From Hypoxylon rubiginosum (taxonomy: Eukaryota > Ascomycota > Sordariomycetes > Xylariales > Hypoxylaceae), in the NCBI GenBank assembly GCA_902806565.1, contig CADCXA010000038.1, forward strand, positions 115,213-179,212: 64,000 nucleotides of DNA, given 5' to 3'. The notes beneath the pieces were generated by a model. It searched no databases. It saw only the letters and a list, made by a program, of their open reading frames with translations, and was not told where the DNA came from. The position numbers were made by a program, and so were the translations under genes. Below, piece after piece: positions 1 through 64,000 of this stretch (positions are counted from its first letter, which is position 1; each line of letters opens with the position of its first letter).

Positions 1-907
1 GGCATAGCCATGCGCTTCCAGAAACGTATCTCCTGCTTCTTAGACTTATCCTCAACGCGTTTATCCCACCGCTCTTCATTTTCGTCGTACTTCTTGCGGA
101 ACTCTCGTAACATCTGGTTGGCGCGACCCGCGTGCTCCTGCATCTCCCAGATCTGCTCTCGCAAGCGCGAGTTCTCGGCACGGGCCTCGGCCAGCTGCGC
201 CCGGTAGGATCGGTGCCAGGCGGAGACGTCGGTAATGTGCTTCTGCTTGTAGGCGTGGAACTGCGTGAGGATGGTGGAGAGGACCCGGGCATAGTTGGTA
301 AGAAGTGAGAAGTTGGCGTCGCGAGAGAGTTTGGCACGATCCAGGGACTCTGTGAGGATGGAAACGAGAGCTTCGAGGTTCGGCTCTTGTGCTGCGCCAG
401 CGTGGTTAGCGGGGAAGAGGGTACGAGGAACACAGCCAGAGTAGGTAAAAGAGTATCGTATTACATACCAAAGATTTCGTCGGCGGCTTCTCCGAGCACC
501 TGGTCGTTAGTCAGGCCGCGCTCTCGTGCTCGATTCCGTACTCTTCCTAGTCCTGAGACGATGTCTTCCGTTACACGTCTGTTCTCGGCCAGCTGGCGCG
601 ACAGCTCCTCAACCATGCCGTAAATAATGTTTAGCTCGGCCTGGTGACCAGCAGGCGTGGGACCGACAGGCATCCCGCCGCCTCCAGCTCCAGCCCCATT
701 GCCTTGCATGGCGCCAGATCCGTTCGTGAAGTGAACTTGCTGCTGTTGTGAAAGCTGTCGGGGTTGCAGTTGTAGCTGTAATTGTGGCTGTGGTTGTGAC
801 TGTGACTGTGACTGCGACTGTTGAGCTAGGTTGGTATAATGGGAGTTTTCGAGATGCGTAGGATGCGAAGGACGTGTGGGTGCAGTCTGGTTGGTGGGAA
901 AGTTCAT
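1..907 (-). CDS. Uncharacterised coiled-coil protein, C-terminus cut by the window edge
   Basis: I do not recognise the family. Two exons are visible: 907-469 and 391-1. They are joined by a 77-nt intron (392-468) with donor GTATGT, a GCTAAC branch site and acceptor GCAG. The chosen start gives MNFPTNQ; an in-frame ATG at 1021 would add 38 unlikely residues. After a low-complexity Ser/Gln and Gln/Leu stretch and a Gly-rich linker comes a predicted helical region starting near GHQAELNIIYGMVEELSRQL, with charged heptad-like repeats. Exon 2 continues with long charged helices (for example RAENSRLREQIWEMQE) and stays open to base 1, so the C-terminus lies outside the window. The low-complexity head and helical body suggest a scaffold or structural role, but that is a guess. 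Exon structure is well supported; function is unknown. Confidence 0.75.
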
Positions 908-1533
908 GATCGAAAAAGGGAAGAGATGGGCGGAGCGACGCTTTTCAACTGCAGTAGGTATTGTACCTCCTAGCCTACACCTACGAAGTAGACTAGCACT
1001 AGCACGTAATGTATACCCCAAGTACAGGGCAGCTTAGCAGGGTATGGGGATGGGTAGGGGATGGGTATAGTGTACTAGGTAGGTGCCTAATCATTGAAGA
1101 TACCTCCTAGTCGACACTAACTCAGGGACAGTTAGGCGCCGTTGCTTATCGATTAGCGCGCTAATTGTTCCCACTTACGCACCTGATGTCACACTACCCG
1201 TTACCGTGTAACAAAAAGTCAATTAGGTACATATGTACCTACTAAGTAATATCTTCAACTCGTCTTGCATACCCCTATCCGCTATCCCCTATCTCAGCTT
1301 TCATATTCTTTTATTACCACCTCTGAAAAGACACTCCTACATAGCGTAGAAATCCAACCACATTACATGCTAACACTCGATATAGAACTCAACTCCTCAA
1401 TAAACCTACTTCAAAAAAGATATAACATGCATGCCTATGCACATGTACCCTAAGGTGTGCGAACCCTCCCGATTATCTATTATTATCTCTCCCTCTCTCC
1501 CCCTGTCTATGTGAAGTGTAGGCTCTCTACAGC
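908..1533. other. Intergenic region
   Basis: This is promoter for the leftward coiled-coil gene and the 3-prime side of the permease gene. It has a short G-rich repeat at 1040-1070 (GGGATGGGTA units) and several CTAGGTA words. No credible coding exon was found; the short open frame at 1265-1453 has no family features. Confidence 0.6.
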
Positions 1534-3072
1534 TCAGTGGGTGCTGGTATCAACCATCTCAACTCTAGCGCTCTCGATATCACTGCTCCCACCTGACCGC
1601 CCCGTCCACTCCTTAGGCTGCAGATTAATTTGATCGAGGGGAATCCAGTATGTATCATGACGCCTTACTAGGGTATATCCCGCCCAGAACCCAAAGACGA
1701 TAATGATTCCTAGCATGCTTGACAGAATGTGTGGCGGTGCGGGAAGCGGACTCTGCGCTCCCGCCACGATTTGGGCCGCGAGGCCAAAGATGAAGACCAC
1801 GATCGCTATCATACTGCCCGCGATCCCGACGGGCGATTTCCACTTGAGTATTTCTTGCTCGTCCAGCCCCTTCTTGCGGATAGCCAACCGGAGTCGGATG
1901 TGACAGACGCAGATGGATATCCAGGTGAAGTAGTTAGAGCCCGCCGCCAGAGCCAAGAGCCACTCGAAGATCTTATCCCCGTTGCTGGCTGCCTTGATGA
2001 ATGCTAGCAGCGAGAAAATATACACGAGCACCAATGCCCATATCGGATGGCCCCATTTTACCTTGGCAAAGAAGGCTGGTGCCATCCCTCTTGCCGATAT
2101 GGCCTGAAGTGCTCGCGACGAGGCGAAGACGCTGGCGCTAGCCATCGAAAAGATGGACAGGATGATGATACCATTGAAGACAGTTCCGACAACATGAAGC
2201 CCGGCCTGATCCATCGCAGCAACGAACGGGCTGATTCCACCCGTTATTACCCCTGGGTCAAGGGGAACGCTAAGGACGAAGCCGACCATCAAGATAGGCA
2301 GAAGATATAGCCACACAATCCGAATCGGCACAATCTTGCAGGCTCTAGGCATAACTTTCTCCGGCCTTTCGCATTCGGCTGCCGTTAGCCCCAGCATTTC
2401 CGTCCCGCCGTACGCCATGCCTGCAGCCATGAAAACGTAGAGGAAGCCGACCGGGCCATTCTTGAATGCGCCCCGCTGCCACAAGTGAATGCCGAGCTCG
2501 TCGGCAGAGCGGCCGTCGGACGGGACGGCCTTCGAAAGGATAACTATGGCGACGATAACGAAGCTTGTGAGGACAACCATCTTGCATATAGCAAAGAAAT
2601 TTTCCAACTCGGCATACCATTTGGCTCCAAAAGCGTTGACGAGGATAAGACCGGCGATAAAGGCTGGAAGGAGATACTCTGGTCTCATGTCTGGCACCCA
2701 GTATTGGACGCATAGTACCATGACGACCAGCTCGAACGCGACGATGAGGAGGAAGTTAATAACGTAGTTCCACCCCATAGAGAAGCCCCAAGCTGGCGAA
2801 ATAAAGCGGACCGAGTACTCGTAGAAGGAGCCTGTGACTGGGAAAGCGGCCGTGAGCTCGCCGAGGGCACACATAGTAATCCACACGGCGAATCCAACTA
2901 CGGCAAAAGAGATGAGAAGCGATGCGGGCCCGCCCACCGCCAAACTAGAGTAGGTAGCGAGTAATACACCGGCACCGATCGAACTGCTGAAGGCCATGAA
3001 GGTGAATTGGCGCGTGGTGATGACCTTTTGGAGCGACGCGTCGGTCGCGGGAGTCGGATCGCCCGAACCCAT
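1534..3072 (-). CDS. Amino-acid permease (APC superfamily, yeast amino-acid transporter type)
   Basis: A 512-residue single-exon gene. It is a plasma-membrane proton symporter-like permease with about twelve hydrophobic segments. The first segment carries the family glycine motif (SSIGAGVLLATYSSL). The conserved region following helix 2 is present (ALGELTAAFPVTGSFYEYSVRF, read in two parts), followed by GWNYVINFLLIVAFE. Residues near 225-245 (GTEMLGLTAAECERP, then PRACK) match the stretch between helices 6 and 7 typical of fungal amino-acid permeases. Length is normal for the family (about 500-570). The start at 3072 gives a short hydrophilic N-terminus before the first helix. Substrate cannot be told from sequence. 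It lies just outside the carbohydrate block and shows no obvious link to it. A gap of about 1.2 kb separates it from MCM2. Confidence 0.88.
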   Translation of the reverse strand: MGSGDPTPATDASLQKVITTRQFTFMAFSSSIGAGVLLATYSSLAVGGPASLLISFAVVGFAVWITMCALGELTAAFPVTGSFYEYSVRFISPAWGFSMGWNYVINFLLIVAFELVVMVLCVQYWVPDMRPEYLLPAFIAGLILVNAFGAKWYAELENFFAICKMVVLTSFVIVAIVILSKAVPSDGRSADELGIHLWQRGAFKNGPVGFLYVFMAAGMAYGGTEMLGLTAAECERPEKVMPRACKIVPIRIVWLYLLPILMVGFVLSVPLDPGVITGGISPFVAAMDQAGLHVVGTVFNGIIILSIFSMASASVFASSRALQAISARGMAPAFFAKVKWGHPIWALVLVYIFSLLAFIKAASNGDKIFEWLLALAAGSNYFTWISICVCHIRLRLAIRKKGLDEQEILKWKSPVGIAGSMIAIVVFIFGLAAQIVAGAQSPLPAPPHILSSMLGIIIVFGFWAGYTLVRRHDTYWIPLDQINLQPKEWTGRSGGSSDIESARVEMVDTSTH

Positions 3073-4256
3073 CCTGGAAGGGAAGATTCCGAAACTTCTG
3101 CAGCTGGGGAGTTGTGCAACTTCTGCTGTTGGGTATCCTCTGAGATATTTCGTCTGTCTCGCCCGTAGGAGGTAGAGTAGGTTATTCTGAGTAGGAATGT
3201 TGGATCGGGAATGTCAAGCAAGATCTGGGGGGGATTCGGTTAATAAATAGGAACGAAGCAAGCTAAGTTAAACCTCAGCTATGGTATTAGGATGCGTCTC
3301 CTACAGTGGCGTACACGTAAGCTGGTAATTATTTGCATTGTCGAGAATCCAGGGAAACTATATATATATCGTTTAAGGTAGATAGATATGAGGACCGAGC
3401 CGTGTCACTGCGATATGATTCAACATGTTATCTCTGGTACATATGAGAGGTCCGAGAAACGGAGCATAAACTATTGAAAACTTTAGATAACAACATGAAG
3501 CGCGGAAGAAAGATCACTCAAGCACGGTTTTGTGTACATATGTATCTAGGTACTAGGTATGGGTAGGCAGGCGAGGCAGCCGGTTATCATGAAGGAGCAG
3601 GGCGTAGGGGCACACAGTTAAACACGGTCGAAGTTGCGAAAAGGTTAGAAGCAGCTACGAAGTTTATATAACATGCACCTGCATGGTAGCTACATATATA
3701 GAAACATGCTACTGGTACTACTAATGCACAGCGGCTAAACTTCATAACGGCGTGTCGTGGAATATCTTATAAAACGCCCATCGTTAAGCCTAAGGAGGCA
3801 GATAGGGGTAACTCCAACCTATCATACCTAGAATAAGGACGGGAACCACTAGGGCAAAGTCAAAGCACACTTATCCAAAGTTAGGAACCTAGGGTGCTTC
3901 GTTCAAAACCACTCTAAAAATAACATAGCATACTAATAGGAATGTTATGGCCATGGCACTATGTACATGTAGTTCCCTACCCAGGTATGTACCTAACCTA
4001 ATATAAGTAGGCATCTATCTGACCGTTTTACGCTCCAGTCTGAAACCCTAGCAACAACTCATGTTCAGACGCGAAGCCACTCTAATCAACCTTTCATGGT
4101 ATTCTACAACTAAGCAAACGGGGCGCCTAAAACCCTTCAAGGCCGTATTGCCGCATCACTATTGACATTATCATACAGGTCCGATGCCTAATCTTCAATT
4201 CATGCCCCCTCCATTATCTGCCCTAGAACCAACTTACGCCGAGTTACTTTCTTTGC
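3073..4256. other. Intergenic region upstream of the permease
   Basis: About 1.2 kb without a supported exon. It contains the permease promoter on the minus strand, an ATATATAT run near 3360, and CTAGGTA-type words near 3545-3560 and 3990. The 3-prime flank of MCM2 starts at 4256. Confidence 0.55.
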
Positions 4257-7014
4257 CTAAGCCATTACAGAAGCCGTTCTGCGTTGAGACTGCCCACCGC
4301 CCCTCCGGCTGTTGCCTACACCTGGCCTCGCTAATGTGTATTTGGCAAAGGCACGCGCAAGTGCCTTCTTGCAGCTAACTTTTTGGCTACCGACGAAACT
4401 GTCAACAGTAACGGCGATGGCCCGATCGATGTCTTGGGCCGAACAATACTCGGATAGCCGCATCCGGCAGAAGGCCTCGGATATTCGAATAATGGCTTCC
4501 AAGTGACGGACCTGGGTGGAGTAGAGTCAGTACTGTTAATCTTAAACATATACACGAAACAGGGCAACTCACAGTAATGGGATAAGCGCCAGTAGCTAGC
4601 GATTCTCGTCGCATATCTGCGAACAGTCGTGCGACCTTGTCCTCATCCATATGCAACAGCTTCGGTTGGCAGTGCTCACGCGCATACAAAATGTACTTGC
4701 GCAGTAGTTCCTGTGAGATCTCGCCTTCCTTGTTTGGCTGTGCCTGGCTCTCTCGTGCCGTTTCGGAGTCATGCTCGACCTCCATGGAACCATCGCCGCC
4801 CTGGGTCGAGGGATGGCTACGGCTATGAGAACCGACAATAAATCGGGCTAGGCGCTCATCTTCGGCGGGATCAACCGTATCTCGCACGACACAGAGGATA
4901 TCGAAACGAGACAGGATAGGCTCGGTCAGTTCGACATTGGACGAGAATGGAATCGTAGAGTTGTAACGGCCACCTATAGGGTTGGCCGCGGCAATAATAC
5001 CACATCGCGCTTGCAGGGTTGTGACGATACCCGCCTTCGAGATGGAGATCGTCTGCTGTTCCATGGCCTCGTGGATAGAAGTTCTATCTTGGTCGTTCAT
5101 CTTATCAAACTCGTCGATAAGACACGTACCTTTATCAGCAAGCACCAGAGCGCCACCCTCTAGGGTCCATTCGCTAGTAAGAGGATCTCGACGGACGCTA
5201 GCCGTAAGACCAACCGCGGAGGCTCCCTGACCGGTAGCGAAGACAGCTCGGTGCGCCGTTTTCTCCACATATTTGAGCACTTGGGATTTGGCTGTACCTG
5301 GATCGCCGAGTAGTAGAACGTTGATGTCTCCTCGCACATGATGTGCGCCTTTCGTAGTCTTAGCAACGCCGCCGAAGAGAGACAGAGCAACGGCGGTCTT
5401 GATGTCCGTATGTCCGTAGATACTCGGTGCCATCGAGTTAATTATCCTATCGATTACCTGGGGATCCCGGGACAGTTTGCGAATCTCATGTTCGTCTTCT
5501 TCGGTGAGTCTGAACCCGGCAAGCTGATCGTGGGCCTTGACGACGTTATTTGCCTCCAAAATGGTAGCGAAGACCGGAAATCCATTTCGGTTGTTTAGTT
5601 GGGCATCGTAATTATTTCTGTAAATACCGGTAACCTCAATCTCCTCGCCGGGCTTCGCCTTGTCGATCAAATCCCAGAGTAGGATGACCTCTCGAGTTCT
5701 AGGGAGACGACCGGCGGGTACAGTTCCAGGCGATTCTTGGAGTGTGAGCTTCTGGTAGTTCCGGTAGACCGTTTTCTCCGAGTTCAGTGTAAAGGGACCA
5801 CGGGACTGGCAATTCTGGCAGAAGCTAATCCTGACTTCCACGTTGGATTCTTGCTGGAAGGGACCTAAAGTTACGCCGCATTTGGTGCAATCGAACTTGA
5901 CGTATTTCAGCTGAGGGAAGACGCCAGTTCGTCGAGTAACAACGCCGCTCACTCTCACAAGACAGTTGAGATGCGATTGTCTCAGCTGGCGAAGAGTGTA
6001 GTGGACAGGGAGATCGAAAATGCGGACGTGGATGTCGGAGTGAATGCGCTCGTAATCGGGATAGTGGAGGAGGACAACCTCCATGGCAACGTCGTCAAAG
6101 AGCTTGAGCATCTCGGCGGGAGCGTTGGCAAGGAAGTAGGCGAGAATGGCCTTGGACGAAGAGAGATGGTCGTAAGAGACCTCGAGCGATTCGGCGTTGA
6201 TTTCACCCAAGGTTCGGATACGATTGCCATAGACGGAGGAACCACTCTCGTCGGTATACTCTGTCAAGAAGGCTTTGAATTCTCGCTTAATGGTGCGCTG
6301 CACTGACGGCTGAGACACCCATTCGGTCAAGCTCGAGGCTTTCACGTCTTGTAGAGCTTCGAGCGAGAGCTCTTCGTCCATGATGTCTTGGTCCATTTCA
6401 TCATCCGGGTCCTCGTCGTAGTGGTGGCGGCGGCGGCGAGGTTGGGCAGTGAGATCGACGTCGCCGTCCTCATCCTCATCCTGAAGGAATGCTTGAGGCA
6501 TGCGCCGTCTACGGGCCACCTCTCTGTCTCGGCGGTTCAGCTGAACCTCTAGCCGTCGCCTTTCGCCCAGGCTCATATCGTCAAAATCGCCTTCGTCATC
6601 GATATCAATTCCTTCGTAGGCATCGTTGTCGTCCTTTCCTTTATAATCCCGTTCGAAACCCTCACGAAAGAGATCGACATCATCTTCGGCCATCTCATCA
6701 AGGTCATCTAAGTCGTCCTGGACCTCGGCCTCTTCCTCGATATCGTCACCGTCGTCGCCGCCATGGGCAATGTTGAAGGCAGGTGGAGAAGAAGGCATAG
6801 GGCTAGAGGCGGCAACAGAAGAGGAAGCATCGCCACCAGTGCGTGATCGCTTACGATTTGAGCGAGGAGCGGCACCGCGATTTGCGGAGTCCATATTCAT
6901 GCGCAGAGGAGAACTTTGGCCGAACTGATTAGGAGCGATAACATCGGCGAGGACAGAATATCTCGGACTTACCTCATTGTGAATTGACGTGTATTCCGTG
7001 CGATGACGGAACAA
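4257..7014 (-). CDS. MCM2: DNA replication licensing factor MCM2 (replicative helicase subunit)
   Basis: One subunit of the MCM2-7 ring that unwinds DNA at replication origins. Counting from the ATG at 7014: an acidic Ser-rich N-terminus, a C4 zinc finger (C376, C379, C399, C402), Walker A GDPGTAKS (570-577), Walker B CLIDEFDKM (631-639) and arginine finger LSRFD (701-705). A 61-nt intron (4512-4572, donor GTGAGT, acceptor CCAG) joins ...YPITV to RHLEAIIRISEAF, restoring the conserved MCM C-terminal helices. Exons are 7014-4573 and 4511-4257, giving up to 898 residues. The 5-prime end is uncertain: 6925-6972 has donor GTAAGT and acceptor ATCAG and is exactly 48 nt, so it may be a small in-frame intron. 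Alternatively translation may start at M39 (base 6900). Two MluI cell-cycle boxes lie upstream. Confidence 0.96.
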
Positions 7015-7171
7015 AAATATAAGCGGCTTGAGCAGTTGATAATGGGAGGATAAAAGCCTGGGGAATTGGAATTGAAATGGGAACTGGGAATGAGGGAGAT
7101 GGTGGGAGAAAGGGGACCAAGATTGTGGGGGGAATAGAGCGCGACGAGACGAATTGGGCCCTGTAAAATTT

Positions 7172-7194
7172 ACGCGTTCTTTCCCTTAACGCGT
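7172..7194. promoter_or_regulatory. Paired MCB (MluI cell-cycle box) elements upstream of MCM2
   Basis: ACGCGT occurs at 7172-7177 and again at 7189-7194, about 160-180 bp upstream of the first MCM2 ATG. In yeasts ACGCGT is the binding site of the MBF complex (Mbp1/Swi6, or Cdc10 with Res1/Res2), which drives G1/S transcription of replication genes including MCM genes. The sites and their place are seen; their use is inferred. The same interval is upstream of the divergent UBR7-like gene. Confidence 0.6.
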
Positions 7195-7582
7195 CGAGTT
7201 CGCGTAAAGTGGCACTATACCTCTTCGGATCTTTATTTGCATCTATACATGCATATACTCATTTAGTGCATATTCTTGTTACTAAGGCGATAGCGAAACG
7301 AGATATCCTTTTGCACTGTGCTCCCTCTACAGAATACTACAACCACAGTGCAAGCTATGCCTACTCCACCAGAGTACTTACTGTGACATCATATTACTTA
7401 ATTCTACTTATCGGAGCTCACGTTGATCTCCAGTCGCGGCGCGGTCCTACGTAGTGTTCGTCTCCTGTCAAGCGCGCCAGCGTTTCGCCAACCTACCTGC
7501 CGACCTACCATTTTCTCAGTCACTATTCTTCTCATTCATCAGTTTCACTTCTTATCAAACTGTCCCGTCGTTGGTCGCGATA

Positions 7583-9213
7583 ATGACAATGGATCCACCT
7601 CCAGTTTCAGGCGACTCTCACAACACGCCCGGAACCGTCGACAACACCGCGACGCAATCCCGAACCAATAGCTTCTCCCAGCAATCTGACAACTCCCAGA
7701 CTGCCGCTGACTTTATTAGAGATCAGCTACAGTTGGAAGCTGATGCCCGGGAAGCCCTTCCATACGTATGTCTCTTCCATCTTTCAGTTCAACAGTTTCT
7801 AACATTCCATACTAGAGCATCGAGAACTGCACCAAACCCCTTGGGTCATTGCGCCAGAACGTCTTTGCCTGTCTAACCTGCAATCCGCCTCCCGAGAACT
7901 CTGCCGATCCCTTCAAGCCAGCCGGTGTGTGTTACTCGTGCTCCGTCCAATGCCATGGCGAACATGAGCTCGTCGAGATCTTCCAGAAGCGCAACTTCAC
8001 CTGCGACTGCGGTACCACGCGATTCACTCCCGAACAGCAATGCATCCTTCGAATCAATCCAGAGACTAATACGAAGGGCGGCGTCCACTCTGAGCAACCA
8101 GATGCCAACAACAAGTACAACCAGAACTTTAGCAACCGCTTCTGCGCCTGTTCTATAGACTACAGGCCCCATGAGCAGAAGGGTACCATGTTCCAATGCT
8201 TGGGCCTTGGTACACACGAAACCGGTGGGTGCGGCGAAGACTGGTATCACCCCGGTTGTCTTGTCGGTATGGGTCCAAATTGGTATGAGAAGCAGGCGAA
8301 ACAACCCAAGCAATCTTCGAATGATAGCGGCGACGGCACGCTTCCTCCCATATCTGAGGATCCCACGCCACGGGCCGGTGCTCACCAACAAATAGATGGT
8401 GATCAAGAAGCAGAAGATGATGATGAAGATCCAGCCTTGCCAGATGGTTTCCCCGCCGAAGACGCATTTGATCATTTCCTCTGCTATAAGTGCGTAGAGG
8501 CGTATCCTTGGATCAAGCGATATGTCGGGACTCCTGGTTTCCTCCCCGCGGTCTTCCTCCGAAGGGATCGTGAAGTATCGTCGTCTAAAAAGCGCAAACT
8601 GGAAGACGATAGTTTAGATGAAGATGGTGAACGCAACAAACGCGTCAAAAGCCAGTCTGAGGAGACAGAGGCGGTCCTGCCTGCCCCCGAATCGGTTAAT
8701 GCCGATCCTCAGGTCAAAGACGAAGAGCTCAAGAAAGACGAAGTCCCGCATGTCGCACAATGCAAGTTGCAATCTCTGCCCCCAACCCCGGCTGGCCAAT
8801 TTTCGTTATTCATGACGGCAGATTTTCGTGACCGCTTCTGCCGGTGTTCTTCCTGTTTCCCAAAACTCGAACCCCATCCCCAGCTTCTAGAAGAGGAGGA
8901 AGCCTATGAGCCGCCTCTGTCCGATGGAGCATCCGAGCACGATTCGACTCATGGCAGTGGCTCATTGTACGAACGTGGTGAGTCTGCTTTGAAGAACGTC
9001 GATCGCGTACGCGCGATCGAGGGTGTCATGGCGTACAATCATCTCAAGGAGCGTCTCAAGCCCTTCTTTCAACAGTTTGCCGAGAGTGGCAAGGCAATTG
9101 GTGCCGAGGACATCAAGGAGTACTTTGCAAAGCTTAGAGGCGACGAGCAAGCCATTAAAGACGCGGGCGATGCTGCGAAGGAGGATCACAGGCAGGAACA
9201 GGATGGCTACTAG
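7583..9213 (+). CDS. UBR-box/PHD-type protein, UBR7/Mlo2 homologue
   Basis: Exons are 7583-7765 and 7816-9213, with a 50-nt intron (donor GTATGT, acceptor CTAG), giving 526 residues. Splicing joins ...EALPY to SIENCTKPLGSLRQNVFACLTC, which opens a UBR-type zinc finger (about residues 66-140) rich in Cys and His (CYSCSVQCHGEHELVE, CDCGT). A PHD-like finger follows (about 165-215: CACSIDY, GCGEDWYHPGCLVGM). Then come acidic and basic low-complexity segments and a C-terminal Cys pair region (RFCRCSSCF). This order is that of human UBR7 and fission yeast Mlo2, putative nuclear E3 ligase or chromatin-associated proteins. The start ATG at 7583 lies six bases before a second in-frame ATG. It is divergent from MCM2 across about 570 bp. 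Confidence 0.9.
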
Positions 9214-9734
9214 GCGACTGGCAAAATGGAATGGAAGGCGTTATAATAGCTATGCATGTATATATTTAAGCTCACTGCACGAACGCCTATAGATATGTAG
9301 GATGCCACCAATATTGAGACTATACGACATATTCGTAGTACTTTACCAGTCTCTTCCACAACTATGCCCGGCCCCAATAAGCCACGTCATGGGACGAAAC
9401 AATAGGTTGAGCAACTTGTTTGATAATTGACGAGACCATTTTGAATAGGCACTCAAGCGATATACAGTCCAGCTAAATGAAATTACAACGACACAGGGGA
9501 TGAAACGTACTGCATGGGATAAGATATGTATCTACCTACCTAGGTAGGTATGAACAGCGAACGTGGAGTGAACCGATTAACCTACTCAATGGTATTTATA
9601 CATGTCCCCCGTCAGGTAGAAAGGGCATACCCTTGATGGGGAAAATATTCGCCAGGACACATCTTGGATTTATGTATTTCTATGTACAGTTCATTATCCG
9701 GCTCGAAAGGCGTTGCGAAGTACACGTGTCGGCC
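9214..9734. other. Convergent intergenic region with a perfect palindrome
   Basis: This separates the 3-prime ends of the UBR7-like gene and the dehydrogenase gene. It contains a perfect 18-nt palindrome, TACCTACCTAGGTAGGTA, at 9533-9550. No coding exon was found. Confidence 0.55.
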
Positions 9735-11069
9735 TCAAATACCCCATACTTTTGTAACAAAAGCGCTTGAGATATCGCCAGTTGCCTGTGAGGCAAGTTT
9801 TCTTGCAAGCCGTGTTAGGGTGAGCGCCTGGCTACCGAGATATACCGGAACCTTCAACCGTTGGGCTTCCTCGACAGCAGCCTGAAGCTGTCGCGCAACC
9901 TCTTTGAAGCCCTCGCCGCTTCTTGTCGACAGCTGCTCCCCGCGGCATAGTTTTGCCATATCCAGTCCAACAGTCTGTAACATGGTGCTCCCACCAGCTG
10001 CGTTTATGCAGAGGTCAAAGACCTGATCCAGATCCAAATTACATTTGTGGGCAAAGGCGATAGCCTCGGCCGCAGAGCAGAGGTAGATACCTTTGAACAG
10101 GCCGACAACGAGTGCCAGCTTGGATTCGTCGCTTTCCGCTAGTCCTTTTACCGGTCCTATCTTGCCCTTGCCCTCGGTGTACAACCTAATCAGGCTACTG
10201 TCGTCGTCAGGGCCGTAGCCGCGGCCGAGGCCAGAGAAGTAGACCTGCTCTGCCGTACTGGTCATGGGCGTAGGAAACCCGGCGCGCCTCGCTTCCGAGG
10301 TGATGATGCTCGTATCTTTCACAATGATAGACAAGGCACTAGCAACAGGCTTGAATTCGGGATCGAGCATTCTCGGAAGTCTGTTCTCAAACATCCACGC
10401 CCACGCATCCGATTTCAGTATCGCTTGGCTGGCGGGCTCAAGTTCAAGACCGAGGTGGCTCGCAAACCCCAATCCCTCGCTCGCGGCGAGGATCTGGTTG
10501 GCTGCAAGGACCTGGTGACACATCTTCATGTTGCTTCCAGCGCCGACTCCTCCTTTTACGATATACAACTTTTTCGGATCCGACATCTCCTGCAAGAGAA
10601 ACCGGCCCTTTTCAATCGCGTCGTCCGAACCCCCGGCCATGATAGACAAGGTGCCATCGGCAGCTCTCCCGGCGCCGCCCGAGACGGGAGCATCAATTAA
10701 TCGAATGTCGCCGCGTCCCAATTCGACGAGCTGCTTGTCGAGGCCCTGGACGTATGCGCACGGCACCGTCGAGCAAAGCAGGAGGGTGGCTCCTCTAGGC
10801 AGCGCAGGGACTGCTGGACTATCGCCTTCGATGAGGACGGCCTGGGCCTGCTGCGCTGTCGCTACCATGCACACACAGTAGACTTTGTCCTTGACGGCTT
10901 CTGCCGGTGTTGTAGCAGTGCCACCCCCTGCGGCTTGGAATCTCTCTAGAGTCGGCTGCCAGACGTCGAATCCCGTCACCTCGTATCCCTGCTTGACTAA
11001 ATTGGTGGCCATACCGAAGCCCATGGCTCCAAGGCCAATGAAGGAGATATCCGGTTTTGCGTCGGCCAT
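9735..11069 (-). CDS. NAD-dependent beta-hydroxyacid dehydrogenase, L-threonate dehydrogenase (LtnD)-like, with a duplicated C-terminal domain
   Basis: A 444-residue single-exon gene. The N-terminal Rossmann motif FIGLGAMG (10-17), substrate motif DAPVSGG (126-132) and catalytic-lysine motif GAGSNMKMCHQVL (K182) place it in the 3-hydroxyisobutyrate/tartronate semialdehyde/L-threonate dehydrogenase family. Family members are usually about 300 residues. Here a second all-helical domain follows (about 325-440: GLFKGIYLCSAAEAIAFA and AGGSTMLQT), which looks like a repeat of the first helical domain. From memory, a similar double-domain dehydrogenase is the N-terminal part of large eukaryotic fusion proteins that also carry an acid-sugar kinase and a class II aldolase. 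A stand-alone aldolase gene lies divergently next door, which supports a C4 acid-sugar role. Exact substrate is unknown. Confidence 0.85.
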   Translation of the reverse strand: MADAKPDISFIGLGAMGFGMATNLVKQGYEVTGFDVWQPTLERFQAAGGGTATTPAEAVKDKVYCVCMVATAQQAQAVLIEGDSPAVPALPRGATLLLCSTVPCAYVQGLDKQLVELGRGDIRLIDAPVSGGAGRAADGTLSIMAGGSDDAIEKGRFLLQEMSDPKKLYIVKGGVGAGSNMKMCHQVLAANQILAASEGLGFASHLGLELEPASQAILKSDAWAWMFENRLPRMLDPEFKPVASALSIIVKDTSIITSEARRAGFPTPMTSTAEQVYFSGLGRGYGPDDDSSLIRLYTEGKGKIGPVKGLAESDESKLALVVGLFKGIYLCSAAEAIAFAHKCNLDLDQVFDLCINAAGGSTMLQTVGLDMAKLCRGEQLSTRSGEGFKEVARQLQAAVEEAQRLKVPVYLGSQALTLTRLARKLASQATGDISSAFVTKVWGI

Positions 11070-11841
11070 CTCGTCTTCTCGAACGAAATTTTGATTGTGT
11101 TCCCTTATCGTAGATCCCGTATCAGAAATATTCGGCGCCTGTAAGCTTGCCTGTAAGCTTGCCTGTAAGCTTGAAGGGGGGAAGAAGCCCTAACGTCTTA
11201 TGATGACCCCTTAAAATGTTGTTCTAGTCTGCCGTCTATTGTCTACCGTCTCCTTCACAGCCCGCGATCATGAGAAAACTGACTAAGTACCGCGATCCCA
11301 TTATAGCGGCTGAAGTCTGGTCTATCCCATTTTACCGAAGACACGGCCGGGAGGACCCAAAGGAGCAAGATAAGGTCGGTAATACTATCAACCGAGCGAT
11401 CTCGGGGTATTTGGTGTAATATGTAGGCGAGGGACGGGCGGAGTAAGGGCTCTAAGGTAGATAGTAAAGGCTGAAGTCGCACTCCCCGCCTCCATCTCCG
11501 GCAAAGTTGGCAAAGCCGTCACCACTAATAACGAAGCTACAAGCTACCCCACGTCCTTCAGTGGAGCTCCACCCGGGCGAACTCCAGTGAAGAGGTGCTA
11601 TTCGGAGGTATTAGTACGAGCAGTACGAGATGAGACGAAGCTGTGAGATTGTCGACTTCCTCGCCGTAAGTTCACCTGCTCATATAGAGAATAAGATAGG
11701 TAATTCAACCACGCTGTAATACGACTTCTAGTTTAGACTTATTACGGAGAAACTCTGCCTCGTGTTATTACTCACGTCGTCGGGACCTGAGTACCTAGGT
11801 AGCAAGCTAGCTAGCTGTACGCTTCCGAGGAAATAATCAAG
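11070..11841. promoter_or_regulatory. Divergent promoter region of the dehydrogenase/aldolase pair
   Basis: A 772-bp interval between two start codons pointing away from each other. It holds a short tandem repeat, three units of CCTGTAAGCTTG, at 11138-11173 just upstream of the dehydrogenase, and a CTAGCTAGCT stretch near 11810 just upstream of the aldolase. A shared regulatory region is inferred from layout only. Confidence 0.5.
11138..11173. repeat. Short tandem repeat, three 12-bp units
   Basis: The unit CCTGTAAGCTTG occurs three times in direct succession. Each unit contains a HindIII-type palindrome, AAGCTT. It lies about 70-105 bp upstream of the dehydrogenase start on the minus strand, so it could be a regulator-binding array or a replication slip. 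Confidence 0.7.
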
Positions 11842-12708
11842 ATGGGCCGACCAGAGCTATCCCAGAATCGCTCCATGACGATATTAAACAAGGCGCGCGA
11901 TGGCGGCTACGCAGTGCCCGGCATGTGCTGCTACAACATTGAATCGATAATCGCCACGGTCCGCGCAGCTGAGGCAGCCAAGTCACCAGCCATGGTCTTG
12001 CTCTTCCCCTGGGCCATCGAGTACGCCAATGCATCTCTCGTGCGCGCAGCCGCGGACGCAGCTCATACGGCCAAAGTCCCCGTCAGTCTGCATCTAGACC
12101 ACGCCCAGACTCCGGAGCTGGTCCGCCGCGCAGCCGACATCGAGGGCGCCTTCGACAGCATCATGTGCGACATGAGCCACTACGAGAAGGAAGAGAACCT
12201 GGCGCTCACCCGGGAGCTGGTGGCCTACTGCCATGAGCGGGGAATCGCCGCCGAAGCCGAGCCGGGGCGAATCGAGGGCGGTGAAGACGGCGTAGCGGAG
12301 ACGGCCGACCTCGAGGCAGTGCTCACGACCCCGGAGCAAGCCGAAGAATTCGTGGCGACGGGCATCGAGATGCTAGCACCGGCCTTCGGCAACGTGCACG
12401 GCGAATACGGCCCGCGGGGCATACAGCTAGAGTACGACCGCCTCGAATCGATCAACAAGGCGGTCGGCGACAGAGTGCGACTTGTCCTGCACGGCGCCGA
12501 TCCCTTCACCGAGGACATCTTCAAGAACTGCATAAAGGCCGGCGTCTCCAAAGTCAACATCAATAAGGGTATGAATAAGCACTACGCTGCCGTGCAGGAG
12601 GAGATGCGCGGCAAGCCGCTCACGAGCGTCATCGAGGCGGGTACGGACAGGATGCAGGCAGCCATTGAGAAGTATATGCATGAGCTCGGCAGCGCTGGCA
12701 AGGTGTAA
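11842..12708 (+). CDS. Class II (zinc-dependent) fructose-bisphosphate/tagatose-type aldolase
   Basis: A 288-residue single-exon gene. It matches the FbaA/GatY/KbaY superfamily, which cleaves or forms ketose phosphates using a divalent metal. Visible active-site parts are LHLDHAQTPE (catalytic Asp86 and metal ligand His87), an acidic EAEPGRIEGGEDG segment (138-150), NVHGEYG (His186), VLHGADP (His217) and a phosphate-binding VNINKGM segment. All expected metal ligands are present. Length is closer to the 285-residue GatY/KbaY type than to the roughly 360-residue glycolytic fungal Fba1, so a side-pathway substrate is likely. It sits divergent from the LtnD-like dehydrogenase and convergent with the kinase gene. 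A C4/C5 sugar-phosphate substrate that yields DHAP is plausible but unproven. Confidence 0.85.
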   Translation: MGRPELSQNRSMTILNKARDGGYAVPGMCCYNIESIIATVRAAEAAKSPAMVLLFPWAIEYANASLVRAAADAAHTAKVPVSLHLDHAQTPELVRRAADIEGAFDSIMCDMSHYEKEENLALTRELVAYCHERGIAAEAEPGRIEGGEDGVAETADLEAVLTTPEQAEEFVATGIEMLAPAFGNVHGEYGPRGIQLEYDRLESINKAVGDRVRLVLHGADPFTEDIFKNCIKAGVSKVNINKGMNKHYAAVQEEMRGKPLTSVIEAGTDRMQAAIEKYMHELGSAGKV

Positions 12709-12820
12709 GGGGCGTATGGGGGTGTATAGGGTGTATAGGGTGTAAGGGGTGTAAAGGGGGAAAGGGGTGTAAAGGGGGAAAGGGGGAAGGGGGGAAAGGG
12801 GGGAGGGGGGAAAGGGGGCG
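12709..12820. repeat. G-rich minisatellite with G-quadruplex potential, 3-prime of the aldolase
   Basis: Directly after the aldolase stop, the plus strand runs through repeats of GGGTGTATA and GGGGTGTAAA and then AAAGGGGG-type units. It ends in six or more G-runs of 4-6 bases within 12756-12818. Spacing suits G-quadruplex formation on the plus strand (the aldolase sense strand). Confidence 0.75.
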
Positions 12821-13253
12821 ATAACATGATACAAGACACCACGATTGCTTACATACATGTAGGTACCTACATACATCATGGTAGTATACACAGCATTGAT
12901 TACTATATAGACAAGGGTGTTCCTTGTTGGTAAGCAAAAGGCGTTGCAGCAGACGAAAACGTAAGCAGAGCACGTCGCGGTGTCCTGTAGTCAGTCCGTC
13001 GGTCTACCCGCTCATAGTAGAAAACATCTCCTTACACAATACATTCAGGAATGGATGAAAATTGGTAAATGTTAATCCCATTAGAAGTGCGTCCGTCGAA
13101 GCACCCTCACTACCTAACCCTCGCTACCGCACCAAGGACTGCATCCACAAGGACCAAGGTACTTAATATACCTATGAATATACAAAGGGGGCCCCCGAGA
13201 GACACATATACACATATATATACCACCATCTTAGATTATGTAGGTGCTCCGAG
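12821..13253. other. Convergent intergenic region
   Basis: This lies between the 3-prime ends of the aldolase and kinase genes. It is moderately A+T-rich, with ATATAC repeats near 13200-13220. No exon was found. Confidence 0.5.
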
Positions 13254-15020
13254 TTACAAGCCTGACTGCAAGCCCCTTAGGGCAACCATGGCACCCCAGG
13301 CGCCGGGATCCGGGGGTAGACCTTTGCTGCTATCCGCGCCGACATAGGTGGCGCGGCCAAGTCTCGGCTTCAACGTCCTGGTCAATTCGGCTCCCTTAAT
13401 CGCCGCATGGACACCGTCCGCGAACTCTCCGGAAAGCAGGCCATCTGAGAACGGGATCAGGGTGTCCATCACTGTCCGGTCGCCCACCTTTGCCGGCGTG
13501 TACCGCGTCAAATTATGGAGGCCGGTCTGGACGGCCTTGGCCCACAGCTTCGGAAGCCCGTCGCTCTGTGCCAGAGGGAGGTTCTCCTCGAGGGCGTTCC
13601 GCATTGAGACGAAGAAGATACCTAAAATCCCCCCTAACGTGCCGCCCATCTTGCCCTCGACGATTTCTTCGAGCTCCTGAAGCACGGCGATGATGGAACC
13701 TTGAGCAGCGAGCTTCTTGGAGTCCAGCGCGGCAATGAGAGAGCTTGCGCCCGTCTTGAGAGTCTCGCCGCAGTCGCCGTCACCCATTACCGTGTCCCAC
13801 TTTGTCAGGTCGGGCTCAGCATCTATCAACTCGCTGCAAGCCTTGCGTAACATCCTATCTAGAGTAGTGGGATCGATTCTCAGGTCCTTTCCTTCTTCTA
13901 TTGTCTTCCGGGGCTCCGGCGGCGGCTGTACGAACTGCTCCTTTCTGCTTCGCCGTACGGATTGGGAACCTGTGGTAGATTCCCAGTACGTGTTGGTCTT
14001 GGCGTCGAAGAAGGACTTGATCTCTTCGGCCGAGTACGAGCAGCTCGCAGCAGCGGCCGTCACGTTGACGACGGACACCGAGAAGGCCGGCGCATTGAGG
14101 GACGTCTCTAGGAATCCGCTGGTTACGCGCACCGGTTCTATCTTCCAGTCCCTCGCCAGCTGCTCGAGGAGCTCGTCCACCAACGCGCCCATCTCAAGGT
14201 GTGACATGCCCCCAAAGTTGCTAACGAGGAGTATCGTCTCATCTCCGGGCTGGAAGTGAACGTAACCCCGCTCGGGGTCCGTCTCGTCCAGGCAATATGT
14301 CAGGATCTGCTTGACAAGATCCTGTGCCGACGGTGCGGGCGTCAGCTTCTTGTAACCAGGTTCGTTATGAGGGCCTGTCCCGATCTCCACCGCGTCACCA
14401 TCTAGTGTCGCGTGCTCTGCTCTGCCAGGCACGTGGCAGTGGTCGAGCGTGGCCGCGATGGACACGATCTGTTGGGAGAAGGCAACACCGAGATCATAGA
14501 CCTGGTCGAGCGAGCCACCGGCACCCGCGGCGCCTCCCATAGCCTTGAGCACACCGAGCTGTCCGGCCAAGCCGCGGCGACCGACCAGGCTCCCCTTCTT
14601 CCCGACCGATACGTCGTCCCCGCAGATAATCATCCTGCACTTGTGGCCTTTGGCAATGGCCTTCTCGTTTGCCAATCCAAAGTGCAGACAATCTCCGGTG
14701 TAGTTGGTGACGACTAGGATTGTCCCCTTGTCGGACGGCACTCTGTCGATGGCGGAGACGATCTGCTTTGTGCTGGGAGAGGCGAAAATATCACCACCCA
14801 CCGAGGCGGCGAGCATGTTCTGGCCGACGTATCCGGACCAAGCCGGTTCGTGGCCAGAACCTCCTCCGCTGATTATCGAGACATTCGACTTGGTATACGC
14901 CGTGTCAAAGACAACTCTGTTGGTTTCGTCCAATCCGAGGGAAGGGTTATACGCGACAATGCCTCTGAGCGCCTTAGCGACGAGCCCGTCTGCGGACTGA
15001 AAAAGATGACGTCTTGACAT
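13254..15020 (-). CDS. Dihydroxyacetone kinase-family kinase (DhaK-DhaL), probable tetrulose or triulose kinase
   Basis: A 588-residue single-exon ATP-dependent ketose kinase that joins both domains in one chain, as in fungal Dak1. The DhaK domain (about 1-340) has GGGSGHEPAWSGYVG, NYTGDCLHFGLA, the CHVPGR segment and the IGTGPHNEPG substrate region. The DhaL ATP-binding domain (about 385-588) has the metal site MGDGDCGETL and the glycine-rich MGGTLGGILGIFF segment. All key motifs are intact and length is normal. Family members phosphorylate dihydroxyacetone, glyceraldehyde or erythrulose (Yarrowia EYK1, bacterial DerK/LerK). The RpiB-like and TIM-like isomerase neighbours favour erythrulose here, by context only. 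It is divergent from the RpiB-like gene over about 850 bp. Confidence 0.92.
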   Translation of the reverse strand: MSRRHLFQSADGLVAKALRGIVAYNPSLGLDETNRVVFDTAYTKSNVSIISGGGSGHEPAWSGYVGQNMLAASVGGDIFASPSTKQIVSAIDRVPSDKGTILVVTNYTGDCLHFGLANEKAIAKGHKCRMIICGDDVSVGKKGSLVGRRGLAGQLGVLKAMGGAAGAGGSLDQVYDLGVAFSQQIVSIAATLDHCHVPGRAEHATLDGDAVEIGTGPHNEPGYKKLTPAPSAQDLVKQILTYCLDETDPERGYVHFQPGDETILLVSNFGGMSHLEMGALVDELLEQLARDWKIEPVRVTSGFLETSLNAPAFSVSVVNVTAAAASCSYSAEEIKSFFDAKTNTYWESTTGSQSVRRSRKEQFVQPPPEPRKTIEEGKDLRIDPTTLDRMLRKACSELIDAEPDLTKWDTVMGDGDCGETLKTGASSLIAALDSKKLAAQGSIIAVLQELEEIVEGKMGGTLGGILGIFFVSMRNALEENLPLAQSDGLPKLWAKAVQTGLHNLTRYTPAKVGDRTVMDTLIPFSDGLLSGEFADGVHAAIKGAELTRTLKPRLGRATYVGADSSKGLPPDPGAWGAMVALRGLQSGL

Positions 15021-15871
15021 TTCCGAGACGCTGTGCTACAAAGAGCGTCGGCGTTAGGGGGAGAGGAGGGGGGGGAAGAGTTGGAGAAGAGTAGCGGGAG
15101 TTGGATTAAGCTGTCACACACGCTTTCTGGCAGAAGACAACTCGGGAGAGGGTAGGAGACTAACGGTTTCTTATTAAATAAAGAGTCACGACCGGGGATA
15201 CGGGAGCAGATATCAGGAGAAGGGGGCCTCGCGAATAGGGCCCGGGTTTACTCGATAGGTGAAAGATCAGAATTTACAGAAACAAAGGGGTTGCCATAAG
15301 AGGCAACACCACACCTTATGACCCGTAAACCCATCTCTTTAGCTCACCTGGCCTGCGATGATATACCGTAGCGTCGTTGACATGAGCTCCTACTCCGAAA
15401 TTACTTGGCACCAAGGCTCATAATTACAAAAATGGCGGTACTATTTAGGCTTCCAGACCCTTTTCCCCACGGGGCTATTTTGGTAAAGACGACAGAGCCA
15501 TGGTCCGCATGATTACCGAAGGAGGGGCAGAGTTCTATTGCGACTGGCGAAGCCGGGAGTCGAGATTGACTGCGACGGGACCATTGGGACCATTTAGAAA
15601 CCATAGGGGTAAATATGGGATAATTGCCATCGGATTGCCCGATTCGGAAATCCGACGACCTATAGTATACGACGATATCCACCCCACTTTAGACACGAAC
15701 CGGATCACATAATGAATGTACCGAGGAATAAGAAGTCCTGGTATCGAATAACGTCTCTGTCTTTTTGTCTCTTTATTCCTCAAGGTTTTGCTCGGGTACT
15801 AGAGCTGACTTTCACATCTTCGGAAAACCCCTTTCCCCCTTACCCTTACTCTTACTCTTCCCAATCTCAAA
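15021..15871. promoter_or_regulatory. Divergent promoter region of the kinase/RpiB-like pair
   Basis: An 851-bp interval between divergent starts. It contains an inverted repeat, TCGGATT (15630-15636) and AATCCGA (15649-15655), i.e. CGG-N18-CCG. A nested CGG-N4-CCG shares the right half-site (15645-15654). Facing CGG/CCG triplets are the usual binding format of fungal Zn2Cys6 regulators. No regulator gene is seen in the window. A pyrimidine-rich tract precedes the RpiB-like start. Confidence 0.45.
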
Positions 15872-16449
15872 ATGGCTGAGCCGAAGTGGAAGATAGCGAT
15901 AGGCGCCGATGTAAGTCTTCTCCTCTTGGAATCATGTCTCTCCCCTCTCTTCCTCTCGCTCCTCCCCCCTTTTTCCTTTTTCCCTCATGATACTAAGTCA
16001 GCATGATTCTCGTATAGGATGCTGGCGTGAATTACAAAGCCAAGATTAAGGAGGACTTTGAAAAGGACCCTCGGGTCGAGTCCGTAGTCGACGTAGGCAG
16101 TATCTCATCAGACGACAAGACGGCCTACCCCCACAGAGCTGCGGCGGCGGCTCAACTGGTCGCAGACGGCAAGGTTGATAGAGCCCTGCTCATCTGCGGG
16201 ACCGGGCTCGGGGTTGCCATCTCGGCAAACAAGATCAAGGGCGTGCGAGCCGTGACAGCTCACGACAGCTTCTCGGTAGAGCGAGCGGTCTTGAGCAATA
16301 ACGCTCAGGTCCTTTGCATGGGAGAAAGAGTTATCGGATTGGAACTAGCACGCAGATTAGCCAAGGAGTGGCTTGGGTATGTCTTTGACGAGAAGAGTGC
16401 GAGTGCGGCCAAAGTACAGGCCATCACTCACCTCGAGAAGGCGTTATGA
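15872..16449 (+). CDS. RpiB/LacA-family sugar-phosphate isomerase, EYI2/EryI/DerI-like
   Basis: Exons are 15872-15910 and 16018-16449, with a 107-nt intron (donor GTAAGT, TACTAAG branch site, acceptor TATAG), giving 156 residues. The first exon encodes only 13 residues but supplies the opening strand and completes the GADDAG motif at the junction. Visible RpiB features are GADDAG (Asp replaces the usual His of GSDHAG), YPHRAAAAA, the catalytic cysteine motif CGTGLG (Cys73) and [19 protein letters not shown]. RpiB enzymes interconvert aldose and ketose phosphates. The branch used in erythritol catabolism turns D-erythrulose 4-phosphate into D-erythrose 4-phosphate. Fungi normally use RpiA for the pentose phosphate pathway, so an RpiB here suggests a dedicated catabolic role. 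Confidence 0.88.
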
Positions 16450-17214
16450 GTAAGACTCGTGTCTCATTGTAAGGAAGAATAGGAGAAGAAGGGAAAATGC
16501 GTAGAATCTGAGTATTATCATAGCCTAACCCCTACAGCACAGCTTTGTCTTGTACAGCGTAGTCTAATAGAATCATGATTTTGGACACAAGTTCCAGGTT
16601 AGAACAACAGCGACTGTTGAATACTAACTACTAATAATAATAAGATATAAATATAGTATTCTATCACTGAAGCAGCGCTACATACGGGTGGATGGCTGAA
16701 TATAGTTAGGCAGAGAGAGAGAGAGAGAGTTATATATAGGTACCTAAGGTAGGCAGTAAGACTAATAGTAGAACTAATAAAGTCCGGTTGTCTGTCTAAC
16801 TTACCTAAAGTACTGTACCTTACCTAGGGTAGTGGATATTTGAACCCACAATGAGAGACTTCCCCTTTTGTATCTATCCGTGTCGTGTCTCGCCTATCCC
16901 TATCCTATCCTACCATCCTACCATCCTACCATCCTATAGGTAATCCATCCTCTCGGGTACGGTACCAATGCATCATACCATGAAGCGAGCTCGCTAATCT
17001 TGTCAACGCCGAGTGGAACCGAACAATTGCATGACGCCACAAGATCCAAAATCCTCCAAGGTTAGCTCTTGGGAGCTTTTAACCGGCTTTAATCCCTAAA
17101 TTTCATATCCATATTTTGGGAGTACAGCCCTTAGGTAATACCGACGAAGCGACGATTACAAAAATAAAACAGATATATATCCTACAGAATAGAAATTCCA
17201 CGTTAAAGCCCGTC
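16450..17214. other. Intergenic region with simple repeats
   Basis: This lies between the two isomerase genes, which run in the same direction. It has an (AG)n run at 16712-16729, CCTAAGGTAG-type words near 16740-16830, and a short tandem repeat of CTACCATC at about 16911-16938. It serves as terminator of the RpiB-like gene and promoter of the TIM-like gene. No exon was found. Confidence 0.5.
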
Positions 17215-18006
17215 ATGTCTTCACCTTCGCCACCTCGGCGCCGCATCGTCGGCGTCTCTACTAAGATGTATTTCTCCGCCGCACGAACAAAGCAGTACGT
17301 CCAAGAGCTTCTACAAATTATCTCGTCATCGTCGTCATCCTCTTCTTCTTCGCCCTCAGAACTACTAAGCCGACTCGACATCTTCATCATCCCGGACCAC
17401 GTCACACTCGCGTCGGTGGTCTCCCAGCTAGACGGCACCGGCATCCTCGCGGGCGCGCAGGACGCCTTCCACGAGGACGCGGGCGCCTTCACGGGCGAGG
17501 TCTCGCCCGCCGTCCTCGCCGAGGTCGGCTGCCGCATCGTCGAGCTGGGCCACGCCGAGCGCAGGCGCCTGTTCGGCGAGACCGACGCCGACACGGCCCG
17601 GAAGGCCGCCGCCGCCGCCCGGAACGGGCTGGTCCCGCTCGTGTGCGTCGGCGAGCGCGCAAGGGGCGAGGCCGCGGCGGCCGCCGGCGAGTGCGGTCGC
17701 CAGGTGGAAGCCGTGCTGGCGAGCGTGCCCGACGATGCCGAGGTCGTCCTGGCGTACGAGCCCGTCTGGGCCATCGGCGCCGCCGAGCCCGCCGGCGCGG
17801 ACCACGTGGTGGCCGTGGCCCAGCGGATCATGGCTCTCGAGTGCGTGCAGCGGCGACGGGGCACTACGAGGATTCTGTACGGCGGGAGCGCCGGCCCGGG
17901 ACTATTCGAGAAGCTCAAGGACGGTGTTGACGGGCTTTTCCTGGGCCGGTTTGCCCACGACCCAGCCCATTTCTACAGGACGATACTAGAAGTTGCTGCA
18001 GCCTGA
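17215..18006 (+). CDS. TIM-barrel triose-phosphate-isomerase-like enzyme, EYI1/EryH-like
   Basis: A 263-residue single-exon gene. The TIM fold and catalytic set are visible: Lys17 in VSTKMY, His (about 113) in LGHAERRRLFGETD, Glu (about 182) in AYEPVWAIG, and the phosphate loop YGGSAGPGLF. The first strand lacks the GNWKMNG signature of glycolytic TIM, and a run of ten serines (37-46) is inserted early. Both argue for a paralogue rather than the housekeeping enzyme. TIM-like paralogues convert L-erythrulose 1-phosphate to D-erythrulose 4-phosphate in erythritol pathways (EYI1, EryH). The neighbouring kinase and RpiB-like enzyme would supply the substrate and take the product. The ATG at 17215 is chosen over an in-frame ATG at 17116 because it directly precedes the barrel. 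Base composition is very G+C-rich. Confidence 0.87.
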   Translation: MSSPSPPRRRIVGVSTKMYFSAARTKQYVQELLQIISSSSSSSSSSPSELLSRLDIFIIPDHVTLASVVSQLDGTGILAGAQDAFHEDAGAFTGEVSPAVLAEVGCRIVELGHAERRRLFGETDADTARKAAAAARNGLVPLVCVGERARGEAAAAAGECGRQVEAVLASVPDDAEVVLAYEPVWAIGAAEPAGADHVVAVAQRIMALECVQRRRGTTRILYGGSAGPGLFEKLKDGVDGLFLGRFAHDPAHFYRTILEVAAA

Positions 18007-18812
18007 CGACGGTGGATGCCGATGGCTTGTCACGAAATCGAAACTACCTAGGTAGACGAATATGGATATTGTGATACTGACAGAAGCACGAAAGACACAT
18101 AACATAAGAGTAGACCAACCAGGAATACGGTATACCTACTGTTCATACCTAAGGATATCCATTTATGTAAACCCGTTTATCGTTGGCATAAACCAACGAC
18201 TCACTCGTCATAGTTAATTGTAGACGGGTTTCTTTTCGTCTCTACCCGCATGTAGGTGTATACGGTCTTCCACATAGCAACTTAACACTCCAAAGGGCGT
18301 CCCGCCCCCAAACGTCGCCAGACATGGTCCGAAGACAGAAGCAGTGGCTATCAGACAACAAATGACCCATGGTATCTTATATCGTGAGACTAGCTGGTAT
18401 ATATCCCAGCGCCATGAAATATACTAAGCGAGAGAAAAAAAAGGACAAAAAAAAACCCCCCTTTCAAAAGGTTGGGCGCACAACATGGTATCGTGTAAAT
18501 GGATGTCCCTCATCGCCTGCCTGCATCGTAGGGTTGGTATCGTAGTAGTCCTTCGTCTTACACAGAGGTCCTCTCTAACATCAGCTTGAGAATTGCCAAA
18601 GTTCTGTTCCCTCTGGACAGTGCTATTAACAGCTCAAATTTCGCGGTGGCACCACTACCAATCGTGTGAACACAACTACCGAGAGCGCACCTCTATCGTC
18701 ATCTCTTCATGGCGCGTTAGTCCTTGAACGTATCAACTGGACAGCCATGATCTGTCTGGTCTAGCAGACGAAGTAGTAGTCATGGTCTCCAAGACTTCAA
18801 CTTGGATCCAGC
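18007..18812. other. Convergent intergenic region
   Basis: About 800 bp between the 3-prime ends of the TIM-like gene and the MIT-domain gene. It contains CTACCTAGGTAG (18047-18058) and an A-run followed by a C-run near 18440-18465. No supported exon was found. Confidence 0.5.
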
Positions 18813-21800
18813 TTAAGCAAGAACCCACTCGCTACCTCGCTTCACGAATTTATCAAGTAGTAGCGCCAAGTCTGTCAGAACGAAGCGGCAAATATAGAAG
18901 CCAAAAAATTCAGCCGCGTGTCTCGTACACAGCTCGAGCCCGACTTGAGTCTTATCGGCGTGACGTAGGCCAGGGTCGTCGACTTGGCGCGCGATTTGAT
19001 CTAACAGTTATTAGTATCCGTTCTATATAAGCTGAGGGGAAAACAAGAGTGAGCTCCTTCTTTTACTTACCGACCGTCTGCGCAGCGTCGAATAATCGTG
19101 CCAGGCTCGCCATGTAATTCCCGTACGGGCCGTCGAAGTTGACCGACGTGACGTCCCTCTTCGCCGGCTTATTACTCGGGTGGGCCGTCATTGGCAAACT
19201 GGGTAGCGAGCCCGCCGAACTAATCATGTCTCTATCGTACGCGCCGGGACCGTTACTCCCGCCGCTGTTACTCTTCCCTCCGTATGCATTCGTCATGTTG
19301 GCGGCCGAGCCTTTATTCCTTAGCCGTCGCCAGCTGAACGCGCCCCCTTTCCCACTCACGCTAGCGCTACGCGGTACCGGGGGTGCCAACTCGCCGTCCT
19401 TATCATCTCGGAAGGCTCCCACACCTTGGGTGCCAACCTCGTTACCGAGCTTCCGTGTGAGTGTCGCTTGGACCATCTCGAGGATGTTCTCGAAGCTTTG
19501 CATCTCTTCGAGGACGGCATCGGCGTCGTTGCTATCCACCCTCGCGAGCTTAAGAAGCGCAGCGGTCAAGAGGTCGCATTGCGACATCTTATCCTCGAGC
19601 GCACGGAGCTTAACACCCTTGACCTTCCACGCGTCCCGAGGGACGAAAAGTCGATTACTAATATACCCACCCCGAGGATGGGCCAGAGTCTGATAAAGAG
19701 CGCGCATAAGCCAGAAAGGTCGAAGCATGGCTTCAGACGGGCACGGTTCCAGGGGCAACGGCACATCGGGCCCGTGGTGGAGATGATGATGGTGGTAGAG
19801 CTGGTTGGGCGAATGGGACGTTGGCGAGTGGAAATCCGAGTCAAAGAGGTGTAGGCCACCGATGCCACCCGTCATCCTCTCGTGGAAGGCGGCAGCAAGC
19901 GGCGTAGGTAGCGCAGGGACCGTGGGCTGACGAGAAATCGATGTGTTCGAAATTTGATGGCTAAGAGGCGTGTTGGGCGAGAGATCAGAGTCGTCAATAT
20001 GCGAAATAGAGAACTGCCGGGTTTTGAGAGACTTTAGGCTGGATGATGAAAAGTTCTTGCGTATGCCGGGTCGCATAGATGATGGAGAGTCGGTCCGGAG
20101 CTCATCAGATTCTTGAGTGCCTGCCTGATTCGCGGATGGGCTCGGAGGTGCCAAAACCTCTGCCGGACTGGCGCCTCTGGCCGGCGAAGATGGCGCACGC
20201 ATGGAAAACGGCATCGGCCGCGTCGACGTCGCCGAAAGCGCCTGTCTCTGCTGAGCGATGAACCCAGCGGGCGCCTTTGTTTGGATGGCAGATGTGACAA
20301 GCGATGGAGGAGGCATGTTTGGCGGTTGACCGAGCCTAGAGGTCTCGATCTTGAGCTGTTTAGGATTCTGGCCCGAGAGGCGGCGGTTTCGCACTCCAGA
20401 TGTTGGGGAAACTTGGTTCGACGGCGGCGCCTGCGGCAGAGATTGCGGTGGCGACGGTAGAGACGGCGGCGCCGTTTTGGGGAGAGAACCCGGCGGGGGC
20501 GTCTCCGTCACCGTCGATAGTACCGTGGTGGCCGTCGGAGGATTTGAGCCGACCGAACTGTGCCAGGTCCGAGAGGTTACGCCACTAGAATCGGACTCTC
20601 TTGGAACTTTGGACTGCTGGGATCGCTGGTTAAGGGCAAATCCTTCCATCACATACCCCCTGGTCATCTGTTCCAGGATGCGCTCTTCCTCGTCGGAATC
20701 GTTAGCATCGAAGAAGTCCCCCTTGAACGACGTTTGCGACTCCTGGCCTAGTGACATCTGCCTCTGGCGCTCTCGCTCCCGTGCCAGCTCTATCGCCGCC
20801 TCGCGCTCCGTCTGTCGTACTCTCTCTTTTGCAAGCTCCACTTTGCGCATTGCGTTAACCACCACGTCTACAGTATCCTCGTGATCTTCGTCGTCGTCGT
20901 AGGGATCCAGAGGGTCGTAACCGTCGTCGTACGCAGCTTCGACGGCAGCATCCAATGCAGCGTCGAACTCGGCCTCTGTGTTGCCGCTAGTATGACGAAT
21001 ATGTTTCCTCCGAACCCCTAGTGACGAAGACCTCGAGTGTACCGAGGATGAAGCTGAACCACCGGATTCATCAATCGGATCTAGCCATGACGCCGACTCG
21101 TGACTGAGATTGCGCCTATGGCTCCTCGAGCTGTTTTCTGCAAGCAGCTGCCCCGACGGCCATGAAAAGTCCTGGCGCACAACGGGTTCTGGAGTCGGGG
21201 GTTTGGCGGGCGAGATAGGTCTTCGGGGTGACAACGGAGCGGGTACGAAACCCGCATCCTGCGAGTTAGGTAGGTTAAGAGAGGAACCTTCGAATTTTCG
21301 GCGCGTCTGTGACCTCGAGAAGGATGATTGAAGTGGGCGCTGGTCCTGGCCAGAATTTGGCGGGGAGCGAAGACGGGAGGTATCTGCGGTGGGCGACTCG
21401 CCTCGGCCTATCCTCGCTGCCGCGGCGGTTTCCACGGGACTTTCAACGCCTGCCAACTCGATCTGAACACCGTGATATTCGTCGACGCTCTCCGGTCTCG
21501 CAGGCAATGCCTTATCATTCTGCGCGTATTCAGGTACCAGACCATCTAGTTCGTCTATTCGGCTGGTGTACGTAAGTCGCTATAATGGGTTGTTAATCTT
21601 GTATGGCTCTTGGGTTGCTATATGGACAGGCTCACAATGGCTTCAAGCTTCCTCCTATCGTCCTCGCCGCTCGTCCTGGAAAGGACTTGCTGTAAGAGAT
21701 CGCAAGCTTCTATGTAAGATTCTCTAGCGGCACCGTAATTTTGGGCATTGTCTAACTGTACTGCCGCGTTCGCCTTCGCTAGGGCTTTTGACAGCATAGC

Positions 21801-23219
21801 TTTCTGAGACGGCTTATTAGTCCGGTCTCTAACTCTAGTCGAGTCACCACTACCCCTTGCCGTCGAGGAGCGGCCTCTCGCGTGACCCTTTCGGTCCGGC
21901 ATGGTGTCGCGGATGACGTTCGCAGGCGGGAGCAGTGCAGGATTTCCTCGAGCGGCAGTATTTCCGCGGGGAGGATCATCCCATAGCTCGGCGGAACTGG
22001 CGCGGCTCATCGGAGGTGAAATGGGAGAGTCGTCAGGGACGGTGGACTCGGGATTTGTGTCGATGGGAGGAAGAGAGATTATGGGCGGTAGGTTCGGCGG
22101 CACGGAGGAAAAAGGAGTCGAGGGCGGTGATGATGACGGTTGCCGGGTTTTCGGTGAAGCACTCGTGTCGTTGGAGGGTCGTCGTTTTACTAGCTTTCGT
22201 GGAGGAGATTGGAGCGGTTGCGACGGTTGTTGGTGTTGGTGTTGCTGCTGCTGCTGCTGCTGATCACGAATGGAATTGGAAGCCCAACTCGAGGTAGTAG
22301 ATGAAGACCAGCGATTGAGGTTTCGGAAGCCGTCACTTGCCGCGCCAAGGCTAGCGCGCGAGTGGTGTCGTTTGTGGCGTGGAGAGGTAGTCGAGGAGTC
22401 TAGTGTTTTGGCGTTGGTATTACGAGGCGGCGGTAGGAGAGACGATGTCCTGGGCGGAGGCGGATGAGGAGTGTGAGAAGGGCGACGAGAGTCGGGAGTA
22501 TCGGTGGAAGTGGAAGTGGAAGTCCAGTCCGGGTAATTGAGGGGATTTGGATACTGGTGGGTTGGAATGGTCCGAAGCGTCTGAGGGTCTTGATGGAGAT
22601 GGAGGTGGAAATGGGGATGGGGATGGGGTAGGACTTGGGGACCAGGTCCGGATAGGCTTTGACCACGATTACGGCCACGACTACTTTGACTAGCGGCTGA
22701 TTGAGTTGACGCGGTCGCGGTCGTAGCTTTGGTAGTTCCAAGAGCCCCAGCAGTCCCAGTATTTCCAGTATTTCCAGTATTCCTAGTACCCTCACCCGTC
22801 GCTTCGATTCTTGGGCCGTATCCAGCCAGCCCGACGCTAGAAGCCAAGGAATCTATTATTCCATTCCCCCCATCACTATCGTCATCTCTGCCGTTCGAAC
22901 CACGATTGTAATGAAACTTATTGCCGTTACTAGTAGTACTACCCTTTTTCGCAATGGTGGGAGACGAGATATTCGGTATGTTGTATAAAGATGATTGATT
23001 GCGGTGATGATGACGCTGGTAGTGCTGGTAGTGCTGGTAGTGCTGGTGTTGCTGGTGTGGTGAGAACGGAAACGGGACCGACGACGACGACGACGATGAC
23101 GGTGGTGGTGGTGGTGATGTTGATGGCGATTGTAGTTGTGATGCCGGCATCGATGCTGCAGTTGCTGGTAACGTTGGTGGCATCATGCTTCCCTTACCCC
23201 CTAAACCCCCAACCCCCAA
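18813..23219 (-). CDS. Large MIT-domain protein of unknown function
   Basis: Three exons, 23219-21636, 21579-19071 and 19000-18813, encode about 1426 residues. Intron 1 (21580-21635, GTGAGC...TATAG) splits the MIT domain; joining gives ...RRKLEAI then RLTYTSRIDEL, the conserved end of the domain (about 468-539). Intron 2 (19001-19070, donor GTAAGT, branch site CTAATAAC, acceptor TTAG) adds a final exon ending FVKRGSEWVLA; without it the protein would stop at ...AAQTVGK. MIT domains bind ESCRT-III tails and occur in trafficking and cytokinesis proteins. The N-terminal 460 residues are low-complexity (Pro, Ser, His, poly-Gln). The middle has a DE-rich stretch and a charged helix (near residues 755-795). 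The C-terminal part from PFWLMRALYQTLAHPRGGYIS looks folded and conserved. The first ATG is chosen; nearby in-frame ATGs are possible. Confidence 0.85.
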
Positions 23220-24527
23220 CCCCTAAGCCTCCACTAATGGCCTACCTACCTAGGTACCTAGGTAGGTTAGGTACCTGAGAGAGAGAGCCTATCGCAAGCC
23301 GCAGCAGGCGCCTGTGCCTTTGGCTTTGACCCAAAGGAGGTATTCCACTGATGATCACAAGTCTTATTACAGGTAAGCTCTTAATTCGAATAGCTAATGG
23401 CGAATAATAATCAGCACCAAATAGGTACGGTAAAGACGTTGTACCCCCTTGATATTTCCATTTGGGAACGTATGTACCTTATGTAATTACCTAAGAGATA
23501 GTGTATATTTTAGTGATTTTGTGTTCGGGCCGCATAGTAATTTCCTACAGCGCATGCAAGATTTAAGGAAAACCTAATGTACCTAGGTACCTAATGTATC
23601 ACCCCCTTTTTTCCCCTGTCGTTTATTTTTATAGCTTTCCTTTAACAGTTAATCAGGGTCCGCGACCACTAGAATTATACACGTTAGGTTCATTATATTA
23701 AGTATGTGAGATATGCTACGCTACTTATAACAGAACCCCCCTTTGTCTTTTCCTCTTTGTATTTATATTGATAAGATGCTTTTTAGAGGCTCTATTATAT
23801 CCTAATCACCTCCCTAGGTCTCCTAGGTAAATGGGTTATTTTATTTAATGGGTTGCTTGATACTTCCATCGTAAAATAGCCGAGTCCGGTGAGATTTCAC
23901 TCATCTTCAAACATGTTTTGTTTCAACCTCCCCCATCACTTCAAGACCCGGAGCTCCGTTCAACCATCTTAGCAGTTGACTTCAAACAATATACACAGCT
24001 AACTACTCCTCGCCATTGATGCTACGTAGTATTTAGAATCCTTCACCATTACAGAAGGGGTCAGCACCCAATTCATGTCCTCCCTATGTTACGCCTCGAA
24101 TGGGATACGAATAAACCAATGTGATGAAATGATTCATAATGAGGAGGAAAATTTTCCCTTTTTTGTTTTTCCTAAAAAGAAAAAGAATAGTCCCCACAAT
24201 GTAGATTCTATAAATTCGATCGCTTCGATTAACTCGCAATACTACGTGCTCGCCATAGTACCAGATTGTTAGCGTACTCGTCTACACGTCACCTGTATAT
24301 TCACTAGGTCTCTAGACAAACATGTTTGCTAAATCATAGACGTGTCGATTGCAACTAGTCCGCCCTTTTCCTCCAAGGACAATGGAAATACCATGTCATC
24401 GAGTTCTCGAGCATCACCACCCATGGTGTTGCGGGCTCTCCGATTCAGGCGCATCTCTCTACATTGTCACGCTCTAGGACTATACGGTCTAGTGTATCTT
24501 GAAAACTTGCCCACCGACGCGGTCTAA
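23220..24527. other. Intergenic region with a perfect palindrome
   Basis: This is promoter of the MIT-domain gene and the 3-prime flank of the isoleucyl-tRNA synthetase gene. A 22-nt perfect palindrome built from CCTACCTAGGTA and its complement lies at 23245-23266, just upstream of the MIT start. CTAGGTACC recurs near 23582 and 23817. Short open frames at 24075-24527 have no family features. Confidence 0.55.
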
Positions 24528-27500
24528 TCAAAGCCGGCAGAGCCTGAGCAGCAGCGTGAGACTGCTGAGGATGTGCTCCTCCTCCAATATAATGGACTCT
24601 GCTAACCCTCCAGACGGCGAAAAGGGCTCGAGCGGGCCACGTACCGTGTTCTCAAACTGAGATTGCCGGGTGGATACCAACGTGTCGAACTGAACGCCCT
24701 CAGGGTTCGAAACCACGCTATACTGCATACGGACATCGTCGGTTGGGACAAGGCCAGCCGTCTTCCGCATCTTCTGCACACGCGTCATAACGTCGCGCGC
24801 GATCCCGTCGTCGATAAGCTCGGGGTGCGCTGCCGTATCCAGCAGAATGATCATGTCTTCCAGGAAAGCCGGCTCGTATTGAACCCCTTCCTCCTTCACC
24901 ATATTCGAGTTATCCTTGGCGATAACCCGCACAATCGTAAGGTCACTCCCCTCGAGCTCGATCCCCTTTATAGTAATCTTCTTGTCTTTCAGATACTGCC
25001 GGAGCTGCTCCTGCGTTAGATCCGGCAGGGCCTTGCGAACGACCTGAGCATCACGTTTTAGTTTTTTGCCCAGGATGGGCCAGTCAACGCGAGCCTCGAG
25101 ATGAATGCCATATCGTTCCTCGTCGTTCGTCAGAACAATGTCTCGGATATTGAGTTCTTCCTTGACGTAATTCTGTAGCTCTTCGATATCGCTGAGCTGC
25201 TGCGCATCGGCGATGACCACGAGAGTGAGGAGAGGCGTTTTTAACGGGATAGTTTTACGCTCCCTAGCTACCCTTGCAAGTTGAATTACCTTTTGCATAG
25301 CCGATACTTTCCTTTGGATCACCTCGTCGAAGAGCGACTCTTGTACGGTTGGGAAAGCCAGGAAGTGCACGCTCTTCGCATTCGCGAATTCGGAGAGCGT
25401 ATCCCCGAGGTATGGCTGGAGAAGACGGTAGATATGCTCGGTAATGAAGGGTGTGAAAGGCGCCAAAGCTCGGACCAGCGTAAAGAGCACCTGGCACAGA
25501 GTGTCCAAGGCTGCTTTAGTGTCTTCGGCATCGAGACCAGCGGCACCTTTGAGTCGCTTTCGGTTGAAACGGATATACCAATTCGTCAAGTTATCAATAA
25601 CCTGGAGCAAGCGCGGCACCACAGTGTAAAGACGGTAGCCTATAGGATTAGCTGAGTTATTGGATTGAGCATATGGTAAACTCACCCGACATCTCCTGAT
25701 CAATAAACTGCAGCATGCTCTGGCAATCTGCAAGAATCCATCGGTCCATGACATTGGCTGTCTCTGGAGACCGGGTAACGAAATCGTTGCCAGTGGTCTT
25801 CTTGTAAAGGACCGCCTGCTCATAAAAGAAACGGTAGCTGTTCCACAAAGGCAGGAGAACCTTTGCCACCACTTCCTTAACCCCCGACTCCTTGAATCGT
25901 AGCGGTTCCCCGCGAACGACCGGCGAATTGATGAGGTAGAGTCGCAATGCGTCAGACCCGAACTTATCGATGACAGTTTTAGGATCTGGGTAGTTCTTCA
26001 GACTTTTAGACATCTTCTTGCCGTCCTCTGCCAAGACCAGACCGTTGACGATGACCGCCCGGAACGGTGAGACGCCAAAGAGCTTGTTCCCTAGAATGCT
26101 CAATGTGTAAAACCAACCACCTAGTTCAGTCAGTTAGCGAGAATAGCGCTGAAGAGATGTGTATGTGAGGGTGTAAAGGGAGAGGTGTAAGCAACTATGA
26201 GACTCGATGGATAAGGGGGGAGCGTTGCGTACGTGTTTGGTCTAGTCCTTCGGCAATGAAGTCTGCAGGGAAATTTCCCTGTTGGAACTTTTCCGAATTC
26301 TCAAAGGGGTAATGGTTGGATGCATAAGGCATGCTACCCGACTCGAACCAGCAGTCAAACACCTCGTCGACACGACGGAGTTGTCCCTTTCCTTTCTTCG
26401 AAGGAATCGTAATGTCATCGATCTTATCCCGGTGGATGTCATCTAATGTGCCGGTAAACCCGCTAAGTTCCTTGAGCTCGGCAATACTGCCTATGCAGAC
26501 GACTTCTTCGTAATCGTCGCTAACCCAGAGAGGGAGTGGCGTACCCCAGTACCGATTTCGAGCAATATTCCAGTCGTGGGCGTTGGCGACCCAGTTAGTA
26601 AACCGCTTCTCCTTTACGAAGGACGGAACCCAGGTAGTGGATTCGAGGTTCGCAAGCATATCGGGTATAGAGTTGGTGACGCGGATAAACCAAGAAGAAA
26701 CGGCCTTCCTGATGAGTTGCGTATCAGACCGCCAGCAAAACTTGTCTACGTGGGATACCTGGGTAGCTACCAGCAAACGCCCAGTTTCTCTCAGGTCCCG
26801 GATAATAGCCTTGTCAGCGATCTTCACGTGCTGACCGGCGTAATCGGACACTTCAGCCGTGAAGAGGCCTTTGTCGTCTACCGGGCACGGCGGCAAACGC
26901 CCCGGGTGTATAAAGCCGGCAGCAACAGCGGCATCATAGTCTTCCTGGCCAAACGCGGGAGCTTGATGCACAAGGCCGGTTCCTTCATCTGCTTCGACGT
27001 AGTCGGCGCCTATGACCTGGAAGCAGTCGGCAAACTGGTCGACAAAATAGCGGAACAAAGGCTCATACTTCCAACCAATCATTTCTTTGCCGCTAATCTT
27101 GCCGACAACCTTGTATTTTGCCTTCTTCTTGTCCTTGTAGAGCATAGATAGGCCGCTTTCGAGGAGGATGTAATGCTTGCCTGATTCCTCGTCCAGAATC
27201 TCGAGATACTCGAACTCGGGGTGGACGGCGATGAAGAGGTTGGACGGCAGCGTCCACGGCGTGGTGGTATAGATGATCAAGGAGGCGTCTCTGCCTTGGA
27301 CGGGAAAGGCGACCAAGACTGCGGGATCTTGGGTTGTCTTTTCGTTCTGCTTGGATTCCATGTGACTCAGCGGGGTGCAGAGAGCGGTCGAGAAAGGCAT
27401 GATCTGGTAGGCCCGGTAGACCTGGTCCTTGTCGAATAGCTGCTTGAAAACCCACCAGCAGGACTCCATGAAGTTAACATCCATGGACTTGTAGTCTTAG

Positions 27501-27979
27501 TGACGATAATCAGCCCCATTCACAGCGATACACTAGAGGACGGGTCGGCAGAACTCACCGTTGTCGAAGTCTATCCAACGACCTAGGCGCTCAATGGTTT
27601 GTCTCCATTCGGCAGCATATCTCATGACGATAGCTCTACACTCGGCATTATACTTCTCGATGCCCATCTGCATGACGGCATCGCGCCCCGATACCCCCAG
27701 AGTCTTGTCGATCTCGTATTCGATGGGGAGGCCATGAGTATCCCAACCAAAGCGGCGCACGACATGATACCCCTTCATAGACCAGTATCGAGGTATGATA
27801 TCCTTGATCGTGGAGGTTAGAAGATGGCCGTAATGAGGGAGGCCGGTTGCGAAAGGGGGACCATCGTAGAAAGTGAAGCTCTGGCAGCCCTCGGTGAGCT
27901 TTAGTTGAGTCTGAAAGGCGTCAACCTCTCGCCAGAAGCGGACCGTCTCTTCTTCTGTCTGCGGGAAATTGATGCTCAT
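24528..27979 (-). CDS. ILS1: Cytosolic isoleucyl-tRNA synthetase
   Basis: A class I aminoacyl-tRNA synthetase that charges tRNA-Ile. Four exons, 27979-27559, 27495-26233, 26120-25686 and 25639-24528, encode 1076 residues, close to yeast Ils1. Introns are 63, 112 and 46 nt. Junctions restore conserved text: IDFDN|DYKSMD, GLDQTR|GWFYTL and EMSG|YRLYTV. The HIGH-type motif is HYGH (49-52) and KMSKS is at 597-601. The editing (CP1) domain lies between them, with the tRNA-binding domain C-terminal. The start at 27979 gives MSINFPQTEEE, a usual start for the family; the open frame extends upstream only through a C-rich leader. It is tandem with pyruvate kinase on the same strand. Confidence 0.96.
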
Positions 27980-28664
27980 CTTGACGAGAAGCTGCAAAGG
28001 TCTTTCCGGTGTAGATGAGGAGATGATTGAAGGTAAGTCTCTCTGTTTTTGGCGGTTGGTTGTCTTTTTGGGGGGGGAGGTACCTATAGAGCCCGAAGTG
28101 CCCCGCCAGAATTTCGCATGAGTCAAAAGTTCAATGTTGAGAAGGTTGAAGACCCTTGCGGACGGAGGGGTCGAGGGGCCGAGGGGCAGAGGGGCAGAGG
28201 GGCAAAGTGAAGGTGGGGTGAATATTTGCATAAGGAGAATTTCATAATTTATTTCATACACCCTGTATGTTAGGTATATTTACCACGCAATTACTTACAT
28301 AACATACACGTCCATTTACCTAGGTATATACGAGATATTCCGTACGCATGTAAATATACCTCGATATGTACCTACGTATACGAACAGTCATAGACAAACA
28401 CCTTACCAACATGAAAATTACATACAGGCATACCTACATATGTACTTATAGGTGCCTATACTACGCCGGGAACTAACAACATTCCTTCTCATAGGCTATC
28501 CATATACGCAATAAAGACGTGGACAGAACAAAGAACAGGTTGCTGTAATATAGTCTATTGTGCAATCTGCCTTTTCGCCAGCGACTACTACCTGATTACC
28601 CAGTACCGATTGACCGTAACTAACCCCGAAATTCGCAAGAGTACCACTGCAAGCACCGTAACAT
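27980..28664. other. Intergenic region between pyruvate kinase and ILS1
   Basis: This is the promoter and leader of ILS1 (minus strand). It has a short repeat of GGGGCAGA/GGGGCCGA units at 28166-28204 (C-rich in the sense of ILS1) and many ATACCTA-type words. The sequence ACCTAGGTATATA is at 28318-28330. No exon was found. Confidence 0.5.
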
Positions 28665-30606
28665 TTAGTGCATCGACCCGAGGCCCAGAGACTCCGGGTC
28701 AGCTCTTACAATGCGCTGCGTGTTCGTATTGCCCATGCCACCTCTCCAGCCTTGGACAACCACAATCGTGTCGGTCTTGTTGAGCAGGCCTAGTCCCAGT
28801 GCCTTCTCCACGGCCCACTTGATGCGGCGATCCACGTCTTCCTGCCAGTTGACCTGATCATAGTTTGGTTTCGCTTCGTTGAACAGGAAGGGGTAGACGC
28901 CACGGTAGAGATGAGCATAACGCGAGGCTGACGCGTTGCGAGTAACCATAAAGATTGGGCATACTGGTCTATACTTGGAGAGCAGTCGGGCCGAGTCGCC
29001 CGACGTCGACAAGACGATAATCGCCCCCGCGTTCAAGTCCAGCGACGCTCGCACTGCCGCCATAGCGGTGGCCTCCACGACGCTCGTGGGACGTTTCGTT
29101 AGTGATACCATCTCTTCGTAGTGACTCACGTAAGGGATGGTGTTCTCCGCTGCGAGACAAGTGTTGCTCATCTCACGAACGGCCAGATCCGGGTAGGATC
29201 CCTTGGCCGTCTCACCGCTAAGCATAACGCAGTCGGCTCCGTCAGTAACAGCATTACCAACGTCGCTAATTTCGGCTCGAGTCGGGCGAGGGTTCGTGAT
29301 CATACTCTCCAGCATCTGGGTGGCGCAAATCGCAGGTTTGCCCGCGATGTTGCACTTGGCAATCAACTTCTTCTGGGCGGCGAATACCTCGTAAGCGGGG
29401 ATCTCGATTCCCAAGTCGCCTCGAGCCACCATAACACCGTCTGTCTCTTGGAGGATTTCATCGAAGTTGTTCAGCCTGCGAGGAATTTCAGTTAGTATCG
29501 ACTATGCCAAAAATCTCCAATCGCAGTAACTGAGGTGCTCCACCGCACGAAGAAGCACCAATGAATCGGAGATACAATATATGAGGACTAGCCTACCCTT
29601 GTCGGTTCTCGATCTGCAAGTAGATTGATCAGTATTCGGAAACCCGTCAGGGACAAGAAGAGACACTAACCTTGGCGATGATCTGGATGTGTTTCCCATC
29701 CGGACCCAGGACTTCGCGAATAGCGCGAATGTCTTCACCGCGCCGAATGAAACTTGCAAAGACCATGTCTACATTGTTCTTGACTCCAAACCTAAGATCA
29801 TTCTTGTCCTTCTCCGATAAAGCCGGAAGATCGACGTCGGTATCCGGGAGGTTGACGCCCTTCCGGGAGGAGATGAAGCCATTGTTGCGGCATCGGACCT
29901 CGACCGTCTTCTCGTCCTTGATCTTGAGGACGTCGAAGGCAAGCACGCCGTCATCGACATATATGACTTTTCCAGGCTCGATCACTCGGGTGATGTTCGC
30001 ATAGTCGACGTACCTACAAGTATTGCAATTTTTAGTACGATTCCAATACCCTAACTAGGACGTTTGTTGCATACATGTTCTCTGAATTGCAGGAGGTCTT
30101 GTATTTCTCGTCCGTCGTAATGTTCAGGACGTGCCCAGCTTTGATGGGAATGTCTTCGCCGCGCTCGGTATCGCCAGTACGTATCTCCGGACCCTTGGTA
30201 TCTAGAGCAATGGCAACTTGCCGTCCAGAGAATTCCTTCTCAGCGGCGCGGGTGTTGTCAATAACGGATTGGTGGTATTCGTAGCTCCCGTGGCTGAAGT
30301 TCTACGTCGGGCCAAGTCAGCACACCACCAAAGTAGACTGTAGGAGTTGATTCCGTACCATGCGCACGATGTTGAGACCGGCTCGTCGGCTAGATTTTGC
30401 GTAAGCTTGCGGGAGAGTCCTAGTTTGGAGGGGACAATGGCTGACAGTAGATTGATCTTCTCGACCGAATTGGTCTTAGGGCCGATGGTACAGATGATGG
30501 AGGATCGCCTGTGAGCGTTCTCTCCGGGAACCGAGACGGTGTTGAGGCTCGCAAGCCACTCAACGCGGCCGCCCAAGGCGAGGTGATCGAGAGAGGACGG
30601 AGACAT
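28665..30606 (-). CDS. Pyruvate kinase
   Basis: The last step of glycolysis, phosphoenolpyruvate + ADP to pyruvate + ATP. Six exons, 30606-30446, 30389-30359, 30301-30075, 30013-29671, 29613-29597 and 29475-28665, encode 529 residues, the normal fungal length. The reading frame closes at every junction: [14 protein letters not shown], then [10 protein letters not shown], then [12 protein letters not shown], then [18 protein letters not shown]. Conserved parts seen are [40 protein letters not shown] and the [12 protein letters not shown] region. Exon 2 is 31 nt and exon 5 only 17 nt. Intron 1 uses the weak donor GTCAGC. Intron 5 has a perfect TACTAAC branch site. The first ATG gives [13 protein letters not shown]. 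Confidence 0.96.
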
Positions 30607-31319
30607 ATCTTAGGAGCTACTCAAGAAAGGGATACCAAGGTAGCTGGAGGGGTAGGGGGATTGTACGACGGTGAAGTCAGGGCCGGGGGAAGTTTAGAAG
30701 GCGTTTGAAGAGGAAGGGAAAAGAGGAGAAATGTTTATGAAGAGAGAGTCGGATAGAGATGGGAAGAAAAGGAATTGAAGTGAGGCATTTCCAAATGTGA
30801 ACATTTCTGAAAAGCTAGAACGAGTTTACGGATTAACCCCACCTTCAATGGATTTTGCTGAAGCACTTGCACCTGCACCTGCGGTCAAGCTCTAGGCGGT
30901 GGAAGTGAGTGAGTCCCTGCGGGGTTATGTGTACCTAGGTAGGTACCTGAGGTTTAAAGTGTAGTAGTACCGGCCTCGCCTATAGGCTGCCATGCATAAG
31001 CTACATCCGTACCTAAGCCCCTAAGGTACATACCTAGCATATAATATATTAGGTACCTACATGGATAGAAAGGTAGGCATCCAATTATAGCACAAGGATT
31101 AAGGATCTACCCTTATCTTAGAGCTTGAGCTGAGGCACCTACCCTTAAGTACAACCCCAATGCATGTACATACCTGCATTACAGTACTACGTGATGTGTA
31201 TATATATATATACATACCTTGACTGCTTAAGCAACCTAATAATTATGTTTATATCTCGCCCACATGCGACAATGAGTGGAATCCAGCTCGTCCAATTTCC
31301 ACCGGGCTTTAAATAAGTG
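30607..31319. promoter_or_regulatory. Promoter region of pyruvate kinase and the left edge of the A+T-rich block
   Basis: The minus-strand leader is pyrimidine-rich (purine-rich on the plus strand, 30690-30780), as is common for highly expressed fungal glycolytic genes. GTACCTAGGTAGGTACCT is at 30931-30948. From about 31,000 TACCTA words become dense, and normal composition ends near 31,320. No exon was found. Confidence 0.45.
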
Positions 31320-34300
31320 TATATACCTAGGTAAATATATTAAAATATATACCTTAATTAAAATGAAAAATAACTAGCGTTATTTTAAACTTATATATAC
31401 TTAATTTATATATAAATATATATATCTAAAAATATATACGTTTAATAAATATATAATATAACGGTTTTAATATATTTTATTAAGTAATTTTATCCGTTAT
31501 TTTTTAACAATAAAATAAAAGTCCCGTTATAAAAATATATTCCATTTATATTATATCTTTATAACTATAATTTAATTATAATTATAATTTAATTATATAT
31601 ATATTTATATATTTTATATATATATATATTAAGTTTAAATAAATAATAATTTTAATATATTATTATATACCTAAATATAAATCTAAGTAAAAATCCGCGT
31701 TATATATTATTATACGAAATTTATAATTATAAGTATTTATTAATATATATATTATTTTAAAACTTTAAAATTTATTTTTTTTTTTATTTTTAATAATTAT
31801 TTAAATAAACTATATAACGTTTTTTATATATTTTTATATAATATAATAAAAATTTATATTAAAAACTTAAAATAGTTTTAATTTAATATAATAATTTTTA
31901 TAAATCTTAAAATTTTTAATTTTTTTTAATTTAAATAGAAATTTAAAATTTTATTTATATTTTAAAATTATTATTTAATTTTTATTTTATTATTACTTTA
32001 AATATTTAATTAATATATATTAATCTCGTTATTTTAATTTAAGTTATTTTTATTTATTTAACTTTAATTAATTTATATATTAATATATAAAATACATGTT
32101 TATTAAAATTTATAATTATAAGTTTTTTTAATTAAATAAACTATTTAAATTAAACTATATAACATTAATTTTTTCTTTTTTAAGTTTTATTTTAAAGCGT
32201 TATTTTATAAATATAAAAGTTTATAAATTTCTTTAATTACTACTAATAAAAGTTTTTAATAAAATATTTAATTTTTTTATTAAATAAATAATTATAAGGT
32301 TTTTAAATTTAATGTTTTTTAATAAGTTATTTTTCTTATTTAATTAAGTATTTTATTTTTTTTAGGTTTTTTATAAAGTTTTTTATTTTTTTTATTTAAT
32401 AGTTTTTTATTTTAATTAAAATTATCTTTTATAAAATTTAATTAAAATTAAATAATATTTAATTATTAATACGATAAAATTTAATAAAAAAAATATAAAA
32501 TAAATTATAAATTTTCCAGCCTTTAAAAAATATAAATTTTATAATAATTAAAAAAATTACTTTTTAAATTTTAAAAAATTTTAATATTTTTTAGTTTAGC
32601 TTTTTTATAAGTTTTCTTGTTTTTACGTTTTTAATATTTAATATAATTAGTTGTTTTTTAATGTATTTAAAGTTTTTAATATGTTTTTTATTTATTTAAA
32701 TTTTTATTTATTACCGGTTTTACTTAAGGTATTTTTAGGTATCTTTTTAAATTTAAGTTATCTAATAAAAATAAAATTGGTTTTTTAGGTTTTTAAATGT
32801 TTTAAATAAAAGATTATATATTATAAAATAATAATTATAATTAATATAAAAAAATATTATATAAAAAAAAAATAAAATTATATTATTATAAATAAATTTA
32901 ACTGTAAAAAATAAATTTTTTTAGTTGTTTATTTTATAGTTAATAAATAATTATAAGTAAATTTTAAAAATTTAATTAAATTATTTAATTTAACTGTTAA
33001 TTTAAAAATAAAAAGTTATATTTATATAAAATTTAATATCTATTAACTTAAAAAAATTCTTTTATAAATATACTATAAATTTAAAGTTTTTATTAAAAAT
33101 AATATTTAATAGTATATTATATAGTTTTTAATATTTTTTAATAAAAATTTTAATAAAATTATTAGTTTTTTTCTTTTTTATTTTAAAAAAAAAAAAATAA
33201 ATTATTTTTATAAAAAAATTTATTATTATTTATATAAAATTATATTTATTTAATAATAGTAAATTTATAATAAAATTTATTATAATAATATATTAAGATT
33301 TATAATAAAGTTTTATAAACTAAAAAAAACTATAAAATACGTGTTTTAAGATTTTATTTTTTTAATATTTTAAATATTCTTTAATATATTTTTTAATTAT
33401 ATTTTTTAAGTTAAACCATTAAAAGTTATAAATAATTAACTTTATAGTTTTATTTATTCTTATATAACTAACAATATATATATTATACTTAGATTTTATA
33501 ATTTCTTATTATAAAGTTATTAATACTTATAAACGGTTCTTATAATAAAATAAATTATTTTATATCTTTATATCTTTTTTTAGTTAATTCTTTTATTTTA
33601 AATAAATAAGATTTTTTAATATAACTTTTTTAAGATTTTTTATAAACTCTAGTAATTATTATAATATTTTAAAATTATAAAGTTACTTTAATATAAATAA
33701 AATAACGGTTAAAATAATAAATATAATTTCTTATAAATACAAAAAATATTTTTTTTATAAAACTAAAATAATTAACTAGTTTTTAACTCCTTTTTTTTCA
33801 AAGCAATATTATAATAATTTAAATAAAATATTAACTTTTTTATTTAAATATCCTAATTAATAATTAATAATAAATTAATATAAAATAAGTTATTAAGTTT
33901 ATTAAGCTTATTTTTAATTTAATATTTTAATAATAATAAAATAAAAAAAATTTTAATAATTAAAATAAACTTTAATTTAATAATATACTCTTTTAAAATA
34001 TTATTTTTATTTCTTAAAAAAATTAATAATATTTAATAGTTTTTTATTATAGATTTTATAGTTTATTTTAACTAGGTTTAATTTTTAAAAATAAAATGTT
34101 ATAAAATAAAATTTCCTGGTTTTATTTTTTTAAAATAAAATTAATTTTATTATAAAGTTTAAAATGTTTATTTTAATATAAATAATTAAATTTAAATTAA
34201 AATGGGTAAAAATTAAAATGGTTATAAATTAATCCTTTAATATTTTAAAGGTAATTAATATTAACTTTATTTATCTTTAGTTTTTTTTATTTTCCTTATT

Positions 34301-37300
34301 AATATTTATTAAAAGTTTAATTATTATAAAAAAATTATAAATAAAATATTAATAAAAGTTTATAAATTTTATAAATTACTGGTATTTTTTAAAGTTAGTT
34401 AAATTTTCTTATTTTTAAATACTTTTAATTTTATTTAAACTTATAAATATATTATTAACTTTAATAATATATTTTAAAAATTTAACTTTTTAAATTTTTT
34501 AAAAATATTTTTTTAGTAATATAGTTAAATAATGTTTTATTAGTTATTTAAAAATTTTTTTTATTAAAATATTATATTTTTTTTAAGTGTTTTTATAAAT
34601 AAAGATATTATTAAAATAAATAAATATATTAATGTTAATTAAATTTTAAAAAATATTATTTATTATAACTTAAAAAATTATTAAAATATTAATAAGTTTA
34701 AAAAGTATTACTAAATATTTATATAAATTATATTTATATTTAAAAGTTATTTTTTATTTATCTTTTTCCTTAATTTATATAAAATTAAATTTAAACTTAA
34801 AATTAATTTTAATAAAAAATTTAATGGTTTTAAATTATATTTAAAATTTTATAATTAAAAAGATTAAATAATAAATTAATATAATAATAATATTAAGTTT
34901 TTAATAATTAATAATAAGTTATAATAAATTTTTTAAATTTATTTTTTTAATAAATATTATTAAAATAATATATAATAAAATAGATTTTTTAATTTTTCTT
35001 ATATTAATTATTTTTTTTAGTTAAAACTTTAAGGTAGATAATTCCTTTTTACTTATAATATAAAAAGGTTTTTAAAGAAATGTTTTTTTTTTATAAAAGT
35101 TTATAATATAATTTTAAAGTTAATAATTAAGGAATTATTATCCTGTTTTTTAAGTTATAATTAAGTAAAATTCTTGGAATTTCTTAAAAATGTTTTTAAG
35201 TGCTTTTTAAGTATCCGCTTAAATTATAACTGAGATAAAAAAAAGCGCTAATAAGTTTATTAAGATTTTATTTATATAGTTTTTTTTATAATATTTAAAA
35301 ATAAATTGGATTTTTTAAGTTTAAAAAAAAAAATAAACTAGTTAATATTATTTAAATTATTATTAAAAAAAAATAATATTATATTTTTTATTTAAATTAA
35401 TAAGTTTAAAATTAAAATAAGTAAAATAATTTTTTTAATATTATAATATAAAAGTTTTTAAATAAAATTTATTTTTTTATTTAAACATTAAAGCGTTAAA
35501 ATTTATTATTAATTAAAAATATTATTATTTATAAATAAGGATTTTTTATTAGTATGTTTTAAAAAAAAATATAACTGGTATATTATTTTTAATATCTATA
35601 AATACCTTTATTTAATATTCCTTATTATTATAAATAAATATTATTTTATAAATAAATTAACTTTTAAAATATAGTTTAAAAGTTAATTTATTAAAAATTA
35701 AAAACCTTTTATAATTTATAGTTTAATATATTAAAAAAAAGTATAAAAATTTATTAATATTTTTTATAACTTTATATATTTTTTTTAATTTTAGTTATTT
35801 AATAAATAAAATTTATTATAATTTTTATATTTTAATTAAAATAAATTTATTATTAAGTTATTAGTTTTTTATTAATATAATAAAATAACTATTTAAAAAT
35901 CTAAATTAAAGTTTTTTTTTTTAATAATTTTTTAAAAAAAAAACTTTATTAAAATTAAATTAATTTTTACTTTTTTTATAAGTGTAAAAGCTAATATTAT
36001 ATTGTTACTAGATTTTTACTTTATAAAAATAACTTTTTTTAAAGCTATAAACAATTCCTTTTTATTAATATTTTTTTTTATAAAATAAAATAAAATATTA
36101 TAATTATTTTTTTTATAACGTTAATATAAACACTTGTTCTTTTTATATTAATTAATATTCGCTTAATTAATTTTTTATAAAGTTTCTTTATTAAAAACTT
36201 AATATTTATTTTTAAAATTAAATTAATTATTATTTATTTATTAATTTTATTTTTTTAAAAATTAATTTTAATTAAGTTTAAAATAATTATCCTTACCATG
36301 AGATTAATAATTTAATTTTAATTATTTTATTATTAAATTAAATTTACTTTTTTTTAATATATTAAAGTTTATAAATATATTTTTATAGATTTACCTGGTT
36401 TTTTAAATAATATTAATAAATTTTTTATTATTATCCAGGAAATTTTTTTAATAAAAATATATTAATTTAATAATTTTATTTAATAAAATTTTAACAATAT
36501 AATTTTAAAAAATTATTTTAAATTATTAAACTAATTTATTAAAATCTAGTATTTTAATAAAATACTAAATTATATTTTTATAATATTTAAGCTTAGATAT
36601 TTTTTTTAAATTATAATACCTTTTTAAAAGGTTTTTAAAATGTTTTTTTAAAGTAAGTTTATAATTTATTTAAAAGTTTATAAGTTTTATTTACCTTATT
36701 ATTTATAATTTTTACTAATATTATATTTAAATCTTATTTATTAATAAAAACCTTATTTAATTAATATAATAATAATCCTTTAAAAAGTTTTTTATATATG
36801 TTTTTATATATAATTTTATTTTTAAATATTAAAATTAAAACTTAAAAAAGTTTTTATTATTATAAATAATAAGTTTATTAAAATATATAAAATTAATAAT
36901 AATAAAAGCGGGGTAAATTAATTATTTAAACGCTTAAACCAGTTTATTTTTTAATATAATTAAAAAAATTAATTTAATATATAAAATATAAAAAAATAAT
37001 AACCTTTATAAAAGTTTTAATGATAATTTATTTTTTTTATTATTAAAATTATCCAGGTTATTACTAGAATCATTAAAAAAAAATAATAAATTATCTTTTT
37101 TATTTCCTTTAAATATAAAAAATTTAACTTAAATAAAATTAAACTAAACCTAAATATTAATAGTAATCCTTTTAATTTAACTAGTTTATAAAGCTTAGGT
37201 AAATAATTAATTTTTTATTTTTACTTTTAAGTTAAAATATATAAATAAAAAGTAAATATTAAAAATAATATCAATTTAAATTAATTATTAAAAGTTTAAT

Positions 37301-38760
37301 TTAAATATAACTTATTTTTTTATACTTTTAAATACTAATTATATATTAATTGGTTAATTAATAATTAATTATTTAATAAATTTAATAAAAATGGTTTTAA
37401 TATATATTTAAAAATTTAATAGTTACTTTTAAAAAATTTAATTTAATTAAACTAAGTTAATATATTTTTAGGTAAATAATTTATTAATTTATAAGTTTTT
37501 AATAATAGTTTATTTAATAATCTTATCTTAAGTTTTTTTATAAATATTAAAATTAATACATAATAACTCTAAAATTAAATATTATTTTTAAACAACCTAA
37601 ATTAATTTATTAATTACGGCTTATTATATAATATTATTATTTATAAATTTAATAATAATCCCCTAAACTTATTATAAAAATACTTAACTAAATTATTTAA
37701 TTTAATGTTTAAAATTAATAATTTAAATTATTAATATTTTAATTTTTATATTATATATTTAAATAATAATATTATAAATTATATAAAAAGTGTTATAATT
37801 TTCATGGATTTTTTAATTTTTTTAATAAGTAATATTTATTTAAATTATTAAAATTTATATAATATTATAAAAGTTTTATATTTAAATATAAAATTATAAA
37901 ATTTATTTTAAAAAATTAATAATAATAATATTAAATATAGTAAAATCAAAGGTATTTTTTATAATTAGTTTATAATTTTAAGGTTAATAAAATATAAAAG
38001 TTAAATTTTTAAATTAAAATATTATTTTTATTTTAATAGGTTTTTAAATAATAAAAAAAATATTAAATTTAACAGGAAATTTTTTAAGTTTTTAACGAGG
38101 AAAAAATAAAAAAAACCTTTATTAATATTATTTATATAAAAAGTTAATTAATTAAAAGGTTTTTTTAACTAAAAGAATCTTAAATTTAGATTTTTTAAAA
38201 AATAAAATAAGCTTTTCTTATTTTAATAATTTTAAAATAAAATATAATAAAGTTATTAATAAAAGTAATAATAATATTAAATTATAAAAAAGTTACATTA
38301 AAATAATAATATAAGTTACTTTAAAAAAAATATCTCTTAATAATAATAAAAAAATATTACTTATTAAAAAAAAAAGTTTTAAATTATTAAAAGAAATTAT
38401 AAAATAATTAACTTAAAGTAAAAAAGTTTTAAAATATTTAATATTTTAAAAGTTTTTATTAATTATTTAAATTTAATATAATTTTTAAAAGAAGTAAAAA
38501 TTATTTATAATAAAAGTTTATATTAAAAACTTAAAATAATTTTAATTTAATATAATAATTTTTATAAATTTTAAAGTTTTTAATTCCTTTTAATTTAAAT
38601 AAAAATTTAAAACTTTATTTATATTTTAAAGTTACTACTTAATTTTTATTTTATTACCATTTTAAGTACTTAATTAATATGTGTTAGTTTTGTTATTTTA
38701 GTCTGAGTTATTTCTATCTATTTAACCTTAGTTAACTTACATATCAATATATAGGATATG
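31320..38760. repeat. RIP-degraded A+T-rich block 1
   Basis: Nearly every base is A or T, G and C occur singly, and no open frame above about 60 residues survives, against ordinary composition on both sides. The block encloses an LTR retrotransposon (31842-38828). Sequence normalises gradually from about 38,640 to 38,760, inside the right LTR. About 520 bp of degraded sequence lies left of the element. RIP is inferred from the LTR comparison, where differences are C-to-T and G-to-A. Confidence 0.85.
31842..32164. repeat. Left LTR of element 1 (heavily RIP-mutated)
   Basis: This is a direct repeat of 38506-38828. In the last 60 bases I count about two dozen differences from the right copy, every one C-to-T or G-to-A, with no insertion or deletion. 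Confidence 0.85.
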
Positions 38761-38828
38761 CGTTTACCAAAATCTGTAACCATGGGTTTCTCTAATCAGG
38801 TAAGCCACTCGGATCGAGCCGTGTGACA
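38506..38828. repeat. Right LTR of element 1 (partly spared)
   Basis: Its first half is as A+T-rich as the left copy. From about 38,640 C and G reappear, and the last 70 bases have ordinary composition. It ends GTGTGACA directly before the target duplication CACAG. Confidence 0.85.
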
Positions 38829-40242
38829 CACAGCTAGCCACATCTCGCTTTTCATTCCGACAGTCTAAGACAGTAGACAGCCTCTTCGGGAATCAGTCAC
38901 AGTCACACCGAGCATCACATTATAGATATCAGTTGGTTCAGTCATGCACAGTTGTGCAATAAGCTATCACTATAAATCCCGCTCACCCCCCGTGTCATAA
39001 CCGCCTGCATTTGACCAATGTCATCAAACAGCGCATACATTACTTTGAAGCACTGAGAAACTTATGCCACGCTATAACCTGACGAACCCCTATAACGCAC
39101 GTCTCACAAACCCGGTCCTTCTCACTCTCCACCCGGAGGGGGGAGGCTTCGTTCATGAATCCTTGTAGATGTCCTTCGAATAATCGTCTACGCTAGATAC
39201 AAGGAGTCAATGCAGGGACTGCGATAGACCAGGCTCGCTCCACAAAATGGCGCATCTTCCTAGTGAGTGGACGAGCTGGGGCCAGGAAATCTCTGCCCAG
39301 ATGTCCTGGCGATAGTATAAGCTCTTCTGCCTCATTCGTTGGGGAACAGAGCGCTGGATACACCTAAAATTAAACTCAGAATAGTAATGGATGGCATACG
39401 CATCGTACACAATGTCCTGTGGCCGGCAGTCGAAGAGGCCATACCATGATTAGTAGCTTTAGTAGGAGTCCAACATGAATAATGGAAGTTGATGGGGGTT
39501 TGTCCACGAGTTCACTCTTGTAAATAGAGTAGAAGTAAAACAAGACACTTCAATGGGCATAGTAAACTTGAGCTCTATATACCTACACTCTAGGTAGGAT
39601 TATACTAATCTAGGTCTCGAAAACAGCAGTGTTATTACTCGTAGTCACTTTCTACTTAGACATAGCGATATCCAACTTCAGGAGTCCTTGGAACATGGGA
39701 CTGTTTCTCTACCTACCAATTACAAATCGATAACCTCGTGATACCTCGTGGTGTATAGGTGCCTTGCTATTTGACGAAGTCTGGCCGAAGCACCTCTATA
39801 AGATAGTTTACTAGAAAGCTACAAGGTATTGTCGTGTCCTCCTAGACCTATGTTCAGCACCAAAATCACTTCCATGCCATAAGAGTCTACTAGGCAGCCC
39901 TCTACACCACGACGTCTACCAAGCTAACAACGTTTATGCCTTAGCCAGTCTCACGCGCCAGGCTATCCGCGTACCCGCACTGCTCTATACGGGCTGCTTG
40001 TGGATAGGCCCGGCGGTTTGTTTCGATCATCAAATTATCTGGATAGGCATGTGAACTTGTTCGCAACTTCTAGCCATAACTACTAGTCACAACTTCTTGC
40101 TAGGTACCTTAGGTAAGTAGGTAGCTGTGATTCTTCTATGGGCTGTTTAAACTGTGTCCATTCCGTTGCTCTCCACTTGATTACACCTCCCTTCACTGGA
40201 ATACAACCTCTAGTAACACTTTCGAAGATATTCGGAAGGTAG
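38829..40242. other. Gene-poor interval right of element 1
   Basis: About 1.4 kb of ordinary base composition. A minus-strand open stretch at 39207-39450 begins after a possible acceptor (CCACAG) and is read as DIVYDAYAIHYYSEF; I cannot place it in a family or extend it, so it is not called a gene. The rest shows many stops in all frames. It may hold the 3-prime untranslated region of the NLR gene or a decayed gene. Confidence 0.45.
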
Positions 40243-42959
40243 TTAGACTCGCCTTCTTTTTACCCGTCGAGTATTCCCGTCCAATACTTGTGTTACTTCC
40301 GCCTCGTCCGTGAGACGATCACCCAACAGTTTTAACACTTGCATCTTGTTGAAAGCCCAGTTGTAGCTAGAAAGGGTTGTTAGTTTACACAGAACATCCG
40401 AGAACAGAGTGAAGTGCTGCATGTGGCTTACCTTCGTCCAATGTCAACTATCCTTTGAACAACAATATCTCCTATGGCGGAGTTGTTGCTTGAAGCAGAT
40501 ATTAGACTAAATTGCGGGTCGTTGTTGATGCATTGCCTGACATAATGTTCCATCGCCGGCCTTATATTGCCGACTGTGCAATTAATATCTGTCCACGCGG
40601 TTGGGGCAGCCCAGTCGTCCAGCGATTGTCTGGTACGGAGCGAAACATTACCGGAAAGTAGCAGGTGGAAATGCGGAAAGTTTCTGCCAAGGATATCTCT
40701 TATTAAATTCAGGTAGAGATCTCGTTCGTTTATTTCGACGTGGTCCAGGCCATCAATGATCAAGTAGGTCTCTCCAGGCTGGGTCTCATTCGCTGCCGGG
40801 GGAGGATTTGGACAAAGTTGAATAAGGATCCGAATGAGAACATCGTGGAGTTCGGGAGCGGTAGGCGCCCTCGCCGGATGGAACCGCGTGCTTTCGGTAT
40901 ATAGCGCGCGGAGAGCTGGAAATACGTCGTTGGGCGGACATAGCTGGTCAATAACGGTACGGCAGAAAAAACTGAAGCCGTAGTCTTCGGAATCACATAA
41001 GAAATAAGCAAGAGAGTCTCGAGACCGTCCAAATTGTGACTGCCGGCAAGCCTGCCTCGTACTCTCGACGATAGACGAACAGAGCGTCGTCTTGCCGAAT
41101 GAGTGCCCACCTCCTATACGTACGAGGGACCTGTTATCGTCCCAGACTCTCGGCCTTCCTGAAACCGATTGAACAAGATCAAACGGTAACCGAACGTGAT
41201 CTAACGTAGCTCTTAGGACATCGGTTTGGTCGATGGGACCAAGCCAGGCGTTGACTAAGGCCCTCTCGCTTCGCTTCGGGATTTCGTAGACTACAACCAA
41301 AGTCATCGTTAGGATTCACCTCTGCCGCCATTTACCATCATCGGAGCAACGTACTGGTACCCTCGCGTGCCGCCCCTTCGCCCATCAAGTTCCTCAGCCA
41401 GTTGCTCTGCTCTCCAAAGTCCCTGCACGTAACAACATTCAACGGTAGTTTGGGTACTGGAATTTCCAATCCCTCTGCGAGTAGTACGTAATGTCGGGCA
41501 CCGAGGTCCTTATATTCCTCCCCGACCCACTGCGTGTATGAAAATATGTCCCGTTAGCATTTCTCCTTTGGTACTTGAGAATCATATAAATGGAAACACA
41601 ACAAGTTTTTGTACATACCTCCAAGAGCTTGCCGAGGTTTGGATCTCCTAGTCCGGCTCCGCTGCCAATGAACAGTATAGTCTTGTCGGTCAGTGTAGCT
41701 CTTAAGGTGTCCTGGACCACCTTGTCATTCACAACCGAGTAGTAGTCCCTCGTGGAGAGCACGACCTTTGCGGGGTTTTTCCAGGTGCCGTGAGGATGGA
41801 ATACGTATTTGTTGGTAGATCCTCGCCGCCACCTATACACACCCGCATCGTTTCCGCTGTCGACGGCCTCCAATCCGCAGTATTTCTCGATTAGGCCGTC
41901 GTAGTTCGTTGTCATCAGAGAAGCCCCCCTTCCGTGAAGAGCATTCAATACTTCAAGAATGTCTGGAAACGAGACGTAGTCGATTAAATTTTGGAACTCT
42001 GACCGTAACCAAGTCGCGTCTAGTGTACAAAATCGTGTCTGTTAGTAATTTATCGCACCCCAGTCTAGTAGAAGTGAGGCTTTTCCGGGATATGTCAAGC
42101 CAGAGTTGGACTTCAAGTGAACAAAGGAGTGGTTTCACATACTACAAAAGGTTAGCTATGGTTATAATTAACTAGACATGGGAGGGAAGTTGGGGAATCC
42201 AGGGTTGGGATGGGAGTATGACATGTCTGTATACATTATACATACCAAAGATCGGGGCGTTTACTCATTATATCCTGTATTCTATAGGCGGCATCAAGGA
42301 AATCGTTGGTGGTAGGATTATCAAGGTCTAGTAGTCGTTTTGCCTCCCTGATCTCCGCCGCGTGTTCTCTTGCAAAAGCTACGGCCTCTACTTCGATATA
42401 CTCTATTGCGCCATTCATAACCCCGTTCCAGCTCATTCGTTGCTTCTGCGAGGCTCTAACGGAATGGAGAGTTATTCCCGATCCGACACCTGGTGTGTAA
42501 GAGCGTGTCTGTTAGTAATTAATCCATTGCCTTGTATTCCAGAAAAATCGTGGCTCTTCCGTCAACCCTCCTAATATCGAGCCAGACTTGAAACCTCGAG
42601 AGAAAGAGGAAGCAAATTGTCCTACATACTATAAAGAGGTTAATTATAATCAACTAAGTGTCAAACGGAGATTGGACAAGGTCGGAGACGAGACTACGAC
42701 GTGTTTTTATCTATACGTACCATATTACCAGACGCCCGGCGTTCAGTTCTTCTCGGAGCCGTTTTACGCTCTCCTGCTGTCTTCTCTGGGCATTAAACTG
42801 CCGCCTCGCTAACCTGTTCTGTTCATCTTGTTCCATTTGGGCAATCCTAGCGGCTTCTCTTGCCGCCGCATCAGCTGCATCCTGACGCGCAATAACATTC
42901 ATAGCGCCTAGGAGATCCTGAGGCGACGGTGGCGCAGCAGCTGGGCCGGGTTGCGCCAT
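40243..42959 (-). CDS. SIR2-NACHT NLR-type protein (STAND NTPase with N-terminal SIR2-like domain)
   Basis: Six exons, 42959-42722, 42489-42247, 42019-41619, 41529-41355, 41290-40432 and 40366-40243, encode 679 residues. Residues 1-79 form an Ala/Glu/Arg-rich predicted coiled coil. The SIR2-like domain (about 75-350) keeps VGSGIT (81-86), TTNYD (197-201, Asn199), HPHG (235-238) and a second glycine motif, FIGSGAGLGDPNL, so the NAD-binding residues look intact. The NACHT-type NTPase (about 375-620) has Walker A GGHSFGKTT (413-421) and Walker B YLIIDGLD (528-535). The end is basic (RRVKRRRV) and no WD, ankyrin or TPR repeats follow. Known relatives are fungal NLRs of non-self recognition and bacterial SIR2-STAND anti-phage NADases. 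Two introns are twin introns; the 64-nt intron 41291-41354 fuses the SIR2 and NACHT frames, otherwise separated by TGA at 41340. Splicing is inferred, not tested. Confidence 0.8.
42020..42246 (-). other. Twin intron (stwintron, [D1,2] type) B in the NLR gene
   Basis: Same architecture as twin intron A. Exon 2 ends with T at 42247 and 42246 is the outer-donor G. The inner intron is 42245-42142 (104 nt; GTATGT, branch GCTAAC, acceptor TTTTGTAG). The next bases TATGTG restore outer donor GTATGT. The outer intron (123 nt after inner excision) has TACTAACAGACACG and ends ACACTAG at 42020. Exons join in frame as RPDL-Y-ATWLRSEF. Its sequence resembles twin intron A in several places, including the whole branch-site region. 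Confidence 0.8.
42490..42721 (-). other. Twin intron (stwintron, [D1,2] type) A in the NLR gene
   Basis: Exon 1 ends with T at 42722. Base 42721 is G, the first base of the outer intron. An inner intron follows, 42720-42629 (92 nt; donor GTACGT, branch region AATTAAC, acceptor TTTATAG). The next bases are TATGTAGG, so removing the inner intron makes G+TATGT, a perfect outer donor. The outer intron (140 nt after inner excision) has TACTAAC and ends CACACCAG at 42490. The exons then join in frame as LVI-C-VGSGIT. Read as one simple GT-AG intron, the frame is off by one and hits a stop within 11 codons. Confidence 0.8.
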
Positions 42960-44350
42960 GATCTTTGTCCGTAGAAAGACTTGATATGCTAAGTAGTAAT
43001 CGGTAGTAATCGGATGCAATTCGGCTGCTTTAGTACTGAAGACTGTATTATGTCTAAACGAAGTTAAGAGAGATTACACTATTCCAACCAGGGTGTAAAA
43101 TGTAATTTCTTCCTATCAAGGTATATATTGAATTGGATAACCTTCCTCTTGGTTAAGTAAGTAGTTAAGGAATATCTTCTCAGCGTACAAGCCTGGATGA
43201 CGAAAACGGCTATCCTTTGTTAAACATCTTTTATTATGCATTCCCATCTTGGAAACACGAAATAGTACTAGCCTTTATTCCGAAAGGGGGACTGTAACTT
43301 GAGCTACATATTCGGAAAGAAAAAAGAAAAAAAGGAAGACGAAAAAAAAAAAGAGAGAAAAAGACCGCAATAGTCTCCGTCACACGCCACAAACACATCC
43401 GACTCGGGACAAAGGGAATAAATGGAAACGATGAAATACATGCGTATGTGTATTTTGCAGACGCTATGCCACATTCGTTCGAACCATGTCCATTATAGAA
43501 CTTGGACATTGAGTTCGAATGCTCGAGTATTGTCAGATTGTTTGATTTGGGGCTTGCTAAGACCGTCTTTTTCCTGTCGTCTTCGTTCCGTACTTCCCCC
43601 TTTTCTTTATCTTCCACGACTACTACATTGTCCCATACACTTTCATTTCGTCACTCCGCCTCTGGCTAGGTTGGAGGTATTCCTCAACTACTGCTGAGCT
43701 ATACGACACGTAGCAGCTTACATGATTGATTAACTCCCAACCTGTCGTCCACACAGCTAGGCTCTTACATATATCGACGCACGTCAACCTTATACTGTTG
43801 GTCACATAGACAGTACACTTACCAGCGTGCATAGTGATGGATGTGAGACACACAAGGCGCTCGCGGCACTTGTGCGAGCTAGCGTGTAGGTAGGAGTGAC
43901 GAGCCCCCGGGTATTATCCAGAAAGGACCTTTGCCGACAACCCAACAGCCGTCCGGTATATTTGCCGCGCTGATGTGGGATAGATGAGGAGCCTAATCCG
44001 TGCACATTATATATTAAACCACCATGTCACCGGCAAAAATGACCCCAGCAGTCACAATAGGAGCTGATTTGCTTGTGAGGAGGATCTGCGCCATCTGATC
44101 TCTATTCCAGAGCCCTCATTCCGGGGTTAGTCTTCAACCTCCAACTACCGCAATATGCAAAACAGAGGCAATAGATTAGTTCTGTTCATGATGGGTGGGT
44201 GCGATAAATGGCTGTATTTGGAATTATACGGCCTCGTCGGGGCACGACTGCATTTATAAGGGTCGAACAAGAACAGAACATGCAGCCCCCGATCGCCTAC
44301 TTCGTTTGCTTCTGCACCTCTCTACCGCTCCCAGACAACTCTCCGCCGAG
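42960..44350. other. Divergent intergenic region between the NLR and DUF1996 genes
   Basis: About 1.4 kb with ordinary composition. It contains a long purine tract (about 43315-43362, A-rich with G) and short open frames without family features. The promoters of both genes lie here. Confidence 0.5.
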
Positions 44351-45481
44351 ATGAAGTCCTTCTCCATCGCTCTCGCGCTCGTCGCGCCAGTCCACGCTGG
44401 CCTTCGTTTCGGGTGCTCGTCCCTGACTATTCAGCGACTTGACCCCGTCGTCGAGCCCGGCAACAGTCCCTCTGCCCACGTCCACCACATTGTTGGTGGT
44501 AATGCTTTCAACGCGTCCATGGAAGGTGACGTCGGCGCCAGGGCTACGTGCACCACCTGCGAAATGTCCGAGGACTTCTCCAACTACTGGACCGCCGTCA
44601 TGTACTTCAAGCACCCTACTAACGGCTCGTACCACCGTGTGCCCGTCATCAACAACGCTGCCCTCGCACCCAACACCAAGGGAGGCATCACCGTCTACTA
44701 TACGCCTTACGACTTCACCACGGACAACCTGAGGAACCAGCCCATCAGAGCCTTCCCGCCTGTAAGTAACTACGCGCGCTGTATGTTATACTGCCGCTCT
44801 AGGGGACTGACACTTCGTGTAGGGTTTCCGCATGACGGTTGGCAGCCCGGCCACGAACACGCTGGACCAGGCCAAGGGCCACATCGGCCTACGTTACAAC
44901 TGTCTGACGACCACTATCAACAGAGGTCCGGAGATGGTTGATTTCCCCGACAGGCCCTGCCCGGGCGGCATCTTCGCGGTGCACCACTTCCCTGCGTTAG
45001 TGGCCCATTCCACCCACTCCCTCCTCTTAAGCACGAGCTTCTAATAACCGTATCCAGTTGCTGGGATGGCAAGAACCTCGACAGCCCCGATCATCAGTCG
45101 CACATGTTCAACACTATCAAGAATGACGGCTTCACCAACGCTCCCGCCTGCCCGGCTTCGCACCCCGTCCGTATGCCGCAGGTCACCTATGAGACGGTCT
45201 GGGATACAACGAAATTCAATAGCTTGTGGCCCTCAGGAACGCCTAACCCGTTCGTATGGAGCTTCGAGGGTACCAGTGGCTACGGCACGCACGCAGATTA
45301 TATGTTCGGCTGGAAGGGCGACTCGCTGCAGCGCGCTATGAACAAGTCCGAGTGCTTCTACGATGGCTGCGGTTCTATCACGAAGCAGGTCATGACCGAA
45401 GCCAATAAGTGCACCGTTCCGGACATGGTTGGCGAAGAGACTGACGGATGTATGATTCCTAACCACTCCTACCAATGCTGA
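44351..45481 (+). CDS. Secreted DUF1996-domain protein
   Basis: Exons are 44351-44761, 44823-44995 and 45058-45481, encoding 335 residues. Introns are 61 nt (GTAAGT...TGTAG) and 62 nt (GTTAGT...CCAG); both junctions keep the frame and restore QPIRAFPP|GFRMTVG and HHFPA|CWDGKNLDSPDH. A short signal peptide is visible (MKSFSIALALVAPVHA). DUF1996 hallmarks are HVHHIVGGNAF, TCEMSEDFSNYW, CWDGKNLDSPDHQSHM and GTHADYMFGWKGD. Many Cys and His residues suggest disulfides or metal binding. Function is not established; members are secreted or wall-associated fungal proteins. No WSC domain or GPI signal follows; it ends SYQC. Its place between RIP blocks recalls accessory secreted proteins of fungi. Confidence 0.9.
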
Positions 45482-45789
45482 TATTGATGCTAACCTCTCA
45501 TAGGGCTGGAGAAACTTCCAGGCATGGCCATGTAATAGAGAAGAGTGAATATAGCGGATACCGTTTAAATTCGTTGTCGCCGTCGCCATGTTAGATAGAA
45601 ACACATTCGTTTCAGATGGATATGAGGAAAGCTTTAGAAGAGTTTTGTCAAGTAGTATATAATAGTTGTTTATGAGAATAAAGAACTATAGCTGCGTTAC
45701 TCCGGTTCGCTCCGGTACTTGCTAGATGCTTACAGCTACAAAGGCTCAGGCTCTGATTGGCTAGCCACACCTCGGCGCACATCCGACAA
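45482..45789. other. 3-prime flank of the DUF1996 gene and border of A+T-rich block 2
   Basis: Ordinary composition persists to about 45,785 and then changes abruptly to almost pure A+T within a few bases. No exon was found. Confidence 0.55.
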
Positions 45790-48700
45790 ATTTTTTATAA
45801 AATCATTTACTTTTTTTCATTATATTTTAAAAAGATTAATAATTTATATAATTATATTAATTAAAAACGTTTTTTTAAAAAATTATTATAATAATTTTAA
45901 TTTTAATATTTTTAATATTAAAAAGTTTTAATAAATAAAAAATTATTATTAATAAATAATAATAAAAGTTTTTTTATATTAATATTATAATTTTAATATT
46001 TATTAAAAAAAAAACTTTTAAAATATTTATTTTATTTTTAAAAAATAAATTATTAATTAATAAAGTTTTTATAAAATAATATAAATAAAATTATAAATTA
46101 TAATTTTATATATATATTTTAATATATTATTATTTTATATATATAAAATATTAATTTAAATAATATATAATAATCTTTATTTATATAAGTTTAATAATAC
46201 CGCGATTTAATTTTACTTTATTTTTTTAATTTTTAATATATATATATTATAAAAAATATATATTTTATAATATTTTTATTATTTATATAAATATTAGTTA
46301 AATATATTAATATATTTATAATTAATATATTATTAATAAGTTTTTTATAATTAACGTTTATAATATTTTAATAAATTAATTAAATATTTATAGCTTTTAT
46401 AATTTAAAAAATATAAAAATTAATTAATTTTATTTTATATTTTATATATAAATTATATATAATATTAAAAGTAATTATAATATTATTTTATATTTTTTAA
46501 AAAGCTATATTATTTTAGATTTTTTTATTTTATGTTTTTTTATATATTATTTTACCGTTATATAATTTTAAAAAAACCTTTTTTTTTTTTTTTTAATAAC
46601 GTTTTATAAATATTATTATAACTTTTAAATTATTTATATTATATAATATAAATTTCATTATTAATTTTTTATAAATATAAAAACTTTTTATTAAAATTAT
46701 TTTTATAATTTAAATAAAATATATTATATATAATATAATAAAAATATTTAAAACTTTAAAAAATATTATTGATATTAATTATTTTAAATTATAAAAGTTT
46801 AATTATTTATTAAAAGTTATTTTTATTTAAGGTTTAATATTAATTTTATTTTTATTTTTTATTTAATTTATATTTATTAATATATTATAACGGTATTTAA
46901 TAAAATATTAATAATATAACTATTTATTATAACGTTAAAAATCTTAATTATATTATAAAAAAATAAAGCTGTTAAAAAAAAAATAATGTATTTTATTAGT
47001 TAAAACTAAATGGTTTTTAAGTTATAAAAAAATACGTATTTTAAAAGATTTTTATTTTTATTTATTTATAAACTTATAACTATTAAAAAGTTTTATAATT
47101 ATATTTTCTTAATTTTTTATTTTAAATAGTTTATAATAAATAAGTTGTTTTAAGTTATATATTAAATATATTAAAAAAAACAAAAAAAAAAAGGGTATTT
47201 AAACTAAAAATATATAAAAAATTAATAAAATAAATTTTATTTTTTAAATAAAATTTATTAATAAGTTTTATTATTAAACACTTTTTATTTATATAAAAAA
47301 TTAGTTATTAAAACTATTTTTTTTATATAAAAAATAATTAAAATTAAGTAGTAAATATAAAAAATATTATATTTATTTTTATAATATTTATAAATTATAA
47401 TAAATTTAAAATATAATAAAAATTATATTTATAATATAAATCTTTTTTATTAATTTTTATTTCTTTTTTATATATACTTTTTTATTATTTATTACTTTTA
47501 TTTAAAAAATAAAATAAATTTAAATTTTATTTTTATTTATTTTATTATATATTATAATTTCTTATTTAAATTATAAATAAAAAATTTAAGTTTAAATAAT
47601 TAGTAAAAAATTAAAAATTTTTACTAATATTTAAAATTTAATTAAATAATTAAGAGATATTAAAAATAATATTATTTATTATATTAATTAAAATGTTTAA
47701 ATTTTATATATAATTTTTTTTAATTTTTTTTAAAGAAACCTTTAAATTTTAAAATAAATTAATTTTAATTTAACTTTTAAAAAAAGTTATAAAAAAATAA
47801 TTTTATATAATATTAATAAAAATAAAATAAATTAACCAGTTAAAAATATAACTACTTATTTAAAAAATTTAATAAATAATAAAAAGTTATTTATATAAAT
47901 AATAAATATTTATAAATATTAAGAAATAATAACTTAATTAAATAAATATATTTAATAAAAAAAAGTAATTATTAAAATTTAATTTATAACTAAAGCTTTT
48001 TTTTTAATTATTATTATTTAAATTTAAATAATTATATTAATTTATAAATTATTTTATAAGTATAAAAATTAACAATTTAAGTTTATATAAAAATTAATTT
48101 TATAATTTTTTTTTTAATTTAAATAATAAATAAATATATATATATAAAAAATTATAATATATTTAAAAATAAATAAAAAATTAATAAAAATAAAAAATTA
48201 TTTATAATAAAAAAATAAAAATAAAAATAACTTATAATAAATTTGTTATTAAAAGTAAGCGGTATTTATATATAATTTATTCTTTAAGTTTAAAAAAATA
48301 ATTAATATTAATTTATATTTAATAAAAAAGTTATAATTTTAATTAATATTTTTTTTTTATTAGTAATAAAAAATATAATTTATTAAAATCTATTATTTAA
48401 AATAACTATATATATATAACTATAAAATTTACTTTTTTAAAGGTTTTTTATTTTAATATAAAACTTAAAAAAGCTTTTAATAATATTTAACTTTATATTT
48501 TAAATTTTATAATAATAAAAGTTAATATAAATATATATTTTATTTTATTAAAAAATCTACTAAGGATTATTAATATATTTTATTTTAATTTATAAATTTT
48601 ATTAAAAAAAAAAGGTAGTAATTTTTTATTTAACTTATTAAAATAAATATTTTATATAAAAAAAAAAATACTAATATAATTTTTAATAACTATATTATAA

Positions 48701-49822
48701 TAAAAATATTTATATTTATTAAATAAATAAATAAATCTAGATTAAATATAAATATTTTTATAATATATTTTATTTTATTTATTATTTTAAATATTTAGTG
48801 GTTATTTTTTAATAATATAACTAATATATTTTTTATAAAAAATAAGTAAACTAATATTTTTAAATTTAACTTATTTATTATTTAAAATATTTTAATAAAT
48901 ATATTTACTTTGTTTTTTTATATATATTTAAAAATATATTTAAATAAAAATATAAACATTTTTTAACTACGTTTTTTTATAAATATAAAATAAATTTAAA
49001 GGTTTATTATATATTATATAAAATTTAATAATATAACGGTTTTATATTTATAATTTAAAAATATACTTTTAAATTATATTAACTTTATATTTAATATATT
49101 TATATTTTTTATAGTTTATTAATTATAATATAAGTAATTTAATAAACTAATAAATTAAATATTTAATATTTATATTTATTAATTAAAAAATATAATATTT
49201 ATAAATTGTTTTTAAAACTAATAACTATAAATATAAAATATATTTTTCTTTTTTATATTTATTTTAAATATATATTTTATATTATTATAAATATATTTAT
49301 TTATAGGTTTTAAAAAATATAATAAAAATAACTTTTATATTAATTTAAACTAATAAAAATCCCCGTAAAAAATAATAATAAATATACCTTTAAAATATTT
49401 TTTATATTAATTTTATATCTTTTAAAATTATTTATAAATTTTATTAAAATTTGTTTTATTTATTATATTATATTTATTTATAATTAAAATATTTATTTAT
49501 TTTTAAGTAGTTTTTTTTTTAAAAGGGATTTTTTAAAACTTATTATTAAATAAGTTTATTATAAAATAAATAATTATTTTATTTATATATATTTTTATAA
49601 ATTTTAATATAATTATAAGTTTAATTTATTTATAAGTATTTTTATTTTTAAAGGTTTTAATTAAAAATTTAATTATAATATTTTTCTTAGTTTTATTTTC
49701 CTTATTAAAGTAAAATAATAACTAATAATTATTAAGGTTTAATAAATTTTTTATATTATTAAATAATTTTATTAATTGTTATATTTTTATTTTATTTAAA
49801 TATTAAAAAATAATATATAAAA

Positions 49823-50035
49823 TGTTGGTAACTTATAATTATTTAAATAGCTGTAAAATATAAAATATATAATAAAAATAACTGGTGAAATATTAAAAAA
49901 TATTTTAAAAATATAATATTAATATTTATAATATAGTATTTAAATTAGGTAGATATTTTATAAGTTTTTTTATAATAGTAATAAATTATAAGATTTTTTT
50001 TATAAGCGTTTAAATAATTACTTCTTGGTTATATA
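49823..50035. repeat. Left LTR of element 2
   Basis: A direct repeat of 55956-56168. The surviving G/C bases are mostly G, so this copy lost mainly C on the plus strand. Confidence 0.7.
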
Positions 50036-52000
50036 GTAGCTTTACTTATATTTTTATTATTTTTATTAAAAGAAAATAAGGTATTTATATGTTTTTTTAT
50101 ATTAAAATATTAAAAATATATAATTTTTATTAAATAAAAGTAACGTATTATAATTAGTAGATTATAAGAATAAATTAAGAAATAAAACAAATTGTTAATA
50201 TGTTTTATTACTAAGTAAATTTAATTTTTATTAACTTTAAAAAAAATAAATAAACTTATATAAATTAAGGATAATATCCGCTTTTATAAGGAAAATATAT
50301 AGTAATAAATAATTAAATAAACTAAGAAGTTATAACTAGTTAAAATTATTTTAATAAAAGTTATTATATTAAATATATTAATAAAATTTATAATATTTAA
50401 TATAAAACTTAAATCTTTTATAAAATCTTTTATAATATTTATTAAAAAACCCACTAAAAATCTAATTAATTTAAATTTTAATAAGAACTTTATTAAATAG
50501 TTTATTAAAGTACCATTTAAAATTATAAACTACTTTTAAATAATAAAAGTTCTTAAAAAATAAAAATAATTAATTAAACAATTAAAAAAATAAATTAATA
50601 ATATTAATAATAATTAAAAAAAAAAAATTTAATAAGCCATTAAATAAATAATAACAAAGAAATTAAAAAGGAAAAAGAAAAAAAAATCCAAATCCCTATT
50701 AAATAAAATAATAAACTTATATAAAATATTATTAACTAATAAACTTTATAAATTAAAACGTAATAAAATATCTATTATATTAACTTTATTTCTTATTAAA
50801 ACAAAATTAAAAACTTAAAAACCTACTTAAAAACCATTAAAAACTTAACTAAAAGTTTTATTTTTAAAATTATTTAATTTTAACTTTAAACTTAATAATA
50901 AAACTATAATTATAAAGAAATTTTCTTAATTTTTATATTAAAAACTTTTAAAAAAGTTTTTAAAAACGTTAAAACATCCTTTTAAATCCAATTTTAATAC
51001 CAATTTTAAATCTAATTATAAGTTTTATAAACTATAAAAACCCTATAAATTAAATTATAAGAATAACAAGAAATTAAATAATAAACATAGTAAAAAAAAG
51101 CTATTAATTAAAAAATCTTTAAAATAATTTTAAAAAAAATATAAGAATTTTAATTCCTTGGATTTTAACTTGTTATTAAGTTTAAACTTATTTAATTTAA
51201 ACTTATATAATTCCGATTTAATTAACTTTTATTTTTATTAAAAAAAATATAAAAAATATAAAAAGAAATTTTCTAAAAAAAATAAAAAGTATAAATCCTT
51301 TAATAATTAAATAAAACTTAATTAAAAGTACTTTAATTTTATATTAAATAAGAAAAATTACTTAATAAAAATTAGTAATTAAGATATTTATTAAAAAGCT
51401 TTTATATTAAACTTAAAAAAAATTAATTATAAAAAAGATAAAAAACTTATTATTATTAATAAATTAAACCTAGTAGTAACTATTTTATATATTTATAAGT
51501 AACAATTATTAAACTTAATTAATAATATAAAAAAAAATTTTAAAATACTTAAAATTTTTAATAAAACATATGTTTTTTTAAGTAAAATTTGTTAATAAGA
51601 GCTTTAAAATAAATTTTTATAAAAAAAATATAAAAAAAGTAATTTTATTATTTATATTTTTAAATAATAATTTATATTATATAATTATATAAATATAAAG
51701 TTTAAATTTAATATTAATTAACTAATTATAATGTTTATTATAAGTGTAAAAAATAAAATAACTAATTAAATTAAATAAATTTAATTATTTTTATATAAAA
51801 ATAAATTTATTTTATAAAAAATAATAAATAATTTTATTAATAAATTCTAAGGTAAAATCGGAAAAAATAACCGCTAAAACAATAATAATAATAGTAAAAA
51901 TAACTTTAATATTTATAATATTTAAATAAATAAAAAAAGGTTTAAAAAACCATTTAAATTTAAATATTTACCAAGTTATAACTTAGATAAAAACCTTTTA

Positions 52001-52042
52001 TATTATAATTATAAAAAATATAGTTATATAAAAAAAAGTTAC
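52001..52042 (+). pseudogene. Degraded zinc-knuckle-like remnant of a gag frame (tentative)
   Basis: In one frame the codons TAT, TAT, TAC and TAT stand at the C, C, C and H places of a C-X2-C-X4-H-X4-C spacing, between lysine and asparagine codons. TAT and TAC are what Cys codons become by G-to-A, and TAT is what a His codon becomes by C-to-T. In such A+T-rich sequence this could be chance. Confidence 0.3.
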
Positions 52043-55000
52043 TTTAAATTTAATAAAAAAAAAAAGAAAAAATAATAATAAAACTTATTTTTAAATACTA
52101 TAAAAAAATAAATAAAAAGTAATAAGTTATAATAATAATTAACTTCTACTTTTGAAAATTTAATAAATAATGATGGTAATTTTTATAGTAGAGAAGTAAT
52201 AAATAACTTGGTTAATAAATATAATAAATATTATTTTTAAAAGAATTTAAGATATATAGTTTTAATAATATAACTAATAAAATAAAATATATATTATAAT
52301 ATTATTAAGTTATTCTTTTAGATTTTTAATATAAATTTAAATTATTATATTAAGATTATAATAAAATAATAACTGTTACTTGATATAAAATTTAATATTT
52401 ATATTATTAATAATAAAAAAAATTTCATTTAAAAAATTATAATAAATATCTTAAATAAAAAATACCTTATTTATATAGGTAATAAATTAATATTAATTAT
52501 AAAAATAAACACAGTTTATTTTACTTTAAAAAAATATAATAATAAAAGGTAATTTATTATTTTAAATTTTATAATTTTTATAAAATATTTTTTTATTAAG
52601 ATTTTCTTAGAAAATTTATTATATAAAATAAGTAAATAAATTAAAAGAAAGTATATTTAAAACCTTAACCATATAATATTTATAAAGTTTAATATTTTAA
52701 AATATAGTTTCTTTTTTTTATTATTTAAAAAATAAAAACTTATATTTTTAAAGTTGTTTACTAGTAATTTAAACAACCAATAAAAATATAAGTTAATAAT
52801 AACATAAAAAATAAATAATTTAAAAAAAATATTAAAAAAATCTTTAGCTATGTTAATTTTTAAACTTATAAATAAAGTTATTTAAAAGTTAATATTTTAA
52901 TATTATTATCTATACTATCCCAGTATAAAAAGAATAAAATAATCTATTAAAATAATTATAAATATTAATTTAAACTTAACTTTTATTAAACTGTTATTTT
53001 ACTATATATATAATCAAGCTAAAATCATAAAAATACCTTTAAAAAACTTATAGTTACATGTAAAATATTTAAAAGAAATTACTTAATATAATATAAGTTT
53101 ATTAAAACCTTAATTAATAAATAAAAACCGTTATTTCATAATAATTATTAATAATTATAATAAATATAAACATTTTAAAACTTATATTATAAAAAATAAA
53201 ATAAGAATTATTATAGAAATATATTTTTATTACAAATATAAAGCCTTATAATATTTATTTATAAAAAAAAATAATAGTAATAAAAAATTACTAGTACTAC
53301 GTTTTAATAATAAAAAAAAATTCAATATAAACCTTATTAAAAAAACTTACTAAAAAATAATAATTAAACTAATCATTTTTATATTAAAAAATTAATATTA
53401 AAATGGAGTTTTTAAATAATTTATTAGGTTTATTTAAAATTTAATACAAATAATTTATATTATTATAAATATATTTATATATTTTTAAAACGATATAATA
53501 AAAACAGTTATTTATATAATTAACCGTATAAATTAATTAATTATAAAAAACGTTATTTTTTATAAAAAATATATAAATAATTTTAAATTTTATAAGTTAT
53601 ATAAACTTAATAATATATATTTAAGGATTATTAAAAATAAATATTTTATTTTTATTAATAAAAAATCTAGGGATATAATGAAAAAAATAAAAGTTTAAAA
53701 AGTTAAAGGAATTTTATTTAGTTATTAAAATTAATATAATTATTAAGTATAGTTTATTAAAAAAAATAAATATTTTAATACCTTTTATATTATTATATAA
53801 AAATTTATAAAAGATGATAATAATATTTTAAACCTGAAAAATATAGTTAAATTTTTATTTAAATATATATAAAAAAAGTTTTATTATTAAAAAAAAACTA
53901 TTAAGGTAAATATATAAAATAAGAATAAAAATATTATTAAAAAAAATATTATAAATAATAATATAAAGTTAAAGCCTAAAAAAAAAAAAAAATTTAAAAA
54001 GAAATAATTAATTATATAATATTATAAAGTTTTAAACAAGCTTAATATTATTTATAAAATGTTATAAAATATAAATAATATTTAAAAAAATAAAAATTAC
54101 TTATTAAAAAACATGTTTAAAAATAATTTTAATAATTTTATTTTTATAAATAATAATAATTCACTTATTATAATATATTTAAATATATATAAAGTTTTAA
54201 TATATTATTTTATTAATATTAAAAAGGAAAATAACATTAAAAACGTTATGTAAGATTTCCTTGATATAATATTTAAAATTTTTAAACTTTTTAAAACCAA
54301 TATAAATAAACTTTTATTTAAAAAAGTTATAAATAAAGTAAAATAAGAGTTATAAATATAAGTTATATTTAAAAAAATCTATAAGAATTTTAAAAAAGAT
54401 ATATTTAAGTTTAATCCTTTTTTTAAAGTTATTTATAAGTACCTAATTAACATTAAATAAGTTTTAAAAAAAAAATATTTATTTAATAAAAATTTTAATA
54501 AGTTTAAAACCTATATTTATATAAAAGGATTTATATAAAAAAAAAAAGTTAATTATAATAAAATTATAATTATAATTGTAAAAGTTATAACCTGGTGTAT
54601 ATTAATAATTTTAACCGTAACATATAAATAAAATATCTTATAAATAAATTTTATAATAATATATTTTAATAAAAACTTAAAAAAATATATTTTTATAAAA
54701 CTATTCTTTATATTAAAAAAGTATTTTAATGTTTATTTAAAAGAATAAAAAATTTATTAATTTAATAAAAGTAAAATTATTAAGCTAATAAATTTTTTTT
54801 ATAAATTAAAATAAACTAACTACGCTTAATAAACTAAAATTAAAAAACTACTTAAAATATAAAATTATAAACTTTTAAAAGTAAATAATATTATTTATTT
54901 TAATTAAAAGATAAAAGATATTATAACCTTTTATATTAACAATTTTCTACTATTTAATATAAATATTTAAAAATTAAAAAACCTAATAAAAAATATTAAA

Positions 55001-55955
55001 AAAAACATTTTTATTATAAATTTTAATAACGTTAATTAATTCTTAAAAGTTTAAATTATTCAATTTACTTATAATAAAAAGATTTATTTTAATTAGTAAT
55101 AATATTTTAAAAAAGTATTAAAAAGTAATAAGTTTAAAAATTATAAATATATAAATATATTTTTTAAACCTAAGAAACTAAACTATATAATTTTTAAAAA
55201 TCGTAATAAAAAAGCAAATAAAAGAAAGATCTATAAATATATATTTTTAATAAAAAAAATTAACTTTATAATATATATAACTAGGTTAAATATAAGTTAT
55301 ATTATATTAATTTAAATATATTATATAAGTAATTTTTTATTAGAATATTTTAAAAAAATCAAGCGTATTATAAAATATTTAAAGAAATTAACTAAAAAAA
55401 TAATTTAATATAAAAAGTTAATAAAAAAATATAAGCATTAGATATTTAACAATATTAAATTATATAAAGTTATTAATATTAACTATATTAAAAATATTAA
55501 TATAATAAAATTAATAACTAAATATATTTTCTTTTTAATAAGCGTATTTATAATATAGTTATTTAAATTATAAAATATAATAATATATAGCTTTATTAAA
55601 ATAAAGTATATAATTTTAATTATAGTTATTATAAAAACAATTTAAATATATAACTTTTTAAAAAAACTTTAACTAATATTTAAAAAACCAATTCCACTAA
55701 TAAATAATAATATAATTATAATCACTTAATTATAAAAAACTATTATAAATAAATAAAAGTGTTATATTAAAAAAAATTATTACTATATTAAATAAAAAAT
55801 TATTAAAAACAACATTAAAATAAATTATATAAAAAACAAGTTAAATCCAACTAATAAATTTATAAAACCATTAAAAAAATAAAACTATAAACAGTTTTTA
55901 AAGTTATTTAGTTTAAAAAATCGCAAATAGCTTTATATATTTAACTAAAAAAACA

Positions 55956-56168
55956 TATTAATAACTTATAATTACTTAAATAACTATAAAACATAAAATA
56001 TACAATAAAAATAACCAATAAAATATTAAAAAATATTCTAAAAATATAATATTAATATTTATAATATAGTATTTAAATTAAATAAATACTTTATAAATTT
56101 CTTTATAATAATAATAAATTATAAAATCTTTTTTATAAACGTTTAAATAACCATCTCCCAGTTATATA
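55956..56168. repeat. Right LTR of element 2
   Basis: A direct repeat of 49823-50035. The surviving G/C bases are mostly C, so this copy lost mainly G on the plus strand. The differing G/C bases of the two copies are mostly complementary in kind, as strand-wise RIP would produce. Confidence 0.7.
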
Positions 56169-59100
56169 AAACTATTAATTATTTATAATTTAAACTATTT
56201 TATTTTATTAAAATACTAGTAATATTTATTTAAAAATAACTATAATAATACTTAATTATAATTATTATTAAATATATTTATCTTTTATATTAATTAAATT
56301 ATATTATAAATTATAATATAAAATCCTTATTTAAATTTATAAAATCCTTATTTTTAAATTTATAAAACGTTAAATTTATTTATAAATTAATATTTATATT
56401 TATATTTAATATTAATATAAAAACATTTTATTATTATTTATTATTTAATTTTTTAGTTATATTTATAAATATTTTTTAATTTAACAATAAAATTTTTATT
56501 TTTTATTTTTATATTTAAATTATAATAACTTATTTAATATATATATTATTTTTTAATAAATTACCGGTTTTAATATTAATATTATTAACTATTATATAAT
56601 AATATTCTAATTTTTTTTAACGGAAAATTTAATAGTTTATAATAGTTTTTTATATAAAACCCTTATTATAACTATAAAATAAATAGTTTAAATATAAATG
56701 TATTTTTATATTATATTTATTTTATAATATTTTATATGTTTTTAAAGAAAATAAATAATTATTAAAACTTTTTTATATTATTAACTAATTTATTATTTAT
56801 ATTATTTTTCTTTTAATATTATAATCTTTATTATTTTATAAATACTTTATATTTACCTTATTATTTTAATTTATATAAACATTTTATACTTTTATATTTT
56901 ATATAATATTTTTTTTAGATTTTTTTATAAGATTAAAATTATTATTAATAAATTATAAATAATAATTTAGATTTTTTTTATAGGTTTTTTAAATCTTTAA
57001 AAACATCTTAAAATCCTTATTAAAAAAGTTTTTTTATAAAATAAAAAAGCTAAAATAAAATATAATATTTTAATTATATATAAAGTTTTTTTTAAAATTT
57101 AAAAGAAATTTCCTTATTAAAAAAAAAATTTAAATTTTATTCTTAGTTATTATTTTTTAATAAAATTTAATGGTAATTAATTTATTAATAAATTTAATAT
57201 AATTAACTATTTATTCTTTTATTTAATTTATTTTATAGTATGTTTATATATAAAATTTAATAATTATATTAATAAAAAAAACATAATTATATAAATATAA
57301 ATAATAAAATATAAAACTATAATATTAATATATTTTAAAAATACTTAGTTTAATATTTATAATTTTATTTAAAAAAATAAATGGTTTTATAATTAACGTA
57401 TTATTTTTATTATTAATAATTAAAACTAGTTTTTATAAATGTTTTTATTAATTTTATATTACTTAATATAAGAACTTATAATATATTTAGTGTTATTAAA
57501 ACTTAAAGTAGTAAAATATATTATAATTTAAAATATAATTATATATATTAATAAAAAAAAGCTTTTTTTTTAAAAAAACCTTATTAAAAATTTAAATTAT
57601 TAGATTTTATATTATTTTATTTTAGTTTTTATTATTAATAAAGTTTAGTAACTTTATTAAAATATTAAAATAAGTAATTAAAAAAGTTAGTTTTTAATAT
57701 ATAAGTATTTTTAACTTAATAATATAATTTATAATATAATAAAATAAAATAAAAGTTTATATTTTTATAAAAATTATAATAAAATTATAATTATAATATA
57801 AAATAATTACTATGATTTTATTTTATTATATATAATATAAAAAACAATATTAAATTTATAATATATTATTATTATTAATATATATTTATTTAATTAGTAG
57901 TTAAAATTATTTAAAATAATATCGTTTTATTATATAATAGTTTTTTCTTATTTTTATTTTTATTTTAATATATTTATAACATATAATATTATATTTATAT
58001 TTTTATAAAATAATCGTTATATATTATATTTATTATTTTTATTTAATTATAAAATAATTTAAATTTATTTTTAATATATTTTTTAGTTATAAATAATTAT
58101 TTATTTTATTTTAAATTATTAATTTAAAGATATTATAATTAAAATCTTTTTAAAAATATTTATTAATTTAAGTTAAAAATTGTTATATTTTTTTAAGTTT
58201 ATTAGTTATAATATTTATAATTAGATTTTTAATTTTTATATTATTAAAAAACTATAAAAAGTTATATAAATAAAAGGTATTTTAATTATTTATTTTAATA
58301 GTATTAAAATATTAATATATTAAATTAAATATATTATTTATAATATTAATATAAATAATTTTTTAAAAAAACATTTTTATATAACTATAAAATTAATAAA
58401 TAACTAATATAAAATCTTAATTTATTTTTTTTAATATAAGCAGGCGTTTTTTTAATAAACATTTATTTAATTATTATTAAATTTATTATAAATAGTGTAA
58501 GTTATAAAAGTATTTATTTATTTTAATATAAATAAATAATAATAAATCGTTTAGGTTTATTATAAATTAAATTACAAGTAAATTATATTAAAATATTAAA
58601 TTTTTTATTATATTATATTAATAAATTCTTTTTTTATTAAAAAATAGTTATTAATAGTTAAATATAGTAATTTTTTTTAGTAATTTTAATATATTTAAAT
58701 TATTAATTAGTTTATATTTTTATAACTTTTAATTAACTTATAATAATTTTTTATAAATAATAAATTTAAATAAAATTTAAATTTAATAAAAAAAGGATTT
58801 TTTTATTTAAATTTAATTAATTTTTTTATTATTATTTTTTATAATTTAATTAAATATAAGAAAAAGAAAAATAAGATAAGTTATAATAACGTTATTATAT
58901 TAATATAATTTAATAAAAGCTTATATTTTTAAATTAAAACTTTATTTTAAAATATTGTTTTTATTAAATTATTATTTCTTATTTAATGTTATTAAACCTT
59001 TTTATTTATAAAAAAAGATTTTAATAAATATTTTTATAAAAAAATAAGAATCTTATATAATTATAAATTAATTTCCTAAATATATTTATAAGTATAGTTA

Positions 59101-61269
59101 ATTTTTTATAGTTTATTATTTTATTATTTTAAAATTAAAGTTATTATTTAACTTTTTTATAACTAGCGGTATTTTTATTATATAAAAAGATTTTTAAATA
59201 AAAAGTGTTTTTTTAACGTTATTAATTTAATTATTACTAAATAAAAAAAAGTTAAATAAGCTAGTTATTATAAATAACTTAGGTTTTTATTTTATATTAA
59301 TAAAAATATCTATAAATAATTTATTAATAAAAGGTTTATTAAAAAAAAAACGTTATTTATTATAATTTTTTTTTAATTTTAAATTATTTATACCTAGTTA
59401 TTTTTATTAATATTATTATTATTTAAAAGCTTTTTTATAAAGTATAAGTTTTTAGTTGTTTTATTAAGTTTATTAAATTTATTTATTATCGCTTTATTTT
59501 TAACTTATTTGTTTTTATTTTTATTAATATTAAATATAAGTAGTTAATTATTTTACGGTTTTTTATATTAAATTTAATATATATATTATATATTATAATA
59601 TTTTAATAAATATAATTTTATTTAAATCTTTTTATATATTTTAAAAGTTATTATTTATATTAATATTAAAATATAAATAATTATTTTTTATTAATTATTA
59701 TAATGTTATTATTATAATAAATTTTTAAAAACTTAAATATAATAATAAGTTTTTTATTTTTAACTAATTAAAGTTATATTATAAAATATAAATATCGCTT
59801 ATAATATTTTTTAAATTTTTAAATAGAATTTTTATTATAGTTATTATATTATTTATAAAAATTATTATATAACTTATAATTTTATATTAAAAAATATTAA
59901 AAAGTTATTTAGTTTTTAAATTTAAAAATAACTTAGTGATTATAATAAAAACTAATATAATAATTAAAAATCTTTTTTTTAATAGTTATAAAACTTTAAT
60001 AATAAAAGAAAATAAATATATATAAAGGTTTTAAAATATTATTAAGCGATAAATAATTAAGATTTTTTTATATTTAATATTAATAATATATTTTTTATAT
60101 ATAATTATTTATATTTTTTACTAATATAAAAAATAATTTATATAATTAAGTTAATATAAATATTAAATAGAATTAAAAAAAAGTAATTTTTTAAAATAAA
60201 TTAAAAGTTATAATAAAAATAAATTTTATATATAAATTATTAATTTATTTAATAAGTATTATATAAAATAAAAACGGTATTAGTTTATAAATAATTTATT
60301 AAAATTATAAATATTAAATAAAAAGTTATAAATATAAAATGTTTTATTTTTAAAATTTATTAACTTTAAAAATAATTATTAAATAAAAACGTTTATTTTT
60401 TTATTAAATTTATAGTTTATAGTTATTAAAAGATTATTAATATATTTTTAATATTAATTAAATCTTTTTATATTTTATTTTAATTTATTTAATAGATTTA
60501 TTATATATTAAATAAAAAGTATAGTTAAATTATTTTAAAAAGTAAAATATATATTTAAAAAAAAAAACTAAAGAATTAAAATATAATAAAAATTAAAAAG
60601 ATTATATTATTTTTATAAGTAAAAAAGTTATATTTATATGTTTATATAAATAATCTATAAAAAAAAAAGTTAATATTAATATAGTAAATAATAATAAAAA
60701 AGTAATAATAAAAAAAAAAGATTTTAATAATAATTTAATAATTTTTAATTAAATAAATAAGTTTTAATTAATAAATAACATTAAATATAAAATATATAAA
60801 AAGTTTTTAAATAAAATACTATAAAAAGAAAAATAGATTTTTTAAATATATAGTTTAATATAAAAAATATTATATATTATAATAAAAATAATTATATTAT
60901 TAGTTTATAAAAATTATTATATATTTTTATACTTATTAAAAATATTATTATATTAAACGTTTTTTTAATAACTTATTGTTTTTATTTATTTTAGTTTTTA
61001 TTTTTTTTTATAACTTATATTATTTTTTTTTTCCCTTTTTTTATTTTTTTTATTAAATCTAAGAAATATATTTTTTTTATTATTTTTTACTAGTTTTTAA
61101 AAACGGTTATTTTTTTTATTACATTATATTATTATTTATTAATATAAATAAAATGTTTAAATTTTACTTATATATAAAACTAATAATTTTAATATTATTA
61201 ATTTATATAAATATTAAAAGTTTATAAATAAAAAATAATTTAATAATGTTAATTTATTAAAAATTACCA

Positions 61270-61580
61270 GGTTATTTATATAATAATATTAAAATTATTT
61301 ACTTTTATATATTATATTATTAAAAATGTTATTAATTTATTATTTAAAAATATTAAATTAATATTTCTTTATATTTTAATATAAATTTTATAAACTTTTT
61401 TTTAATATTTTAAAACTAAAAATAATTATAATTTTTAAATAGTTTTAACTTTTTTTATTAGTTATTAAATTATTTATATAATAGTGTTAAAAAATTACTT
61501 ACTTTTATATTTTACATTATTAAAAATTAAATTTCTAAGAATATTAAATTAATATTTTCCTTTATTTTAATATAAACTTA
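61270..61580. repeat. Local direct duplication inside block 2
   Basis: A segment of about 115 bp starting near 61270 recurs starting near 61471, with shared text such as TTACTTTTATAT and AATATTAAATTAATATTT and RIP-type differences. It may be a tandem unit or part of an LTR. Confidence 0.5.
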
Positions 61581-64000
61581 ATATAATTAATTATTAATTA
61601 ATCTAATAAAAAAAACTAAAAAAAAAGTATTAATTTTTAAATAAAAATTATTTTATAAAAAAAATAAATATATATATAATAAAATAATATAAAAAACTTA
61701 TATTAGAATTTTATAAAATTTAAGTTTAATTATCTAGTAAAATTAATTATAAAAAGAAAAATAATAAATAATATTATATTATAAAATAAATATGTTTATA
61801 AAAATACTAAATTTAATAAATAATAATAACTATAAAAAGTTAAAAATAAGTAAATATTTAAATATAAAAAAGTTATTTTTTTATTATTTTTAATTTTAAA
61901 ACTTAAATATAAATACTATAAATATTATTAATTTAATATATTTAATATAAATTTTATAAAACAACATTTTATAATTATAATTTTTTTTTATTTTAAATTA
62001 TAACTTTTATATTAATTTAATTTACTTATTTTTTTTTATTATAATAATATTATTATAAATTAAAAAAGTATTTACTTATTATTATTAAAATTATTAATTT
62101 ATTAATTAAAGTAATATTATTTTTTTATTTTTTATTTAAACTTATATAAAATTAAGTTTTATTTTTTTAAAATAAAAAATTTCCTAATATTTCTATAATT
62201 TAAAGTTTATAATTATTATTTATTTTTACTTTTTAACGTATAAATATTAAAATAATAAAAAAATTATTATAATTATTAATAATATTAACTTTTAAAATAT
62301 TTAAATAATTAATAACTTAAAAAAACTAATATAAAATATTATTATAATTAATAACTTAAGTTTTATTTAATAGTAAATTATAAAAATTAATCTTATTATT
62401 ATAATTTTATAAACATTTTAATAAAAAACTAACTAGTTTATATAAATATTAATTAAATATAACTTATTTAAAACTTTTAAAACTTATAATAAAAGATTTT
62501 ATTTTATATAAATTTATAGGATTTATATACCATTTATTTAATAATTAAAATATAATATTTTATAATATTAATTTATTATTTAACTATAAAATATTTATAA
62601 AGTTATAAATATATTTTTATAAAAAAAGGTTATAAAGTAATAATTTTTTAGAAAAAGGATTTTATATATTTTATATGTTTATTTTATTTAATAAAAATAT
62701 TTAGTTAAAATTTTTATAATATTATAAAAATAACTATATAAATTTAAACTTTAGTTAAATATATAATTATATTAATAAAGTTATAAGTTAATTAAAAGAT
62801 AAATATATAGTTAAAATAAAATATATATTAAATATTTTAAAAAAAATGTTACTTATATTTATTATTATTTTTTAGGTTTTATATTTTAATATATAAGGAT
62901 TTATAAAATTAGTATTTATAACACCATTTTAATTTATATTTAAATTAAAATTAAAACATATAAAAAAATAAAAAATATATAAAAATAACAACGATAATAT
63001 AACTATAAATAAAAATGTTAATAAAATATTTTTAATTTTTAAAAAACCAGTTATAAAATTTGTTATTAATATAACTTTTTATTTAATATTAACTATTATA
63101 ATTAAAAATGTTAATATTACTTAATTAAATTAATTATTATTTAAAAATAATTTTTTTATATTTTTTATAAAACTAGCTTTTTTTATTAGTAAAAAAACTA
63201 ATATAATAAAATATATATAGCTTTTATATTTAAAATTAAGTTTTAATATATTAAATAAGCTTTTAATTTTATAGATTATAATAAATATAAGTTTTAATAA
63301 AACTAGTTTATATTAATAAAATCTTATTTTAATATTTTTATTATTATTTATTTTATATTTTATATATAATTTTATTTAAAAAGTTTTTAAAAATAAAAAA
63401 CCTGTTTAAAAATAATAAAAAATTACCTAAAAATAAACAAGCTAGTTTTTTAATATTATTAAAATTATAGTAATAATAATTTTAAATGTTAATAAAAAAA
63501 ACGTAAGTTTATTTATATTTAAATATTTTTAAAACACAATTTATATAATTTTATATATTTTTTTAAGGGATAATAAAATAGTTATAATTTATTAGTAATA
63601 AATTAAATTAAATTTTTCTTTGGTATTTAAATTAATTTTATTATTTATTAAATTATGTTTTTATTTAAAAAAAGCGAGTTTTATAGTAAAATAAAAACTT
63701 TTACTTAATTTTTTTTTATTTTACTTTTTATTTTTATTTATAATAATAAGTAAATTTTAAATTTTTAAATAAAAGGTTAATATAAAAAAATTATAATATT
63801 AATTATAATAAAATATATATTTAATAATTTTACTGTTATAATAATAATTAATATAAATATTTTAAAAATTATATTTTATAGCTTATAATATAATTATATA
63901 AGAATTTTAAAACCTTTTTTTTTTTATATAGTTTTAACATTTAAATTAATATAATTTATATAATTTTAATATTTAAAATAAAGCTATATTAATATTTATT

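Follow-up and report, generated by a model that had tools for sequence, protein, structure and literature searches.

Two related introns of probable [D1,2] twin architecture and a cropped third intron in a SIR2-like gene of Hypoxylon rubiginosum

The origin of new introns is an old open question. The kind of spliceosomal twin intron (stwintron) considered here has already been published (Fekete et al. 2021, 2022, 2025: PMC8469720, PMC9024468, PMC12403724). Two-step excision was confirmed for 31 of 36 stwintrons of Hypoxylon CO27-5 (PMC8469720), RNA support was reported for stwintrons of H. rubiginosum (PMC12403724), and terminal symmetry was linked by the same authors to recent spread. Two sister stwintrons in one gene are also on record, in the multicopper oxidase gene of Hypoxylon EC38 (PMC8469720). 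In CO27-5, the second intron position of a 676-aa SIR2-like gene is taken by a stwintron and the third by a cropped relative (PMC8469720). Here, we describe a 679-aa gene of H. rubiginosum, probably the ortholog of this CO27-5 gene, in which putative stwintrons occupy positions 1 and 2 and a cropped member of an intron family occupies position 3.

The gene was found in a stretch of 64,000 nt (hereafter, the window) on contig C38 (CADCXA010000038.1), the window edge being the end of the contig. The genome that was searched comprises 48,274,338 bp in 70 contigs. The gene was modeled as follows.

40243..42959, minus strand: SIR2_2 + NPHP3_N (NACHT-like) gene, modeled with six exons that encode 679 aa followed by a stop codon

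Pfam identified SIR2_2 (E 7e-19) and NPHP3_N (E 4e-11) in the protein, both above the cut-off. The first-pass annotation had called the gene an NLR, a term which requires an effector domain, a NACHT or NB-ARC domain, and repeats. The SIR2_2 and NPHP3_N domains are in line with that name; the match to NACHT lies below the Pfam cut-off and no repeat domain was seen by Pfam within the 679 aa, which places this protein outside the NLR definition. The closest solved structures by profile are FAM118B, ThsA, and DSR2-type SIR2-like proteins. Six homologous proteins were found, and five of them were aligned, with P0004 omitted. No second copy of the gene was obtained in the protein search of the genome, for which the six matches among the best candidates scored were all its own exons. 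The gene sits on an island flanked by blocks of approximately 5–10% G+C at about 31500–38800 and 46000–64000.

Its first two introns, B and A in the direction of transcription, were resolved into the following elements.

42490..42721, minus strand: putative stwintron B (intron 1), 232 nt, [D1,2]; codon 80 split after base 1
42629..42720, minus strand: internal intron of B, 92 nt, GTACGT...ATTAAC...TAG, ending TTTATAG
42490..42628, minus strand: external intron of B minus its first G (42721), TATGT...TACTAACAGACACG...CAG, ending CACCAG
42020..42246, minus strand: putative stwintron A (intron 2), 227 nt, [D1,2] only; codon 161 split after base 1
42142..42245, minus strand: internal intron of A, 104 nt, GTATGT...GCTAAC...TAG, with the text GTATGT...TTTTGTAG
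42020..42141, minus strand: external intron of A minus its first G (42246), TATGT...TACTAACAGACACG...TAG, ending ACTAG

These elements were present as described, on the minus strand and at the coordinates given in the first-pass annotation. Both units show the same layout, in which the exon (ending ATAT before the G of B and CTTT before the G of A) is followed by G, a complete internal intron, TATGT, the external branch site TACTAAC, and an acceptor. Each begins with GGT, and the internal intron separates G1 from T2 in the external donor. A donor, a branch site, and an acceptor are available for both nested introns of A and of B, and the distance from branch element to acceptor, counted by eye, is 18 nt in each. 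In 2000 shuffles, a branch site together with AG and TAYGT deep in the unit turned up at a rate of 0.3% for A and 0.05% for B under a strict pattern, and of 1.15% and 0.7%, respectively, under a loose one.

The reading frame was then considered at the two junctions. Removal of the entire B unit generates ATA TGT GTC GGA TCG GGA (ICVGSG), and removal of the entire A unit generates CTT TAC GCG ACT TGG (LYATW). When the G is kept, a stop codon appears 10 residues past the junction codon for B and within the junction codon for A. Because the retained G brings these stops, a correct mRNA is obtained only if G1 leaves together with the unit. A Daldinia grandis protein (P0003) runs ungapped over both junctions (GRLVICVGSGVTL; RPDLFAGWL) and is the only one of the six homologs to span junction B. 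Junction A is spanned ungapped by P0002, P0003, and P0005, and across it the profile of homologs aligns to the solved FAM118B. The earlier proposal that the frame is fixed at SIR2-like residues was hence borne out by both the frame test and the homologs. In the H. texense protein model (P0001), the segment from site B to site A is missing and the sequence restarts at the codon split by A; the models of P0002 and P0005 start just after site B. Such truncated models suggest that gene prediction fails around these introns, which would be a trap for gene finders, as illustrated by the lost segment of the H. texense SIR2-like gene.

The same evidence bears on a simpler explanation, according to which A and B are plain GT-AG introns of 226–231 nt that are removed in one step, the gene being a pseudogene or one with compensating frameshifts. 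One-step mis-excision that retains the G was indeed seen in RNA of related species (PMC12403724), but this explanation would bring in the two stops mentioned above, although no other stop interrupts the 679 codons, which are conserved, and the nested signals recur in A, B, and a third unit termed L002 (see below); we consider it extremely improbable. It is instead highly probable, judging from the sequence, that introns 1 and 2 are [D1,2] spliceosomal twin introns which are removed in two steps and represent an old diverged subfamily of the Hypoxylaceae superfamily. The presence of two [D1,2] stwintrons in one gene, as first annotated, is in agreement with both the nested signals and the frame.

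For these twin introns, the spliceosome would first excise the internal intron (42720–42629 in B; 42245–42142 in A). The lone G would thereby be joined to TATGT, forming the external donor GTATGT, by way of which the external intron would then be excised. Two-step splicing of this type is suggested for both A and B. The reverse order may also be possible for B without any change in the mRNA: the base following its acceptor is G, and excision of the external part first would restore an acceptor of the form ...ATA+G. An [A2,3] reading is hence open to B as well, which would classify it as both [D1,2] and [A2,3] in the terms of PMC8469720 (Figure 1 legend). The base following the acceptor of A is A, and the reverse order fails. 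The [A2,3] reading of B was absent from the first-pass annotation, and so was the membership of intron 3 in a repeated family.

Figures for the kinship of the units were obtained from alignments and genome searches. A DNA search of the genome with A yielded L002, a 210-nt relative on contig C24 located inside a transporter-like frame (recognised by eye), which stays open only when the whole 210-nt unit is removed. One further copy at an unrelated site, as had been anticipated, was thus found. B was paired with neither A nor L002 in genome DNA searches using A, B, or L002, and two fixed sequence patterns run on the genome matched known units only. In the alignments, 144 of 215 bases are identical between A and B (approximately 67%, with several indels), 147 of 208 between A and L002 (71%), and 140 of 205 between B and L002, and the internal and external parts both align among all three. 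The local score of A against B was 379, compared with a mean of 114 (sd 17.1, maximum 196) for 500 dinucleotide shuffles, and the scores exceeded those of shuffles by 15.5 sd for A–B, 22.7 sd for A–L002, and 14.8 sd for B–L002; across the shuffle tests, the A–B figure lay at about 15–18 sd. As another control, we used 1928 segments of the window, each 232 nt long and taken from both strands, with starts at 41.9–42.8 kb and 34.0–38.8 kb omitted. A scored a mean of 89 (sd 21) against these segments, and only segments overlapping A itself exceeded 163; B scored a mean of 94 (sd 18) with a top value of 201. The likeness of A and B, the chance origin of which had been raised as a means of refutation, is far above both shuffles and window segments. 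In the tree, A, B, and L002 form a single starred clade (support 100/99), within which B groups with L002 on a branch that is not starred (92/75).

The first-pass annotation had attributed this likeness to recent duplication, which did not withstand these comparisons. Had one intron unit recently been copied locally inside the SIR2-like gene, this would agree with the homology of A and B over their full length, with their same phase, and with the 243 nt of exon between them. However, their identity is low for a recent event and broken by indels, A is closer to L002 on another contig than to B, B clusters with L002 in the tree, and terminal symmetry is lacking; such a duplication is therefore very unlikely. 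Because A is nearer to L002, and B goes with L002 in the tree, the sequences speak for an old kinship of A, B, and L002 rather than a fresh local copy. The three constitute one old diverged subfamily, probably of the Hypoxylaceae stwintron/intron superfamily, which may have spread by copying of intron sequence.

Terminal inverted repeats were looked for in the same units. With 40-nt arms, z was 0.7 for A, −1.0 for B, and −0.3 for L002, and with 55-nt arms it was 0.4 for A and 0.2 for B. A and B fold no better than their shuffles, and self-complementarity and folding were negative for A, B, and L002. Searching the genome with the published near-terminal repeats led to five closely related units on C29, C31, C55, C56, and C59, here named family I (this name and family II below were coined in the present analysis), the inverted repeats of which reach z 4.3–10.1 with 40-nt arms. 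The published 5′ repeat pattern gave 25 matches against 5 for a reversed control, 7 of them being assigned to families, and with a longer 5′ pattern these figures were 25 and 2; the 3′ pattern gave 7 against 8, with 3 of the 7 belonging to family I. Four of the five family I units are [D1,2] by frame, and a Pfam domain (Sugar_tr, AMP-binding, or GH45) extends across the junction in all three units tested. The fifth unit, L060 (C29:707477-707679), has A instead of G before the donor and is not a plain [D1,2]. Five sister stwintrons were counted in H. rubiginosum (PMC8469720; Table 1 of PMC12403724), and two stwintrons of this species were given fully complementary near-terminal repeats (PMC12403724), compared with three family I units that have complementary NTIRE-10 by our reading. 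Family I appears to fit the published five, and A, B, and L002 appear to lie outside that count, as far as these sources cover it. The similarity to family I amounts to z 1.8–7.5 for A and 4.2–7.6 for B, and that to family II, described next, to z 1.3–7.3 for A and −0.9 to 5.5 for B. The link of A and B to family II is weak, notably for B, and shared splice signals may contribute to it; a connection among the three groups (A/B/L002, family I, and family II) is nonetheless suggested.

Family II consists of GT-AG introns, mostly of about 180 nt, at 17 or more places in the genome (at least 17, including intron 3 of the SIR2-like gene).

41530..41618, minus strand, window: intron 3, 89 nt, located after codon 294; of the ordinary GT-AG kind and, by its sequence, a cropped family II member (site 17)
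Family II sites 1–8: C38:44374, C11:179537, C27:280461, C53:385029, C59:103375, C59:107671, C59:763298, C8:413654
Family II sites 9–16: C34:45111, C34:556027, C19:143041, C25:2471570, C50:483632, C31:1766422, C43:120287, C30:81927

Sixteen of the 17 places were analysed (C30:81927 was omitted), with only the best search candidates scored. The 15 units besides intron 3 measure 116–200 nt, and for 13 of them the frame stays open longest across the junction when the unit is read as a one-step GT-AG intron. One-step removal is the only possible reading for L044 and L048, and the longest frame of L047 differs from its P450 frame. For L043 and L055, length speaks for the other reading. L043 is settled as one-step by a DUF1996 match that spans the junction when the unit is read in this way, and in L055 the DUF1996 match starts just past the junction. 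These two DUF1996 genes carry their family II introns at differing positions. A Pfam domain lies across the junction in 6 of 7 family II translations tested, all of them in the chosen readings only. A G stands directly before the donor in 13 of the 15 units, and end inverted repeats attain a z of 3 or more in 10.

Intron 3 matches the family II unit C38:44374-44574 at 94% over 32 bases at the 5′ end of that unit and at 86% over 49 bases near the 3′ end of that unit, corresponding to positions 6–37 and 134–182 of the 201-nt query. Its scores against the 15 family II units range from z 3.3 to 13.1, and in the tree it is placed among them, beside the same C38 unit (86/82, not starred). The shuffle test detected no similarity between intron 3 itself and A, B, or L002 (z −0.4, 1.1, and 0.1, respectively). 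Its end repeats give z 2.6 with 40-nt arms and 1.3 with 44-nt arms, and its fold gives z −1.45. Intron 3 is hence identified, at the sequence level, as a cropped member of this genome-wide family, and family II, with intron 3 included, probably belongs to the same superfamily as A, B, and L002. In the portions of PMC8469720, PMC9024468, and PMC12403724 covered here, family II is apparently unreported.

One family II unit, L046 (C59:107671-107852), alone interrupts a gene for a luciferase-like monooxygenase of 446 aa. The whole length of this gene is matched by Rhizobium plasmid DNA at 80%. The host protein and the Rhizobium protein, 446 residues each, align without a gap and share 357 identical residues, and the G preceding the intron is also present in the bacterial gene. 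If the gene is bacterial in origin, L046 would have been gained without added or duplicated bases. For CO27-5, a type-2 cropped intron was described in a gene of 447 aa that belongs to the nitrilotriacetate monooxygenase family (PMC8469720), and the two host genes may be orthologs.

The correspondence with CO27-5 also raises the question of age. Introns 2 and 3 may be old and common by descent with HCOc164A and HCOc164B of CO27-5, only the copies elsewhere being recent. This is favored by the arrangement of the two genes (679 aa here and 676 aa in CO27-5, each with a stwintron second and a cropped member third; PMC8469720) and by the H. texense model, which resumes at the codon that A splits; on the other side, the authors put 27 of the CO27-5 introns at new positions (PMC8469720). 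We judge common descent to have slightly better than even chances, and it adds to the twin-intron explanation given above without excluding it. In two Hypoxylon species, the SIR2-like gene and the Rhizobium-type monooxygenase gene both appear to contain introns of this kind. If they do, the introns have a greater age than claimed, or else certain genes have been hit repeatedly. As a more tentative proposal, which we hold to be rather less than evenly probable, all three consecutive introns of the gene would come from one superfamily composed of stwintrons in two subfamilies and a one-step family (17 places) that was born by loss of the nested centre. Intron 3 as a cropped member of a 17-place one-step family is apparently new, and what this locus adds to the published record is the diverged A/B/L002 subfamily, the cropped third intron, and the one-step family itself. 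Stwintrons, cropped forms, and one-step relatives thus stand side by side in one gene and one genome, which makes the proposed path from a stwintron to an ordinary spreading intron testable in a single species.

Among the known systems, introners (Gozashti et al. 2022, PMC9860276) resemble the present introns in that similar sequences are found at many unrelated gene positions. They differ from them in that the present set includes two nested introns, and in that no base is duplicated or added at the single site aligned to an intronless homolog; a term search of the main text of PMC9860276 returned no mention of Hypoxylon. The published type-2 cropped sister introns are closer to intron 3, which likewise joins the 5′ and 3′ parts of a longer family member, has canonical GT-AG ends, and is similar in size (89 nt versus 93 nt for the published examples), whereas the introns most closely related to it are of the one-step type and about 180 nt long. 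The sister stwintrons of Hypoxylaceae and Xylariaceae are the nearest counterparts of A and B. Unlike the Hypoxylaceae sisters as published, A, B, and L002 are diverged and have neither terminal symmetry nor complementary NTIRE-10, and their 18-nt spacing in A and B contrasts with the 19 nt from branch element to acceptor that is almost always observed in sister stwintrons (PMC12403724). They nevertheless have in common with the published sisters the [D1,2] architecture, the fungal family and species, a similar size, and the occurrence of sequence-related copies in unrelated genes, here exemplified by A and L002.
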